Shown here: piece after piece, positions 1 through 64,000 of the stretch
Numbering within the stretch: position 1 is the stretch's first letter
How the letters are laid out: each line of letters begins with the position of its first letter
Source of the DNA: Desulfurivibrio alkaliphilus AHT 2
GTDB lineage: Bacteria > Desulfobacterota > Desulfobulbia > Desulfobulbales > Desulfurivibrionaceae
Reading direction: 5' to 3'
DNA length: 64,000 nt
NCBI RefSeq assembly: GCF_000092205.1
Contig: NC_014216.1
Coordinates: 744,001-808,000, forward strand
Position numbers and translations under genes: made by a program
Notes under the pieces: model-generated
What the model saw: the letters and a program-made list of their open reading frames with translations, nothing else
What the model was told of the DNA's origin: nothing
Databases searched by the model: none

Positions 1-564
1 GTACCCCCGGCCGCTTTCAAACTTGCGGCGCGGGCAAAGGCCGGTTTTGGCCCCGAAGATCATGAAGATCGGCAGCATGGCGATAAAGCCGAAGGCCAGC
101 ACGAAGACGGTGACGAAGGTAACGAACTTGCCCACCGCGATCACCGCCTGCAACTGTTCCGACTGGTAACCCAGCAGAAAGTTGACCCCCAGGGGCAGGG
201 TGACGAAAAAACAGAACATGGTGCCGCCGTAAAAGAGCAGGCAGCAGAAGAGGACAAACCAGGCCCGGGTGGCGCGGGTCAGGCCGAAGGGTCCGGCCAT
301 GGCCTTCCAGAACCAGTAGACGAAAAAGGGCACCAGGGTGAACATGGCCAGGGCCAGCCCCAGTCGCACGTGGGCCAGAAAGGGGTCGGTGACGGTGAAA
401 TAGGCCAGTTCCTGGCTTAAATGATTCTGCAGTAAGATCAGGGCCCGGGGCGAGACCACGGTGAAGGCGGCGGTGGCCGCCACCAGGCCCAACCCCAGGT
501 AAAAAGAGGGTCCGCGCAGATCCCGGATGATCCGGGCCAGGGGATGACCTTGCCGGCGGACCAT
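1..564 (-). CDS. tatC: Sec-independent protein translocase TatC (partial, C-terminus outside window)
   Basis: TatC is the multi-spanning receptor of the twin-arginine translocase and binds RR-signal peptides of folded exported proteins. The 188 codons seen are open to the window edge. They show several hydrophobic segments, a first periplasmic loop with the motif FTVTDPFLAHVRL where TatC proteins usually have an acidic residue followed by PF, then a segment ending in FGLTRATRAW and a third membrane helix followed by the loop LPLGVNFLLGYQ. The start is an ATG 3 bases after the purQ stop codon, so the two are co-transcribed. The hydrogenase small subunit at 53.8-54.8 kb carries a Tat signal and would be a client. 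The conserved loop residue is Asp where Glu is usual. Family call is from pattern recognition; a divergent paralogue is possible. Confidence 0.78.
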   Translation of the reverse strand, partial: MVRRQGHPLARIIRDLRGPSFYLGLGLVAATAAFTVVSPRALILLQNHLSQELAYFTVTDPFLAHVRLGLALAMFTLVPFFVYWFWKAMAGPFGLTRATRAWFVLFCCLLFYGGTMFCFFVTLPLGVNFLLGYQSEQLQAVIAVGKFVTFVTVFVLAFGFIAMLPIFMIFGAKTGLCPRRKFESGRGY

Positions 565-567
565 GGC

Positions 568-1395
568 CTAGAGCAGGTGGTCGCGAATAAAATTGATTCC
601 GTTTTTAAACAGCAGCACCCCCTGACCCTCTTCCGGCAACTCTTCGCGGGTCCAGCGGGGGTGATTGGTGCGGTGAAGGTAGGCCTCCGGGTGCGGCATC
701 AGGCCGAACAGCCGGCCGCTGGGATCGCAGATGCCGGCAATGCCGCCGGGGGAACCGTTGGGGTTGGCGGGATAGTTCATGGTGGCCTCGCCGCTTTCGG
801 CCTCGGCGTAACGCAGCACCACCTGTTTGTTTTCCTGCAGCAGGCTGCAAACCCCTTCCCCGGCGCAGACGAACTTGCCCTCGCCATGGCGGACCGGAAA
901 ATAAAGTTTTTCCAGCCCCCGGGTGAAAACGCAGGGGTTGTCCGGTTCCACCCTGAGGTGGACCCAGCGGTCTTCAAAACGGCTGGAGTCGTTGTGGGTG
1001 AGGCTGACCAGGCGATGGTCGTAGCGCCGCTCAAAGCCGGGCAGCAGACCCAGCTTGACCATGAGCTGAAAGCCGTTGCAGACCCCGATGATCAGCTTGC
1101 CGTCGTCGATGAAGCGGTAGAGCTGGTCTCTGAGCAGCTCACCACCGGGCTTGACGGTGGCGTAGCGCCAGCGGTGGGCCCCGGCCTGGCCGGCGCCCAG
1201 GTCGTCGCCGTCGAGAAACCCCCCGGCCAGATTGAGCAAATGGTAGTCATCCAGGCGGTACTCGCCATGCAGCAGTTCGCTCATGTGGACGATATCCACC
1301 CGGTCGGCGCCGCCCAGCCGGCAGGCATGGGCCATTTCCACCTCGCAGTTGGTGCCGTAGCCGGTAATCACAATGGCCTTAACCTGTTTACTCAT
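568..1395 (-). CDS. purQ: Phosphoribosylformylglycinamidine synthase, glutamine amidotransferase subunit PurQ
   Basis: PurQ hydrolyses glutamine and passes ammonia to PurL, which makes formylglycinamidine ribonucleotide in purine synthesis in the cytoplasm. The class I amidotransferase nucleophile lies in GVCNGFQLMVKLG near residue 106, and the His-Glu pair in MPHPEAY near residue 236. The N-terminus KAIVITGYGTNCE is typical. At 275 residues it is longer than the common 220-230 residue form. It starts at an ATG preceded by a purine-rich GAGGCAAG and lies between a YkgJ-type gene and tatC on the same strand with short gaps, suggesting a run-through transcript. No purL or purS is in the window. 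Confidence 0.9.
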   Translation of the reverse strand: MSKQVKAIVITGYGTNCEVEMAHACRLGGADRVDIVHMSELLHGEYRLDDYHLLNLAGGFLDGDDLGAGQAGAHRWRYATVKPGGELLRDQLYRFIDDGKLIIGVCNGFQLMVKLGLLPGFERRYDHRLVSLTHNDSSRFEDRWVHLRVEPDNPCVFTRGLEKLYFPVRHGEGKFVCAGEGVCSLLQENKQVVLRYAEAESGEATMNYPANPNGSPGGIAGICDPSGRLFGLMPHPEAYLHRTNHPRWTREELPEEGQGVLLFKNGINFIRDHLL

Positions 1396-1413
1396 CTTGC
1401 TTGCCTCATATGT

Positions 1414-2175
1414 TTACTTGTCCAGCCGGCCGTCGCTTTTGTGCCCGGGCCAGGTGGTGGGCAGCCACTTGATGGCGGCCAGCAATAACTGGTAGTCGTC
1501 CAACTCGGCTGCCTCTTGCCCCTTTACTTCGGCCTCATCGGGCAGACTGATCTCACCTGCGGCCACCCGCCGGCGGAAATATTCCAACTGGTACAGCGTG
1601 TGCAGATATTCCTGCTGCTGTTCCGGGGTGGGTTGCCAGCCCTGGAGGATAATGGGATGCCGCAGCAGGGGCAGCATGGCCTCGCTGAAGCGGTTGTATG
1701 GTTCCAGCCCTTGGTCGGCCATCCAGTCTTCCGGGGTGATGGAGCGGTTTTCCTCGAAGCCCCGGCAGTGGTCTTCCCGCACCAAAACAAAAAGTTCCTG
1801 CAGGTGACTGCGGCAGGGGGTCAGGCGCAAACCGCGCCCAATGGGGTAGGCCCGGCAGGCAGCGGGACGGTCTTCATATACGGTGCAACCAGCAGGGCCG
1901 ACAAAGGGACAGCGCCGACGTTCATCCTCCAGCATGGCCAGGTAGACCAAAGAGAAGGCCTCGTCCTGGTGCTCCTCGATCACTGCGTAGCGCTCCAGAA
2001 AAGCGGCGGAATCGAGCCCCAGGCGATGCCGCAGCCGCAGGGCGTCGTACGGGGTCAGCACCAGATCTAAAGCCCGGCAGCATTCGGTGAAACAGGGCAC
2101 CTCGGGGCCGCAATTGAAGGAGAACTCTTCCACGGCCTGGATGGGCTGCACTTTATCCGGAGGTCTAACACTCAT
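1414..2175 (-). CDS. YkgJ-family cysteine-cluster (putative Fe-S/zinc-binding) protein
   Basis: A 253-residue member of the YkgJ family (old UPF0153), proteins with a cysteine cluster thought to bind metal. Visible cysteines are in FNCGPEVPCFTECCR (about residues 20-35), in RRCPFVGPAGCTVYEDRPAACRAYP in the middle (pattern CP-x5-C-x8-C), and later CRSH and HCRGF. No catalytic function is established for the family. It lies 6 bases downstream of the secDF stop and 18 bases upstream of purQ, all on the minus strand, so it is probably in one operon with them; the neighbours do not suggest a specific role. Confidence 0.82.
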   Translation of the reverse strand: MSVRPPDKVQPIQAVEEFSFNCGPEVPCFTECCRALDLVLTPYDALRLRHRLGLDSAAFLERYAVIEEHQDEAFSLVYLAMLEDERRRCPFVGPAGCTVYEDRPAACRAYPIGRGLRLTPCRSHLQELFVLVREDHCRGFEENRSITPEDWMADQGLEPYNRFSEAMLPLLRHPIILQGWQPTPEQQQEYLHTLYQLEYFRRRVAAGEISLPDEAEVKGQEAAELDDYQLLLAAIKWLPTTWPGHKSDGRLDK

Positions 2176-2181
2176 GGCTGC

Positions 2182-4794
2182 CTAAACCTGCTCGATAACC
2201 ACTTTCTCTTCGTCACTTTTGGCCATCTCATGCTGACTGCCCGGCAACATCATCAGCAGCGGGCTGGCGACAAAGATCGAGGAGAAGGTGCCGACCAGGA
2301 TGCCGATCAGCAGCACCAGGGAGAAGTCGTGCAGCACCACGCCGCCATAGATCAGCAGGGAAACCAGCACCAGGGCGGTGGTCAGCGAGGTGATCACGGT
2401 TCGGCTGATGATCTCGTTGACACTGCGGTTGATCAGCACCTTGAGGTCATCGCCCGGCCGCTTTTTGATATTCTCCCGAATCCGGTCGAACACCACCACC
2501 GAGTCGTTCAACGAATAACCGGCGATGGTCAAAAGAGCGGTGACGATCAGCAGGGTAATTTCAATGTTGAACAGCCAGCAGATGCCCAGCACCACGATCA
2601 CATCGTGGAAAGTGGCGCCGGCTGCGGCCAGCCCGAAGCGCATCTGGAACCTCAGCGCCAGGTAGATCAACACCCCCAGCAGGGCGATGAGAATGGCCTG
2701 CAATGCCTTGTTACGCAAGGTCTCGCTGATGGCCGAGCCAATTTCCGACTGGCTTTCCAGCCAGAAGCCCTTGTCGCCCAGGTACTGGTCAAGGGCGGCG
2801 GTGATGGTGTTGGTGATTTGCCCCACCACCTCGCGATCTTCCTTTATGCGGACGATCAGCCGGTTTTCCCCTTCCACGTGCTGGGGCTGGGCGCCTTCCA
2901 GGCCGGCGTCGCTCAGCGCCTGGCGCACTTCGGCCAGGTCGAAGGGCTGCTGGGCCTGGTACTGGGCCATGGTGCCGCCGGAAAAATCCACCCCCAGGTT
3001 GGCGGTGCCCCGGTAAACCTCAACCATGGCCACCGCCCCGACCAGCAGCATAATGCCGGAAATCCCGAAGGCATAACGGCGCAGCCGCATGAAGTCCAGG
3101 CCGGGGTTGGTCAGCAGGGTGAGAAAGCGGATCTCCTTGAGCTTACGCTTGCTGTGGAGGAAATCGTAAACGATCTTGGTGCCGAACAGGGTGGTGATCA
3201 GGTTGAAGGTAACCCCCAGGGAAAGGGTAACGGCAAAACCCTGGATGGGCCCGGTGCCGAACAGAAACAGGGCCAGGGCGGTGATCAGGGTGGTCACCTG
3301 GGAGTCGATGATGGTGGAGAAGGCCTTGGAATAACCGCCTTCCACCCCGGACTTGACGGTTTTGCCCAGGGCAAACTCCTCCCGCATTCGTTCAAAGATC
3401 AGCACGTTGGCATCCACCGCCATACCGATGGCCAGGATGATCCCGGCAATACCGGGCAGGGTCAGGGTGGCCTGCATCATGGCCAGACCGGTAAAGATAA
3501 AAAGCACGTTCAACAGCAGGGCGGCGTTGGCGATCACCCCGGAGAGCCGGTAATAGATCACCATGAAGGTGGCCACCAGCAGGGCGCCGAACAGGCCGGC
3601 GATTATCCCGCGCTGGATGGAATCCTGCCCTAAAGAGGCGCCCACCGTGAGGTTCTGAATAATATCCACCGGGGCGGGCAGGGCGCCCACCCGCAGCACG
3701 ATGGCCAGGTCCGAGGCCTCGCCGTGGGTGAAGCCGCCGCTGATCTGGGCGCTGCCGCCCAGAATCCGCTCCCGGATCACCGGGGCCGAACGCACCACGT
3801 CATCAAGGACAATGGCCAACTGCCGGCCCACGTTACGCTCGGTGATTTGGCCGAACAACCGGCCGCCCCGGGCGGTAAGGTCCAGGCTGACATAAGGTTC
3901 GTTGAAGGTGCCACCCACCCGCACCCGGGCGTCGCGGACCATCTCGCCGGTCATTAAAGAGGTGACGTGAAGCAGGATGGGTTCCTGCCGCTCCTGGCCG
4001 GTTTCCCGGTCCACTCGGCGGTGGAAGTAAATCTCCCTCTCTTCCGGCAACTGGCCGCGCAGGGCCTGGTTGAGCTGTTGCCGGTCGCCGCCCCGTTCCC
4101 ATTGCCCGGCCTCGATGGCCTGGTTGATCAAGCGGTCGAGATCGACAACGCCGGAGTCATCCACCAGCTTGAACTCCAACTGAGCGGTCTGGCCGATGAG
4201 GTCGATGGCCCGATCCGGGTCGCGCACCCCGGGCAACTGGACCACGATTTCATCAAGCCCCTGGCGCACGATTACCGGCTCGGCCACCCCGAACTGGTCG
4301 ATCCGGTTACGGATAATCTCCAGCGACTGGCGTACCGCGTTTTGTTCGATGAACTCGACTTGTTCATCATCCAGGGAAAGAAAAACCCGGGGAAAGGTCC
4401 CTTCCTCGCTTTCCACCCGGATCTTGAGGTTGGGAAAGTCGTTGGCCACCGCGCGTTCCACGGTGTTGAGGGCCTCGACGTTGGGCAGGGTGAAAACGGC
4501 GATGTGGGGGTCGTCGTGGCGGGCCCGGACCAGGGTGATGCGCTCATCGCGCATGGTGGCCCGCAACTCTTCGGCGGCCAGATCCAAAGAGTTGGCGATG
4601 GCCTGGTCGATATCCACCTTGAGCACCAGGTGCATGCCCCCTTGCAGGTCCAGCCCCAGGCGCAGCCCTTCCGGGGCCAGGTTCTTCTTCCACCAGCCGG
4701 GCACCGGCACCGACAGTGAGGGCAGAACGGTGACCACGGCAAAGACGATCATAAAAAAGAGCAGGCCGATTTTCCATTTCAACGAGCTGGGCAT
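2182..4794 (-). CDS. secDF: Fused protein-export membrane protein SecDF
   Basis: SecD and SecF are RND-family helpers of the SecYEG translocon that use the proton motive force to pull preproteins into the periplasm. This 870-residue protein joins both: a SecD half (residues 1 to about 555) with the N-terminal helix, GLDLQGGMHLVL, the large periplasmic domain and the membrane block from about residue 380; and a SecF half starting near KEIRFLTLLTNP with GVDFSGGTMAQYQ and a second six-helix block. Fusion in the order D-F occurs in many Gram-positives and some proteobacteria. It heads the minus-strand run secDF, ykgJ-like, purQ, tatC. A good sigma-70-type promoter lies about 75 bases upstream. 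No yajC is adjacent upstream. Confidence 0.95.
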   Translation of the reverse strand: MPSSLKWKIGLLFFMIVFAVVTVLPSLSVPVPGWWKKNLAPEGLRLGLDLQGGMHLVLKVDIDQAIANSLDLAAEELRATMRDERITLVRARHDDPHIAVFTLPNVEALNTVERAVANDFPNLKIRVESEEGTFPRVFLSLDDEQVEFIEQNAVRQSLEIIRNRIDQFGVAEPVIVRQGLDEIVVQLPGVRDPDRAIDLIGQTAQLEFKLVDDSGVVDLDRLINQAIEAGQWERGGDRQQLNQALRGQLPEEREIYFHRRVDRETGQERQEPILLHVTSLMTGEMVRDARVRVGGTFNEPYVSLDLTARGGRLFGQITERNVGRQLAIVLDDVVRSAPVIRERILGGSAQISGGFTHGEASDLAIVLRVGALPAPVDIIQNLTVGASLGQDSIQRGIIAGLFGALLVATFMVIYYRLSGVIANAALLLNVLFIFTGLAMMQATLTLPGIAGIILAIGMAVDANVLIFERMREEFALGKTVKSGVEGGYSKAFSTIIDSQVTTLITALALFLFGTGPIQGFAVTLSLGVTFNLITTLFGTKIVYDFLHSKRKLKEIRFLTLLTNPGLDFMRLRRYAFGISGIMLLVGAVAMVEVYRGTANLGVDFSGGTMAQYQAQQPFDLAEVRQALSDAGLEGAQPQHVEGENRLIVRIKEDREVVGQITNTITAALDQYLGDKGFWLESQSEIGSAISETLRNKALQAILIALLGVLIYLALRFQMRFGLAAAGATFHDVIVVLGICWLFNIEITLLIVTALLTIAGYSLNDSVVVFDRIRENIKKRPGDDLKVLINRSVNEIISRTVITSLTTALVLVSLLIYGGVVLHDFSLVLLIGILVGTFSSIFVASPLLMMLPGSQHEMAKSDEEKVVIEQV

Positions 4795-4868
4795 GGATAC
4801 TCCTGAATAAGGCGCCCCAACGGGCGGTGGTTGAAGTTAGAGGTTTGTGCACCTGATAAAAGCGTAGG

Positions 4869-4896
4869 ATTATACCCGAAACCGACAGGAAATCAA
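4869..4896 (-). promoter_or_regulatory. Probable sigma-70 promoter of the secDF operon
   Basis: Read on the minus strand there is TTGATT (4896-4891), a 16-base spacer and a perfect TATAAT (4874-4869). The start would fall near 4862, giving a leader of roughly 65-70 bases before the secDF ATG at 4794. This is directly visible; activity is inferred. Confidence 0.65.
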
Positions 4897-5221
4897 AGGG
4901 CACTTTTGGGTGTATCTTGTCGCTGTATTGCTTACACAAAACACGGTTTCATGCCCATGCCTGCCATACGGGGGGCGTTTCCATTTGCGTCTTCATCGTA
5001 CCGACTTCTCGAATGGTTGCAGAAAGCAGGAGTTGCGTCGATCAAGGCGGTTTTCGATCCTTGCCGCTTGGACTCGTTTTGGGTAAACTGCCGTTATACC
5101 CCGGACGAGTTCGCCACCCTTGGCAGTGGCCGCGAACAGAGTGGTTTCTGGCGCGCCTTTGCCATGGCGAACCGGCGCCTGTTTTAGGTTCGCCGCCACA
5201 AATTTTTACTGATGAGCCAAA

Positions 5222-5311
5222 ATGACGGAAAAAGATCAGGATAAACCAAAAAACACCGGGGTCGTAAAGCGGCTGGTCGAACTTCAGCAAACGCCCGGGC
5301 GACCTCGATGA
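5222..5311 (+). other. 29-codon leader ORF coupled to the hybrid kinase; otherwise gene-free stretch 4897-5307
   Basis: The interval between the secDF promoter and the kinase holds no convincing gene. Its last part contains an ATG at 5222 that reads 29 codons (start MTEKDQDKPKNTG) and stops at a TGA overlapping the kinase ATG at 5308 in the arrangement ATGA. It could be a leader peptide giving translational coupling, or the remains of an N-terminal extension lost by frameshift. The rest (4897-5221) has no recognisable motif. Confidence 0.3.
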
Positions 5312-8300
5312 GCTTACGGCGGCAATCAGAGCCCGGCTGGGAGCATGTTTTCTTTCCCGGCGGCCCGGTGGTGCTCTTTGTCTGGCGCCCGGAGCCGGGG
5401 TGGCCGGTGCACTACGTCTCGCCCAACGTCGAGCAGATTTTGGGCTACAGTCCCAGTGAGATCCTGGCGCCCGGCTTCCGCTTCTCCGATCTCGTCCACC
5501 CCGACGACATGGGGGCGATCAACGACGAGGTTGCCACCTTTCTCGCCCGGGGCGAAACCACCTACGAGCAGCACTACCGTCTGCGCACCCGTTCCGGCGA
5601 CTACCGCTGGTTCCATGACTACACTGTCCCAGAGTATGACGACCAAGGAAAACCCCGCCTAATCAGCGGCTACATCCTCGATCGCACCGAAGAGCACCGG
5701 GCCAGGGAGCAGCTCAAGGAGCGGGAGAGCCGCTTCCGCACCCTGTTCGAACTTTACCCGGACGCCACCGTGCTTATCGATCCCGAAAGCGGTCTGCCGG
5801 TGCAGTTCAATCGTCTGGCCCACGAGCAACTGGGCTATACCGCCGAGGAGTTCGCCCGGCTGCGCATCCCCGATTACGAGGCCCTGGAGACCCCGGCAGA
5901 GACCGGCGCCCATATCCAGGCCATCTTTGAGCGCGGCCATGACGACTTTGAGACCCGGCACCGGCGCAAGGATGGTAGCCTCATCGACGTGCGGGTCTCG
6001 GTGGTTCTGCTGAACCTGGAGGGGCAGACCCTCTTCCTGGCCGTGTTCCGGGATATCACCGAAGAGAAGGCCGCCAGCCGGGAGTTGGAGCGCAGTCGCG
6101 AACGTTTGGCTCTGGCCACCGAGTCGGCCGAACTCGGTATCTGGGATTACGACATGGCCAGCGGCCACCTCGAATGGGACGACGGCATGTTCCGCCTCTA
6201 CGGCATCGCCCCCGCCGACTTCGGGCACTCCTTCGAAGACTGGGCCGCAGCGCTGACTCCGGAATCCCGCGAGGCGGCCGTGGCCGCCTTTCAGGCCGCC
6301 GTTAGCTCCGACCGGCCCTTCGACATCCGGATGGTGATCCTCCGTGCCGCCGACGGGGCAATTCGTACCCTGCACGGTCAGGCCCAGATCATCCGCGACG
6401 GTAGCGGCACCCCGGTGCGCGTGGTGGGGGTCAACCGCGACGTCACCGAGGAAGAAGAGAATCGCCGGCATCTCGCCGCCTTCTTTGCCCAGTCGCTCAG
6501 CGGTTTCTTCTTTATGATGCTCGATGAACCGGTGGACTGGCAGGGTGCCGACGAAGAGGAGAAAGAGGCACTGCTTGACTACGTCATGGACCATCAACGG
6601 ATAACCATGGTCAATCAGGCCATGCTCGATCAATACGGCGCCACGGAGCGGGATTTGATCGGTATGACGGCCCGGGAAATGTTTGCTCATGACCTTGAAC
6701 ATGGCCGTTTTATCTGGAAAGGTCTTTTCGACCAGGGGCGCTGGCACGTGGAAACGCGCGAGCAGCGGTTGGACGGCACCCCGATCATCATCGACGGCGA
6801 TTATATCTGCCTCTACGATGAACAGGGTCGCGTAACCGGCCATTTCGGGGTCCAGCACGACGTCACCGAGCGCAAGCAGCAACAGGAGGCCCTGGAGCAG
6901 GCCCGCCGGGAAGCCGAACGCGCCAGCCGCGCCAAGAGTGAGTTTCTGGCCAATATGAGCCATGAGATCCGCACGCCGATGAACGCGGTTATCGGGCTCA
7001 GCCAACTGCTGGCCCAGACCGAGCTCAACGAGGAACAGCGCGACCAGGTGCGCAAGATCCACCAGTCTTCGCGAATGCTGCTCGGCATAATCAACGACAT
7101 CCTGGACTTCTCCAAGATCGAGTCGGGGCGGTTGGAGCTGGAATGCCGCGACTTCAGGCTCAACGAGGTGGTCGAACAGGTGGCGACCTTGTTCGGCGAT
7201 AAAGTCCATGCCGGGGGGTTGGAGCTGCTTTACGATATCCCGCCCCACCTGCCGCGAACTCTGGTTGGTGACTCCTTGCGGCTCTCCCAGATTCTCGTCA
7301 ACCTGCTCAGCAACGCCACCAAGTTCACCGAGCGCGGCGGTACCGTAGAACTCGGTATCCGGGTGGTCGCACCCGTGGCCAATGACCAGGCTACCCTGCG
7401 TTTCCACGTCCGCGATACCGGCATCGGCATGAGCAAGGAGCAACTCGCCCGGCTGTTCCGACCCTTCAGCCAGGCCGATACCTCCACCACCCGGCGGTAC
7501 GGCGGCACCGGCCTTGGGCTGGTGATCAGCCGGCGGTTGGTGGAAAAGATGGGTGGTGAGCTGGAGGTGGAATCGGCGCCCGGCAAGGGCAGCACCTTCA
7601 GCTTCACCCTGACCCTGCCGCTTGGCCGGGATCGCCGGGGGGCAATCGATTGCCCCGAGACCAAAGGGCGCCGGGTGTTGATTGTCGACGACCAGGAGAG
7701 CGCCCGCCAGATCATGCGCCAACTGCTCCATCACTGCCGCTACATCACCGAGGAGGCGGCCAGCGGCGAGGATGCCATCGAACTAGTGCTGGCGGCCGAA
7801 AAGCGCGGCGAGTCGTTCGATTTCATTCTGCTGGACTGGATGATGCCCGGCGGCATGAACGGCAGCCAGACCTGCCGGGAGCTTGAACGCCTGCGCCGGC
7901 AAGGCAAACTGCAGCAGACCCGGCCGCCGATCCTGATGGTCAGCGCCTACGCACGGGAAGAGATCGACCTGCCCAAAGGCCTGATTGCCGACTACCTGGC
8001 CAAGCCGCTGACGGCCTCCTCGCTCTACGATGCGCTGGTCCAAGCCGAGGGCGGAGCGGGCCTGGTCCGGCCCTCCCCGTCGCTCCAGGTACCGGACCTG
8101 CAGGGTCGCCGGCTTCTGCTGGTGGAGGACAACGAGATCAACCAAGAGGTGGCCACCCAACTGCTGAAAAAAACCGGGGCCCGTGTAAGGACGGCGGAAA
8201 ACGGCGCCGAGGCGCTCAAAGAGGTGCGGGCCGAGGCCCCGGAGCTGATCCTGATGGATCTGCAAATGCCGGTGATGGACGGCTTCGAGGCCACCCGGAC

Positions 8301-9099
8301 CCTGCGGGCCGAAGGCTACGACGGACCCATCATCGCCCTGTCGGCGGCGGTGATGGATGATGACCGCCGCCGCGCTCGTGAGGCCGGGGTTGACGACCAT
8401 CTGGGCAAGCCCATTGAGAGCGCCGACCTCTACGCCGCGCTGGTGGCCCACCTTGATGCCAAAGGATCAGTGGCGGTCGCCTCGGCGGTTGACCGGGTGC
8501 CGGCCGGCCAGACCCCTGCAGCCACCTTGCCGGCCGAACTTCCCGGCTTCGACCTCGCCCGTGGCCGCCACCAGCTCGGTGGCGAAGATGCCTCTTACGC
8601 CCGTCTGCTGCGACGCTTCCGGGACCAGGTGGCGAACGACTTCGTTCCGCTGGTCGGCCACCTCCGCGCCGGGCGCGATGAGGAGGCGTGCCGGATTGCC
8701 CATACCCTCAAAGGGGTGGCCGGCTCCCTGGCGGCTGTGACTATTCAGCAATTGGCTGAACGGATCGACCATACCTTGAAAAGCGGCCGGCCGGTAACCA
8801 CTGATACCATTGACGCCCTGGAGCAGGCCTTCCGGGAAGCGGACCAGGCCCTGGAGGCCGTCACTCCCGCCGGAGAGGCCGACCGAGAGGGTTCGGCAGA
8901 GGCCGTGGCTACCCTGCGCCGGCGGCTTGAGGCCAGCGAATTGATCGAAGAGGCCATCCTGCGCGGCGCCTTTGGCTACCTGCGCGGCCGGGGGCTGGAC
9001 TGCGACGCGCTGGAGGCACAAGTGGAACAAATGGAATTTGACAAGGCCCTGCATATCCTCGACAAGCTGTTGCCAGAAGATAACAAAGGTGCGAGATGA
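5308..9099 (+). CDS. Multi-PAS hybrid sensor histidine kinase with two receiver domains and an Hpt domain
   Basis: A 1263-residue phosphorelay protein without obvious membrane helices, so probably cytoplasmic. Order: PAS (about 10-130), PAS (140-258), PAS (265-385), PAS-like (390-510, with an acidic insert), HisKA with SHEIRTPMNAVIGLS (His552), HATPase (about 655-775; LLSNATKF, GTGLGLVISRRL), a first receiver (Asp843 in LLDWMMPGG), a second receiver (Asp984 in LMDLQMPVMDG) and Hpt (His1132 in AHTLKGVAGS). This is the full ArcB/BarA-type set for a His-Asp-His-Asp relay. Its stop overlaps the next ATG (ATGA), so the REC-GGDEF protein that follows is the likely output partner. The ligand is unknown; repeated PAS domains suggest redox, light or small-molecule sensing. 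Confidence 0.93.
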   Translation: MSLRRQSEPGWEHVFFPGGPVVLFVWRPEPGWPVHYVSPNVEQILGYSPSEILAPGFRFSDLVHPDDMGAINDEVATFLARGETTYEQHYRLRTRSGDYRWFHDYTVPEYDDQGKPRLISGYILDRTEEHRAREQLKERESRFRTLFELYPDATVLIDPESGLPVQFNRLAHEQLGYTAEEFARLRIPDYEALETPAETGAHIQAIFERGHDDFETRHRRKDGSLIDVRVSVVLLNLEGQTLFLAVFRDITEEKAASRELERSRERLALATESAELGIWDYDMASGHLEWDDGMFRLYGIAPADFGHSFEDWAAALTPESREAAVAAFQAAVSSDRPFDIRMVILRAADGAIRTLHGQAQIIRDGSGTPVRVVGVNRDVTEEEENRRHLAAFFAQSLSGFFFMMLDEPVDWQGADEEEKEALLDYVMDHQRITMVNQAMLDQYGATERDLIGMTAREMFAHDLEHGRFIWKGLFDQGRWHVETREQRLDGTPIIIDGDYICLYDEQGRVTGHFGVQHDVTERKQQQEALEQARREAERASRAKSEFLANMSHEIRTPMNAVIGLSQLLAQTELNEEQRDQVRKIHQSSRMLLGIINDILDFSKIESGRLELECRDFRLNEVVEQVATLFGDKVHAGGLELLYDIPPHLPRTLVGDSLRLSQILVNLLSNATKFTERGGTVELGIRVVAPVANDQATLRFHVRDTGIGMSKEQLARLFRPFSQADTSTTRRYGGTGLGLVISRRLVEKMGGELEVESAPGKGSTFSFTLTLPLGRDRRGAIDCPETKGRRVLIVDDQESARQIMRQLLHHCRYITEEAASGEDAIELVLAAEKRGESFDFILLDWMMPGGMNGSQTCRELERLRRQGKLQQTRPPILMVSAYAREEIDLPKGLIADYLAKPLTASSLYDALVQAEGGAGLVRPSPSLQVPDLQGRRLLLVEDNEINQEVATQLLKKTGARVRTAENGAEALKEVRAEAPELILMDLQMPVMDGFEATRTLRAEGYDGPIIALSAAVMDDDRRRAREAGVDDHLGKPIESADLYAALVAHLDAKGSVAVASAVDRVPAGQTPAATLPAELPGFDLARGRHQLGGEDASYARLLRRFRDQVANDFVPLVGHLRAGRDEEACRIAHTLKGVAGSLAAVTIQQLAERIDHTLKSGRPVTTDTIDALEQAFREADQALEAVTPAGEADREGSAEAVATLRRRLEASELIEEAILRGAFGYLRGRGLDCDALEAQVEQMEFDKALHILDKLLPEDNKGAR

Positions 9100-10013
9100 A
9101 TAACGACGAGCCGAAAACGACCATCCTTGTGGTCGATGACCAACCGGCCAATATCCAGGCCCTGGGCGCTTTGCTCAAGGACGAGTATCGCGTCCGGGTG
9201 GCCACCAGCGGCGAGAAGGCGCTGGCCATGCTCCAGGACGGCAACCAGGAGTTGCCCGACCTGATCCTGCTCGATATCAAGATGCCGGGTATCGACGGCT
9301 ACGAGGTCTGCCGCCGCCTAAAGGAAAACCCTGCCACCAGCGGTATTGCCATTATCTTCGTCACCGCCCTGGATGCCGCCAGCGAAGAGGAGCACGGCCT
9401 GAACCTGGGCGCGGTGGATTATATCACCAAACCTTTCAATCCGGCCATCGTCCGCGCCCGTGTCCACACCCACATGAACCTGAAGCGCAAGACTGATCTA
9501 CTCGAAAAGTTCGCCCTGCTCGACGGCCTCACCGGCATTCCCAACCGCCGCCACTTCGACGAGCTGTTCGACAAGGAAATGCGGCGCTGTCTGCGCAACG
9601 GACTGCCGCTTTCGGTGATCATGACAGACATCGATCATTTCAAAGGGTTCAATGATAACTACGGCCATGGGGCCGGCGATAAGTGCCTGCAAAAGGTGGC
9701 CGGGGCGCTGTCCGGCTCCTTGGTGCGGCCCGGCGATAGCATTTGTCGCTACGGTGGTGAGGAGTTTGTCGCGCTGCTGCCCGGTACCGATGCCGCGGGC
9801 GCCCGCGAGGTAGCCGAGCGCCTGCGTGTTGCGGTCGAAGCCCTGGCCATCACCCATGAACATTCCAGTGCGGCGCCGGTGGTCACCGTGAGCCTGGGCG
9901 CCGCCACCCTAGATCCGCGCCGGGATTCGGAAACCGACAGGCAACCTCTGCTCAGCCGCGCCGACCAGGCTCTTTACGCGGCGAAAGAGGCCGGTCGCAA
10001 CCGGGTAGCCTGA
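9096..10013 (+). CDS. Response regulator with diguanylate cyclase output (REC-GGDEF)
   Basis: Makes the second messenger c-di-GMP from two GTP when activated by phosphorylation. A receiver occupies residues 7-125 (phosphoacceptor Asp60 in LILLDIKMPG, conserved KP near 112), followed by a GGDEF domain (about 140-305) with an intact GGEEF signature at 220-224. An RxxD inhibitory site (Arg211-Asp214) sits exactly five residues before the signature, so product inhibition by c-di-GMP is expected. The ATG overlaps the stop of the preceding hybrid kinase by four bases, strongly suggesting a cognate pair similar to PleD/WspR systems. Confidence 0.94.
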   Translation: MNNDEPKTTILVVDDQPANIQALGALLKDEYRVRVATSGEKALAMLQDGNQELPDLILLDIKMPGIDGYEVCRRLKENPATSGIAIIFVTALDAASEEEHGLNLGAVDYITKPFNPAIVRARVHTHMNLKRKTDLLEKFALLDGLTGIPNRRHFDELFDKEMRRCLRNGLPLSVIMTDIDHFKGFNDNYGHGAGDKCLQKVAGALSGSLVRPGDSICRYGGEEFVALLPGTDAAGAREVAERLRVAVEALAITHEHSSAAPVVTVSLGAATLDPRRDSETDRQPLLSRADQALYAAKEAGRNRVA

Positions 10014-10111
10014 TGTTTTGCCGGCAATGGAAGTTCTTGCCAAAATACGGTCAAGCGGGCTATTGTGCCCAAATTAAGCTGGCTATTTAGACCATACAAC
10101 TGAGTGGAGTT

Positions 10112-10534
10112 ATGCGGATAAAAACAGTAAGCAGTGCTTTGCAGGACCGTTCGGGCCTGGAGCTGGCCCGGATTGCCGCTGCCGCGGCGTTGAATATGAA
10201 GGCGGAAAACCTGGTGATCCTGGATGTTCGGGGTTTGTCTTCGGTGACCGATTATTTCGTGCTGATGAACGGCCGCTCCACCCGGCATGTGCAGAGCCTG
10301 GCCCGGGCGGTGGAAGAGGCCCTGGCCAGCAAGCGCCTGAAAAGCGGCGATACCGAAGGGCTGGCCGAAGGGCACTGGGTGTTGCTGGATTTCAACGACC
10401 TGGTGGTGCATATCTTTTACCGCGATCTGCGGGAATTCTACGATCTTGACGGCCTGTGGCATGATGCCGTGCGGGTGGAACCGGAAGAAGGCGCCGCCCC
10501 GGCCAAGCAGGCTCCGGCCAAGGAAAAATCATGA
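10112..10534 (+). CDS. rsfS: Ribosomal silencing factor RsfS
   Basis: RsfS (Iojap/YbeB family) binds ribosomal protein uL14 and blocks subunit joining during starvation. This 140-residue protein has the family core: LDVRGLSSVTDYFVLMNG, then STRHVQSLARAVEE, then GHWVLLDFNDLVVHIFY and the REFYDLDGLW ending, followed by an Ala/Pro/Lys tail. The ATG is preceded by GTGGAG. The gene overlaps gpmI by four bases (ATGA), so the two are translationally coupled. RsfS is usually beside nadD; here no nadD is in view. Confidence 0.93.
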   Translation: MRIKTVSSALQDRSGLELARIAAAAALNMKAENLVILDVRGLSSVTDYFVLMNGRSTRHVQSLARAVEEALASKRLKSGDTEGLAEGHWVLLDFNDLVVHIFYRDLREFYDLDGLWHDAVRVEPEEGAAPAKQAPAKEKS

Positions 10535-12144
10535 GCAGCCGGATCCGGCCGGTAATGCTGGCCATTCTAGACGGCTGGGGCGAGGCGCCGGCGGGGCCGG
10601 GCAATGCCGTGCACCTGGCGCGGACCCCCAACATGGACCGCTGGCGGCAGGAATACCCCTTTACCACCCTGGCCGCCCACAACGGGGCGGTGGGGCTGCC
10701 CGAGGGGCAGATGGGCAACTCCGAGGTGGGGCATCTCAATATCGGTGCCGGCCGCATCGTCTACCAGGACTTCACCCGTATCGGTTTGTCGGTCCATAAC
10801 GGTGAGTTCTTTGCCAATCAAACCTTGAACCAGGTCATTGATCAGGTCCAGGCCGCCGGCGGGGCGCTGCACCTCATGGGGCTGCTTTCCGACGGTGGGG
10901 TGCACAGCCATCTGGATCATCTGGTGGCCCTGCTTGAACTGGCCGCCCGGCGCGGCCTGCACAAAGATAAAGTGCTGGTTCACGCCTTCATGGACGGCCG
11001 GGATACCCCGCCGGACGGCGGCCGGGGCTATATGCAAACTTTGCTGGCCGCCATGGAACGCCTGGGGGTAGGGCGGGTGGCCACGGTCTGCGGCCGCTAT
11101 TACGCCATGGACCGCGACCGGCGCTGGGACCGGGTGCAACTGGCCTGGGGCGCGGTGGTGGATGGGCAAGGTCAGTTCACCGCCGCCGATCCCCTGGCGG
11201 CGGTTACCGAAGCCTACGGGCGCGGCGAAACCGACGAGTTTATTAAACCGACGGTAATCCGGAAATCTGCCGCCGATGTCGACGCCCCTCTGCTCAACGA
11301 CGGCGACGGGGTGATCTTCTTCAACTTCCGCGCCGACCGGGCCCGCCAGTTGACCACCGCCCTCACCAGGGATGATTTCGACGGTTTTCCCCGCCCCCGG
11401 CGGCCCCGTTTGAGCGGCTTTGCCACCATGACCCGCTACGAAAAGGATTTCGACCTGCCGGTGGCCTTCCCGCCCCAACAACTGCATCGCATCTTGGGCG
11501 AGGAAGTAAGCCGCCACGGCCTGTGCCAGCTCAGAATCGCCGAAACGGAAAAGTACGCCCACGTCACCTACTTCTTCAACGGCGGCCGGGAAGAGCCCTT
11601 TGCCGACGAAGAACGGGCCCTGATCCCCTCCAACCGTGAAGTGGCCACTTATGATTTGAAGCCGGAAATGAGCGCCCCCCAAGTTACCGAGGAGTTGCTG
11701 CGCCGCCTGCGGGGCGGGGAAAACAAAGCCGGCGAAAACACAACCGACGCTGCCGCCGCCCCGCCTTACGCCCTGGTAATCCTCAACTTCGCCAACGGCG
11801 ACATGGTGGGGCACAGCGGGGTGCTGCCGGCGGCCATCAAGGCCTGCGAGACAGTGGACCACTGCATCGGCCAAGTGGTGGAGGCCTTTACCGAAGCCGG
11901 CGGCATCGTGCTGATCACCGCCGACCACGGTAATGCCGAAGAGATGCTGGCCCCGAACGGAGGCCCCATCACTGCCCATAGCTGCAACCCGGTACCGCTG
12001 ATCCTCATCGACCCCCAGGCCGCCCCCGGCACCTACAAGCTGCGCCTGGACGGCTCCCTGCCCAACCTGGCGCCCACAATCCTGGAACTGATGGGCCTGC
12101 CGGTACCCGATGAAATGGACAGCGGCAGTCTGCTGGAAAAATAA
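10531..12144 (+). CDS. gpmI: 2,3-bisphosphoglycerate-independent phosphoglycerate mutase
   Basis: Interconverts 3- and 2-phosphoglycerate in glycolysis and gluconeogenesis using two metal ions and a phosphoserine intermediate. At 537 residues it is slightly longer than the usual 510-515. The start has LAILDGWGEAP, the catalytic serine is Ser64 in QMGNSEVGHLNIGAGR, the metal-binding stretch TADHGNAEEML and the terminal AHSCNPVPLIL are present. A short low-complexity insertion rich in Gly, Asn and Ala near residues 390-410 explains part of the extra length. Coupled by overlap to rsfS and 12 bases upstream of thrC. Confidence 0.96.
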   Translation: MSSRIRPVMLAILDGWGEAPAGPGNAVHLARTPNMDRWRQEYPFTTLAAHNGAVGLPEGQMGNSEVGHLNIGAGRIVYQDFTRIGLSVHNGEFFANQTLNQVIDQVQAAGGALHLMGLLSDGGVHSHLDHLVALLELAARRGLHKDKVLVHAFMDGRDTPPDGGRGYMQTLLAAMERLGVGRVATVCGRYYAMDRDRRWDRVQLAWGAVVDGQGQFTAADPLAAVTEAYGRGETDEFIKPTVIRKSAADVDAPLLNDGDGVIFFNFRADRARQLTTALTRDDFDGFPRPRRPRLSGFATMTRYEKDFDLPVAFPPQQLHRILGEEVSRHGLCQLRIAETEKYAHVTYFFNGGREEPFADEERALIPSNREVATYDLKPEMSAPQVTEELLRRLRGGENKAGENTTDAAAAPPYALVILNFANGDMVGHSGVLPAAIKACETVDHCIGQVVEAFTEAGGIVLITADHGNAEEMLAPNGGPITAHSCNPVPLILIDPQAAPGTYKLRLDGSLPNLAPTILELMGLPVPDEMDSGSLLEK

Positions 12145-12156
12145 AAAGGAACCAAC

Positions 12157-13548
12157 ATGCGCTATATTTCAACCAGGGGTGGCATCGCCCCCATCCCCTT
12201 CAGTGAAGCGGTAATGATGGGCCTGGCTGACGACGGCGGCCTGCTGCTGCCGGAAAAGCTGCCCCAGGCCACCGGCGAGGAGATCGCCGTCTGGCGCCGC
12301 TTAAATTACCCGGACCTGGCGGTGGCGGTGCTCAGCCACTTCATCGACGATATCCCCGCCGCCGACCTGGAGCGGCTGGTAAAGAAATCCTACGCCGCTT
12401 TCCAGCATCCCGAAGTTACCCCGGTGGTCAAGCAGGGCCAGTGCCACATCCTGGAACTTTTCCACGGCCCGACCCTGGCCTTTAAAGACGTGGCCCTGCA
12501 ACTGCTGGGCAACCTCTTTGAATATCTGCTGGCCAAGTCCGGCGGCCGGATGAACATCATCGGGGCCACCTCGGGCGATACCGGCAGTGCCGCCATCTAC
12601 GGGGTGCGGGGCAAGGAGCGGATCAACATCTTTATTCTCCATCCCCACGGGCGGGTCAGCCCCATCCAGGAAAAGCAGATGACCACGGTGCTGGATGCCA
12701 ATGTGTTCAACATCGCCGTTAAAGGCACCTTTGATGATGGCCAGGCCATCGTCAAAAAACTCTTCGGCGACCTGAACTTCAAGCAACAGCACCAGCTTGG
12801 GGCCATCAACTCCATCAACTGGGCCCGGATCGTGGCCCAGGTGGTCTACTACGTTTACGCCGCCCTCAAACTCACCGGCGAGGGCAAGGCAGCGCAGGTG
12901 GATTTTGCCGTGCCCACCGGTAATTTCGGCGATATCTTCGCCGGCTTTGTCGCCCGGCGGTTGCTGCCAAAGCAAATCGGTCAACTGATTCTGGCCACCA
13001 ACGAAAACAACCTGCTCACCCGCTTCGTAAAGGACGGCGACTACTCGGTCAGCGGCGTGCGGCCCACCTCCAGCCCCTCCATGGATATCCAGGTGGCCAG
13101 CAACTTCGAACGCTATCTGTATTATCTCAACGACCAGGACGCCCAGCGCACCCGGCAGGAGATGGAACAATTCGCCGCCACCGGCAGCCTGCAGTTTGAC
13201 CCCGCCAGGCTGCAGCGCATCCAGCAGGATTTTGCCTCGCAAAGCGCCGACGAGGCCGCCACCAAAGCCACCATTGGCGACTTCTACCAGAGCCATGATT
13301 ACCTGCTGGACCCCCACACCGCCGTGGGGGTTTACGCCGGCTTGGCCTGCCGCCGGCCGGAGGTCCCCCTGGTCTGCCTGGCCACCGCCCATCCCGCCAA
13401 GTTCGGCCAGGCGGTGGAGGCAGCCATCGGCCGGCCGCCGGAGCTGCCGCCGCCGCTGGCGGCCCTTGCAAAACTGGAAAGCCGATGCCAGGTGCTGCCG
13501 GCCGAGGAACAGGTAATCAAGGACTTCGTCGCCCAGCACGCTCTGTGA
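12157..13548 (+). CDS. thrC: Threonine synthase
   Basis: PLP enzyme converting O-phosphohomoserine to threonine, last step of threonine synthesis. The 463-residue protein begins MRYISTRGG, typical of the bacterial long form, with the PLP lysine Lys110 in HGPTLAFKDVALQL and the phosphate-binding GATSGDTGSAA loop. Preceded by an AAAAAGGAA ribosome site and 12 bases after gpmI. A 107-bp palindromic repeat begins two bases after its stop and could act as the transcript end. Confidence 0.95.
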   Translation: MRYISTRGGIAPIPFSEAVMMGLADDGGLLLPEKLPQATGEEIAVWRRLNYPDLAVAVLSHFIDDIPAADLERLVKKSYAAFQHPEVTPVVKQGQCHILELFHGPTLAFKDVALQLLGNLFEYLLAKSGGRMNIIGATSGDTGSAAIYGVRGKERINIFILHPHGRVSPIQEKQMTTVLDANVFNIAVKGTFDDGQAIVKKLFGDLNFKQQHQLGAINSINWARIVAQVVYYVYAALKLTGEGKAAQVDFAVPTGNFGDIFAGFVARRLLPKQIGQLILATNENNLLTRFVKDGDYSVSGVRPTSSPSMDIQVASNFERYLYYLNDQDAQRTRQEMEQFAATGSLQFDPARLQRIQQDFASQSADEAATKATIGDFYQSHDYLLDPHTAVGVYAGLACRRPEVPLVCLATAHPAKFGQAVEAAIGRPPELPPPLAALAKLESRCQVLPAEEQVIKDFVAQHAL

Positions 13549-13549
13549 G

Positions 13550-13656
13550 GCAAACGTCCAGCAGCACCGCATCTTCGGGCGATCAGCCAGGCTTGCGTAC
13601 TGATGTACGCGGCGCCTGACTGCTTGCCCGAATCTGCAGCACTGCTGAACGTTTGC
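13550..13656 (+). repeat. Long palindromic intergenic repeat, copy 1
   Basis: A nearly self-complementary element of about 107 bases. Outer arms GCAAACGT / ACGTTTGC, next CAGCAG / CTGCTG, then CGGGC / GCCCG, CAGGC / GCCTG and an innermost CGTAC-TGAT-GTACG. The whole unit folds as one long imperfect hairpin. A second copy in the opposite orientation lies at 49544-49651 and has different outer arms that still pair with each other. It separates thrC from the nucleoside phosphorylase gene. It has no coding potential. Confidence 0.85.
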
Positions 13657-13699
13657 GATCCTTTAGTTTGTACGGTCTGGTGAATGGTTGGGATCAAAA

Positions 13700-14551
13700 A
13701 TGGATAGTAGCGACAATAAAAGCAAGGCGGCGAACTTTATTCAGCGGGTGGAGGCCGCGCGGGAATTTCTGCTTTCCCGTTTGCCTGTAACCCCGGAGGT
13801 GGTGCTGATTCTGGGCACCGGCCTGGGCGGGGTGGCGGAACTGGTGGAGGAGGCGGTGGTGTTGCCTTACGCCGAAATTCCTTACTTCCCCCGTTCCACC
13901 GTGCCCAGCCACGCCGGTAACCTGGTCTGCGGCCGCTTGGCCGGCAGGCCGGTGGCGGTGCTGCAGGGTCGCTTTCATTATTATGAAGGCTACAGCACCC
14001 GGGAGCTGACCATGCCGCTTCGGGTGCTCTCCCGCCTGGGGGCCGGAATGCTGCTCACCACCGGCTGTGCCGGCGGCTTGAATCCGGGTTATGCGCCGGG
14101 AACCCTGATGTTGCTGCGGGATCATCTCAACCTGATTCCCGATAACCCTTTGCGGGGGTCCAACAACGATGAGTGGGGGGAACGTTTCCCCGATCTCTCT
14201 TCCGCCTACGACCCCGAATTGCGCCGGCTGGCCCGGCAGTGCGCCACCGGCCTTGGTATCGACCGGTTGCGGGAAGGGGTGTATGTGGCGGTACCCGGCC
14301 CCAGCCTGGAAACCCCGGCGGAAACCCGTTACCTGCGCCAATGCGGGGCCGACGCAGTGGGCATGTCGGTGGTGCCGGAGGTGATCGTGGCCAGGCACGC
14401 CGGCCTGCGGGTGCTGGGGCTGGCGGTGGTGGCCAACGTCAACGATCCCGACAACCAGCAGCCCATCCTGCTCGATGAAATCATCCGCGAAACCGAAGCC
14501 TGCGCTAAACAGGTGCAGGAGCTGGTCCTGGCACTGCTGCAGCGACTGTAG
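13700..14551 (+). CDS. Purine nucleoside phosphorylase
   Basis: Phosphorolyses purine nucleosides to base and ribose-1-phosphate. The trimeric PNP/MTAP fold is recognisable: VVLILGTGLGGVAELV (phosphate loop), STVPSHAGNLVCGRL, LQGRFHYYEGYS, LTTGCAGGLNP, VAVPGPSLETPAETR, GADAVGMSVVPEVIVARH and the NVND stretch. Length 283 residues from the ATG at 13700, typical for the family; a TTG four codons upstream is in frame but has no better ribosome site. It precedes an MTA/SAH deaminase gene, so its physiological substrate may include inosine or methylthioinosine made by that enzyme. Substrate specificity (PunA versus MTIP-type) cannot be fixed from sequence alone. Confidence 0.9.
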   Translation: MDSSDNKSKAANFIQRVEAAREFLLSRLPVTPEVVLILGTGLGGVAELVEEAVVLPYAEIPYFPRSTVPSHAGNLVCGRLAGRPVAVLQGRFHYYEGYSTRELTMPLRVLSRLGAGMLLTTGCAGGLNPGYAPGTLMLLRDHLNLIPDNPLRGSNNDEWGERFPDLSSAYDPELRRLARQCATGLGIDRLREGVYVAVPGPSLETPAETRYLRQCGADAVGMSVVPEVIVARHAGLRVLGLAVVANVNDPDNQQPILLDEIIRETEACAKQVQELVLALLQRL

Positions 14552-14634
14552 CAGCCCGTGACGGTTTTTCCCCATACCCTCTTGCCAGGTTTCCGGTAAA
14601 GGATTTTGTGACCGAACTTTGAAAGGCTACGCCC

Positions 14635-15960
14635 ATGAATGATGCATCCGTCGATTTACTGTTGACCGCCGGCCGGGTACTGACCCTGGATGAACAGAAC
14701 CGGGAATTCAGCGACGGTGCAGTGGCCATCAAAGGCAGCGAGATCGTCGCCGTGGGCCCCGCCGCCGAACTGGCCGCCCGCTGGCCCCAGGCCCCCCGGC
14801 TCGATACCCCCCACGGCCTGCTGCTGCCGGGGCTGATCAACAGCCACACCCACGTGGCCATGAGCTGCTTTAGGGGCCTGGCCGACGACCTGCCCCTGAT
14901 GAGCTGGCTCACCGAGCACATCTTTCCCGCCGAGGCCAAGCTCACCGAAGAGATTGTCTATCACTCCAGCCTGCTGACCATGGCCGAAATGATCCGTTCC
15001 GGCACCACCAGTTTTTGCGATATGTACCTTTTCACCGCCCAGGTGGCGGCGGCCGCCGCCGACAGCGGGATGCGGGCCTGGGTGGGGGAAGTGCTGTACG
15101 ATTTTCCCTCCCCCTGTTACGGTGAACTGGAAAACGGTTTTCAATACCTGGAACAACTGATGGCCGAATATGACGGCCATGAGCTGGTCAAGATCACCGT
15201 CGATCCCCATGCCGTCTACACCTGCTCCCCGGAGCTGCTGCGCCGCCTCTACGGTAGGGCGGAAAAACATGATGCCCTGTACCACATCCATCTGGCGGAA
15301 ACCCGCGACGAGGTTGCCGGTTGCCTGGAAAAATACGGCAAGCGGCCGGTGGCCCATCTCGACGCCCTGGGGGTGCTGGGTGAGCGCACGGTGGCGGCCC
15401 ACGGGGTCTGGCTGGAGCCGGCAGAAATCGAACTGTTGGCCCGTCGCGGGGTTAAGGTAGCCCACTGCCCGGAAAGCAACATGAAGCTGGCCTCGGGAAT
15501 CTCCCCGGTGCCGGAACTGCTGGCCGCCGGGGTCAGCGTGGGCCTGGGCACCGACGGAGCGGCCAGCAACAACGACATCGATCTCTTCGGGGAAATGGAT
15601 ATGGCGGCCAAGCTGCACAAGGTAAACAAGATGGACCCCACCGTTCTGCCCGCCGCCCAGGTGTTGCGGATGGCCACCCGCCAAGGAGCCGAGGTCCTGG
15701 GGGCCGGGGCGGCCATCGGCAGCCTGGAGCCGGGGAAAAAGGCCGACTGTATCGTTATCGACCTGCAACAACCCCACCTGACCCCCTTTTACCACGCCCC
15801 CTCCCAACTGGTTTATGCCGCCCGCGGTGCCGATGTGCTCCATACCGTGATTAATGGCCGGCTGGTCATGGAAAACCGTCGGTTGCTGACCATCGATGAA
15901 GAAGCTCTAACCTTAAAGATGCAGGAAATCCAGGCCCGGATGGCCGAAAAAACGACCTGA
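14635..15960 (+). CDS. mtaD: 5-methylthioadenosine / S-adenosylhomocysteine deaminase
   Basis: Zinc amidohydrolase deaminating the adenine of MTA and SAH to the inosine forms. The 441-residue protein has the metal site SHTHVAM (His71, His73), the substrate-loop FRGLADDLPLMSWL, further ligands in HIHLAET and AHGVWL and the catalytic LGTDGAASNND. The ATG follows GAAAGG. Together with the upstream phosphorylase it would form a route MTA to methylthioinosine to hypoxanthine, known from Pseudomonas aeruginosa and Thermotoga enzymes; that pairing is inference from adjacency. Confidence 0.9.
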   Translation: MNDASVDLLLTAGRVLTLDEQNREFSDGAVAIKGSEIVAVGPAAELAARWPQAPRLDTPHGLLLPGLINSHTHVAMSCFRGLADDLPLMSWLTEHIFPAEAKLTEEIVYHSSLLTMAEMIRSGTTSFCDMYLFTAQVAAAAADSGMRAWVGEVLYDFPSPCYGELENGFQYLEQLMAEYDGHELVKITVDPHAVYTCSPELLRRLYGRAEKHDALYHIHLAETRDEVAGCLEKYGKRPVAHLDALGVLGERTVAAHGVWLEPAEIELLARRGVKVAHCPESNMKLASGISPVPELLAAGVSVGLGTDGAASNNDIDLFGEMDMAAKLHKVNKMDPTVLPAAQVLRMATRQGAEVLGAGAAIGSLEPGKKADCIVIDLQQPHLTPFYHAPSQLVYAARGADVLHTVINGRLVMENRRLLTIDEEALTLKMQEIQARMAEKTT

Positions 15961-15970
15961 GGCGACGGCG

Positions 15971-17434
15971 ATGAACCTTACCCTGCTGCACCGGTTGCTG
16001 CTGGTGGTCGCCCTGGCGGGTTGGACTCTTACCCTGGGCGGCTTTCTGCTCTGGGATCTCCGCCTGGCCCGGGAGCACATGGAAGAGTTGGCCATCAAGG
16101 AGGCCCGCAGTAATTTCAACAAGGATCTCGCCTTCCGCCTGTGGGCCACCCGCCACGGTGGGGTTTATGTACCGGTGGATGATCGCACCCCGCCCAACCC
16201 CGGGCTTGCCCATCTGCCGGAACGAGATATTGAAACCCCCTCCGGCCGGCAACTGACCCTGATGAATCCGGCCTACATGTTGCGTCAAATGTTGGAAGAA
16301 CACGGCGATTTTTACGGGGTGCGTGGGAAGATTACCAGTTTTCATTTGTTAAACCCCATCAACGCCCCCGATCCATGGGAGGCCGAAGCATTGCGGCGTT
16401 TCGAGCAGGGGGAGAGCGAGGTGTTGGAGTTTGTCGAAGATGACAAAGAACCACGGCTGCGCCTGATGCGGCCCATGGAAACCCGCGAGGGTTGCCTTAA
16501 ATGTCACGCCTTTCAGGGCTACCAGGTGGGGGATGTACGCGGCGGGATCGGGGTTACGGTCCCCATGCGCCACTACCTGGACACCCTGGGCGAAACCAAA
16601 AGAAGTCGCACCATCTTTTTCTCGGTGATCTGGGCCTTGGGGGTGGGAATTCTCGTCTTGCTCGATGTCCAGGTGTTACGCCGTCTGCGGGCCCAGGAGG
16701 AACACGAGAATGTGCTTAAGGCCCAACGGCAGGCCCTGATCAGGGCCAATAAAGATCTGACCCGCCTGGCCGAGGTCTCCGCCCACCATCTGCAGGAACC
16801 GTCTCGGCGGCTGCTTACCTTCAGCCAGCTTTTAAAAGATCGCCTTAAGGTTGAAGAGACGGACCCGGAGGTGCGGCGCTCCCTGGAGTTTGTCGAACAG
16901 AACGCCACCTATCTGCGTAACCTGGTGCGGGATATTCAACTTTACCTGGATGCCGACAAACCCCAGGGCCAACCGGCGGAGTTGGATGTTAACGAAGTGG
17001 TGGCGCGAGTGCAGCAGAAGCTGGCGCCGCTGATCAGCGAAACCGGGGCTGAAATCAAGGTTGGCGAGTTGCCGCCGCTGGTTTTCGACCTGTCGCGTTT
17101 GCGCGATATCTTCTTAATTATCATGGAAAACTCGCTGCTGCACGCCGGCACCGGAACCAGGCCCCGGATCGTGATCAGCGGTGAGCGGTTGAACGGCATG
17201 AACCGTTACCGGGTCAGTGATAACGGCTCGGGGATTCCGGAAGTGTACCGCCAGCGGGTTTTTGAGATTTTTGAAAGACTAGGTGGTGGCGGCCGGGGCA
17301 CCGGTATCGGCCTGCCCATCGCCCGGCGCATGGTGGAAAGCGCCGGTGGCGAAATTGCCTTGGAAACCGCCGACGGCGGTGGTCTTAGTGTGGTCTTTAC
17401 CTTGCCCGCCAAGCCACCGGGCGAGGATGGCTGA
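15971..17434 (+). CDS. Membrane sensor histidine kinase with periplasmic haem c (DUF3365/Tll0287-like) domain
   Basis: A 487-residue kinase: membrane helix at 7-28, periplasmic domain about 30-210, second helix about 213-233, then coiled coil, phosphoacceptor box VSAHHLQEPSRR (His272 aligned with the usual SHDLQEP form) and HATPase with GTGIGLPIARRM. The periplasmic part contains CLKCH (Cys175, Cys178, His179), a single covalent haem site, after LRLMRPMETREG, which matches the DUF3365 family of redox or gas sensors. Starts 10 bases after mtaD with a GAGG ribosome site. It precedes a LytS-type kinase and an NtrC-like regulator; likely the same operon. Confidence 0.9.
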   Translation: MNLTLLHRLLLVVALAGWTLTLGGFLLWDLRLAREHMEELAIKEARSNFNKDLAFRLWATRHGGVYVPVDDRTPPNPGLAHLPERDIETPSGRQLTLMNPAYMLRQMLEEHGDFYGVRGKITSFHLLNPINAPDPWEAEALRRFEQGESEVLEFVEDDKEPRLRLMRPMETREGCLKCHAFQGYQVGDVRGGIGVTVPMRHYLDTLGETKRSRTIFFSVIWALGVGILVLLDVQVLRRLRAQEEHENVLKAQRQALIRANKDLTRLAEVSAHHLQEPSRRLLTFSQLLKDRLKVEETDPEVRRSLEFVEQNATYLRNLVRDIQLYLDADKPQGQPAELDVNEVVARVQQKLAPLISETGAEIKVGELPPLVFDLSRLRDIFLIIMENSLLHAGTGTRPRIVISGERLNGMNRYRVSDNGSGIPEVYRQRVFEIFERLGGGGRGTGIGLPIARRMVESAGGEIALETADGGGLSVVFTLPAKPPGEDG

Positions 17435-17451
17435 CAGCGGGAGATGGCACT

Positions 17452-19137
17452 TTGAACCTGTTGCTTACCGAACTGATTTTTAACCTGGCCCTGCTGGTGG
17501 CCCTGTGCGTGTTGTCCGGCTTTCTGGATCAGCGCTGGCCGCGGGAGAATCGCTTGGGGCCGGTGCTACAGGGTCTGCTCTTTGGCGGTGCGGCCATCAT
17601 CGGGATGTTTCATCCCCTGGTGCTGGAGCCGGGGTTGATCTTTGACGGCCGCTCGGTGGTTATCTCCCTGGCCGCCCTCTTTTACGGGCCCTGGGCGGCC
17701 CTCCCGGCCGCCGCCATGACCATTGCCGTGCGGGTCGGCATGGGCGGGGTAGGGGTGACCATGGGGGTGCTGTCGATTCTGACCTCCGCCGGGATCGGCC
17801 TGCTGGCCTATTATTATCTGCGTCCCCGGCGGACAGTGTTTCGCGGCAGCGAGCTTTACCTCTTTGGCCTGGTGGTGCACCTGGGGGTGCTGGCCGGTAC
17901 TTTGATCCTGCCCTGGGAGAGCGCCTTAAAGGTTTTGAGCAACATTGCCCTGCCCATCATTTTGTTTTATCCCCTAGCCACTTTGCTGGCCGGCAAGATT
18001 CTGGCCAACCAGGAGGCCCTGCGGCTCAGCGAGAGAAATTACCGGCAGCTGTTCGATGACCATGCCGCCGTCAAGCTGCTGGTTGATCCCGACGACGGCC
18101 GGATCATCGACGCCAACCAGGCGGCAGCACTTTTTTACGGCTGGTCGCAACCGGAACTGAAACGGATGCGCATCTCCCAGATCAATATTCTGACTCCCGA
18201 ACAGATCCGAGGGGAAATGGAAAAGGCCCGCCGCCAGAAGCGCTACCACTTCGAGTTCAAACATCGGCTGGCCGACGGCAGCCTGCGGGATGTGGCGGTG
18301 TTTAGCAGCCCCACCCTGGTGGATGACCGTGCCCTGTTGCACTCCATCATTTTTGATCTCACCGAGCAGAAAAAGGCCCAAGAGGAGCAGGAACTGCTTA
18401 CCGACCAGCTTTTCCAGGCCCGCAAAATGGAGGCGGTGGGCCGCCTGGCCGGCGGCATCGCCCACGAGTTCAACAACCTGATGACGGCAATCATCGCCAA
18501 TGCTCACCTGGCCAAAAGTAAACAGGGGCCGGACGCCGAGGAGCTTGAGGAAATCGAGGTCGCCGGCAAACGGGCCGCTGAGTTGACCCGGCAGCTGCTG
18601 GCCTTTGCCCGTAAACAGAGCATCATGCCCGAGGAGCTTGACCTTAATGAGGCGGTGGATGGCTTTCTCCCCCTGTTGCGACGGTTGATCGATCAGCAGC
18701 AGGTAAATTTGCGCTGGCAGCCGGGTGGCGATCTACCAAAGCTAAGGCTCGATCCGGATCAGCTTGACCAGTTGCTGGTCAACCTGGTGCGTAACGCCAA
18801 AGAGGCGTTGGCCGATGACGGCGTGATCATCATCTCCACCGCCGCCGCCGAACTCGACCAAGCCTACTGCGAAGATAATCCCGGCGCCCGGCCCGGCCGG
18901 TACGCGGCCCTGACGGTCAGTGACAACGGCTGCGGGATGGAAAAGGAGATTTTGGGCAAGATCTTCGAACCCTTTTTCACCACCAAGGATTTCGGCCAGG
19001 GCACCGGCCTGGGGCTGTCCACTGCTTATGGGATTGTCAAGCAGAACAAGGGTTACATCGAGGTGAACAGCACCCCCGGCCAGGGCACCAGGGTAACGGT
19101 CTACCTGCCGGTGGAGAATGTGGAGGAGGCACGCTGA
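17452..19137 (+). CDS. LytS-type (5TM-5TMR_LYT) PAS sensor histidine kinase
   Basis: A 561-residue membrane kinase. Residues 1-185 form a hydrophobic multi-helix block with the LYT-type stretch [24 protein letters not shown] domain follows (195-320, containing [10 protein letters not shown]), then HisKA of the NtrB-like kind [14 protein letters not shown] (His338) and HATPase ([23 protein letters not shown]). The start codon is TTG with AGCGGGAG eight bases upstream; no ATG gives the first helix. Its stop overlaps the NtrC-like gene (TGATGG), the typical layout of a two-component pair. The PAS resembles that of the membrane protein at 23275-24108. Confidence 0.9.
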
Positions 19138-20519
19138 TGGAAGGCCGGATACTGATCATCGATGACGAGGCATCGATACGCAAAGGTTTTGGCTTGCTGC
19201 TGACCTCGGAGGGCCTGACGGTGGCTTCGGCCGGTGGTGGCCCGGAAGGCCTGGCGCTGCTGGAGCGCGAGAGCTTCGATATCGTGCTGCTGGACTTCGC
19301 CATGCCGGAATTGGATGGTCTTGAGGTCTTGCGCCGGATCAAGCGCCTGGAGCAGGACCCGATGGTGATCATGATCACCGGTTACGACGAGGTTGCCCTT
19401 GCAGTTGAGGCCATCAAGGAAGGGGCGTACGACTACCTGCTCAAACCCCCGGACCCCGATCATCTGCTGATGACCCTGCGGCGGGCGCTTGATAAAATCG
19501 AGCTGGAGAAAAAGGTCTGCGTGTTGGACCGCAGCCTGGCCTTCACCCTGGAAAATCAACTGGGCAAGAGCGCCGCCATGGCCTGGGTGATTGCCGAGAT
19601 CAAAGTGGTGGCAGCCTCGGATTTTTCCTTGATCATCGAAGGGGAAACCGGTACCGGCAAGAGCTTTGCCGCCTCGCTGATCCACAATCTGAGCGCCCGG
19701 GCCGCCGGACCCTTTATCGCCCTGGATATGGGCTCGATCCCGGAAACCCTGCTGGAAAGCGAGCTGTTCGGCCACCGCAAAGGGGCCTTTACCGGCGCCG
19801 AGCGCAGCAAGCCGGGCTACTTCGAGTTGGCCAAAGGCGGCACCCTGCTGTTGGATGAGTTACAAAACCTCAGCCCCGGGGCCCAGGCAAAGATTCTCCA
19901 GGTGGTGGAGGAAAAGAAGTTTTACCCGGTGGGCAGCGATAAGCCGGTGAAAGTTGATCTGCGCATAATCGGCGCCAGCAACAGTGACCTGCGCCGGGCG
20001 GTGGAGAGCGGTGAGTTCCGTCGCGATCTTTATTACCGGCTCAACGAGTACAGCCTGCTCATGCCGCCCTTGCGGGAACGCCCCGAAGATATCGCCTTTC
20101 TGGCCACTCGCCTGCTGTCTGCGGCGGCGGTGGAACTAAACCGCAATCTCAGCGGCTTAAGCGACGAGGCCCTGGCCCTGCTGGCCGCCCAGCCCTGGCC
20201 GGGCAATGTGCGGGAGCTGAAAAACGTGGTACGCCGGGCCGCCTTGCTCAGCAGCGACGGAGAGGTGGGAGTCGAGCAGGTCAGCCAGGGCATGCAAGGT
20301 GTTACGGCCCCAACGGTTTCTCCGGTTACCGATTTCCACTCGACTGAGAGCGTCCCGGTCGATCAGTCCGCCCCCCTAAGCCTGGAGGAATCGGAGAAGC
20401 TCACCATCGCCCGGGCGCTGCGTCACACCGCCAGCAACCGCACCAAGGCCGCCGCTATTTTGGGCATTACCCATAAAACCCTGTTGGCCAAGATCAAGAA
20501 GTACAACCTGGAGGAGTAG
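19137..20519 (+). CDS. NtrC-family sigma-54-dependent response regulator
   Basis: Transcription activator of 460 residues: receiver (Asp53 in LLDFAMPELDG), AAA+ domain with Walker A GETGTGKS (169-176), the sigma-54 contact loop GAFTGA (216-221), Walker B GGTLLLDELQ, arginine finger region ELKNVVRR, and a C-terminal Fis-type helix-turn-helix ending ASNRTKAAAILGITHKTLLAKIKKY. Coupled to the LytS-type kinase by one-base overlap of stop and start. A sigma-54 promoter with upstream palindrome lies directly downstream, making the 20.8-29 kb operon its probable target; a second such promoter is at 29808-29823. Confidence 0.95.
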   Translation: MEGRILIIDDEASIRKGFGLLLTSEGLTVASAGGGPEGLALLERESFDIVLLDFAMPELDGLEVLRRIKRLEQDPMVIMITGYDEVALAVEAIKEGAYDYLLKPPDPDHLLMTLRRALDKIELEKKVCVLDRSLAFTLENQLGKSAAMAWVIAEIKVVAASDFSLIIEGETGTGKSFAASLIHNLSARAAGPFIALDMGSIPETLLESELFGHRKGAFTGAERSKPGYFELAKGGTLLLDELQNLSPGAQAKILQVVEEKKFYPVGSDKPVKVDLRIIGASNSDLRRAVESGEFRRDLYYRLNEYSLLMPPLRERPEDIAFLATRLLSAAAVELNRNLSGLSDEALALLAAQPWPGNVRELKNVVRRAALLSSDGEVGVEQVSQGMQGVTAPTVSPVTDFHSTESVPVDQSAPLSLEESEKLTIARALRHTASNRTKAAAILGITHKTLLAKIKKYNLEE

Positions 20520-20578
20520 TAACGAGTACCACGGCCCTCTGGCTTATGACGGCGCCAGGGTTTCCTGTGTGCCGAAAA

Positions 20579-20614
20579 CATGTAAAAATTACCATGTAAA
20601 AATTACTCACATGT
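20579..20614 (+). promoter_or_regulatory. Tandem 14-bp direct repeats upstream of the sigma-54 promoter
   Basis: CATGTAAAAATTAC occurs twice without gap (20579-20592 and 20593-20606), followed by ACATGT at 20609-20614. The setting, an AT-rich stretch 70-110 bases before a sigma-54 promoter, suits protein binding sites. Which protein binds is unknown. Confidence 0.45.
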
Positions 20615-20651
20615 ACTTTGTCGCAGCCACCCAAAGGGCAAGTCTCTAATT

Positions 20652-20672
20652 TCTATGTCGATAGAACATAGA
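20652..20672 (+). promoter_or_regulatory. Candidate upstream activator palindrome
   Basis: TCTATGT and ACATAGA form perfect 7-base arms around a 7-base spacer. The centre lies only about 35 bases before the GG of the sigma-54 promoter, closer than the usual 80-150, so it may bind either the NtrC-like activator or another regulator. Confidence 0.45.
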
Positions 20673-20682
20673 GTTGCATAGG

Positions 20683-20698
20683 TGGCGCAAAAATTGCT
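20683..20698 (+). promoter_or_regulatory. Sigma-54 (-24/-12) promoter
   Basis: TGGCGCAAAAATTGCT matches the consensus TGGCAC-N5-TTGC at all but one base, with exactly ten bases between the GG and GC doublets. It lies about 90 bases before the ATG at 20789 and directly after the gene for an NtrC-type activator. Confidence 0.75.
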
Positions 20699-20788
20699 TA
20701 CTTTCCCTTACCAATTGTGATTCTTTCAAATTTTGAAATATTTTTTCTATTTTTTTGATATTTCCGCGTTCGCTAGAGACACGTCAGC

Positions 20789-23242
20789 ATGGCTGAAAAC
20801 CACAAAAAGATTATCATTTTTTGTGCACTCCTGATTGTTTTTTTCCCTTCATCCCTGTGGTGCCGGGAAATTCCGACCATCCGGGTTGCCGCCTTCAACT
20901 ATTATCCCGCCATCTTTCTTGATACAGACAGCAAGGTGCGAGGGTTTTATGTCGACATGCTCGACGAAATCGCCTCGCGCGAGCAGATCAACTTTGAATA
21001 CGTGTTTGGCTCCTGGGATCAAGGCTTGGAGCGCTTGCGGTCGGGTGATGTCGATCTGGTTACCAGTGCCGCCTACTCTGAGGAGCGCTCTGCCTTTATG
21101 GATTTCGGCAACCAGGTTCTGCTGACGGTATGGGGAGAGCTTTATGTCCGGCAAGACTCGCCTCCCATGTCGATCTGTGAGCTTCGGGATAAAACCATTG
21201 CGGTGATGCGGCAGGATCATAATGCCCTGGCTTTCAAAGAACATCTGAGTAAGTTCGACATTAGCAGCCGATTTATCGAGTTTTCAGATTTCGATGAGGT
21301 GTTCCAGGCGGTCAGTAATGGACTGGTGGCTGGTGGTGTGGTCAACTCGCTGTTCGGGGATGCCGCCGGGGATAAATATCGACTCCAAACCAGTGGCATT
21401 GCTTTTAATCCCTTCGATATCTATTTTGCGACCGGCAAGGGGCGCAATCCAGAGCTGCTGGCTCTACTGGACCGTTATCTCTTTACTTGGCGCCAGGACA
21501 GTTCCTCGGTGTATTACCAGGCCCGCCTCAAGTGGGGAGCGGTCCAGGATCCAGAAAAAATTGTCCCTCCCTGGATAATCGATCTGGCGATTTTGCTGGT
21601 TTCATTGTTGGGTTTGGGCTTGGCCTTTATCGTTCTGCTGCGTCACAGAGTTAGTGTCGCCACCAGCAACTTGAAAGAGCGTGAAGCCATGCTGCAGGAG
21701 AGCAACGAGATGAATCGGTTGCTGCTCAACTCCACCGTCGAGGCAATCTATGGTCTCGATAACGATGGTACTTGCACGTTCTGTAATGCCGCCTGTGTCC
21801 GGATGCTCGGTTACCAAAAGCCCGAGCAATTGATCGGGCGTAAGATGCACGAGATGATCCATCACTCCTATCCGGATGGCAAGCCCATGCCGATCCATGA
21901 GTGCCGACTTCTTAGGAATAACAGTAAAGAAATCCATGAAAACGCAGTAATTTGGCGTGCCGATGGCACCAGTTTTCCCGTGGAATACTGGTCTCACCCC
22001 ATTTTTCAAGACGGCAAGGTACTCGGCATAGTGGCTTCTTTTATTGATATCACTGATCGCAGGCGGGCCGAGGCCGAAAAAGAAAAGCTTTATCTCCAAT
22101 TGAGCCAGGCCCAGAAGATGGAGTCGGTGGGCCGGCTGGCCGGCGGGGTGGCCCATGACTTCAACAATATGCTGACCGTTATCATTGGTAACATAGAGAT
22201 GTCCATGCGTTACCCGGCCATGGACGATGCCAAGCACGTAATGTTGCATGAGGCCCTAACGGCGGCTCGTCGCTCTGCCGAAATCACCCGCCAACTGCTG
22301 GCTTTTTCCCGCAAGCAAATGGCGGCTCCCAAGGTGTTGGACTTAAACGATACCGTACAGGTTGGGCTCAAGATGATTCGGCGGCTCATCGATGAGGACA
22401 TTGATTTGGCATGGAAGCCCGGCGCCGAGCTTTGGCCGGTGAAAATTGACCCTACCCAGATCGATCAGGTCCTGCTCAACCTCTGCGCCAACGCCCGGGA
22501 CGCCATTGCCGGGGTTGGCCGGATCACCATTGCTACGGACAACATGACCCTGGTTGAAAGCGACTGCGCCCAGCATCAGGAATTGAGGCCGGGCTACTAT
22601 GTGCTGCTGGTGGTGAGCGATGACGGATGCGGCATGGACGAAGTGACCCTCTCCCACCTTTTTGAACCTTTTTTTACCACCAAAAAGGTTGGCCATGGTA
22701 CCGGGCTGGGGCTAGCCACCGTTTACGGGGTGGTCGAGCAGAATCACGGCTTGATCCAAGTTGACAGTAAGCCCGGACGAGGAACAACCTTTAAAATTTA
22801 TCTGCCACGCCATGATGTCCCCATTGAGTCGGCGCCGAAAGAAAAAAAAGGGCCGGCGATCATCCGGGGCAATGAGACCGTTCTACTGGTGGAAGATGAA
22901 ACGGCGATGCTGAAAGTTGTTGAATTGACGCTGAAAAAATGGGGCTACACCGTACTGGCCGCCAACACTCCGGCAGCAGCCATGCGCCTGGCGGAAGAGC
23001 ATCGGGGGCAGGTTGATCTGCTGATAACCGACGTGGTGATGCCGCAAATGAACGGCCGGGAGCTGGCCCGAAAGCTGAAAGCCGGTTACCCGGAGATCAA
23101 ACACCTGTTCATGTCCGGCTACAACGATGAAATCATCGCCCATCAGGGAATGGTTGACGAAAGTGTGAATTTCATTGAAAAGCCGTTTTCCATGGAAGTC
23201 TTGGCCGCCAAAATCCGGGATGTGCTCGACTGCGAGGGCTGA
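20789..23242 (+). CDS. Hybrid sensor kinase with periplasmic solute-binding (SBP_bac_3) sensor, PAS, kinase and receiver
   Basis: An 817-residue membrane protein. The N-terminus has a signal-peptide-like hydrophobic run (residues 8-24), then one family-3 solute-binding domain (about 29-250; [39 protein letters not shown]). A membrane helix near 266-287 leads to PAS (about 305-425), NtrB-like His[16 protein letters not shown] (His456), HATPase ([13 protein letters not shown]) and a C-terminal receiver (Asp748 in [13 protein letters not shown]). Similar to BvgS/EvgS architecture, so an amino acid or related small solute is the likely ligand. First gene after the sigma-54 promoter; its stop overlaps the next reading frame. 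Confidence 0.92.
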
Positions 23243-23274
23243 TGACCAACCCATTCGGGTTAGAAAGAGGAAAC

Positions 23275-24108
23275 ATGCCAGTTTACAGTAATAAAATTTT
23301 TATCACCTTGCTGTTTTTATTGGTGTTGCTGTCGATTCCGGTTCGAGAGGTGCTTGCCCAGTCCCGGCAAACGGAAATCCTAGCAGCGGCGGACCCGTCG
23401 CTTAGCGAACAATTAATCCAGGCCACCCGTGAAAACATTTTTGGTTACGAACTTTTTGAAAATCACGGCAGCGTGATGTTGCTGATCGACCCCCGAAGTG
23501 GAGATATTCTATCCGCCAACCGGGTGGCACGGCAATATTATGGCCACCATGACCTGACGAACATGAAGATTCAGCAAATCAACATCTTGAGCCCGGAGCA
23601 GGTGGTTGCCGAGATGCGTCGAGCTGAAAGTTTAAACCGCAACTATTTCAATTTCCGTCACCAGTTGGCCGATGGCGCTATTCGGGACGTAGAGGTCTAT
23701 TCCTATCCGGTATTCTTCTATGAAACCAAGCTGCTTTTCTCCCTGGTGGTGGATGTGACCGACCGGCTCCTGGCTGAAACAATGGTTCGGCAGAAAGAGC
23801 GGACTGCCCGCTGGGTTATGGGAGGCCTGCTTTTTTTCGCCGTTATTTCAGTAGGCCTGTTATGGCTGATTGTTATGCGCCAAAAACGTCACCAGCAAAT
23901 CTTGCAGGCAAAAAACCGCCAACTGGAAAAGGCCCGGGATGAGATTAAAATCTTGCGAGGCATCATTCCCATCTGCTCATTTTGTAAAAAAATTCGGGAC
24001 GAACAGGGGGCCTGGAGTAAATTGGAGCAATATATTTCCCGCCATTCTGAGGCGCTTTTCAGTCATGGCATTTGCCCTGATTGTATGGAAGAGCACTATC
24101 TGGAATAA
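23275..24108 (+). CDS. Membrane-anchored PAS protein with C-terminal CxxC/CxxC tail, no kinase domain
   Basis: 277 residues from the ATG at 23275, chosen because AGAAAGAGG lies just upstream and the protein then begins with a clean signal peptide or anchor (residues 8-29, ending VLAQ). An ATG overlapping the previous stop at 23242 is also in frame. A PAS domain follows (about 55-165; QINILSPEQVVAEM), then a helix (about 180-200), a short coiled coil and the tail IPICSFCKKIRD ... HGICPDCMEEHYLE. This four-cysteine tail is frequent at the ends of delta-proteobacterial PAS and receiver proteins, and its function is not known to me; metal or redox chemistry is plausible. There is no catalytic domain, so it may modulate a neighbour kinase. 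Confidence 0.75.
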   Translation: MPVYSNKIFITLLFLLVLLSIPVREVLAQSRQTEILAAADPSLSEQLIQATRENIFGYELFENHGSVMLLIDPRSGDILSANRVARQYYGHHDLTNMKIQQINILSPEQVVAEMRRAESLNRNYFNFRHQLADGAIRDVEVYSYPVFFYETKLLFSLVVDVTDRLLAETMVRQKERTARWVMGGLLFFAVISVGLLWLIVMRQKRHQQILQAKNRQLEKARDEIKILRGIIPICSFCKKIRDEQGAWSKLEQYISRHSEALFSHGICPDCMEEHYLE

Positions 24109-24867
24109 CCCTGTAGCAGGGAGGTAGGCGATGAGCCCAGAGCAAGTGGTTGATCCTGGCAGGATAATTGTCGTTGATGACGACCTGGCGATTTTACGCG
24201 TTATCTCGAATATTTTTGCTGAACATAATGTTGAGGTGATAACCTTCGCCACCGCCGCCCCGGCTCTTGAGTACCTGCAAAACTACAGCGCCGATCTGTT
24301 GTTGACTGATGTGCGGATGCCGGAGATGTCCGGGATGGAGCTGCTGGCCAGAGTGCGGGAAAAAGATCAAGAGTTGCCGGTAATCATCATGACCGGCTAC
24401 ACCGAAATGGAAAGCGCGGTGGGCGCCATTCGCCAAGGGGCCTCGGACTTTATCCTTAAACCTTTTGAGATTGACTACCTGGTCCATTCGATAGAGAAAG
24501 CCTTGGGCTACAGGGCGCTGCAAGCGGCGGAAAAAAAATATCATTTGCGGCTGGAAAGCAAAGTGCGGGAGCGCACCGCGGCCCTGGCTGCTGCCATGGC
24601 CGACTTGCACCAGGCTAACCGTGAAGTAACGGCAAGGCTGCTCAGGCTGGCGGAGTACCGGGATGTTGAAACCGGGGCACATATTCGCCGGCTCGGCTTT
24701 TACGCCAACAAGCTGGCGGAGGCTCTTGACCAAGATCAGGTGTTTGTTGAGGACATCACCTTGGCCGCCCCCATGCATGATATCGGCAAAGTCGGCATTC
24801 CCGATGATATTTTGCTTAAGCAAGGGCCGTTACGCCCGGAGGAATGGCGAATCATGCAGACCCACAC

Positions 24868-24875
24868 CCTGATCG
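24868..24875 (+). repeat. Target-site duplication, left copy
   Basis: CCTGATCG directly before the left end of the insertion element; repeated at 26262-26269. The flanking bases are similar, so the exact frame of the duplication may shift by one or two bases. Confidence 0.75.
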
Positions 24876-26261
24876 GGGTTATAGTCAAATCTGGTGTATG
24901 GGATAACTGAGGAAAATGGCGTATCATCCAGGTTGATTGATCACCACGACGATCACAGCCAACACAGGAGGATACGCCATGACCAAGTCTACCCCAACCG
25001 CTCTTTCACAACAAGGAAACAATGTCGCCGACCCGCTTACCGACCTTTTGCGCGATGGTGCCAGGATGCTGATTGCCCAGGCCGTAGAAGCTGAATTACA
25101 GGCCTTCATGGCCCAATACTCCAGCCGCTTGGAAGATGGCCGCAGGACAGTGGTCCGAAACGGCTATCTTCCCGGTCGCACGATCCAGACCGGAATCGGC
25201 GATGTCGAGGTCAAAGTTCCCAAGGTGCGAGATCGTAGCGGCCAAGGCCTCAAGTTCAACAGCAGTTTGTTGCCGCCTTATCTGAAGCGGGCGCGCAGTG
25301 TCGATGAGTTGCTGCCCTGGCTTTACCTGCGAGGAATTTCCACCGGCGATTACCAGGAGGCCCTGGCCGCACTCCTCGGGGAACAGGCCAAGGGGTTGTC
25401 GGCCAACACCATCTCCCGCTTGAAAGCCAAATGGCTGGCCGAGCACACCAAATGGCGGCAACGTGACCTGAACGGAAAACGCTACGTTTACTGGTGGGTG
25501 GATGGCATCTACAGCAACGTCCGCATGGATGACAAGCTTTGCCTGCTGGTGATCATTGGAGTTACCGACCAGGGGCACAAGGAACTGATAGCGGTGGAGG
25601 ATGGCTACCGGGAGTCAAGCGACAGCTGGTATGAACTTCTCGCCGGGCTGCGGGCTCGGGGCCTGACCACAGGCCCCGAGTTGGCGGTTGGCGATGGTTC
25701 CTTGGGGTTCTGGAACGCCTTGGGCAGGGTCTATCCGAAGACCCGCCACCAACGCTGCTGGGTTCACAAAACGGCCAACGTGCTGAACAAGATGCCCAAA
25801 AAGCTTCAGCTCAAGGCCAAGGCTGATTTGCATGATATCTGGATGGCTGAGACCAAGGAAGATGCCAGCCAGGCTTTTGATCGTATGCTGGCCCGTTTCG
25901 AAGACAAATACCCCAAGGCCATGGAGTGCCTGGCCAAGGACCGGGACGAGTTGCTGGCTTTTTACGATTTTCCAGCCGAACACTGGGTGCATATCAGGAC
26001 CACCAACCCCATCGAGTCGGCCTTTGCCACTGTGCGCCTGCGCAGCAAGAGATCACGGAACTGCGGTTCCAGGGACACCACCCTGACCATGGTCTTTAAG
26101 CTGCTGCAAAGCGCTGAAAAAAGATGGAAAAAGATCAAGGGATTTCGCCGGCTGGCTGAGGTCGTCACCGGCATACAATTCAAAAACGGAATCAAGGTGT
26201 CAGATCAACCTATGCGGATGGCCGCCTGAGGACTCCGTACACCAGATTTGACAATAACTCC
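24876..26261 (+). mobile_element. IS256-family insertion sequence (about 1386 bp)
   Basis: The ends are inverted repeats sharing the 15-base core GTCAAATCTGGTGTA (24884-24898 and, reversed, 26238-26252), with outer bases GGGTTATA and GGAGTTATT. The element carries one transposase gene and is flanked by an 8-bp target duplication, as usual for the IS256 family. The intact transposase, matching ends and exact duplication indicate a recent, possibly active insertion. Confidence 0.92.
24979..26229 (+). CDS. IS256-family (Mutator-type) DDE transposase
   Basis: 416 residues from an ATG with AGGAGG seven bases upstream. Typical features: the N-terminal part ending in GRTIQTGIGDVEVKVPKVRDR, the DDE core with first Asp in YWWVDGIYSNVR, second Asp in AVGDGSLGFWNA, the CWVHK motif (family C-x2-H) and the last Glu in TTNPIESAFATVRLR. 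Length is at the usual 390-420 residues and no frameshift is seen. The host gene it interrupts encodes an HD-GYP response regulator. Confidence 0.96.
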   Translation: MTKSTPTALSQQGNNVADPLTDLLRDGARMLIAQAVEAELQAFMAQYSSRLEDGRRTVVRNGYLPGRTIQTGIGDVEVKVPKVRDRSGQGLKFNSSLLPPYLKRARSVDELLPWLYLRGISTGDYQEALAALLGEQAKGLSANTISRLKAKWLAEHTKWRQRDLNGKRYVYWWVDGIYSNVRMDDKLCLLVIIGVTDQGHKELIAVEDGYRESSDSWYELLAGLRARGLTTGPELAVGDGSLGFWNALGRVYPKTRHQRCWVHKTANVLNKMPKKLQLKAKADLHDIWMAETKEDASQAFDRMLARFEDKYPKAMECLAKDRDELLAFYDFPAEHWVHIRTTNPIESAFATVRLRSKRSRNCGSRDTTLTMVFKLLQSAEKRWKKIKGFRRLAEVVTGIQFKNGIKVSDQPMRMAA

Positions 26262-26269
26262 CCTGATCG
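26262..26269 (+). repeat. Target-site duplication, right copy
   Basis: CCTGATCG directly after the right end of the insertion element, matching 24868-24875. Host reading frame continues from here as GGG GCC AAG. Confidence 0.75.
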
Positions 26270-26611
26270 GGGCCAAGGTGTTGGCTGATTCAAACCTTGG
26301 CTTCCTGAAAATGGCGGCCAGCATTGCCCTGACCCACCATGAGCGCTGGGATGGCAGTGGTTACCCCCACGGCCTGAGCGGTGAGCGGATTCCTTTGGAG
26401 GGTCGAATTGTGATCATCTGTGATCAATACGATGCCCTGCGCAGCGCCCGCCCATACAAAAAAGCCCTGAGCCACCAGGAAGTGGTGCGGATTATAGTAG
26501 AAGGGGATGGGCGCACGGAGCCCGGGCATTTCGATCCCGAGGTTTTGGCGGCCTTTCAGGAGATCAATCAGGTGTTTGCCGAAATTTACCTGCACTGGAG
26601 CAACGGAGACA

Positions 26612-28993
26612 ATGGCCGGTAGCGATGAGTGGTTAAAAAAGTTCCTTTGGGACGAAGGTTCGCCCAAAGGGGAAGGGTTCAGGACGTCGCCACCATGGTT
26701 AAGATGGGGTTTTGTGGTGGTAGCCGCCGCCTGGACCAGCCTGATTATGGTCCTTTGGGCGGTTGATTCATACAAGGTTTATCAGAGCTCTTTGAGCAAC
26801 GCCGAAACAGCCGCTCGCCACAGTTACAGCAAGGATATCAACTTGCGTCGCTGGGTCACCGAGCACGGCGGAATATATGTGCCGGTCACTGAGCAGACCC
26901 CTCCCAGCCCCTATTTAAGCAATCTGCCGGAGCGGGATCTGGTGACCCCCAGCGGCCGTTTGTTGACCCTGATCAATCCCTCCTATGCTGTCCGAAAGAT
27001 CAATGCCAAAGCTGACCCGGAGCTTGGGGTTTTGAGCAAGCTCACCAGTCTGCAGCCGGTTCGGCCGGAAAATGCCCCGGATGCCTGGGAGGCTGAGGCA
27101 TTGCGCCGGTTGATCGCCAATCCCGATCAAAAGGAATTTGTAGAGTTGGCAGAGGTCGACAACCAGCCTTTTTTGCGTATGATGCGAATACTTGAACCTG
27201 AACCGTCTTGTATGCAATGTCATTACACGACTGATGCCAATGTGGGGGCTGAAGGCAATGTGGGCTCGTTGCGCGGCGGGATCAGCACTTTGGTCCCCTG
27301 GCAGCCCTATCGGGAGGCTATGCTTGGCGTTTTGGCAAACCATGGCTTGGCCTATGGCGTCCTTTGGCTGATCGGGCTATTGCTCACTGGCGGCGCGATG
27401 TATATTTTTCAACTTAACTTCGCCCGACTGCAGCAGGGGGAAAATACGCTGCGCCGGAGCGAAGAGAAATACCGACGGTTGGCCGAAGGTATCGAAGCCA
27501 TCCCCTGGGAATTTGATCTCGCGGTCAACCGCTGGTCTTATATCGCCCCTCAGGTGGAAAAAATCTTGGGCTATAAGCAGGCAGAATGGACCGACTTTTC
27601 CTTTTGGGTTGACCGTATCCACCCGGAAGATCGCGAGGCGGCGGAGAACTACTGCCGGCATTACAGTGCCATGGGCGAAGACCACGTTTTTGACTATCGT
27701 TTCCAGAAAAAAGGTGGTGATTTTGCCTGGTTGCGGGATGTGGTCAGCGTTGAAAAGGCCGATGGACGCCCGGTATACTTGCGGGGAGTGATGATCGATT
27801 TGACCGGCTCCCGGCTGCTGGAGGAAAAACTGCGCCAGTCGGCCAAAATGGAGGCGGTGGGTACCCTGGCAGCCGGAGTAGCTCACGACTTCAACAATAT
27901 CCTGACCTCACTGATCAGCTTTGCCACCCTGGTTAAGCGGCGGCATCGGGATGACGAGGTCAGCCAGGATTATCTGCAGGAAATCCTCGACAGCGCCAGG
28001 CGGGCGGCGGAGCTGACCCGCAGCCTCCTGGCTTACAGCCGTAAACAGCAAATTGAACTAAAGCCGGAGGATCTCGGCAAAACGGTTGAGAAAAATCAAA
28101 AGATGCTGCGCCGAATTATTCGGGAAAACATTGAGCTCAAGTTGGAATTGATTGACCGGCCCCTGCCGGTCATGGCCGACCACGTTCAGATCGAGCAGGT
28201 GCTGATGAATCTGGCGAGCAATGCCCAAGATGCCATGCCTGCCGGCGGGCGGTTGACCATTGGCGCCGGATGGCAGGAAAAAGCGCCGTCGGAGCTGGAG
28301 TTGGTCACTGCCGGTCCTTGGGCGGTCCTGACCATGGCCGATACCGGTTTCGGGATTGACCCGGAAATCCGAAAGCGAATTTTTGATCCTTTTTTCACTA
28401 CCAAGGAAGTGGGCCGGGGAACAGGTCTAGGGCTTTCCATGGTCCAGGGTGTCGTCCAGCAACACGGCGGGGCCATCCGCTTGGAAAGTGAACCCGGCCA
28501 GGGCAGTACTTTTACTATTTACCTGCCGTTGATCAGTGAGCAAAGCAACGGGCCGAAGGAACCTGAACCTTCTACGTTCTCCCATGAAAAAAGTCAGGGG
28601 GCAACCATACTGCTGGTCGAGGATGAAGAGCAGGTGCGACGGGTTTTACAGAGGGTCTTGGAGCAGCAGGGCCACCAGGTGCTTTTGGCGGTCGATGGCC
28701 AAGAGGCATTGACTTTCTTCAGTCAAAACCCGAGTGACATCAACCTGGTGATAATGGATGTGGTAATGCCCAAGTTAAACGGCCGGGAAACAGGCTTGGC
28801 CATGCGCCGAATTAAGCCTGATCTGCCGATCATCTTAATCAGCGGCTATACCAATGATGTTGTTAACAGTGAAGATCTGGCCGCTGAAGGTTTCCACTTT
28901 ATCCACAAACCAATCGAGCCGGCGGTTCTGATCAATCAGGTCCGTGAGGTTCTGGCCGACTGCCCTTCCTGTTCTGAATATTGTGGGAAGTAA
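26612..28993 (+). CDS. Hybrid sensor kinase with periplasmic haem c (DUF3365-like) domain, PAS and receiver
   Basis: 793 residues from the ATG at 26612, which has GGAG just upstream and overlaps the end of the HD-GYP frame (TAG at 26620). Membrane helix about 31-51, periplasmic domain with HGGIYVPVTEQTPPSPYL and LEPEPSCMQCH (Cys200, Cys203, His204), second helix about 250-270, PAS (about 285-405), NtrB-like His[15 protein letters not shown] (His425), HATPase (GTGLGLSMVQGVV) and receiver (Asp716 in VIMDVVMPKLNG). The periplasmic part is a paralogue of that in the kinase at 15971-17434, so both probably read redox state or a haem ligand. Confidence 0.92.
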   Translation: MAGSDEWLKKFLWDEGSPKGEGFRTSPPWLRWGFVVVAAAWTSLIMVLWAVDSYKVYQSSLSNAETAARHSYSKDINLRRWVTEHGGIYVPVTEQTPPSPYLSNLPERDLVTPSGRLLTLINPSYAVRKINAKADPELGVLSKLTSLQPVRPENAPDAWEAEALRRLIANPDQKEFVELAEVDNQPFLRMMRILEPEPSCMQCHYTTDANVGAEGNVGSLRGGISTLVPWQPYREAMLGVLANHGLAYGVLWLIGLLLTGGAMYIFQLNFARLQQGENTLRRSEEKYRRLAEGIEAIPWEFDLAVNRWSYIAPQVEKILGYKQAEWTDFSFWVDRIHPEDREAAENYCRHYSAMGEDHVFDYRFQKKGGDFAWLRDVVSVEKADGRPVYLRGVMIDLTGSRLLEEKLRQSAKMEAVGTLAAGVAHDFNNILTSLISFATLVKRRHRDDEVSQDYLQEILDSARRAAELTRSLLAYSRKQQIELKPEDLGKTVEKNQKMLRRIIRENIELKLELIDRPLPVMADHVQIEQVLMNLASNAQDAMPAGGRLTIGAGWQEKAPSELELVTAGPWAVLTMADTGFGIDPEIRKRIFDPFFTTKEVGRGTGLGLSMVQGVVQQHGGAIRLESEPGQGSTFTIYLPLISEQSNGPKEPEPSTFSHEKSQGATILLVEDEEQVRRVLQRVLEQQGHQVLLAVDGQEALTFFSQNPSDINLVIMDVVMPKLNGRETGLAMRRIKPDLPIILISGYTNDVVNSEDLAAEGFHFIHKPIEPAVLINQVREVLADCPSCSEYCGK

Positions 28994-29076
28994 AGCCGGA
29001 AAGTGGATCCCCGGCCGGGTTCGGATGCGGTGATGTAACCGGTTTCTCGTTCTTTTCGTGCAATGGGAACTTCTGG

Positions 29077-29705
29077 TCAAAACATCCGCTGGGGATCACC
29101 GCTGGCGCAATCGGCCAGCACCCTTTTTTTAATTTTTTCCCTGGACTCCTGGTCTTCATAAATCGTTTCCCAGAAATCGCCGGCAAGCAGGGCCTCCCTG
29201 GTGGTGCCGTACAGCCTGGGGAAGTTATCGTTCATATAGGAAAATTTCACTTCCGGGTTGAGCGAGTTTACCGCCACTCCCATCGGCAGATTGTCCATGA
29301 TGGTGCGATTAAATTCCTCGCTCTCCCGCAACTCTCCGTTCCTCTCCGCCACCCGACGACGCAGGGCTACCAATCGTTGCATTACCACGGCGTCATGGTA
29401 CCCCAAGGCCAATTGGTCCAGTGCTGTTTCAAAGGTGGCAGTGGTGATGATCTCTATGCCGCGCTCCTTGCGGCGTAAAAACTCCTCGGCGTTGTCCCCT
29501 TGCATCACGGCGACCTGCTTGCCGCGCAGATCGTCAAGATCACTGATCCCGACGGTATCCCTTCGAACCACAATGGCCTCATGCAAGGACATGTATGGAA
29601 AGCCGTCGGCTTCTCCAGTCTGGCCAACCACGGAAAATGGGGGGTATTCGATTTCTGCGGCGCTGCTGATCGGGGTTGTCGCCCGGCCTTGGCTCTGTAA
29701 TTGTT
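29077..29705 (-). pseudogene. Decayed SBP_bac_3 / PAS sensor gene remnant
   Basis: On the minus strand the frame reads AAEIEYPPFSVVGQTGEADGF, the start of a solute-binding domain, then jumps directly to FPYMSLHEAIVVRR, missing about 60 residues of the domain. After DAVVMQRLVALRRRVAERN it enters a PAS domain (TIMDNLPMGVAVNSLNPEVKF) and stops at 29077 inside it. There is a TAG in frame upstream and no signal peptide, and no kinase domain follows. This looks like a large sensor kinase gene that has lost both ends and internal segments by in-frame deletions. The flank 28994-29076 holds nothing recognisable. Confidence 0.75.
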
Positions 29706-29713
29706 GCTAAGTA

Positions 29714-29736
29714 AAAACTACATGGTTGATAGTTTT
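29714..29736 (+). promoter_or_regulatory. Candidate upstream palindrome for the sigma-54 promoter
   Basis: AAAACTA and TAGTTTT form perfect 7-base arms with a 9-base spacer, about 85 bases before the -24 element at 29808. That distance suits an enhancer for an NtrC-type activator. It differs in sequence from the palindrome at 20652-20672, so the same protein need not bind both. Confidence 0.35.
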
Positions 29737-29807
29737 GGCGTATTTTGGGCCGAGATTTTTTGCTGGTTTAGCTCGCTATTTCAGTGTTTTGGTTGTTTGG
29801 CATTTTT

Positions 29808-29823
29808 TTTGCTTATGGATGAG
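29808..29823 (+). promoter_or_regulatory. Sigma-54 (-24/-12) promoter
   Basis: TGGCAT, five T, TTGCT: the GG (29809-29810) and GC (29821-29822) are ten bases apart, the required spacing. It lies about 40 bases before the ATG of the REC-kinase at 29863, whose ribosome site is CAGGAGA. Confidence 0.65.
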
Positions 29824-29862
29824 GTGCGTCTTATTTTTTAAATTTATCAGCAGGAGACTGTC

Positions 29863-31086
29863 ATGCACGCTAAGGAGGTTAGCTCGATTTTACTGGTTGA
29901 TGATGATGCCAAAGTTTTGAAAGCGGTGAAGGCGATCTTGGAGGCCGAGGGGTACCCGCTGGAGGCCTGTCATGATCCCCTGGCCGCTCTTCAGGCATTC
30001 AAGGTGGGCAATTACGATTTGGTGCTTTCGGACATCAAAATGCCGGAGATGAGCGGTATTGAGTTGTTGAGCAAAATTCGGGAGCAAGATCCCGATGTGC
30101 CGGTGATTCTCCATACCGGCTACGCCGAACTCAGTAGCGCGGTGGAGGCGGTAAAAAAAGAGGCCTTCGACTACCTGTTAAAGCCGGTGGAACCGGAGAT
30201 GCTGATTAAGGCGGTGGAGCGAGGGCTGCAGTTCCGCCACTACCGGATGCTGGAAAAGAACTACCAGCAGCGGCTAAAGGAGGAAGTTCAGGCGGCCACC
30301 GTGGACCTGTTTCGGATGGTGGAGGAACTCAAGGAGGCCCGGGACCAGGCATTGGAGGCCTCCCGCCTCAAGTCCGAGTTCATCGGCAACATGAGCCACG
30401 AGTTGCGCACGCCCTTAAACCAAATTATCGGCCTCAGCGAAGTCATGCTGGATCAGCCCGAGATGCTTGCCGACCATCGCAACTACCTCCAGACCATTGT
30501 CAAGGCTGCTTGGGGCTTGAACGGTACTCTCAACAATGTCCTGGAGCTTTCCCAACTGGACAGCGGTCAGGTTGATTTATCGGAACAAGATTTCCAGCTT
30601 GACGAGCTGCTGACGGTAATAAGACAGCATTACCAAGCCGAAGCCCGAGAAAGGGGCCTGGAGCTGACCGTGGTGCGAATGCCCGGGGTGCCGGCCCAAC
30701 TGCGGGGAGATAGCGCTCGCCTGGAGCAGGTGCTGCAACTGTTGCTGGACAATGCCTTCAAGTTCACCGAGCAGGGCTCAATAGCTGTGAAGGTTGAGCG
30801 GGAGAACGGCAATGACCATGGCAACGGCGGAGTCCTTCGGCTGCGCGTTCTGGTTAGTGACACCGGCTGCGGCATCCCTGCGGAAAAGCAGGAGTGCATT
30901 TTTGCCAGTTTCCGTCAGGCCGACGGCTCCCTGACCCGCTGCCACGGAGGTGCTGGCCTGGGTCTGGCGGTGGCCAAGCGGCTGGTCAAACTGCTGGGAG
31001 GTGAAATCAGCGTGACAAGCGAACCAGGCAAAGGGTCAACCTTCATCTTCAGTGTCCAACTGCAACCAACCGCCAGCGGCAAATGA
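29863..31086 (+). CDS. Receiver-kinase protein (REC-HisKA-HATPase)
   Basis: A soluble 407-residue protein that starts with a receiver (Asp57 in LVLSDIKMPEMSG), followed by a coiled coil (about 125-170), HisKA with GNMSHELRTPLNQIIG (His179) and HATPase (LLDNAFKFTEQG, GAGLGLAVAKRL). Receiver-first kinases act inside relays, taking phosphate or allosteric input from another kinase. Under its own sigma-54 promoter; 44 bases upstream of cheW, so it could be co-expressed with the chemotaxis cluster. The receiver resembles that of the disrupted HD-GYP protein. Confidence 0.9.
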   Translation: MHAKEVSSILLVDDDAKVLKAVKAILEAEGYPLEACHDPLAALQAFKVGNYDLVLSDIKMPEMSGIELLSKIREQDPDVPVILHTGYAELSSAVEAVKKEAFDYLLKPVEPEMLIKAVERGLQFRHYRMLEKNYQQRLKEEVQAATVDLFRMVEELKEARDQALEASRLKSEFIGNMSHELRTPLNQIIGLSEVMLDQPEMLADHRNYLQTIVKAAWGLNGTLNNVLELSQLDSGQVDLSEQDFQLDELLTVIRQHYQAEARERGLELTVVRMPGVPAQLRGDSARLEQVLQLLLDNAFKFTEQGSIAVKVERENGNDHGNGGVLRLRVLVSDTGCGIPAEKQECIFASFRQADGSLTRCHGGAGLGLAVAKRLVKLLGGEISVTSEPGKGSTFIFSVQLQPTASGK

Positions 31087-31130
31087 CAGGCAAGCGAACA
31101 ATCGACCGCTAACTAAAGCGAGGAGAGATC

Positions 31131-31661
31131 ATGACCAGGGCGAAAAGCAGGGAAGAAACATTTGATCACGATTGGGACGAGAACGAGGAGGACACTCAGA
31201 AAGACAAATACCTCACCTTTCACGTCAACGGTGAGGATTACGGAATTGAAATCCGCTTTGTTACCGAGATCATAGGCATCCAAAAGATCACCCAGGTGCC
31301 CGATATGCCGCACTTCCTCAAGGGGGTGATTAACCTCCGGGGCAAGGTGATCCCGGTGATGGATGTCCGGGTCCGTTTCGGGATGCCGGAGAAAAAGTAT
31401 GACGAGCGAACCTGTATCGTAGTGGTGGATATAGAAGGTACCGTCATCGGCCTGTTGGTAGACCAGGTCCAGGAGGTGGTGGATATTCCCGGATCCCAGG
31501 TGGAACCTCCCCCCGAAACCAGCCGGGGCAGGCACAGCCCTTTTTTGCAGGGCATGGGCAAGATCGGCGATGAGGTCAAAATCCTGCTCAATGTTGAACA
31601 ACTGCTTGTTGACGAGGAATTGCGGCGCATCAATAACGCCGTCTGGGAGTCAAAGAAATAA
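31131..31661 (+). CDS. cheW: Chemotaxis coupling protein CheW
   Basis: CheW bridges chemoreceptors and CheA in the cytoplasmic signalling array. The 176-residue protein has an acidic N-terminal extension (about 30 residues, DENEEDTQKD) and then the CheW fold: [48 protein letters not shown]. It is closely similar, including the acidic [11 protein letters not shown] lead-in, to the CheW domain of the fusion protein at 38604-40739, so the two arose by duplication. Ribosome site GAGGAGAG. First gene of the chemotaxis cluster. Confidence 0.95.
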   Translation: MTRAKSREETFDHDWDENEEDTQKDKYLTFHVNGEDYGIEIRFVTEIIGIQKITQVPDMPHFLKGVINLRGKVIPVMDVRVRFGMPEKKYDERTCIVVVDIEGTVIGLLVDQVQEVVDIPGSQVEPPPETSRGRHSPFLQGMGKIGDEVKILLNVEQLLVDEELRRINNAVWESKK

Positions 31662-31772
31662 GCCGCTGCGGTGATGTTGCTCAAAACATCATAAAGTGAA
31701 AGCCATGCCATATGCCGACAGTGATCTGGTCGGAAATTTAAGATGTTGTGCCAGGAGGAGAGGAAAAAAATA

Positions 31773-33896
31773 ATGAAAAAAATGCTTCGCAAGATGAGCC
31801 TTAAAGCCAAACTGATTATCTCCACCGGGTTGCTGCTGGCGATACTGGTGCTGATCACCACGTTTATGGTTAGAGCCTCTCTGCTGAATCTGTTGGAGGC
31901 CACCGTCTCTCACAATGTTGAAACCACGGTGATTTCGGTGGAGGGGTTTATTCAGCAGAAGACTGAACAGGCACTGGCGATTTCCGCCACCGCCGCCGCC
32001 CGACCGGATGTGGCCCAGGCCGCCAAAGTTGGTGATCGCGATGTGGCCATGGAGATGCTCGGCCCGATCTTCGCGGATGTCAGGGAGCGCTTCGATGTTA
32101 CAGTGCTTCATTTCATGGCCAGGCAGCCAGGTGATCTCCTGCGGGGATTTGCCCGTACCCAGCGACCGCAAAACGAGGGGGGCGACGAGGTTACCTCCAA
32201 TGTTATCCTGGCCACGGCCAACAGCGGGGTCGCTCGAACCGGTTTCAGGCAGGCCGCTTACGGCATGGGGATGCGCGGTTGGGTTCCGGTATTTGCCGAT
32301 AACCAGGTGGTCGGGGTCATGGAAACCAATATCGCCTTCACCGAAGAGTTGCTCAACGAAATTGAAGAGGGGCTGGCCGGGGCGACCCTGGCCGTGTTCG
32401 CGCCGGAGAGGGGGGAATTTATCCTGCAGTCCGGCCGAGCCGAACTCCAGCCGCCGCCCCATGTTTTCGAGCAGGCCCGCCAAGGGGCAAGCGAGGTGGT
32501 GCGCGAAAACAATACCGCCTATTCCCTTTTCCCGATCCGCGACTACGATGACAACCTGCTGGCCGTGGTCGGCGTTTTCCAGGATGTTTCCGCCCACACC
32601 GCCATGGTGAACAACCAGTTGCGGCAATTGCTGCTGGTGATCGTCAGCCTGGGCCTGGTGGTGGTGATCGCCGTTTTTTTCCTCATCAGTTCCGCAACCC
32701 GGCCCATTGCTCAAACCGTGCAGATGATCAAAGAGATGGGCCAGGGCCGGCTGGACAGGCGGCTGAACATGCAGCGGGAGGATGAAATCGGGCAGATGGC
32801 CGCGGCCATGGATGAATTCGCCGACACCCTCCAGCACCAGGTGGTGGGTTCCCTGCAGAAGCTGGCCCAAGGCGACCTGACCTTCGAGGTCAAGCCTTAT
32901 GACGACCAGGATCTGATCGGCACCGCCCTGCTCAAGACCAACCGCGATCTCAACCGGATCGTTGGCGAGATCACCGCCGCCACCGATCAGATCGCCGCTG
33001 GCTCGAGCCAGGTCGCCGGCTCCAGCCAGTCGCTGTCCCAGGGGGCCACCGAATCGGCGGCCTCGCTGGAGCAGATCACCAGCTCGATGACCGAGATGGC
33101 CTCGCAGACCAAGCGCAACGCCGAGAACTCCACCCAGGCCAACCAATTGGCCGGCGAGGCCCGCCAGGTGGCGGAGACCGGTAACGAGCAGATGGAGAAG
33201 ATGATGGCGGCCATGACCGAGATCAACCAGGCCGGGCAGAACATCTCCAAGATCATCAAGGTGATCGACGAGATCGCCTTCCAAACCAACCTGCTGGCCC
33301 TCAACGCGGCGGTGGAAGCGGCGCGGGCCGGCCGCCACGGCAAGGGTTTCGCAGTGGTGGCCGAGGAGGTCCGCAACCTGGCGGCCCGCAGCGCCAAGGC
33401 GGCCAAGGAAACCGCCGAATTAATCGAGGGTTCGGTGGCCAAGACCGCCAACGGCACCGAGATCGCCAGCCAGACCGCCGAGTCGCTCAAGGAGATCGTA
33501 ACAGCCATCACCAAGGCCACCGATCTGGTGGGCGAGATCGCGGCGGCCAGCAACGAGCAAGCACAGGGCATTGCCCAGGTCAACCAGGGCTTAAGCCAGA
33601 TCGACCAGGTAACCCAGACCAACACCGCCAACGCCGAAGAAGGGGCGGCGGCGGCCGAGGAGCTCTCCAGCCAGGGCGACTACCTGCGGGAGTTGATCAG
33701 TACCTTCACCATCAAGGAGAGCCCTGTCGGCGGCCGGCGGCGGGCCTTGCCGGTGGGGCATGAAACGCGATTTGCCGAGACCGGCGAGGGCGCTTTCGGG
33801 GGTTGGGACAGCCTGGAAGCTGAATCTAAGGGCGAGGGCAAAAGGAAGTCCCGTGAGGCGAAAGCCCTGGAAGACCGGGAATTCGACCGCTTCTGA
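31773..33896 (+). CDS. Methyl-accepting chemotaxis protein 1 (Cache-type sensor)
   Basis: 707 residues from the ATG at 31773 behind AGGAGGAGAGG; an ATG ten codons upstream is less likely. Helix 13-33, periplasmic Cache_3-like sensor (about 34-285; [32 protein letters not shown]), helix about 288-310, HAMP, and the cytoplasmic hairpin with the conserved tip [21 protein letters not shown]. The C-terminal tail has GGWDSLE and ends EDREFDRF, matching the x-aromatic-xx-aromatic pentapeptide that tethers CheR/CheB. The sensor is a paralogue of that in the next gene. Confidence 0.94.
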
Positions 33897-33995
33897 TTAT
33901 CGATAACCGGCCCGGCAGCGCCGTCGGAAACAAGCTTGTCGAGCCGGTAAAGAAATTTGGTGGCAGGAAAAAAACTTCAAAAAGGAGTGGTCGTC

Positions 33996-36119
33996 ATGTT
34001 CAAGCGTATGGTTGTCAATATGAAGCTGGGTACCAAATTGCTGGCCGGCATCGGCCTGACCCTGGTAGCCATGGTCCTGATTACCGCCATGATGGTGTCG
34101 GCCTCGCAACTGATCCTGCTTGGCTCCACGGTGGAGCAGGATATCCAAGCCTCGGCCGTCACGGTGGAAGGATTGCTCACACAACAGGCGGAACGGGCGC
34201 AGGCCATTGCGGCCACGGCGGCCGTGTTGCCGGAGATCATTGAGGCCGGAGTGCGCGGCGAACGTGAAGAGGCCCTGTCCCTGATGGAGCCGATCTACAA
34301 CGAAATAAACCAGCGTTACGGCGTGACGGTGCTGCACTACATGCGCCAGGCGCCGGGTGACCGGTTGCGGGCCTTTGCCCGTTCCCACGATCCGGATAAT
34401 CCCGGCGGCCGGGAGGTCACCTTCGGCCCGATCCTGGAGGCGGCCCGCAGCGGTGAAGCCATTGCCGGCTTCCGCACCACCAGCTACGGCCTGGGGATGC
34501 GCGGTTGGGTGCCGGTGTTTGCCGACCGGCGGGTAACCGGCGTCATGGAGGTCAATATTCCCTTTACCCCCGAATTACTCAGTGAAATCGAGCAGGGACT
34601 GGTGGACACCACCCTGGCCGTCTTCACCCCGGAAAACAACACCTTTCAACTGCAATCGGGCCGGGCGCCCATCCAGCCCACCGCCGCCCTCTTCGACCAG
34701 GCCCGCGAGGGTCTGAGCCAGGTGGAACGGGAGGGTGATCTGGCCTATGCGCTTTTTCCCCTGACCGATTATACCGGCAACGTCCTGGCGGTAATCGGCG
34801 TTTACCGGGATGTCGCCGCCTTCACCACCATGGTTGGCGACCACCTCTTCCGGCTGCTGGCGGTGATCATTGTTCTCGGCCTGGCCGTGCTGGTGGTCAC
34901 CCTGCTGGTGGTCCGCTCCATTACCGGCCCCATCGGTCGGACGGTGCAGATGATCAAAGAAATGGGCCGGGGCCGGCTGGACAGCCGGCTTAAAATGGAG
35001 CGGGGTGATGAAATCGGGCAGATGGCTACGGCCATGGATGAGTTTGCCGACACCCTCCAGCACCAGTTGGTTGGTTCATTGCAGAAGCTGGCCCAAGGTG
35101 ACCTGACCTTCGAGATCAAGCCTTATGACGACCAGGATATGATCGGCAACGCTCTGCTCAAGACCAACCGCGATCTTAACCGGATCGTGGGCGAGATCAA
35201 TGCCGCCACCGAACAGATCGCCTCCAACTCGAGCCAGGTCGCCGGTTCCAGCCAGTCGCTGTCCCAGGGGGCCACCGAATCGGCCGCCTCGCTGGAGCAG
35301 ATCACCAGCTCGATGACCGAGATGGCCTCCCAGACCAAGCTCAACGCCGAGAACTCCACCCAGGCCAACCATTTGGCGGGTGAGGCCCGTCAGGTGGCCG
35401 AGAGCGGCAACGAGCAAATGGAGAAGATGATGGAAGCCATGGCCGAGATCAACCAAGCTGGGCAGAACATCTCCAAGATCATCAAGGTGATCGACGAGAT
35501 CGCCTTCCAGACCAACCTGCTGGCCTTGAACGCGGCGGTGGAAGCGGCCCGGGCCGGCCGCCACGGTAAGGGTTTCGCGGTGGTGGCAGAGGAAGTGCGT
35601 AACCTGGCGGCCCGCAGCGCCAAGGCGGCCAAGGAAACCGCGGAACTGATCGAAGGCTCGGTGGCCAAAACGGCAAACGGTACCGAGATCGCCGCCCAGA
35701 CCGCCGAGTCGCTCAAGGAGATCGTAACGGCCATCACCAAGGCCACCGACCTGGTGGGCGAGATTGCCGCTGCCAGCAACGAGCAGGCCCAGGGGATCTC
35801 CCAGGTCAACCAGGGCTTGAGCCAGATCGACCAGGTAACCCAAACCAACACCGCCAACGCCGAAGAGGGTGCGGCGGCGGCCGAGGAGCTCTCCAGCCAG
35901 GCTGATCATCTGCGGGGTCTGATGGCCACCTTTACGGTTAAAGGTGGTTCACAAATGACACAATCCCGGCGCCAGAAGGCCCTGCCCGCAGCCCCGGCCC
36001 AGCATAAATCTGCGCATCAGGAATTCAAAGGCTGGGACCAAGCTGAGGACACCAATGGTCGCAAAACCCAGCCCAGCGAAGTGATCGCGCTGGATGACCG
36101 CGAGTTCGGTCGTTATTAA
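33996..36119 (+). CDS. Methyl-accepting chemotaxis protein 2 (Cache-type sensor)
   Basis: 707 residues from ATG 33996 with AAGGAG eight bases upstream. Helix about 14-36, Cache_3-like periplasmic domain ([32 protein letters not shown]), second helix about 290-312, HAMP and signalling hairpin. The signalling half is almost identical to the other three receptors in this cluster. Tail FKGWDQAE and terminal DDREFGRY provide the candidate CheR/CheB tether. The shared sensor pattern with receptor 1 suggests related ligands, probably small organic acids or amines. Followed at once by a strong hairpin terminator. Confidence 0.94.
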
Positions 36120-36125
36120 ATAAAC

Positions 36126-36169
36126 ATGCCTGGGTGCCACCCAAAAGTGGCGCCCAGGCATAAGTTTTT
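36126..36169 (+). terminator. Rho-independent terminator after receptor 2
   Basis: A 15-base stem, ATGCCTGGGTGCCAC with GTGGCGCCCAGGCAT (one G-U wobble), a loop CCAAAA and then AAGTTTTT. It divides the cluster into at least two transcripts. Confidence 0.85.
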
Positions 36170-36232
36170 GTTGAAAAAAACTGCTTGCTTGGCCCTCGTT
36201 GATGCTATCATTTCAGCATGGGCAACACCCGC

Positions 36233-36259
36233 TTTATGATGAAGCTCTTGAGCCGATAT
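36233..36259 (+). promoter_or_regulatory. Possible sigma-28 (FliA-type) promoter before receptor 3
   Basis: GCCGATAT (36252-36259) matches seven of eight bases of the FliA -10 GCCGATAA, and 15 bases upstream is TTTA, only a weak match to the -35 TAAA. It falls between the terminator and the next receptor, where a promoter is needed. Rest of 36170-36311 shows no other signal. Confidence 0.3.
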
Positions 36260-36311
36260 AAATAGGTTATGGTTACGGGGAACAAGGACTAGAAAAAAAG
36301 GAGACGGAACC

Positions 36312-38534
36312 ATGCTGAAAAGTTTCAAATTAGGTGCCAAGATGTTGGGCGGCTTCACTTTGGTGGCCGCCATTATCGTCGTGGTCGGCCTCTTCGGTTT
36401 GCGGGGAGCCAATCAGTTGAACAGCCATCTTCACGAAATCGGTGAAGTTAACCTCCCCAGCATTAAAAGTCTGCTGGAGGTTGAAATTATCATGGAAGAG
36501 ATCATACAGGTCCACCGGACCTTGATGACCGAAATGCTCAGCATGGAGCAAAGGCAACGTTACCTGAGTCAACTCAATGACTACTGGCAAATGCTGGATC
36601 AAACCTGGGCGCATTATATGACACTGCCGGCCACCATCGAGGAGGAGCGGCTTAGCAGCGAGTTTGAGCGGGAACTGGCTGAATTGCGACGGCTGGATCA
36701 GCAGTGGAGTCAGCTTAATCAAACTTTCCAGGATATTGAGATTCTTGACCCTGGTGACTTAGTGGCCAATTTGCAGCGTTTTCGCGGTGATCATTACGCC
36801 CTTGAAGTGAACGTAGCTGGCCTGTTGCTTAACAATCAGGAGTTCAGCGGGGGCGAAGATCCCACCGCATGTAATTTCGGGCGCTGGCTGGCCACCTTTT
36901 CCACCAACAACCGGGACATTCGCAGTATGCTCACCCAGATGCGGGGCAACCATGATCGTTTTCACCTGGCGGTGGCCCAAATTCGTGAGGCCATGCAGGC
37001 CGGTAACCAGGCTCGGGCCCAGAGAACATATAACGAGGTCATGCAGCCAGCTGCCAGGGGGGTGTTTGATTCCTTCAATCAGTTGATTGCCTTGGCCGGG
37101 GAGGCCAATGCCATGCGGGATCAGATGACGGAGATGGTATTGGGGCCCATGTATCAAGAGGCGCAGGAGGCCATGGATGTTCTCGAACGTTTGGTCGCAA
37201 TCAACCATGAGATCGCCAGCGAGGCGGTGGCCCTAGCTGCCAGTGATGGTGTCCAGGTGCGGAGCGTGGCCATTATCGGTATGGCAATAGGTACCATCCT
37301 GGCCTTATTTCTGGGCTTTTTGCTGACCCGTGCTATTACCCAGCCCATCGGGCGGGTGGTTGCCATGCTCAATGAAATGGGCAAAGGCCGGCTAAACAAC
37401 CGCTTGAACATGGACAGCAAGGATGAGATCGGCCAGATGGCCAAGACCATGGATGAATTCGCCGATAACCTGCAAAACGGGGTGGTGGCCGGCCTGCAGA
37501 AGCTGTCCCGGGGGGACCTGACCTTCGAGGGCAAACCCCATGACGAGCAGGATGTAATTGGTAACGCCCTGGTCAAGACCAACAATGATCTCAACCGGAT
37601 CGTCGGCGAAATCCTGGCCGCCACCGAGCAGATCGCCGCCGGTTCGGGCCAGGTTTCAAGCTCCAGCCAGTCGCTGTCTCAAGGGGCCACCGAATCGGCG
37701 GCCTCGCTGGAGGAGATTACCAGCTCAATGACCGAGATGGCCTCCCAGACCAAGCTCAACGCCGAAAACTCTACTCAGGCCAATCAGTTGGCCGGGGAGG
37801 CCCGCCAGGCCGCCGAGAGCGGCAACGAGCAGATGGAGAAGATGATGGCGGCCATGGCCGAGATCAACGAGGCCGGGCAGAAGATCTCCAAGATCATCAA
37901 GGTAATCGACGAGATCGCCTTCCAGACCAACCTGCTGGCCTTGAATGCGGCGGTGGAAGCGGCGCGGGCCGGCCGCCACGGCAAGGGTTTTGCGGTGGTG
38001 GCGGAAGAGGTGCGTAACCTGGCGGCCCGCAGCGCCAAGGCGGCCAAGGAGACGGCGGAACTGATCGAAGGTTCGGTGGCCAAGACCGAAAACGGCACCG
38101 AGATCGCCACCCGGACCGCCGAGTCGCTTAAAGAGATCGTAACGGCCATCACCAAGGCCACCGACCTGGTGGGCGAGATCGCCGCCGCCAGCAACGAGCA
38201 GGCCCAGGGCATTGCCCAGGTCAACGAAGGCTTGAGCCAGATCGACCAGGTGACCCAGACCAACACCGCCAACGCCGAGGAAGGCGCGGCGGCGGCCGAA
38301 GAACTTTCCAGCCAGGCCGATCATCTCCGCGGCCTGATGGCCACCTTCACCGTCAAGGGCGGCAGTGTCTCCCGCCGGCAGCAACGAGCCCTGCCGGAAG
38401 CCCCCGAACCTCGGCCCAGCGGTGGCGGCCAGACAAGCTTCAAGGGCTGGGACAGCCTGGAGCCCAAAGCCGGACGCAAAACCAAGCCCAGCGAAGTTAT
38501 CGCCCTGGATGACCGGGAGTTCGGCCGCTATTAG
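36312..38534 (+). CDS. Methyl-accepting chemotaxis protein 3 (helical sensor with CZB-like zinc site)
   Basis: 740 residues, ATG behind AAAGGAGACGG. Helix about 9-29, then a long helical periplasmic region resembling 4HB/HBM bundles. Within it (about residues 155-225) lies a CZB-like pattern: [30 protein letters not shown], that is His, Cys (in CNFGxW) and the His-x3-His pair that bind zinc in CZB domains. Second helix about 318-340, HAMP, signalling hairpin and the tail FKGWDSLE with terminal [11 protein letters not shown] domains are mostly cytoplasmic; here it sits between the two membrane helices. Zinc or hypochlorous acid sensing is a possibility by analogy. Confidence 0.9.
37947..38112 (+). 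repeat. 166-bp segment identical to 42428-42593 (receptor signalling tip)
   Basis: Part of an approximately 850-bp module repeated in all four receptor genes. Between receptors 3 and 4 this stretch matches base for base, including silent positions, which suggests recent gene conversion or recombination. Confidence 0.8.
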
Positions 38535-38552
38535 CGGCGGGATAGCGATCAC

Positions 38553-38577
38553 GGGGTGCCGCAAGCTCCGGCACCCC
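38553..38577 (+). other. GC-rich hairpin between receptor 3 and the REC-SBP-CheW gene
   Basis: GGGGTGCCG and CGGCACCCC form a perfect 9-base stem with a 7-base loop, 18 bases after the receptor stop. No run of T follows, so it is more likely an mRNA stabiliser or partial terminator than a full one. Confidence 0.4.
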
Positions 38578-38603
38578 GGCAAATTCAACACAGGGAAGGC
38601 ACC

Positions 38604-40739
38604 ATGACCGTAGCAAGCAAACTGCGAATTCTGCTGGCCGAAGATGCTCGGGCCATGCGCAAGATGGAGGTCAAGATCCTGGCCGAGGCCGGTTACCCCG
38701 AGGTGATCCAGGTCAATGACGGCCAGGAGGCCGTTGATCGGTTGACCGCCGGGGACCAGGTGGATCTGGTGATCAGCGACTGGTCCATGCCCAACATGGA
38801 CGGCCTGCAACTGGTGCAGTGGCTGCGCGGGCAAGAGCAATTCAAAAACCTGCCCATCTTGGTGGCCACCAGCCACGGTGACCGGGAGTATATCGACGAG
38901 ATCATGGCCGCCGGGGCCAACGGGGTGCTGCCCAAGCCCTTCACCGCCGAAGAACTGAAGGTGGCCATCGCCAAGGTGATGGGTTGGGCTCCGCCGGAGC
39001 AGCCCTCGTTGGTGGCGGAGAACCAGGGTCCTCAGCTCACCGAGGATGGTCGCCTGCTGCTGCGCCTGGCCCATATCCAGATCACCGATCATTTGGCCTT
39101 GGGGGTATTGAAGGAGCGGATTGCCAAGGGGGAGGAAACCCCGATCCATTTTGCCCTGGAAACCTGTTGCCAGGGGGGCTGGAACCCTTTGCAGGCCGAG
39201 CTTGAGAAGGGGCGGGTGGACGGCGCCCTGATCCTGGCTCCGGCGGCCATGGATATGTTCAATCACCGGGTGCCCATCAAGCTGGTACTGCTGGCCCATC
39301 GCAACGGCAGCATCTGTGTCCGCAAGCGCCGGGCGGAGGGAAGTGAGAGCGGCGAGATCGCCGAGGCCGATTTTTTCCGTCGTAAAAGTTTTTACCTGCC
39401 CCACAAGATGTCGATCCACAACCTGCTGGCCCATCATTACTTCAAGCAGTTGGGGCTCAAGGCCGGGGTGGCCAACGAGCCTGGGATCGATGTTTTGCTG
39501 GAGGTGGTGCCGCCGGTGACCATGCCGGAAGTGCTGCGCGACAACGACGAAGCGGCCGGTTTTCTGGTGGCCGAACCCATCGGCTCCCGGGCCATTGCCG
39601 CCGGTATTGCCGAAAAACAGTTTCTCTCCAGCGAGTTGTGGGACCACCACCCCTGCTGCGTGGTGGTCTTCCGCGATGAGATCATCGAGCAGCACCCGGA
39701 GGCGGTTCGGGAGTTCACCCAGATGATGGTCCGGGCCGGCCGAGCGATTCCCGCCGATCTCGACCAGGCGGCCCAGGTCGCCGTGCGCTTCCTCGACCCC
39801 CTGGGCACCTTGGGCCTCAAACCGGAACTGCTGGCCAAGGTGCTGGCCGATCCCGGCGGTATTGTCTACGACGATCTGTACCCCCGCCCCGAAGAGCTGG
39901 CCATCATCCAGGATTACATGCGCCGGGAGATGGGAATCGGCCGCCCGGTCGACCTGGAGAACTTTGTTGACCACCGCTTTGCCGACGAGGCCTGCCCGGA
40001 GGCCGCCGGCCGGAGTCATCAGCCGCCGACCTTCACCGGGGCCGTCGCCGAACAGGCAACCCCGAACCATCCGCAAACCCCGGCCCCGGCGGCTGCCGGT
40101 GAAAACAAGCCGGAGCCGGAGTTGCAACCGGAGCCGGAACCGGCCGCCCTACCAGCCGAAGGCGCCCAGCCTGCCCAATCTAGCGGACCCAAGAAAGCGA
40201 CCGCGAAAAAGGCCGAAAAAGAGTCCTCCCGCCCCCTCGACGACGAGGATGAGTGGGATGAAGACGACGAGGATACCCAGAAGGACAAGTATCTTACCTT
40301 TCATCTCCACGGCGAGGATTACGGCCTGGAGATCCGCTTTGTCACCGAAATCATCGGTATCCAGAAAATCACCAAGGTGCCGGATATGCCCCACTTCCTG
40401 ATGGGGATCATCAACCTGCGGGGCAAGGTGATCCCGGTGATGGACGTAAGGCTCCGTTTCAAGCTGCCGGAAAGGGAATACGACGAGCGCACCTGCATCA
40501 TCGTGGTCGATATTGAGGGTACCGCCATCGGCCTGGTGGTGGATCAGGTCCAGGAAGTGGTGGATATCCCCGAAGATCAGGTGGAGCCGCCCCCCGAGTC
40601 CCGCCGGGGCAAAAGCAGCCCATTTTTGCAGGGCATGGGCAAGATCGGCAAGGAGGTCAAGATTTTGCTCAACGTGGAAAAACTGCTTTACGACGAGCAG
40701 TTGGAGAGCATCAAGGAAGTAGCCGGTGAGCGGGAATAA
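38604..40739 (+). CDS. REC / NMT1-type (NrtA-like) substrate-binding / CheW triple fusion
   Basis: 711 residues from ATG 38604 behind GGGAAGG. Residues 1-125 form a receiver (Asp59 in [15 protein letters not shown] at 111-112). Residues about 150-460 resemble the NMT1/NrtA class of ABC substrate-binding proteins: [64 protein letters not shown]. There is no signal peptide or helix, so this domain would be cytoplasmic. A Pro/Glu/Ala-rich linker (470-545) leads to a CheW domain (about 550-711) nearly identical in key segments to the standalone CheW. It lies inside the chemotaxis cluster between two receptors. It may bind a small ligand in the cytoplasm and couple it to CheA, a soluble alternative to a receptor; this is inference. 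Confidence 0.88.
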
Positions 40740-40768
40740 GCAGGCCAAAACAGCCAGGGAGTAACGTT

Positions 40769-43012
40769 ATGAGTAAGCCCAGCAAATTCAATCTTAGTCT
40801 GAAGCAGAAAATGATGCTGCCCCTGCTGGTGGCGGTGCTGATTTCGGCCCTGCTGGCCATGCCTTTGGTGCAGCGGGAACTGGGCCGGTTGAGCAGTGGT
40901 TTCATTGCCAATGTGGTCAGCGATAAGCAGGAGGAAATCGACCGGGCCATCGACCGGGCCGCCGCCGATGCCCTGGAAAAGGCGGCGGTCTTTACCCGGC
41001 TGCCGGAGGTACTGGAGGCCTACGAACTGGCCCACCAGGGCGACATCAACGCCGAGGACGACCCTCATGCCCAACAGGCCCGCGAATTGCTGCGGCGGGA
41101 GTTGGGCGAGGCGGTGGCGGGATATGACGCCATTGTCGGGGAGCCCATGCAGTTGCATTTTCATCTGCCCAGCGGTCGCAGCCTGGTCCGTTTGTGGCGG
41201 GAGCGCCAGGTCCAGCGCAACGGTACCTGGGTGGATATTTCCGATGATATCTCAACTTTTCGCCCCACGGTGATGGAGGTCAACCGGAGCGGTCGGCCGG
41301 TGCAGGGTATCGAGGTGGGCCAGGGCGGTTTTGTGATCCGTGGGGTGGCCCCCATCCGCTCCCCCGGTGGCCGGCAGCTTGGTTCGGTGGAGATGCTGGC
41401 CGACTTCGACCAGCTTTTTCAGGCCGCGGTGGGCGCCGGTCAGCAACTGCTGCTCTATATGAATGCCGATCTGCTCAGTGTGGCCGGCCGGTTGCGGGAT
41501 GCGCAACAATATCCCCTGGTGGACAACCGTTACGTGCTGGTCTCCGGCAGTGATGACGGTCGGGTCGAGCAACTGATCGACCTGGAGCTGCTGCAAACCG
41601 GGGCCCGGGGCATGGTGATGCGCCAGGCCGATGCCCGGATGCTGGCGGCCTTCCCGGTTAATGATTACCAGGGCAACCAGATCGGGATCATGGTCCTGGC
41701 CCAGGACACCAGCGCGGTGGCCGCCGGTATTCGCAATGTGCTGGTAATTCTGGGGCTGGTGGCCGGCCTGATCATGCTGCTGATCGTGGCCATCAATTTT
41801 CTCACGGCCCGGGCCATCACCAATCCGATCCAGCAAACCGTCACCATGATCCGGGAGATGGCCAAGGGGCGGCTGGACAGTCGCCTACACATGACCCGCA
41901 CCGATGAGATCGGGGTGATGGCCAAGACCATGGATGAATTTGCCGACACCCTGCAAAACCAGGTGGTGGCCGGTTTGCAGAAACTGGCCCAGGGCGATTT
42001 GACCTTCGAGGCCCAGGCCCATGACGAGCAGGATGTAATCGGCAACGCCCTGGTCAAGACCAACGCCGATCTCAACCGCACCGTGGGCGAAATCCTGAGC
42101 GCCACCGAGCAGATCGCCGCCGGCGCCAACCAGGTTTCCAGCGCCAGCCAGTCGTTGTCCCAGGGGGCCACCGAATCGGCCGCTTCGCTGGAGGAGATCA
42201 CCAGCTCGATGACCGAGATGGCCTCCCAGACCAAGCTCAACGCCGAAAACTCCACCCAGGCCAACCAGTTGGCCGGTGAGGCCCGCCAGGCCGCCGAGAG
42301 CGGCAACGAGCAGATGGAAAAGATGATGGCGGCCATGACCGAGATCAACGAGGCCGGGCAGAATATCTCCAAGATCATCAAGGTAATCGACGAGATCGCC
42401 TTCCAGACCAACCTGCTGGCCCTGAACGCGGCGGTGGAAGCGGCGCGGGCCGGCCGCCACGGCAAGGGTTTTGCGGTGGTGGCGGAAGAGGTGCGTAACC
42501 TGGCGGCCCGCAGCGCCAAGGCGGCCAAGGAGACGGCGGAACTGATCGAAGGTTCGGTGGCCAAGACCGAAAACGGCACCGAGATCGCCACCCAGACCTC
42601 CGAGTCGCTCAAAAAGATCGTCAGGGTCATCACCAAGGCCACCGACCTGGTGGGCGAGATCGCGGCGGCCAGCAACGAGCAGGCCCAGGGGATATCCCAG
42701 GTCAACGAGGGTTTGAGCCAGATCGACCAGGTAACCCAGACCAACACCGCCAACGCCGAAGAGGGCGCGGCGGCGGCCGAGGAACTCTCCAGCCAGGCCA
42801 ACCACCTGCGGGGTCTGATGGGTGTTTTCACCATCAAGGGGGGGCAGCCTTCCCGCCGCCGGCAGGCCTTGCCGGAGGCTCCCGAATACCGGCCCGAACC
42901 CGGCGATCAGGGAAGTTTCAAAGGCTGGGACAGCGTGGAGCCGAAAGCCGGGCGGGGTAAGAAAGCCAGCGAGGTGATCGCCCTGGATGACCATGAGTTT
43001 GGTCGCTACTAA
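40769..43012 (+). CDS. Methyl-accepting chemotaxis protein 4 (dCache_3-type sensor)
   Basis: 747 residues, ATG behind GGGAG. Helix about 13-33, a periplasmic double-Cache type 3 domain with the family stretch [42 protein letters not shown] and [10 protein letters not shown], second helix about 322-345, HAMP and signalling hairpin. Tail FKGWDSVE and terminal DDHEFGRY. The cheR ATG follows the stop codon with no gap, so the tether-binding methyltransferase is made from the same message. Confidence 0.94.
42428..42593 (+). repeat. 166-bp segment identical to 37947-38112
   Basis: Receptor 4 copy of the identical stretch of the signalling tip region; flanking parts of the module differ at scattered positions. 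Confidence 0.8.
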
Positions 43013-43846
43013 ATGAACCAAGTGCTGACCATCAGCGACCGGGAGTTCAGCCTGATCCGCAACCTGGTTTACGAGCGCTTCGGGATCAACCTCACCGAGC
43101 AGAAGCGCTCTCTGGTGGTGGGCCGCCTGCAGAAACTGTTGCGGACGGAAGGTTACCAGACCTTCCAGGAGTACCATGAGGCCCTGGTGGCCGATACCAG
43201 CGGTGCGGCTTTGGACAAGCTGATCAACCGGATATCCACCAACTACACCTACTTCAACCGGGAACAGGCCCATTTCGACTTTTTCCACCAGGAGGTGCTG
43301 CCGGCCCTGATCAACAGACAACGCGCCAACCGGGAGCAGGATTTGCGGATCTGGAGCGCCGGCTGCTCCTCCGGTGAAGAGCCTTATTATCTAAACATCC
43401 TGATGATGGAGCAGTTGGGCGGAGAGTATGCGGCCTGGCGGGCCGGGGTGCTGGCCACCGATATCTCCGACCAGGCCTTGTGCAAGGCCCGGCGGGGGCT
43501 CTACGAGGATGACCAGGTGTCCCGGCTGCCGCTGCTGCTGCGCAACAAGTACTTTGACCGGCAGCCCAACGGCAGTTGGCAGGCCAGGGAAAACCTGCGC
43601 CGGGAGGTGACCTTCCGCCGCTTTAACTTGATGAACCGGCAGTTCTGCTTCAAAAAGGGGTTTCAGGTGATCTTCTGCCGCAATGTGATGATCTACTTCG
43701 ATACCGCCACCCGGCAGGCCCTGGTGCGGCGTTTTCACCACTGCCTGGAACCCGGCGGTTACCTCTTTATCGGCCACTCGGAAACCCTGGGCCGGGAGCA
43801 GAGCGATTTTCAATACCTGATGCCCGCCGTTTACCGGCGCCGGTGA
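43013..43846 (+). CDS. cheR: Chemotaxis protein methyltransferase CheR
   Basis: Methylates receptor glutamates with S-adenosylmethionine for adaptation. The 277-residue protein has the N-terminal helical domain (INRISTNYTYFNRE), the SAM site IWSAGCSSGEEPYYL, ATDISDQALCKARRG, the insert that in tether-dependent CheRs binds the receptor pentapeptide, and VIFCRNVMIYFD. Starts directly after the receptor 4 stop. All four receptors nearby end in a matching aromatic pentapeptide, consistent with a tether-dependent enzyme. Confidence 0.96.
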   Translation: MNQVLTISDREFSLIRNLVYERFGINLTEQKRSLVVGRLQKLLRTEGYQTFQEYHEALVADTSGAALDKLINRISTNYTYFNREQAHFDFFHQEVLPALINRQRANREQDLRIWSAGCSSGEEPYYLNILMMEQLGGEYAAWRAGVLATDISDQALCKARRGLYEDDQVSRLPLLLRNKYFDRQPNGSWQARENLRREVTFRRFNLMNRQFCFKKGFQVIFCRNVMIYFDTATRQALVRRFHHCLEPGGYLFIGHSETLGREQSDFQYLMPAVYRRR

Positions 43847-43865
43847 GTGGGAGAAAAAGTAAGTG

Positions 43866-44921
43866 ATGCAACCCAAACGTAAAATCCGGGTGCTGGTGGT
43901 GGATGACTCCTCCCTGGTCCGCACCATTCTCAGCCAGGGCCTGGCCCTGGATCCGGCCCTGGAGGTGGTGGGCAGCGCCCCCGACCCCTACGTGGCCCGG
44001 GACAAGATCGTTGAGCTCAAACCCGACGTGCTGACCCTGGATGTGGAAATGCCCCGGATGGACGGGGTGGAGTTTCTGCGGCGGCTGATGCCCCAGTACC
44101 CCTTGCCGGTGGTGATGGTCAGCGCCCTGACCAAGCGGGGCCAGCAGATCACCCTGGACGCCCTGGAGGCCGGGGCGGTGGATTTCGTCACCAAGCCCAG
44201 CACCGACGTGGCCCGTGGCTTGAACGCCATGATGCTGGAGTTGCGGACCAAGATTAAAATCGCCGCCTCGGCCAACGTCAGCCACCATAAGGAAAAACGG
44301 GCGGCCCTGTTTGCCGGCAAGGTCATCAGTGCCCCCCAAGCCCTGGCCGAATCCACCGACAAGATCATCGCCATCGGTGCTTCCACCGGTGGCACCGAGG
44401 CGATCAAGGCGGTGATCAGCCGCTACCCGGCCAATACCCCGGGGGTGGTGGTGGTGCAACACATGCCCGCCGGCTTTACCAGGATGTTTGCCGAAAGGCT
44501 CAACGAGATCTGCCCCATGCAGGTCAAGGAGGCGGCCAGCGGTGACCGGGTAATGCCGGGGCGGGTGCTGATCGCGCCGGGGGAGCAGCATATGCGGGTG
44601 CTCCGTTCAGGCGGCATTTACCAGGTGGAATGCCGCCCCGGTGAAAAGGTTTCCGGCCATTGCCCCTCGGTGGACGTGCTGATGCACTCGGTGGCCGAGC
44701 AGGTCGGGCGCAACGCGGTGGGGGTGATGCTCACCGGCATGGGCCGGGACGGGGCGGCGGGAATGCTGGCCATGCGCCAGGCCGGTGCCCGCAATATCGC
44801 CCAGGACGAAAAGACCTCGGTGGTCTTCGGCATGCCCAAGGAAGCTTTGGCCAACGGTGGGGCCGAAAGGCTGGTGCCCTTGGACCAGATCGCCGAAGTT
44901 TCACTGTCGCTGTTGACTTAA
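43866..44921 (+). CDS. cheB: Chemotaxis response regulator protein-glutamate methylesterase CheB
   Basis: Removes methyl groups from receptors after phosphorylation by CheA. 351 residues from ATG 43866; a GTG one codon upstream is in frame. Receiver with Asp59 (LTLDVEMPRMDG) and C-terminal esterase with the catalytic triad Ser173 (IGASTGGTEAI), His199 (VQHMPAGF) and Asp295 (GMGRDGAAGM). Located 19 bases after cheR and 29 bases before cheA. Confidence 0.96.
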   Translation: MQPKRKIRVLVVDDSSLVRTILSQGLALDPALEVVGSAPDPYVARDKIVELKPDVLTLDVEMPRMDGVEFLRRLMPQYPLPVVMVSALTKRGQQITLDALEAGAVDFVTKPSTDVARGLNAMMLELRTKIKIAASANVSHHKEKRAALFAGKVISAPQALAESTDKIIAIGASTGGTEAIKAVISRYPANTPGVVVVQHMPAGFTRMFAERLNEICPMQVKEAASGDRVMPGRVLIAPGEQHMRVLRSGGIYQVECRPGEKVSGHCPSVDVLMHSVAEQVGRNAVGVMLTGMGRDGAAGMLAMRQAGARNIAQDEKTSVVFGMPKEALANGGAERLVPLDQIAEVSLSLLT

Positions 44922-44950
44922 AAGCGGTTGAGAAGAGGAGAAAGAAAAAA

Positions 44951-47263
44951 ATGGCAAGTCAAATCAGTGCCGATCAGCTGGAAATAATTCGGGAATTCAT
45001 CCAGGAGTGCACCGATCTGCTGGATCATCTGGAGCCGGTGATCGTCGGCTTCGGGGAGTTCACCCGGGACGGCGACTTCACCCCCGGAGAGGAAAATATG
45101 GCCATCCTGCACGAGGTTTTCCGGCTCTTTCATTCCATCAAGGGCAGTGCCGGTTTTTTGAATTTCAGCCACATGTCCACCACCGCCCATGCCGCTGAGA
45201 ACCTGCTGGACAAAATCCGCAAGGGTGAAATGGCCATGAACGCCGGGCATGTGGACCTGCTCTGCGCCACCTGCGATTTCATGCGGGGCTGCCTGGACGA
45301 AGTGGCGACCGGCTACAGCGACGAGGGCATGGCCGCCAAGGCCGCCGAGTTGACCGGCAGCCTGAAACATTCCCTGGCGGCCGACAGCCCGGCGACCGCG
45401 CCGGCGGCCCCGGCTTCGAGTCCGGGTGCCGCGCCCAGGTCGGCCGGCGGGGCGGAAGCGGCGGCGGAGCTGGAAATCGAGGTAACCCCGGAGATGATTA
45501 CCGCCTTCGTCCAGGAGGCCGGGGAGCAACTCCAGGCCCTGGAAGAGGGTTTTCTGGCCTGGAGCGACAAGGGCGAAGAGGCCACCGATATCGGTGAACT
45601 CTACCGCAAGATGCACAGCTTCAAGGGCAACTGCGGCTTTGTCGGGCTGGCCGATCTGGAAAGACTAAGCCACCGGATGGAAACCGTACTGGACGTGGTC
45701 AAGGCCGGCTCCGGCAAGGCCCGGGCCAAGCCCGCCGATGCCCTGCTCAACCTCTGCGATGTGCTGAAAGAGGCCCTGACCGACCTGGCCGCCGGGGGCC
45801 AAGGCAAAATCGACGGTCTTGATCTCTATCTTGACCTGCTCAACGACCTGATCCCCACCGGCTGGGGGGACAACCCGGTGCGGTCCAGGGCGCCCAAGCT
45901 GGGGGAAATTCTCTTGGCCCAGGGTCGCATCACCGAGGATACACTGGATGAGGCATTGAGTAGCCAGGCTCGGCCGCTGGGCGAGATCCTGGTGGAGAAG
46001 GGTGCGGTAACGCCGGAGGATGTTAACCAGGCCCTGGCCAGCCAGCAGCAGGCGGCGGGGGCACCACGGCCGGCGGCCGCCCCGCCGCCGGCGCTGAAAA
46101 GGCAGGACCTGCGGGTGGACCTGGAAAAAATCGATACCCTGATCAACCTCATCGGCGAATTGGTCATCTCCGAGAACATGCTGGTCAACAACCCGGACCT
46201 GGAAGGGCTGGAACTGGAGAACTTCGCCAAAACGGCCCAGCAGATGGGCAAGATCGTCAAAGAGTTGCAGGAAGTATCCATGGCCATCCGAATGATTCCG
46301 GTTTCCGGGCTGTTCAACCGGATGACCCGCCTGGTACACGACCTTTCTCGCAAGTCCGGCAAGAAGGCCGAGCTGGTGCTGGGCGGTACTGAAACCGAGG
46401 TGGACAAGACGGTGATAGAAAAGGTCACCGACCCGCTGGTGCATCTGATCCGCAACTCCATGGACCACGGCCTGGAAAATGGCGAAGAGCGCAAGGCCGC
46501 CGGGAAGCCGCCCACCGGCACCCTGCGCCTGAGTGCCAGCCACGAAGAGGGCGCGGTGTTGATCCGGCTGGAAGATGACGGCCGGGGGCTCAACCGGGAT
46601 AAGATCCTTGCCAAGGCCCGCGAGAAGGGGTTGCTCGACGGCGATGGCAGCGAACTCAGCGACAAGGAAGTGGCGGCAATGATCTTTCAACCCGGTTTTT
46701 CCACCGCCGATCAGGTCACCGATGTTTCCGGCCGGGGGGTGGGGATGGACGTGGTCAAGCAAAACCTCAACCAGATCAAGGGTAAGATCGATATCGACAG
46801 CCAGCCGGGCCGCGGCACCGTGATCAACCTGCGGATTCCGCTGACCATGGCCATCCTCGACGGGATGATGGTCCAGGTCGGAACCAGCCGCTACATTATC
46901 CCCACCCTCTCCATCCGGGAGTCTTTCCGGCCGGCCCCCGAGGCCGTCACGGTCAACCCCGATGGCCTGGAGATGGTGAGGGTACGGGAGAATTTTTACC
47001 CGGTGATCCGGCTCCATGAGCTGCACCAGATCGAAGCGGCGGTGGAGGAGCTGGGGCAGGGTATTCTGGTGCTGCTGGAAAATCAGGATCGCTGTATCTG
47101 TTTGCTGGTTGACGAAATTATCGGCCAGCAGCAGACGGTGATCAAGGGGCTTTCCGAATATATCGGCAGAATTGGTCAGGCCAGCTGTGTTTCCGGCTGC
47201 ACCATAATGGGCAACGGCGAGGTTTGCCTGATTCTCGATGTTGGCAGCCTGACGGAACTTTAA
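44951..47263 (+). CDS. cheA: Chemotaxis histidine kinase CheA with two Hpt domains and MshEN-like insert
   Basis: 770 residues, ATG behind GAGGAGAAAG. Order: Hpt1 with FHSIKGSAGF (His61); Ala/Pro linker; Hpt2 with MHSFKGNCGF (His222); two short repeats LGEILLAQGRITEDTLDEAL and LGEILVEKGAVTPEDVNQAL (314-366) resembling the N-terminal MshE/PilB nucleotide-binding motif; dimerisation domain (387-450); HATPase (HLIRNSMDHGLEN, DVSGRGVGMDVVK); C-terminal CheW-like domain (about 625-770). A conventional P2 CheY-docking domain is not evident. MshEN modules in ATPases can bind c-di-GMP, so the insert might link c-di-GMP to kinase activity; that is inference. Confidence 0.94.
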   Translation: MASQISADQLEIIREFIQECTDLLDHLEPVIVGFGEFTRDGDFTPGEENMAILHEVFRLFHSIKGSAGFLNFSHMSTTAHAAENLLDKIRKGEMAMNAGHVDLLCATCDFMRGCLDEVATGYSDEGMAAKAAELTGSLKHSLAADSPATAPAAPASSPGAAPRSAGGAEAAAELEIEVTPEMITAFVQEAGEQLQALEEGFLAWSDKGEEATDIGELYRKMHSFKGNCGFVGLADLERLSHRMETVLDVVKAGSGKARAKPADALLNLCDVLKEALTDLAAGGQGKIDGLDLYLDLLNDLIPTGWGDNPVRSRAPKLGEILLAQGRITEDTLDEALSSQARPLGEILVEKGAVTPEDVNQALASQQQAAGAPRPAAAPPPALKRQDLRVDLEKIDTLINLIGELVISENMLVNNPDLEGLELENFAKTAQQMGKIVKELQEVSMAIRMIPVSGLFNRMTRLVHDLSRKSGKKAELVLGGTETEVDKTVIEKVTDPLVHLIRNSMDHGLENGEERKAAGKPPTGTLRLSASHEEGAVLIRLEDDGRGLNRDKILAKAREKGLLDGDGSELSDKEVAAMIFQPGFSTADQVTDVSGRGVGMDVVKQNLNQIKGKIDIDSQPGRGTVINLRIPLTMAILDGMMVQVGTSRYIIPTLSIRESFRPAPEAVTVNPDGLEMVRVRENFYPVIRLHELHQIEAAVEELGQGILVLLENQDRCICLLVDEIIGQQQTVIKGLSEYIGRIGQASCVSGCTIMGNGEVCLILDVGSLTEL

Positions 47264-47303
47264 CAACCTTGAGTAAAACGTACTGTTAAGCGAGGGGTGA
47301 AAG

Positions 47304-47399
47304 ATGGAAGTCAAGAACCGGAAAAAGGTTGCGGAGGCTGTTTTGGTTGACCTCAGTGCGTTGAAAACCAATGCCAGTGGCAGGAATGGTCATGGCTGA
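47304..47399 (+). pseudogene. 5' part of the Hpt gene, out of frame with the rest
   Basis: ATG 47304 follows GCGAGGGGTGAAAG and reads 31 codons, ending VLVDLSALKTNASGRNGHG and a TGA. The residues DLSALKTNASGRN followed by MADKLAEHIREAL from the next frame give a normal Hpt N-terminus, so one extra base near 47388-47392 probably split the gene. Alternatively it is a leader ORF with restart at the overlapping ATG 47392. Confidence 0.5.
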
Positions 47400-47685
47400 T
47401 AAACTGGCGGAGCATATCCGGGAGGCGCTGCCTCAAAGCCTGGCTCAATTGCGCCAAGCGATTGATGACAACAACCCCCGGGAGATGAGCCGCCAGGCCC
47501 ATGCCCTGAAAAGTCCGCTGGCCACCTTTGGCGCCTTGGGGGCCTTCAGGCTGGCCCGGGAAATGGAATTGCGGGGGGAGGCGGGTGATATGAGCCGTTC
47601 TTTGGCCCTGCTGGTCACCCTTGAAGGTGAAACGCAGCGTATTATTGATTTTTTTAACGATCCTGACTGGCGGGATCAAGTTTAA
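47371..47685 (+). CDS. Histidine phosphotransfer (Hpt) domain protein, N-terminus affected by frameshift
   Basis: About 95-104 residues with the Hpt helix RQAHALKSPLATFGA (phosphoacceptor His44 counting from ATG 47371). In-frame ATGs at 47371, 47386 and 47392 have weak or no ribosome site, while a strong one precedes the out-of-frame ATG at 47304. It lies between cheA and a CheY-like receiver, suggesting a relay step within the chemotaxis system. Helices 2-4 that carry the histidine are intact, so the shortened product may still work. Confidence 0.75.
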   Translation: MPVAGMVMADKLAEHIREALPQSLAQLRQAIDDNNPREMSRQAHALKSPLATFGALGAFRLAREMELRGEAGDMSRSLALLVTLEGETQRIIDFFNDPDWRDQV

Positions 47686-47717
47686 ACAGTGCCGCAGACA
47701 TCAAAAGGAGAGACAGG

Positions 47718-48119
47718 ATGAGAACACTGGTGGCGGAAGATGATTTTGTCAGTCGGACGGTTTTGCAGGAAATCCTGACACCCTATGGCACCGTCCACCT
47801 GGCGGTGGACGGTGAGGAGGCCCTGGCGGCCTACGAGCGGGCCATTACCACCAGACAACCCTACGATCTGATCTGCCTGGATATCATGATGCCGAAACTG
47901 GACGGCCAGGAGGTTTTGCGCCGTATTCGGCAGCGGGAGAAAGAGCTGGGCATCGGCGGCTCGGATATGGCCAGGATCCTGATGGTCACCGCCCTGGGGG
48001 ACGCCAAGAACATCATGACGGCCCTGGTCAAGGGTTCCTGCGAGGGTTACCTGGTCAAGCCCATCCGGCGCGAGAAGCTGTTGGAGCAGTTGCGTAAACT
48101 GGACATGATCCAGGAATAA
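47718..48119 (+). CDS. CheY-like single-domain response regulator
   Basis: 133 residues consisting of one receiver: acidic pair EDD at 7-9, phosphoacceptor Asp55 in LICLDIMMPKLDG, Thr in MVTALGD and Lys-Pro in VKPIRREKL. The ATG follows AAAGGAGAGA. It comes straight after cheA and the Hpt gene and so is the likeliest CheY of this cluster, although other stand-alone receivers are at 49668 and 50556. Confidence 0.93.
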   Translation: MRTLVAEDDFVSRTVLQEILTPYGTVHLAVDGEEALAAYERAITTRQPYDLICLDIMMPKLDGQEVLRRIRQREKELGIGGSDMARILMVTALGDAKNIMTALVKGSCEGYLVKPIRREKLLEQLRKLDMIQE

Positions 48120-48139
48120 AACAGCCTGAGGCCGCCGGC

Positions 48140-48640
48140 ATGTTGAAAAGCAAAGTGGTGGGAGTGGGCGAGTTCGCCGTTTCCAGCGATCCGGGGGAGG
48201 TGGTGAAAACCTTTGCCCTGGGTTCCTGTGTGGCGGTGATCTTTCTCCACAAGCCCACCCGCACCGTGGGGCTGATCCATGTCGCCCTGCCGGAATCGTT
48301 GATCAGCCCGGATATCGCGGCCAAGCGCCCGGGCTACTTTGCCGATACCGGGGTGGAGGCCATCCTCAAGGAGATGGGCAGGTGTACCGGGACCTGCAGC
48401 ACCAAGCTGGCCCAGGGGATGGTGGTCAAGATGGCCGGGGGGGCCAACGTGATGGATGCCAACAACACCTTCAATATCGGTAAACGCAATATTTTGGCCC
48501 TGAAAAAGATCCTCTGGCCTTTGGGCATGGGGCCGGTGGCCGAGGATGTGGGCGGGGGGATCAGCCGCACGGTGGCGGTGACGGTGGGAACCGGGCGGGT
48601 GATGCTGTCGTGCGCCGCCAAGGGGGAGTGGGAACTATGA
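48140..48640 (+). CDS. cheD: Chemoreceptor glutamine deamidase CheD
   Basis: Deamidates receptor glutamines and, in CheC/CheX-containing systems, links receptor state to the CheY phosphatase. 166 residues with the triad positions known from Thermotoga CheD: Thr24, Cys30 (TFALGSC) and His47 (GLIHVAL), then the KMAGGANVMDANNTFNIGKRN stretch. Its TGA overlaps the next ATG (ATGA). A CheX-like protein encoded 1.4 kb downstream would be a possible partner. Confidence 0.95.
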   Translation: MLKSKVVGVGEFAVSSDPGEVVKTFALGSCVAVIFLHKPTRTVGLIHVALPESLISPDIAAKRPGYFADTGVEAILKEMGRCTGTCSTKLAQGMVVKMAGGANVMDANNTFNIGKRNILALKKILWPLGMGPVAEDVGGGISRTVAVTVGTGRVMLSCAAKGEWEL

Positions 48641-49494
48641 AAAGTAAAGAGCAAAAGGCGGCGATTGACCAGGCCATTGGCCGTTTGCCCCGCCTTTCCG
48701 CCGCCGCCATCCGCCTGTTACGCCTGGTCCAGGAGCCCGATCATGGCCTGGCCGAGGTGGTGGCCATCGTCAAAAATGATGCCCTGCTCACCTCCCGGGT
48801 TTTAATGGTGGTCAACTCGCCGGTTTATGGTCGCCTAAACAAAATAACCGGCATTGACCACGCGGTGTCCCTGCTGGGGGAAGACCTGGTGGTGGGGGCG
48901 GCCATGAAAGAGGCCGCCGGCCTGCTACTGGACAAAAAACTCGACGGTTACGCCGCCGAGGAGGGGGAGTTGTGGCGGCATAACCTGAAGACCGCCCTGG
49001 CCGCCAAGATCCTGGCCCGGCAAACCACCGGCAAGGTCGCCCCGGAACTGGCCTTTACCTGTGGCCTGCTCCATGACTTGGGCAAGGCGGTGATCTCCGA
49101 TTACCTGGGGGATAACGCCGGCCGGATCCGCCGGGCGGTGGAACAGGGCAAAGTGGCCGATTTCCTCGCCGCCGAGCGGGTTTTGCTGGGGATTGATCAT
49201 GCCGAGGCAGGCTTTACCATCGCCACCAAGTGGTCCCTGCCCGTTCCCCTGCCCGAGGTCTGCCGCTTCCACCACACCCCCGGCCAGGCCCCGCCGATGT
49301 GGCGGGAGTTACTCTACATTGTCCACCTGGCCGATATTGTTGCCATGCTCTCGGGGGTCGGCACCGGGGCCGACACCCTGCAGTACCACCTGGATAGAAA
49401 TTATGAAGCTTACCTGACCCTAGACGAAAAGGGGCTGCCCATGGTGGTTTTGCAGGTGGAGGAGGAGTTTAGCAAGGTGGCGGAGGTTTTTTAG
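48637..49494 (+). CDS. HDOD domain signalling protein
   Basis: 285 residues, start ATG 48637 overlapping the cheD stop. HDOD domain (about residues 10-205): LPRLSAAAIRLLRLVQEPD, ALLTSRVLMVVNSPVYG, ITGIDHAVSLLGED, AFTCGLLHDLGKAVISDYL. HDOD is a degenerate HD fold without proven hydrolase activity, often found with c-di-GMP and chemotaxis proteins. The HD pair in LLHDLGK is retained. Ends just before a palindromic repeat. Confidence 0.9.
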   Translation: MKSKEQKAAIDQAIGRLPRLSAAAIRLLRLVQEPDHGLAEVVAIVKNDALLTSRVLMVVNSPVYGRLNKITGIDHAVSLLGEDLVVGAAMKEAAGLLLDKKLDGYAAEEGELWRHNLKTALAAKILARQTTGKVAPELAFTCGLLHDLGKAVISDYLGDNAGRIRRAVEQGKVADFLAAERVLLGIDHAEAGFTIATKWSLPVPLPEVCRFHHTPGQAPPMWRELLYIVHLADIVAMLSGVGTGADTLQYHLDRNYEAYLTLDEKGLPMVVLQVEEEFSKVAEVF

Positions 49495-49543
49495 GAAGGA
49501 GTAACCGTGCACCAGTAGTACTGACTTACCGGTCAAACGGGCC

Positions 49544-49651
49544 GTAATCGTTCAGCAGTGCCGCAGATTCGGGCAAGCAGCCAGGTGCAGCGTACACCGG
49601 GTACTCAAGCCTGGCTGATCGCCCGAAGGTGCGGTGCTGCTGAACGATTAC
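49544..49651 (-). repeat. Long palindromic intergenic repeat, copy 2
   Basis: Read on the minus strand this matches copy 1 (13550-13656) closely through GCAGCACCGCA-C/T-CTTCGGGC, GATCAGCCAGGCTTG and GCTTGCCCGAATCTGC. The outer arms here are GTAATCGTT / AACGATTAC instead of GCAAACGT / ACGTTTGC, and the loop is GTAC-CCG-GTAC. It lies between the HDOD gene and a CheY-like gene; the ribosome site of the latter follows immediately. Confidence 0.85.
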
Positions 49652-49667
49652 AGGAAGGGAGGAGTTT

Positions 49668-50069
49668 ATGCGTATTGTTATCGTGGATGATTCCGCCACC
49701 GCCCGGATGTTCATCCGGCGTTGCCTGGAAATCGCCGGTTTCCGGGAGGCGGAGATCATTGAGGCGGAAAACGGCCGCCAGGCCCTGGAAACGATCCGGC
49801 GGCAACGAGTGGATCTGGTACTCACCGATCTGACCATGCCGGTGATGGATGGCTCCACCCTGCTTAAGTGGATGAAAAGCAACCCTGAGCTGGCCGACAC
49901 CAAGGTGCTGGTGGTAAGCAGTGCCGGCAATCCCGCCAAGGAAAAAGAATTACTGGAACTGGGAGCCATGGCGGTGCTTGGCAAGCCGGTCTCCCCGGCC
50001 AGGATCAGCGCCCTGTTGCAGGGCCTGCTGCCACCGCAGAGTGAGCCAAAAGGATGGGACGATGAATGA
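49668..50069 (+). CDS. CheY-like single-domain response regulator
   Basis: 133 residues, one receiver: VDDSATARMFIRR at the start, Asp54 in LVLTDLTMPVMDG, Ser in VVSSAGN and Lys-Pro in LGKPVSPARI. Preceded by AGGAAGGGAGGAG. It overlaps the following CheX-like gene by eight bases, so receiver and phosphatase are probably a matched pair. Confidence 0.93.
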   Translation: MRIVIVDDSATARMFIRRCLEIAGFREAEIIEAENGRQALETIRRQRVDLVLTDLTMPVMDGSTLLKWMKSNPELADTKVLVVSSAGNPAKEKELLELGAMAVLGKPVSPARISALLQGLLPPQSEPKGWDDE

Positions 50070-50571
50070 GACAAGTGCTTGGGATGAATTGTTGCCCAAG
50101 GTGATGGCGGAGGTCATGGAAAATACCGCCTTCACCGAGGCTCGGCCGGTGGCCGAGGCGCCGTGCTTTGACGAGGGGGTGAGGAGTGTCGCCCTGTTGG
50201 TCCACGACCCGGTGCAGGGGGAGTTTCGTCTGCTGATGGCCGAGCCCCTGGTCAAGCATCTGGCCGCCACGGTGTATGGTCCGGTGCTGGAGGAGATTGA
50301 CGAAGCGATCGAAAACGATTTTCTGGCCGAGTTGCTCAACACCATTGCTGGTCGTCTGCTGGGGGAGATGCTGCCCCCGGAGTGCAGTTTTCAGCTGGGC
50401 CTGCCCGAGTCGCGGGAGGGCCTGGCGGCCTGTTCGCACCCACCCTGCCTGAGTTGGCATTTCACCATCGAAGAGCTGAACTGCACCATCTCCCTGCACG
50501 GTGAAACCCTGCTGGCCTTGCGGCGGCCGCCGACCCCCGCCGATGATGAGGCCGGTTATTCCTTTTTGTAG
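50062..50571 (+). CDS. CheX-type CheY-P phosphatase
   Basis: 169 residues from ATG 50062. The CheC/CheX/FliY family dephosphorylates CheY-P; the catalytic ExxN signature is present as AELLNTIAGRLL (Glu90, Asn93). Only one such helix is obvious, as in CheX. Starts inside the end of the CheY-like gene. The last 16 bases overlap the last 16 of the convergent minus-strand cheY-like gene. Family call rests on the motif and length; overall similarity is modest. Confidence 0.8.
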   Translation: MNETSAWDELLPKVMAEVMENTAFTEARPVAEAPCFDEGVRSVALLVHDPVQGEFRLLMAEPLVKHLAATVYGPVLEEIDEAIENDFLAELLNTIAGRLLGEMLPPECSFQLGLPESREGLAACSHPPCLSWHFTIEELNCTISLHGETLLALRRPPTPADDEAGYSFL

Positions 50572-50954
50572 CGTGTTATTACCTGGTTGATGCTCTCCTT
50601 GAGTTTTTCTATTTTAAAGGGTTTCAGTACGTAGCCTTTGGCGCCGGCTTCAATGGCCTCAATGACCATCTGCTCCTGGCCGTGGGAGGTGACCATGATG
50701 ATCAGGGCGTCGGGGTCCATGGCCAGGATGCGGCTGGTGGCGGCGATGCCGTCCATTTCCGGCATGGTGATATCCATGGTTACCAGGTCGGGCCGGGGTA
50801 AGCCTTTGTCTTTAAGGTACTTGAAGGTCTCCACCGCTTCCATGCCGCTTTTGCAGGTTTTGCTTACCTGGTGACCAAGCTGCTCCAGCATGGCCCCCAG
50901 TTTTTTTATGGTTAAAGCCGAGTCGTCGACAACCATTATCTCGAGATTAGTCAT
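50556..50954 (-). CDS. CheY-like response regulator of the hydrogenase-kinase operon
   Basis: 132 residues from ATG 50954, chosen for the AGAGGGAA upstream; a further ATG five codons earlier is in frame. Receiver with VVDDSALTIKKLG, Asp61 in LVTMDITMPEMDG, Thr in MVTSHGQ and Lys-Pro in VLKPFKIEKL. The start overlaps the CheX-like stop by eight bases. Last gene of the five-gene minus-strand operon; it should receive phosphate from the dihaem kinase. Confidence 0.93.
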   Translation of the reverse strand: MTNLEIMVVDDSALTIKKLGAMLEQLGHQVSKTCKSGMEAVETFKYLKDKGLPRPDLVTMDITMPEMDGIAATSRILAMDPDALIIMVTSHGQEQMVIEAIEAGAKGYVLKPFKIEKLKESINQVITRYKKE

Positions 50955-51489
50955 TGATTCCCTCTGCATAGTCCAGGTTCATGGTAAAAAAATCTTTCGG
51001 TCCGACAAAATGAATACTCATCAGGCCGGCGCCGGTTACAATTTGAATGGTCCGGAAAGTCGCCCCTTTGTGACGGGTAATGGTTTTGGCTTCATTGATC
51101 ACCACCGGGGGGGTAATAGAAATGGTTTTCCCTTTTGTCTCATGGCCGGCAATGGCGTTGCCCGCCACGATGTTAATCATTTCCGCCACTGCTTCCTCCC
51201 GCATCTCATCCCGTTCATCGTCGGCGATTTGCAACCCTTCGGCACTGGCGGTAAGAATTTTTTCGGCCAGGTCATGGTCGAAGCTGAAGGCCACCAGCAA
51301 GCGGATTTCCGCGTCCAGAGCCAGGATTGAGGTCAATTCCCGCAACTGCATCCGCACCACGTCCTCCCCGGCCTGGTACGCCTTGTTTACGGGGATTTCC
51401 AGCTCCTCCTTCAGGTATTCGATGGTCCGTTTGCCGATGGCCTGCATCAGGCGGCGCACCCGGCCGCTATTGAGCTTGTCGTTGCTCAT
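50947..51489 (-). CDS. CheX-type CheY-P phosphatase of the hydrogenase-kinase operon
   Basis: 180 residues from ATG 51489, with GGAGGAG upstream inside the end of the kinase gene (23-base overlap). The catalytic ExxN is clear in EEAVAEMINIVAGNA (Glu103, Asn106), as in Thermotoga CheX. A N-terminal helical extension of about 40 residues precedes the domain. Being between a CheA-like kinase and a CheY, it would reset the response. Confidence 0.86.
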   Translation of the reverse strand: MSNDKLNSGRVRRLMQAIGKRTIEYLKEELEIPVNKAYQAGEDVVRMQLRELTSILALDAEIRLLVAFSFDHDLAEKILTASAEGLQIADDERDEMREEAVAEMINIVAGNAIAGHETKGKTISITPPVVINEAKTITRHKGATFRTIQIVTGAGLMSIHFVGPKDFFTMNLDYAEGIND

Positions 51490-53815
51490 CACTCTCCTCC
51501 GCGGTGATGTTTATCGGTTTTTTCTCCAGATAAGGCAACCGGAAGCGGAAAGTCGTGCCCTGCCCGGGGGTTGATGTTACCTCGATGCGACCGCCAAGTC
51601 TCTCCGTTTCAGCCTTCACCGCTGCCAGTCCCACGCCGCGGCCGGATAACTCATCGGCCTGGTCCTTGGTGGTGAACTGGTCATCGAAGATCAGCAGGTG
51701 GAGTTCCGCCGGTTGGGCGGCGGCGGCCTGGTCGGCACTCAGGCGGCCGAGTTCCACGGCCTTGCGGCGAATGCTTTCGGCATCCAGGCCGCGGCCGTCG
51801 TCGCTGATTTCCAGGATAATCTCGTCGCCCTCTTGCCGCACCAGGCAGTGGAGGTGTCCCTCCTCCTCCTTGTCCTGCTCCCAGCGCTCTTCCGGTGTTT
51901 CAAGGCCGTGGTCCACCGCGTTGCGGAACAGGTGGACCAGAGACTTGCTGAAAGGCGCGTAAATCTCGGGTGCCACCAGCAGGTCTTGATCATCGATCTC
52001 GATGGGGGCCAGCTCTTTTTCCCGGCGTTCGGCCAGTTTTTGCGCCGCTTTGGCGTGGCCGGCCAGCAGGTTGCGAAACGGAACGTAGCGCAGCCGCTGC
52101 AGCCGTCGGAGCATGGTTTGGGTCTCCTCGCTGTCCAGGCTCGGGCCTTGGCCGTGCAGCAACCGCTCGGCCAGATTTTCCAGCATCTCCACTTCCTCGG
52201 CGGCCAGCAGAAGCTGGCCGCGACGGGTAAAAAAGGCTTCTCCCAGGGTCTCACGCAGGATCAGCAGGTCCTGCTCCAGGGCGGCGTCGGCCTGCTGCAT
52301 TTGGTGTTGCCATTCCCGGGGGTCGGGGGTTTGTCCGGCCTTTTCCTGGTCTTGCCGCAGTTCTGTTTCGAGCTGGTGCAGGCTGCGGGGCAGGTGAATG
52401 AACTCCAGTTGGCCGAATAGTCCTTTGAAGGTGTGGACCTGGCGATAGATCTCGTTTATGGCCGATTCCCGGTCGCCGGCGGCGGCATCAAGCAGCCGGG
52501 GCAGTTCCTGTTGGCCGAAGCGGCGGTAATCGTCCAGGACCTCGAAAAGCTCCGCCGATTCGGTGGCGGCGCAGACAATCAGCCGCAGCCGGGTCTGTTC
52601 CTCGGCGACCTGGGACTCCAGGCGCAGTTTTTCGGTGATATCGGTGATGACCAGCATCATCAACCGCTCACCGATGAGCCGGTAATCGACTTCCAGCTCA
52701 CGGTCGTTGAGTTGAAAATGGCCGGGCAGCAGGGAGAGCAGGGTTTCGCGTTTGAACTCATCAGGGGTTTCGAAAATCCGCCGGATATTATCGCCCAATC
52801 GGCCGGCCTCCGGCTCGTTGGCGGAGCACAGAAGCTCGGTGATGGGTTTGCCGCTCAGTTCGGCGCCCAGCAGAGTTTCGCACTCCCGGCTGTATTCCGG
52901 TTCCACTCTCAGGTCGGGGCCGAAGGAGAGAAAGCCCTGGCCGGAGTTGTCGAGCAGGCCGCTCAGGCGCCCACTTTTTTCAGTCAGTTGTTGCCGGGTG
53001 ACCAGGATCTGGCGGTACATGGTGGCCACCAGGAAGGTAACCGCCAATATCAGGGCGGCGTTGAGCAGCAGAAAGTAGATCAGGCGGCGGGTGTTTTCGT
53101 GGGCCTGGGAGAGAAAGGCGCCCTTGTCCATACTGACCCCCAACACCCCGGCCAACTCGCCGACTCGCCAGTTGGTGTGGCAGACCAGGCACTGGCTGTC
53201 CACCGGGATCCGTTCATAAAAGTGAGCGGTGCGACTGCCCAGTGCTTCAGCCCGGCCCCGATCATTGAACGAGATACCCTGGTCGAGCTGGAAATGGCAG
53301 TCGGCGCAAGGCTGCCCGGCCACCTGGCGCAGGTGTTGCCGGCCGCTGGGGGAGTTGCTGCGATCCTCCAGGTTCCAGTCGTCACGCAGGAACATCCCCC
53401 TGGTTTGGCGGTAAAGCTCCTCGTTGGGGTTGATGAGATTGCCCTGGCTGTCGCGGACAAAGGGGATGCCGACGGTAACCTTGCCGGAACGGTAGTTCAT
53501 CAGACCGTCGCGATCGTAAAGGGTGGTTGCGACCACGCCTTCCAGTTGGGCGATGTTGTCCATAACCAGGGCGAAGGATTTGCGCTGCCCTTTTTCGATG
53601 GAATCCCTGGTCTGGGTGATGTAGTTGGCGAGCACCCCGTAACCCTGATCCCGGATCATCGCCTCGGAGGTCTGGAGCTGGTAGTGGTGAAAAAGCACCA
53701 TGGCCGGCAGGGAGGTCAGCAGCAGGCAACAAAAAACGATGCCCATGAACCGGCCCCGCACCCGTTCCGGGTCGCTGTTGCTCAACCATTGCCGCCAGGC
53801 CGGTGGTGGAGTCAT
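51467..53815 (-). CDS. Dihaem membrane sensor kinase with PAS, Hpt and CheA-like ATPase
   Basis: 782 residues. Helix 22-43; periplasmic domain 44-245 with two haem c sites, CADCH (Cys170, Cys173, His174) and CLVCH (Cys209, Cys212, His213); helix 246-266; PAS-like region about 280-400; Hpt with VHTFKGLFGQ (His461); helical region; CheA-type HATPase with HLFRNAVDHGLETPEERW and DELSGRGVGLAAVK. There is no CheW-like C-terminal domain and no HisKA, so phosphorylation is Hpt-based as in CheA but without array docking. The start overlaps the hydrogenase small subunit stop by four bases (ATGA). The haem pair could take electrons from the hydrogenase; this is inference. Confidence 0.9.
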   Translation of the reverse strand: MTPPPAWRQWLSNSDPERVRGRFMGIVFCCLLLTSLPAMVLFHHYQLQTSEAMIRDQGYGVLANYITQTRDSIEKGQRKSFALVMDNIAQLEGVVATTLYDRDGLMNYRSGKVTVGIPFVRDSQGNLINPNEELYRQTRGMFLRDDWNLEDRSNSPSGRQHLRQVAGQPCADCHFQLDQGISFNDRGRAEALGSRTAHFYERIPVDSQCLVCHTNWRVGELAGVLGVSMDKGAFLSQAHENTRRLIYFLLLNAALILAVTFLVATMYRQILVTRQQLTEKSGRLSGLLDNSGQGFLSFGPDLRVEPEYSRECETLLGAELSGKPITELLCSANEPEAGRLGDNIRRIFETPDEFKRETLLSLLPGHFQLNDRELEVDYRLIGERLMMLVITDITEKLRLESQVAEEQTRLRLIVCAATESAELFEVLDDYRRFGQQELPRLLDAAAGDRESAINEIYRQVHTFKGLFGQLEFIHLPRSLHQLETELRQDQEKAGQTPDPREWQHQMQQADAALEQDLLILRETLGEAFFTRRGQLLLAAEEVEMLENLAERLLHGQGPSLDSEETQTMLRRLQRLRYVPFRNLLAGHAKAAQKLAERREKELAPIEIDDQDLLVAPEIYAPFSKSLVHLFRNAVDHGLETPEERWEQDKEEEGHLHCLVRQEGDEIILEISDDGRGLDAESIRRKAVELGRLSADQAAAAQPAELHLLIFDDQFTTKDQADELSGRGVGLAAVKAETERLGGRIEVTSTPGQGTTFRFRLPYLEKKPINITAEESDEQRQAQ

Positions 53816-54792
53816 TCCGTGCCTCCCCGCTCCCGGCGGTATGGAGCAATGCTGTCTCCCTGCAGCAGCCCTTTGCGCACCCGGGGGTCGTCGTAAAGAT
53901 GATAAAGGACCGGCCGGGGAAAAAGCTCACTGGCGCAGCCGATACAAGGGTGGCCGGCCCGCAGGCAGTAGTTGCTGTTGCCGTTGTAACCGTTGCCGGG
54001 GCAGTCATTGTAGGTGACCGGTCCCTGGCAGCCCAATTCCAGCAGGCAGCCCTCCTCCCAGATGTGGCGGGCAAAGTCCTGTTCCTGGAACGAGGCGTAA
54101 CGGGGGCAGCGCTGGTGGATGGTGTGACTGAAAAAACGGTTGGGGCGACGACGGCCGTCCAGTTCCGGTAAACTCCGGTGACGCATGAAGTACAGCAGGG
54201 TGTAAACCAGGTGCTCCGGTTTCATCGGGCAGCCGGGCAGGTTGACCACCGGGGTCTTGATTCCTTCCTGAGCCAGATGCTCGGTCAAGGAAACCACCCC
54301 GGTGAGGGTGCCGGGCATGGCAGCCACGCCGCCGGAGACAGCGCAGGTGCCGGCGGCCAGGCAGGCGCTGGCCCCCGCCGCCAGCCGGCTGACCCAATGG
54401 CCCAGGGGTTGATGGTCAAGCATACAGGCATGGGGCATGGTGGCCGGGATTCCGCCTTCCAGGACCAGGAGATAAGGTTCATCGCCATCGGCCAAGGTCG
54501 AAAGCAACTCCCCCACCTGGTTGCCGGTGGCCTGGGCCAGGTTGGGGTGGTAAAGCAGGCGACTGAACTGGGTCAACAGGTCCAGCACGGTGATCTGTTC
54601 GATATTGAGCAGGGAGATGGAGCAGCCCGAACAGGAGGAGCCTTGCAGCCAGACCAGGTTGGGGCGCGGCCGGGAGCGCTCATCTGCTTCGGCGGCCAGC
54701 AGCTCTTCAAAGGAGAGCAATGGCGCCGCCCCGGCGGCGATTACCACCCGGTAAACTTTTTTCAGGAATTCCCGGCGACTGAACGGAGTCAT
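53812..54792 (-). CDS. [NiFe] hydrogenase small subunit with Tat signal peptide
   Basis: 326 residues. The N-terminus has SRREFLKK and a hydrophobic stretch ending near EELLAAEA, a Tat export signal. The iron-sulfur subunit pattern is complete: GSSCSGCSISLLN for the proximal cluster, GTCAVSGGVAA, LPGCPMKPEH, then the distal and medial cluster cysteines in RCPRYASF, CLLELGCQGPVTYNDC and NSNYCLRAGHPCIGC. Length is close to periplasmic group 1 small subunits without their C-terminal anchor. It follows the large subunit by nine bases, the reverse of the common small-large order, and overlaps the dihaem kinase gene. No maturation genes are nearby. Confidence 0.92.
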   Translation of the reverse strand: MTPFSRREFLKKVYRVVIAAGAAPLLSFEELLAAEADERSRPRPNLVWLQGSSCSGCSISLLNIEQITVLDLLTQFSRLLYHPNLAQATGNQVGELLSTLADGDEPYLLVLEGGIPATMPHACMLDHQPLGHWVSRLAAGASACLAAGTCAVSGGVAAMPGTLTGVVSLTEHLAQEGIKTPVVNLPGCPMKPEHLVYTLLYFMRHRSLPELDGRRRPNRFFSHTIHQRCPRYASFQEQDFARHIWEEGCLLELGCQGPVTYNDCPGNGYNGNSNYCLRAGHPCIGCASELFPRPVLYHLYDDPRVRKGLLQGDSIAPYRRERGGTE

Positions 54793-54801
54793 GAAACCTA
54801 C

Positions 54802-56370
54802 CTAGTGCACGGAACAGGCAATGCAGGGATCCGCCGAGCGGGCGATCCGCGCCGCCTCCAGCGGTTGCTCCGGGTTGCTGATCCTGGTTCCCAGCAGCAT
54901 CTTTTCCACCGCCCCGGGCTTGCCGGCGGCATCTTTGGGGCCGAAATTCCAGGTGGAGGGCACCACCAGTTCATAATTTTTGATCAAGCCGTCTTTGTCG
55001 GTTTCCAGCCAGTGCCCCAAGGCGCCCCGGGAGGCCTCGGTTATCCCCACCCCCCGGGCGTTGCGCGGCACTTCCCGTTCCTCAAACCCCAGCACGCCAT
55101 CCTTTACCATTTCAAGCTGCTCCTTAAGCCGGCCGATGATCAGGGCCGCCGAGAGGTAACGGCTGAGGTGGCGGCCCATCACCGAGTTGTAATCGGCCAC
55201 GGTTATGCCAAGCTCCCGATTGGTGTGGTCCACCAATTCCTTCAGAGCCTGGTTGCCGCCTTGGTGGTAGCTGTTGACGATGCGGGCCGCGGCCCCGACT
55301 TCCATGACCTCGCCGCGATAGCGGGGAGCCCGGCTCCAACTGTACTTGCCGCCTTTTCGCTGCTCTTCCCGTTGGAACTCCTGCCAGTCCAGGGGGGTGA
55401 GGCGGCTGGTGGCCAGGGGCGGCAGGGCGGTGCCGGATTGCTGGCGGTAAAAGGCGTAGGTGTGATCTTCGTTGATGGCGTCAAGCTCCAGAGGTTGGTG
55501 TTCACCGTTCAGCAGGGCGCCCCCGGCAAAGAGGTGATTGTCGCCATCGGCCTCGGGCAGGAAGGGAAAGGAGAGAAAGTTGCCGTAACCCCGGCCTTCC
55601 TGGAAGTAGTGCGGAAAGGCCCGGCAAACGCTGAAGATGTCTTCGCGGTAGGGTCCCAGCACAAAGGCTTCGGCCCGCCGCAGCAGGGTGCGATATTGGG
55701 CCAGCATTCCCAGGGTGGGCCGGGTGGTGACCCCGCCGGCTTCAATGGCCACCGGGTGCGGCGCCTTGCCGCCGAAAATGGCCACCATCTTCTGCAAATC
55801 GGCCAGCAGGGTGAAGTTGGCAAAGTAGTTGCGGACCAGCAACAGGCTGTCGGTGTCACCCGGCAGTTGATCGTCGTGGCGGTAACGGGGCAGGAACGGG
55901 GCGCCGGGGAAGATCCGGGATGAACGGACTTCTTCCTCCACCCATTGGCGAACTGCCGCCAGCACGGGATCGCCGCCTTTGTAGGCCAGTACCGCCTCAA
56001 TATCGATGAAATCCAGGGCGCTCAGTTGGTAGAAGTGCAGCAGGGAGTCATGCACCAGGTAGGCGCCGGTGATCAGGTTACGCAGCAACTGGCCGTTGGC
56101 GTTGGGGCGGATGCCCATGGCGTCTTCCAGGGCCAGGGCGGCGGCTTCGGCATGAGCATATGGGCAGACCCCGCAGACCCGCTGGGTGACCTGCTGGGCC
56201 ACCCGGGCGTCGTAGCCGATCAGCGCCTTCTCCAGGCCGCGGAAGAGCAGGCCGGCGGCCCGGGCCTGGGTGATCACCCCATCTTCCACCCGGGTTTCGA
56301 TCTTAAGATGCCCTTCCACCCGGCTGAGGGGGTCAATGGTAATCCGCTTGCTCGTGCCGCTCTCATTCAT
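54802..56370 (-). CDS. [NiFe] hydrogenase large subunit lacking the C-terminal extension
   Basis: 522 residues from ATG 56370 (start SRVEGHLKIE typical). Nickel ligands: first pair in QRVCGVCPYAHAEA (Cys66, Cys69), second pair in DPCIACSVH at the very end (Cys516, Cys519). The stop codon comes directly after the last His, whereas catalytic hydrogenases normally carry about 15 more residues that a protease removes after nickel insertion. Absence of that peptide is known for regulatory (HoxC/HupV) and CooH-like subunits. Together with a Tat-signal partner and co-transcribed kinase this suggests a sensing role, not certain from sequence. No good ribosome site is seen before the ATG. Confidence 0.92.
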   Translation of the reverse strand: MNESGTSKRITIDPLSRVEGHLKIETRVEDGVITQARAAGLLFRGLEKALIGYDARVAQQVTQRVCGVCPYAHAEAAALALEDAMGIRPNANGQLLRNLITGAYLVHDSLLHFYQLSALDFIDIEAVLAYKGGDPVLAAVRQWVEEEVRSSRIFPGAPFLPRYRHDDQLPGDTDSLLLVRNYFANFTLLADLQKMVAIFGGKAPHPVAIEAGGVTTRPTLGMLAQYRTLLRRAEAFVLGPYREDIFSVCRAFPHYFQEGRGYGNFLSFPFLPEADGDNHLFAGGALLNGEHQPLELDAINEDHTYAFYRQQSGTALPPLATSRLTPLDWQEFQREEQRKGGKYSWSRAPRYRGEVMEVGAAARIVNSYHQGGNQALKELVDHTNRELGITVADYNSVMGRHLSRYLSAALIIGRLKEQLEMVKDGVLGFEEREVPRNARGVGITEASRGALGHWLETDKDGLIKNYELVVPSTWNFGPKDAAGKPGAVEKMLLGTRISNPEQPLEAARIARSADPCIACSVH

Positions 56371-56552
56371 GATGAGTAGAGGATTAACCAAAACTTAAGG
56401 GGCTGTCAATTAAATCATTTTTTGTTGTCAAATTAACAAATAAAGGGTGCCAATTATTTGTTGTAACGTAAAAAAACGCAAACAGTAACTGTTGGTGTCG
56501 GGCGGAATAGTCAAGCTGGTTTTTCCCGGTCGTGGCTGGAAGTTGTGCTTGC
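56371..56552 (-). promoter_or_regulatory. AT-rich promoter region of the hydrogenase-kinase operon, with two palindromes
   Basis: The 182-base gap has much lower GC than its surroundings. It contains AACAGT-A-ACTGTT (56481-56493) and TTTGTT-N8-AACAAA (56421-56440), both candidate operators. On the minus strand TTGTTA followed after 18 bases by ATTTAA is a weak sigma-70 candidate. No sigma-54 element with correct spacing is present. Confidence 0.4.
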
Positions 56553-58697
56553 TTACTTTGGCGCTGCCCGCTCGGCTTCCGATTCCAGATCCCGGCCCGA
56601 CCGCGGCAGGGTAAAAATGAAGGTGCTGCCCTTTCCTTCACCCCGGGAGTCCACCCATATCCTGCCGCCGTGGCGTTCAACGATCTTGCGCGCCATGGCC
56701 AACCCGACCCCGGTGCCTTCGTAACGCTCCCGGTTGTGCAGGCGCTGAAAGACCTTGAACAGGCGGGAGAACTGCGCCGGATCAATGCCGATGCCATTAT
56801 CTCTAACCGAGAACTCCCAGCAGTGCTCCCCGGGGCGAACCTCGACCATGACCACCGGCGGGCGCTCGGGAGCCCGGTATTTCAGGGCGTTGCCGATCAG
56901 GTTCTGAAACAGCCGTACTCCTTCGTTATAGCTGGCCTCCACCACCGGCCAGTCGCCGATCAGCTCCACCCGGCCGCTGGTTTCAGCCAGCAGGGGTTGC
57001 AGGTAGTTGATGGCCTCCCGGGCCATTTCCCGGCTATCCACCGGGGCGATCGGTTCACCCAAACGGCCCATCCGGGAGTATTCCAGCAGGGCGATCAGCA
57101 TCTTGTCCATCCGACTGGCGCCGTCGGCGGCGAAGTGCATCATCTCGCGGGTTTCGCCTTCGAGTTGACCGCCTAGTTTGTCTATCAGGATTTTGATGTA
57201 GCTGTTAATCATTCTTAGCGGCTGCCGGAGATCGTGGGAGGCGGCATAGGCGAACTGCTCCAGTTCGGCGTTGGAGCGAGCCAAGGCCTCCTGGGCCTTT
57301 TTTTGCGCGGTGATATCCCGGCTGATGCCGAAGATACCCACCACCTTGCCCCGGGCGTCGAACAGCGGCCATTTGTTGGTCTGGACGTAACCGATCCGGC
57401 CGAGTTCATCGTAATAGGGGTTGATTTTGTTGAGTAGCGGGATTCCCCGGCTGAAAACCGGCGACTCTTCCTCCTGGTAAATGCGGGCCGTTTCGGGCGG
57501 GAAAATCTCCCGGTCGTGTTTGCCGATCATCTCCCGCCAGTCGGTATGGCCGGTGATTTTCGCCATGGCCTGGCTGCAGAAACGGATCCGAGAGTGCTCA
57601 TCTTTGAAATAGACAAAGTCGGTGGTGAAGTCGAGGAAGGCCTCTACATCTCGGGAGAACTCGGCCAGCTTCTGTTCGCTGGCGCGTAATTCGGTCATCG
57701 CCGCTTGTCGGGCCCGTTCGCTTTTATGCAGATGGCGGGCGACCATCAGAAAGCCAAACCCCAGCAAGAAGGCAATCGCCATATTGACCTTGGCTCGTTG
57801 CCGCCAGCCGGCCAGGTAATGGGATTGCGCCATGGCTGCCTGCACGTAAAAGGGGAAGTTATCCAGCACCTGGAAACTGCCCAGGCGTTTGATGCCATCG
57901 GGGCTGGCCGTGTAGGTCAGCTCGCCCTGGCGTTCGCCGGCTGCGATGCGCTGGTAGATGGGGTTGTCGGGGGGCAGCGGCTGGTTGAAGTCCGCCGGGT
58001 CGTAGGCGGGCTGGCGGGCGATCAGTACCGTGGTGTCGCTGCGCCGCAGGAGGACGGCGCCGCCGGGACCGGGGTCCAGGGCGGCCAGTAAGCGATTGAT
58101 GTTTTCAAGGGGAATTACGGCGCCGATGATCCCTTGGAAGTTGCCGTCCGCGTCGCGCCGGGCCCTTATCTGGCTTATGACATCAGTGCCGGTGGTGCGG
58201 GCGATGATGATGTCGGAGAAGGTGGTGTCGATTTCGGGGTTGTCGCGTAAAAGCTGAAAATGGGGCCGATCGGCGATGCTGATCGGGGTAGTGAAGGGGA
58301 TGGAGGAGTAGCTCTGCCGGCCCTCGGCATCAAATACAAAAAGCCCTTCAATGCCCGGAAAAATTTTCTTCAGGGCAGCCAGGCGCTGGCTTATAACGGT
58401 TTGCTGGTCAGCGGCGGAAAGTTGTGCAAAACCCTGCATATCGCTGGGCACAAACTGCAGCATCTGGTCCACAAACCTGAGCCCGCCGTCGATTTGCTCA
58501 AAATTGGCGTTTAACTGCAACCCCAGCGCCTGGGTCAGGTTTTTCGTGCTGGTGAGGGCTTTTTCGCTGTGCTGCCGGTGTTCGCTCAGCAAATCAACAC
58601 CCAGCAAAGCAAGGAAGAGCACCAGCGCCACGGCCAGCCAGGGAATAGCGGCGGCGGTTCGCTGCTTGGTGGAGCGGAAAGGCAATTTAAAGTTCAT
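56553..58697 (-). CDS. Membrane sensor histidine kinase with Cache domain and PAS
   Basis: 714 residues. Helix 17-36; periplasmic double-Cache/PDC-type domain (about 40-300; GIEGLFVFDAEGRQSY, RPHFQLLRDNPE, GGAVLLRRSDTTVLIAR); helix 302-321; PAS (about 345-465; KDEHSRIRFCSQAM, FGISRDITAQKKAQ); HisKA with YAASHDLRQPLRMI (His488) and HATPase (NLIGNALKYR, GTGVGLAMARKIV). No receiver is attached. Upstream of the hydrogenase operon on the same strand, separated by an AT-rich gap, so probably its own transcript. The ligand class is likely an amino acid, organic acid or amine by Cache analogy. Confidence 0.92.
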   Translation of the reverse strand: MNFKLPFRSTKQRTAAAIPWLAVALVLFLALLGVDLLSEHRQHSEKALTSTKNLTQALGLQLNANFEQIDGGLRFVDQMLQFVPSDMQGFAQLSAADQQTVISQRLAALKKIFPGIEGLFVFDAEGRQSYSSIPFTTPISIADRPHFQLLRDNPEIDTTFSDIIIARTTGTDVISQIRARRDADGNFQGIIGAVIPLENINRLLAALDPGPGGAVLLRRSDTTVLIARQPAYDPADFNQPLPPDNPIYQRIAAGERQGELTYTASPDGIKRLGSFQVLDNFPFYVQAAMAQSHYLAGWRQRAKVNMAIAFLLGFGFLMVARHLHKSERARQAAMTELRASEQKLAEFSRDVEAFLDFTTDFVYFKDEHSRIRFCSQAMAKITGHTDWREMIGKHDREIFPPETARIYQEEESPVFSRGIPLLNKINPYYDELGRIGYVQTNKWPLFDARGKVVGIFGISRDITAQKKAQEALARSNAELEQFAYAASHDLRQPLRMINSYIKILIDKLGGQLEGETREMMHFAADGASRMDKMLIALLEYSRMGRLGEPIAPVDSREMAREAINYLQPLLAETSGRVELIGDWPVVEASYNEGVRLFQNLIGNALKYRAPERPPVVMVEVRPGEHCWEFSVRDNGIGIDPAQFSRLFKVFQRLHNRERYEGTGVGLAMARKIVERHGGRIWVDSRGEGKGSTFIFTLPRSGRDLESEAERAAPK

Positions 58698-58778
58698 CGG
58701 ATTTCACCGCTGATGGGCAAAGAATGCTGACCTAAAGTAAAGTAAGGTTATCGCCTCGGCTGGACATTTGCAAAAAAA

Positions 58779-60215
58779 TCAGCCCCGGTAGCCGAAAAGC
58801 AGTTTCAGGATTTTGCGGACGCGGGGGGAGAAGATCTTTGGGGCCAGTAACGAACCAGCCGCCTTTTTGTTGATCTCGCTCAAGGTGGGGTAGGGGTGAA
58901 TGGCGGCGGCGATGCGGGCCAGGCCAACTTTGCCGTTCATGATCGCCACCCACTGGCTTAAGATGTCGCCGGCCCCGGGTCCGGCAATCGTCACCCCCAG
59001 GGGACGGTCACGGCGGTCCAGCAGCAGCTTGAGCCTGCCGCCGGTTTCGCCTTCCGCCCGGGCCCGGTCGTTGGCGGCAAACTCCTCGCTCAGCACCCGG
59101 TAGTTCAGGCCGGCGGCGCTGGCGCTTTTTTCGTTATGCCCCAGCCCGGCCAGTTCCGGCTTGGTGTAGGTGCAGTGGGGTACCCAGGTGTAGTCGGTTT
59201 TGCGCGGCAATCGGAAAACGGCATTGCTCAGGGCGATGCCCCCTTCGTAACCGGCCACATGGGTGAACTGGTAGCCGCCGATGACGTCGCCGGCGGCGTA
59301 GATATGTTTATGGCCGGCCCGCAACCGGCGGTCCACCTTGATGCCCCGGGGGTCGAAGGGCACGTCGATTTGCTCCAGCCCCAGGCCGTCGGTGTTGGGG
59401 CTTCGGCCCAAGGCCACCAGCAAGGCTTCGGCGGCAATGGTCTGTTCCCGGCCCGCCGCATCAGCAACCACCACTTCGCGCCGATCACCGCCATCGGCCA
59501 CCCGCCGCACCGCCGTTTTAAGCAAAAACTCAACCCCTTCCCGTTCCAGCTCCCGCTGAACCAGGGCCGCCAGGTCGGGATCCTCCCGGCTGAGAATCTG
59601 GTTGCTGCGCTGGACCACCGTCACCTTGCTGCCCAGGCGGCTGAATGCCTGGGCCATCTCGACGGCGATGGGGCCGGCCCCCAGGATCAGCATTGAGTCG
59701 GGCAGGTGGTCCAGGTAGAAAATTTCCCGGTTGGTCAAATGCGGGGTTCTATCCAGGCCGGGGATGGCCGGGATCTGGGGGGATGACCCGGTGGCGATCA
59801 CCCAGGCTCTGGCGCTGGCGGTTTGGCCGTCGATCTCCACCGCGTGCTCGTCGCGGAAACGGGCCGGCCCAAAGCGGATTTCGGCCCCCAGGCGGGAAAA
59901 GCGTTCCACCGAGTCATGCTGCTGGATCACCGCTATCACTTCCCGGATGCGGGCCGCCACAGCGGCAAAGTCCACCGGCGGTGGGGTGATGGCCGGCAGC
60001 CCGTAGCGCGCTCCTTCTTTCATCTGCTGATAAACATGGGCCGACTTGAGCAACGTTTTGCTGGGCACGCAGCCGTAATGGAGGCAATCCCCGCCCAGGG
60101 CCTCTTCTTTTTCCACCAGCAGGGTCTTTACCCCCAGTTGCGCCGCCCCCGAGGCCACGGTCAAGCCCGCCGCGCCACCGCCGATAACACCGAGGTCATA
60201 ATCGAATTTGCTCAT
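58779..60215 (-). CDS. Mercuric-reductase-like FAD pyridine nucleotide-disulfide oxidoreductase
   Basis: 478 residues from ATG 60215 behind AGAGGT. FAD-binding GVIGGGAAGLTVASGAAQ, redox disulfide GGDCLHYGCVPSK (Cys44, Cys49), NAD(P) domain ILGAGPIAVEMAQAF, second FAD motif HIYAAGDVIGGYQFTHVAGYEG and a dimerisation domain ending LSEINKKAAGS. The C-terminal MerA mercury cysteines and the lipoamide dehydrogenase HAHPTLSE are absent; HPYPTLSEIN is the form found in the MerA-like group paired with TVP38 proteins. The tvp38 gene lies 12 bases upstream. Substrate unknown. Confidence 0.9.
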   Translation of the reverse strand: MSKFDYDLGVIGGGAAGLTVASGAAQLGVKTLLVEKEEALGGDCLHYGCVPSKTLLKSAHVYQQMKEGARYGLPAITPPPVDFAAVAARIREVIAVIQQHDSVERFSRLGAEIRFGPARFRDEHAVEIDGQTASARAWVIATGSSPQIPAIPGLDRTPHLTNREIFYLDHLPDSMLILGAGPIAVEMAQAFSRLGSKVTVVQRSNQILSREDPDLAALVQRELEREGVEFLLKTAVRRVADGGDRREVVVADAAGREQTIAAEALLVALGRSPNTDGLGLEQIDVPFDPRGIKVDRRLRAGHKHIYAAGDVIGGYQFTHVAGYEGGIALSNAVFRLPRKTDYTWVPHCTYTKPELAGLGHNEKSASAAGLNYRVLSEEFAANDRARAEGETGGRLKLLLDRRDRPLGVTIAGPGAGDILSQWVAIMNGKVGLARIAAAIHPYPTLSEINKKAAGSLLAPKIFSPRVRKILKLLFGYRG

Positions 60216-60227
60216 CTGCAAAACCTC

Positions 60228-60926
60228 TCACTGTTGCTTTTCCACCGGTACTGCCTGTTGCAGGGCCTGGCGGGCCAGCCGGGTGACGTAGATGGTGACG
60301 GTCAGGGTGGCCAGCAGCCCCAGACCTTGGAAGGCCAGCTCCCAGGTTCCGGCGGAAGGAGTTTCTTCCAGTGCCGCCCGGGCCACGTTGCCGGCCAGTG
60401 AGCCGGCGTAAACATAAAGGAGGGTGCCGGGCATCATGCCGATCCATGAGGCCAGCACGTAATGGGGAAAGGGGATGCGGGTCAGGCCGTAGGCGTAGTT
60501 GATCAGGTTGAAGGGGAAAACGGGGCTCAGCCTGGTAAGAAAAACGATCTTCCAGCCCTTTTGGGCCACGGCGGCATCGATTGCGGCAAATTTGCTATTA
60601 CCCGCCACTTTGCGCTCAACGGCCTCCCGGGCCAGAAATCGCCCCAGCAGGAAGGCCAGGGCGGCGCCCACGGTGCTGCCCAAAGATACCGCCACAAAAC
60701 CGCCGGCCAGCCCGAAGATGGCCCCGGCCCCGACGGTAAGAATAAACCCCGGCAGAAACAGCAAGGTAAAAAAAGCGTACAACAGAAAAAACACCACGTA
60801 ACCGGTAAAACCCAGGCCCTCCACCCACTGCATAACCTCCACGGCCAACTCCCGGGCGGGCAGCAGGTACAACCCCATTGCGACAATCATTGCCAGCAGG
60901 CCGGCAACCAGCAGACGAATTTTCAT
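60228..60926 (-). CDS. TVP38/TMEM64 (DedA-like) family membrane protein
   Basis: 232 residues with about five membrane segments. The family core is seen as FLPGFILTVGAGAIFGLAGG (re-entrant loop), GSTVGAALAFLLGRFLARE and LTRLSPVFPFNLINYAYGLTRI. Such proteins have been linked to lipid scrambling or small-ion transport, but the role of bacterial TVP38 members next to MerA-like flavoproteins is unknown. ATG behind GGAGGGAGAAG. Co-transcribed with the downstream oxidoreductase gene. The gap 60927-61117 separates it from a divergent cytochrome gene and holds no clear promoter beyond a weak TTGCAC-N17-GAGAAT on the plus strand. Confidence 0.88.
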   Translation of the reverse strand: MKIRLLVAGLLAMIVAMGLYLLPARELAVEVMQWVEGLGFTGYVVFFLLYAFFTLLFLPGFILTVGAGAIFGLAGGFVAVSLGSTVGAALAFLLGRFLAREAVERKVAGNSKFAAIDAAVAQKGWKIVFLTRLSPVFPFNLINYAYGLTRIPFPHYVLASWIGMMPGTLLYVYAGSLAGNVARAALEETPSAGTWELAFQGLGLLATLTVTIYVTRLARQALQQAVPVEKQQ

Positions 60927-61117
60927 GCCGCTTCTCCCTCCGGTTCGGGGGCGATGTTTTGCCGGTCGGCGTACTCCCGTCAGCCCCAGCAGCCCCGACA
61001 GTTACCTAGCGTAGCATTATTTTACTTGCACAGCCAGTGCTGTATGTGGAGAATGAAATAAGCGTTCCAACATGATTACTCTGTTTTGAGGAAACCAACG
61101 CAAAAGGAGGTGGCAGC

Positions 61118-61651
61118 ATGAACGGTAAAGGAAAAAAGTTGGTTTTAACGGCGGCACTGATGATGGGGCTGGCAGTGCCGGCGACCCTGATGGGGCAAAC
61201 GGCGGCCGAGGAACGGGGCCAGGCTTTGTTTAATGATCCTAAGGCCTTTGGCGGTCAGGTGTCCTGCAACTCCTGCCATCCCGGGGGGCAGGGGCTGGAG
61301 CGATCCGGGACCAAAACCAGATTCAGGATCATGGGTGAGCGACAAAACAGTTTGGCCGAGGCGATTAACTTCTGCATCATCAACGCCAACAAAGGTGAGG
61401 CCATCGCCGAAGACTCTCGGGAGATGCAGGATATGATCGCCTATATCAAGTCCCTGGCCGCGCCGGCGCCGGCTTACGGCCCGCCCCCGCCCGTCCCCGG
61501 CCCGGGTTACGGGGTACCGCCCAGGCCCAGGGCACCGGGTTATGATATGCCACCGGCTCCTCCGGGGCCCGGTTATGGAGTGCCGCCCAGGCCCAGGACG
61601 CCGGGTTATGATATGCCACCACCCCCCCCGGGACCGGGTTACGGCCGTTAA
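61118..61651 (+). CDS. Exported monohaem c-type cytochrome with Pro/Gly/Tyr repeat tail
   Basis: 177 residues, ATG behind AAAGGAGGTGG. A signal peptide (about 1-29) precedes a small cytochrome domain with CNSCH (haem site, about residues 51-55), TRFRIMGERQNSLAEAINFCI and an ending DMIAYIKSLA typical of class I cytochromes. From residue 113 the chain becomes Pro/Gly/Tyr rich and contains two 22-residue repeats (128-149, 150-171) and a third partial one. Such a tail is extended and may anchor the protein to cell wall or other cytochromes. The flank 61652-61798 shows no gene and no clear terminator. Confidence 0.85.
   Translation: MNGKGKKLVLTAALMMGLAVPATLMGQTAAEERGQALFNDPKAFGGQVSCNSCHPGGQGLERSGTKTRFRIMGERQNSLAEAINFCIINANKGEAIAEDSREMQDMIAYIKSLAAPAPAYGPPPPVPGPGYGVPPRPRAPGYDMPPAPPGPGYGVPPRPRTPGYDMPPPPPGPGYGR
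61499..61630 (+). repeat. Two tandem 66-bp coding repeats in the cytochrome tail
   Basis: Unit 61499-61564 is repeated at 61565-61630, each encoding GPGYGVPPRPR-x-PGYDMPP-x-PP; a partial third unit ends at the stop. The in-frame unit length allows copy-number change without frameshift. Confidence 0.85.
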
Positions 61652-61798
61652 AGCATCAAGCAACAGGTGGTAACTTATCACTATAAGGCCAAAGTTTTAT
61701 TTATGGCTCGGTGCATACTGAATTGCCAAAATCTATTTGACCGGGCCTTAGCTATTGCTTAAGTTGCGCCGCTGAACTGCAAAACAAGAGGCGCAACC

Positions 61799-64000
61799 AT
61801 GCTTGACGAGTGGCGACGGCTGACCTGCGACAGCCGGGCGATTTATGTAAATTCTGAAAAACCAGACTGGGTGGTGGTCAACAACCGGGCCGATGGGCTG
61901 TTGCAGGCTCTGCAGGCCGGCGGCTCCTCCGGCTCCCTGGCTGAGGCGCTTTGTGCCGCCGGCCGGGAGGGCGGGCTGGACCAACAGGAGTTGGCCACCA
62001 ACCTGGTGACGGCCGGGCGCCTGCTGGCCCGACTGGGCGAGCAGGTCCCGCCCTACCCGGGCCGGGGCGAGTTGTTGCGGGAGGGTGAAAATCCCGCCCT
62101 TAAAGAGTGCTGGTTTCACCTTACCAACAACTGCAATCTTGCCTGCCGTCACTGTCTTTTTGCCTCCCGCCCCGGCCTGGCGGCCGAGAGTCTGCCCGCC
62201 GAGTTGCTGCGCCGGGGTCTGGCCGAGGCCCGGGAGATGGGCTGCCGGCTGTTCTATTTCACCGGTGGCGAACCTTTTACCTACCCCGATTTTACCGCCA
62301 TCCTGACTGGGCTGCTGGCCGATCCCGACCACCATGCCGTGGTGCTGACCAACGGCCTGCTGCTGGTCAACCACCTGGCCGAATTGCAAAAGTTGCCCCC
62401 CGGCCGGCTGCACCTGCAGCTCAGCCTTGACGGTCTGGCCGAGCAGCATGATCAGCTTCGGGGGCGGGGCAGTTTCACCGGCCTGGTGGAAGCCCTGCAA
62501 CTGCTGCGTCGCCACGGCCTGGCGGCCACCCTGGCGGTGGCGGTAAACCGGATCAACGTCGAACAACTGCCGGCCATGGTGGATTTTGCCGCCGAGCAGG
62601 GGGTGGGTAATCTGCATCTGATCTGGCATTTTGTCCGCGGCATTGGGAGCCGGGAGCAGTTTGTCGCGCCGGCCGAAATCCTGCCCCGGCTGCTGGCCGC
62701 CCAGGAGCGGGCGGAAGAGCGCGGGGTGCTGATCGACAACGTGGAAACCCTGCGCGGCCAGGTTTTTTCCTCGCCGGGCACCCGTTATGATTTGGCCAAC
62801 ACCGCCTGGGAGTCGCTGACCGTCGGCCCCGACGGCCATGTTTATCCCTCGCCGGCCCTGATGGGCGTCAAGGAGCTGGACTGCGGCCCCCTCAGCGACG
62901 GCCTGGCCCGGATCTGGCAACAAAGCCCGGTGCTGCGGCAGATTCGCGCTACCTCTCTGCAAGACAGCGAGGCCTACCGGCAAAACCCGCTTAAATTGCT
63001 GATCGGCGGCGGCGATCTGGACCACAGTTATCTGGCCGGCGGTGCACCGGTCGGCCATGATCCTTACCTGGAACTATACAACGGCCTGGCCCTGTGGCTG
63101 ATCGCCCGCCAGGCCGACAGTTATCCCGTACCGTCACCGGCGGTCGCCCGGGAGCCGGCGGTGCTGCTGGCCATGGGTGAGGTAAGGCATGACTGTCCAG
63201 ACGGCGGAGCGGCGGTCAGCTTCACCCATTGCAACTGCGTGATCTCCCTGGCCGACGAGCAGGGGCGGGGGCATGGGCCGGTGCGGGAATTTTACGCCGC
63301 CGCCGCCCGCAGCGCTCAAGATGACATCGTTAACCCCCTGGCTCCGGAACAGGGTCTGGCCACCTACATCCCCGAGGAGTCCCGCCGGAAATCGTACGGT
63401 TGCGGCAGCCCGGTCCATGATGCCGCCCCGCAACCCGGCCAGGTGCTGGTTGACCTGGGCAGCGGCAGCGGCGTGGAGTGTTTTATTGCCGCCCGGGCGG
63501 TTGGCCCGTCTGGGCGGGTGTTCGGCATTGATATGACCGATGAGATGCTGGCCCTGGCGGAAAAGTCCAAGGCGACGGTGGTGCGGGAGTTGGGGGTTGA
63601 TAATGTGGCTTTCAAGAAGGGACTGCTGGAGGCCATTCCCCTGCCCGATGACTGTGCCGACCTGGTGATTTCCAACTGTGTGATCAACCTCAGCCCGGAC
63701 AAACGCCGGGTCTTTCACGAGATTTGGCGGATTCTCAAGCCCGGCGGCCGGTTGGTGGTTTCCGACATCGTCACCGATGAGCCGGTGCCGGTGGCGATAA
63801 AAAACAACACCAGGTTCAGGGGCGAATGCCTGGGAGGAGCCATGCACCAGGAAGAGCTGCTGGCCATGTTGCATAGCTGCGGTTTTGCCGGCAGCCGCCT
63901 GCTCAAGCGCTTCCCCTACCGCCAGGAGGGCGACACCCGTTTTTATTCCCTGACCTTTGCGGCCGACAAACCAGTGGCGCCACAAAACCTGGAGGTCATC
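61799..64000 (+). CDS. PqqD-like / radical SAM / ArsM-like methyltransferase fusion (partial, 3' end outside window)
   Basis: The frame is open from ATG 61799 (AGAGG upstream) to the window edge, 734 codons. Residues 10-80 look PqqD-like (SRAIYVNSEKPDWVVVNNRADGLL), the fold that recognises peptide substrates. The radical SAM core follows with CNLACRHC (Cys112, Cys116, Cys119) and FYFTGGEPFTYPDF. The region after it has VGPDGHVYPSPAL, where related SPASM proteins have a cysteine. A methyltransferase domain begins near 520: YGCGSPV, VLVDLGSGSGVECFIAAR, GRVFGIDMTDEMLALA, and VISNCVINLSPDKRRVFHEIWR, closely resembling arsenite methyltransferase ArsM. Substrate is unknown; peptide, lipid or metalloid products are all possible. 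Confidence 0.85.
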   Translation, partial: MLDEWRRLTCDSRAIYVNSEKPDWVVVNNRADGLLQALQAGGSSGSLAEALCAAGREGGLDQQELATNLVTAGRLLARLGEQVPPYPGRGELLREGENPALKECWFHLTNNCNLACRHCLFASRPGLAAESLPAELLRRGLAEAREMGCRLFYFTGGEPFTYPDFTAILTGLLADPDHHAVVLTNGLLLVNHLAELQKLPPGRLHLQLSLDGLAEQHDQLRGRGSFTGLVEALQLLRRHGLAATLAVAVNRINVEQLPAMVDFAAEQGVGNLHLIWHFVRGIGSREQFVAPAEILPRLLAAQERAEERGVLIDNVETLRGQVFSSPGTRYDLANTAWESLTVGPDGHVYPSPALMGVKELDCGPLSDGLARIWQQSPVLRQIRATSLQDSEAYRQNPLKLLIGGGDLDHSYLAGGAPVGHDPYLELYNGLALWLIARQADSYPVPSPAVAREPAVLLAMGEVRHDCPDGGAAVSFTHCNCVISLADEQGRGHGPVREFYAAAARSAQDDIVNPLAPEQGLATYIPEESRRKSYGCGSPVHDAAPQPGQVLVDLGSGSGVECFIAARAVGPSGRVFGIDMTDEMLALAEKSKATVVRELGVDNVAFKKGLLEAIPLPDDCADLVISNCVINLSPDKRRVFHEIWRILKPGGRLVVSDIVTDEPVPVAIKNNTRFRGECLGGAMHQEELLAMLHSCGFAGSRLLKRFPYRQEGDTRFYSLTFAADKPVAPQNLEVI

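Follow-up and report, generated by a model that had tools for sequence, protein, structure and literature searches.

A five-gene operon of Desulfurivibrio alkaliphilus joins a Tat-exported type of [NiFe] hydrogenase to a predicted dihaem receptor kinase, in a family that suggests enzymatic sensing of external hydrogen

The window analysed here is a stretch of 64,000 nucleotides from the genome of Desulfurivibrio alkaliphilus AHT 2 (contig NC_014216.1, positions 744,001 to 808,000); the genome is a single contig of 3,097,763 bases. At 50556-56370 on the minus strand the window carries five tightly packed genes in the order HydL-HydS-dihaem kinase-CheX-CheY. HydL and HydS are separated by 9 bases, and each of the remaining junctions is an overlap: 4 bases (ATGA) between HydS and the kinase gene, 23 bases between the kinase gene and CheX (taking the ATG at 51489 as the CheX start), and 8 bases between CheX and CheY. 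The genes and their principal features are listed in window coordinates.

54802..56370, minus strand: HydL, [NiFe] hydrogenase large subunit, 522 aa (PF00374, E 1e-131; RxCGxC and DPCxxC motifs)
53812..54792, minus strand: HydS, hydrogenase small subunit, 326 aa (PF14720 and PF01058; three cluster sites, no C-terminal membrane anchor)
54688..54792, minus strand: twin-arginine (Tat) export signal of HydS, SRREFLKK..., from sequence (RRxFL kept in relatives)
51467..53815, minus strand: dihaem membrane kinase, 782 aa (TM1, periplasmic haem-Cache-like domain, TM2, linker/PAS-like region, Hpt, HATPase)
53294..53308, minus strand: first CxxCH of the kinase, residues 170-174, on a kinase-specific insert of ~45 residues
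53177..53191, minus strand: second CxxCH of the kinase, residues 209-213, by alignment the counterpart of the single haem site in hydrogenase-linked MCPs
52283..52543, minus strand: Hpt domain of the kinase, residues 425-511 (PF01627; HTFKG invariant in the alignment)
52433-52435, minus strand: His461 of the kinase, the phosphorylation site in HTFKG predicted from the alignment
51530..51943, minus strand: HATPase_c domain of the kinase, residues 625-762 (PF02518; N box HLFRNAVDHG, DDGRG, GRGVGL)
50947..51492, minus strand: predicted CheX-type CheY-P phosphatase (PF13690, E 1.3e-14; ExxN motif, AEMINIVAGN)
50556..50954, minus strand: CheY-type single receiver domain (PF00072; DD, MDITMPEMDG, T/S and KP residues)

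The first-pass annotation of this DNA had reported the same order and spacing, which we confirmed from the sequence and from Pfam. It had also described the third product as a membrane kinase with two periplasmic CxxCH sites, and both sites (170 and 209) do lie between two hydrophobic segments; their position and the Tat signal of HydS agree with its proposal that hydrogenase and kinase sensor both face the periplasm. Its description of the kinase as CheA-like is correct in part. The protein shares with CheA an Hpt domain (P1, PF01627) and a HATPase domain (P4, PF02518), but neither the dimerisation domain P3 nor the CheW-like domain P5 is found at Pfam thresholds, and the resemblance is therefore confined to Hpt and HATPase; the genuine CheA encoded at 44945-47263 has both P3 and P5 by Pfam. 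The CheX protein resembles known CheX phosphatases in its PF13690 match and its ExxN motif, and is predicted to have the same activity.

HydL has DPCIACSVH as its last residues and no maturation peptide beyond them, and its RxCGxC and DPCxxC ligands are invariant across the aligned clade. The twin-arginine pair of the HydS signal is likewise present in all kinase-type relatives that were aligned. Across 63 small subunits the four medial cysteines and the distal His-Cys3 set are kept without exception, as are the proximal-cluster cysteines apart from C60, which is kept in 61 of the 63, and a mere 16-40 residues extend beyond the last cysteine. Because these ligands are kept and the tail is so short, HydS is predicted to hold three [4Fe-4S] clusters and to have no membrane anchor. 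The best named matches of the hydrogenase in the PDB and NCBIfam are group 1 NiFe/NiFeSe families; against the NCBIfam equivalog NF033181, however, HydL scores 486 bits and its MCP-type relatives (described below) 565-576, all beneath the cut-off of 600. Selenocysteine in the relatives was considered and rejected, as the reported in-frame stops do not fall at the nickel-ligating cysteine of the C-terminal motif.

The order HydL-HydS-kinase-CheX-CheY recurs in nine other genomes from three genera and two families, among 243 genomes of the order searched. Close homologues of HydL (68-92% identity) were found in eight genomes besides AHT 2, and kinase homologues that span the sensor domain in the same eight and a ninth, G091, where the contig begins within the operon. 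The carriers include Desulfurivibrio sp. AMeS2 and Deltaproteobacteria metagenome-assembled genomes from groundwater, lake and other sources. Each region that was read has the same five-gene order, save where a contig ends, and the module proteins are 53-95% identical between genomes. Since the order is retained while the flanking genes differ, the arrangement is more than chance. The possibility that hydrogenase and kinase are adjacent merely as part of a neighbouring chemotaxis cluster was rejected, because the relatives have no homologues of those chemotaxis genes beside the operon. The aligned kinase homologues show no variation in either CxxCH, in the HTFKG motif of the predicted phosphorylation site or in the ATPase boxes, and the ExxN motif of CheX and the aspartates and lysine of CheY are conserved in the alignment rows shown. 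A promoter scan gave nothing above chance. The kinase core, CheX and CheY are also found behind other sensors, with no hydrogenase (loci L093 and L095), which indicates that they form a modular output cassette.

The hydrogenases next nearest to HydL, at 39-47% identity, likewise end without a C-terminal peptide, and for this reason the missing peptide was rejected as proof of a sensory role for the kinase operon alone. Following these enzymes led to a second family of loci. The gene after each of them encodes a methyl-accepting chemotaxis protein (MCP) with one CxxCH, and one such locus lies in the AHT 2 genome itself (L092, G000:C1:608740-612748). For a tally across the phylum, 113 comparison loci were scored with HMMs that recognise HydS, the haem sensor, the signalling domain of MCPs and the kinase core; these were run on all three forward frames, longest-ORF calling having given wrong frames in the GC-rich loci L195, L196, L199 and L220. 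The large subunit ends exactly at DPCxxCxxH in 68 of the 113. All 68 of these extension-less loci have HydS downstream (gene order L-S), and in 67 a haem sensor follows at ~1.0-1.4 kb from HydL; the lone exception, L219, lies at a contig end. The remaining 45 have the usual C-terminal peptide, with HydS upstream in 42 and the haem sensor in none. Where enough downstream sequence was available, the sensor followed the hydrogenase in 65/65 extension-less against 0/42 extension-bearing loci (Fisher 9e-31), and in an independent, later-fetched set from other orders, which is the fair test since many of the tallied loci had gone into training the sensor HMM, in 14/14 against 0/24 (p 1e-10), both p-values being too small owing to shared ancestry. 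At 70% identity the HydL sequences fall into 17 MCP-type, 2 kinase-type and 18 extension-bearing clusters.

A reciprocal search with the sensor-domain profile alone returned 58 strong sites in the 243 genomes. When these were compared with the hydrogenase hits, and three unresolved sites checked directly, all but one (57/58) proved to lie directly behind hydrogenase genes or their contig-end remnants; the sole exception is an orphan MCP with no hydrogenase beside it (G050, contig 49), whose genome has a complete locus as well. From this search and the locus tally, the association of hydrogenase and sensor is nearly exclusive in both directions. At one locus (L104) the series HydL-HydS-MCP is continued by a CheA with CheW and receiver domains and by a CheW, giving a complete chemosensory pathway by Pfam, and five further loci (L117, L118, L120, L128 and L131) resemble it by profile match and gene length. 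The flagellar protein FliG is encoded in 44 of 45 carrier genomes against 135 of the 198 others in the order, a difference confounded by phylogeny; two carriers recognised later (G042 and G019) have it too. This distribution fits a motility output.

The periplasmic domains of kinase and MCP are homologous, aligning over S(L/I)E(R/K)GQxxxF...G...LY and over CxxCHxxW, and the CxxCH with its following tryptophan is invariant in 57 sensors (49 MCPs and 8 kinases). The kinase sensor differs by an additional insert of ~45 residues carrying its other CxxCH. No Pfam family matched the kinase sensor, PF11845 included, at E 0.01 or better. That profile has nine sites in the AHT 2 genome, all of them elsewhere, and it was rejected as a label for the domain. 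Profile-profile comparison by hhalign, on the other hand, relates the sensor to the PF11845 (Tll0287/sCache_heme) domains of the same genome, with 96.5% across the half that contains the haem. For the MCP sensor domain of AHT 2, an AlphaFold model built with 54 sequences reached a pLDDT of 89.4, and its Foldseek matches were the WalK Cache sensor and the haem-c MCP sensors GSU0935 and GSU0582. The kinase sensor modelled alone with 10 close homologues gave a poor pLDDT of 45 and the model was left unused; by homology to the MCP domain, the kinase sensor probably has a Cache-type fold as well. The methionine of RGQM, invariant in the MCPs and replaced by arginine at the same place in the kinases, is a candidate distal haem ligand in the MCP form, and the invariant His161 and His198 are candidate ligands in the kinase form.

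In a FastTree phylogeny of HydL, which includes extension-bearing sequences but none of HoxC or HupV, a single split (support 0.986) gathers the extension-less enzymes, L197 being the only extension-bearing one to fall with them. The ten kinase-type enzymes group as a clade (support 1.0) that lies within the MCP-type. Given this nesting, the kinase form is most simply derived from the MCP form through a change of output. The first-pass annotation had read the operon as a candidate hydrogen-responsive phosphorelay, and had made the link depend on the same gene order recurring elsewhere with hydrogenase and kinase genes adjacent. They are: every close HydL homologue with enough contig adjoins a kinase gene, and the reverse is true. 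The intact relay-cluster ligands and the catalytic-looking residues of CheX and CheY also agree with that reading, whereas its picture of a single phosphorelay missed the wider MCP family. As the ancestral partner of the hydrogenase is most simply taken to be a haem chemoreceptor, the module is better regarded as a member of a family of hydrogenase-coupled chemosensory receptors.

The regulatory [NiFe] hydrogenases of group 2b (HoxBC-HoxJ, HupUV-HupT) supply the H2 input to a histidine kinase, the role that we propose here, and their large subunits lack the C-terminal maturation peptide, as do HydL and all 68 extension-less relatives. HoxBC and HupUV are cytoplasmic, however, whereas HydLS has a Tat signal; their partners are a soluble PAS kinase without haem c (HoxJ/HupT) and an NtrC-type regulator, rather than a haem receptor kinase of two TM segments accompanied by CheX and CheY; and HydLS has its best matches in group 1 NiFe/NiFeSe and is partnered by haem-Cache membrane receptors, either MCP or CheA-like kinase. 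Moessbauer data assign three [4Fe-4S] clusters to the H2-sensing HoxBC, unlike the usual group 1 enzymes (PMC5665086), and the same complement is predicted for HydS from its ligands, although intact ligands and a three-cluster likeness are resemblances and no proof of function. With group 1 enzymes (HynAB, HysAB) the module shares a Tat-exported heterodimer, the active-site and cluster ligands and the best PDB and NCBIfam matches, but here the gene order is L-S instead of S-L, the large subunit has no C-terminal peptide and stays under the NCBIfam equivalog cut-offs, and a sensor gene replaces cytochrome or peptidase genes. The sCache_heme (DUF3365/Tll0287, PF11845) receptors, which include the MCPs GSU0582 and GSU0935, resemble the present sensors in their periplasmic Cache fold, covalent haem c and MCP or kinase outputs, the Cache fold with CxxCH being supported by the model for the MCP-type homologue and by alignment for the kinase; they differ in that our sensors escape PF11845 and are tied to a hydrogenase, and in the second haem site on the kinase insert. 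HydDB recognises histidine-kinase-linked (2b) and diguanylate-cyclase-linked (2c) [NiFe] classes and [FeFe] groups C1-C3, with no MCP-linked or periplasmic sensory [NiFe] class; its [FeFe] group C2 is a putative MCP-linked hydrogenase (PMC5037454), alike in the proposed input from a hydrogenase to chemotaxis but of another metal class and another protein family. That group was all that a search of the open-access full-text literature returned on hydrogenase-linked chemoreceptors or H2 taxis, and no [NiFe] version was described there. Localisation, cofactor route and receptor type all differ from those of known [NiFe] sensors.

We consider it likely that the operon encodes a periplasmic hydrogen receptor in which HydLS feeds the haem-Cache kinase, this kinase form having arisen from the MCP version. 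According to this model, HydLS would leave the cytoplasm through Tat as a soluble heterodimer, to dock on the haem-Cache domain that the membrane kinase exposes to the periplasm. There it would oxidise H2, or equilibrate with it, and electrons would pass through its three [4Fe-4S] clusters to the sensor haem or haems. The redox state of the haem would be the signal, a conformational change across the membrane setting autophosphorylation by the Hpt and HATPase domains. The phosphoryl group would then move to the co-encoded CheY, from which CheX would strip it to reset the signal, and the output of the relay may be the flagellar motor or another target. In the ancestral and more widespread version the same type of hydrogenase would feed a haem-Cache MCP acting as an H2 chemoreceptor, in some cases with a dedicated CheA and CheW alongside.

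An unlikely explanation, though the best placed of the others, is energy taxis: HydLS would be a metabolic uptake hydrogenase supplying electrons to the cytochrome pool of the periplasm, and the receptor would sample that pool through its haem rather than H2 specifically. The active-site and cluster ligands do look fully catalytic, and a redox-responsive haem domain would suit such a role; however, no other acceptor (cytochrome c3, cytochrome b or an anchor) is seen in these operons, HydS has no C-terminal anchor, the extension-bearing relatives never have the sensor, and the exclusive pairing suggests a dedicated partner. It should also be noted that the haem-Cache (sCache_heme) proteins fused to signalling modules that have been tested so far behaved as NO sensors (PMC12889525), so that a haem in such a domain need not mean an electron acceptor. 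The receptor could accordingly bind NO, as signalling haem-Cache proteins do (PMC12889525), or another gas, while HydLS keeps its haem ferrous at the expense of H2, which would then be the power supply and not the signal. We think this improbable, given that the nine PF11845 receptor sites elsewhere in the genome stand outside the pairing of this hydrogenase family and that the two haem sites of the kinase, with invariant His161 and His198, would suit electron-transfer haems. That the genes share an operon only because both serve life with H2, with no physical or electronic coupling, is the least credible reading: operon sharing is indeed no proof of interaction, but the pairing is exclusive both ways across the phylum and one type of sensor domain serves two outputs, MCP and kinase, which together point to coupling through the sensor domain.

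The recurring pairing of hydrogenase and haem receptor suggests that cells sense external H2 through an enzyme. With slightly less assurance than for the operon itself, we favour a general version of the hydrogen-receptor model, in which [NiFe] hydrogenases outside the cytoplasm serve across the phylum as the 'ligand-binding' part of chemoreceptors and H2 is read as electrons on a covalent Cache haem, driving H2 taxis through the MCP or a dedicated relay of CheA-like kinase, CheX and CheY. If so, there would be a sensory [NiFe] class that can be told from metabolic enzymes by the absence of a C-terminal peptide, the L-S gene order and an adjoining haem-Cache receptor, and many genomes would need re-annotation, since such hydrogenases would otherwise pass for H2-uptake capacity. 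The family would also offer a testable example of enzyme signalling by electron transfer to a receptor. Hydrogen is a key currency in sediments and in syntrophic communities, and the pairing bears on how sulfur-cycling bacteria may sense it from outside the cell.

The window's hydrogenase-kinase operon, on the minus strand, faces a convergent chemotaxis cluster:

43863-50571, plus strand, genes for CheB, CheA, Hpt, a receiver, CheD, HDOD, CheY and a second CheX

The stop end of the second CheX gene (50065-50571) overlaps that of the operon's CheY by 16 bases. In relatives, the operon is not flanked by homologues of these chemotaxis genes. In Desulfurivibrio sp. AMeS2 the operon adjoins relatives of the genes at window 14635-19137 (L059:2371-6859), whereas in the window these genes lie about 31 kb from it, and the region has therefore been rearranged.

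Outside the window, the source genome holds a second hydrogenase locus:

G000:C1:608740-612748 (L092:4741-8749), extension-less hydrogenase with a single-haem MCP behind

This MCP would most simply represent the ancestral-type partner relative to the operon's kinase. The sole exception in the tree of large subunits is locus L197, where an extension-bearing HydL falls inside the extension-less clade, with HydS upstream of HydL and a multihaem protein gene nearby; this enzyme may have gone back to a metabolic function. The hydrogenase-type haem MCP also occurs as an orphan copy:

L233:6810-8282 (G050 contig 49), no hydrogenase genes adjoining

Two more membrane histidine kinases are encoded in the window, each with a periplasmic haem domain of the sCache_heme family (PF11845), which has nine sites across the source genome:

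15971-17434, first kinase
26507-28993, second kinase

Other genes in the window encode a transposase-like protein (24937-26229), IS256-type as judged by eye, and an exported protein (61118-61651), small and resembling a monohaem cytochrome, whose tail is repetitive and rich in Pro/Gly.

The kinase of one metagenome-assembled genome (G105, L068:9154-11567) appears as two ORFs with the junction between the sensor/linker and Hpt parts, reflecting either a sequencing error or a split kinase. At two loci lacking hydrogenase (L093 and L095), a receiver domain or a dCache sensor precedes a CheA-like kinase core, with CheX and CheY next in order. The CheA-like kinase core, CheX and CheY together are a modular output cassette.
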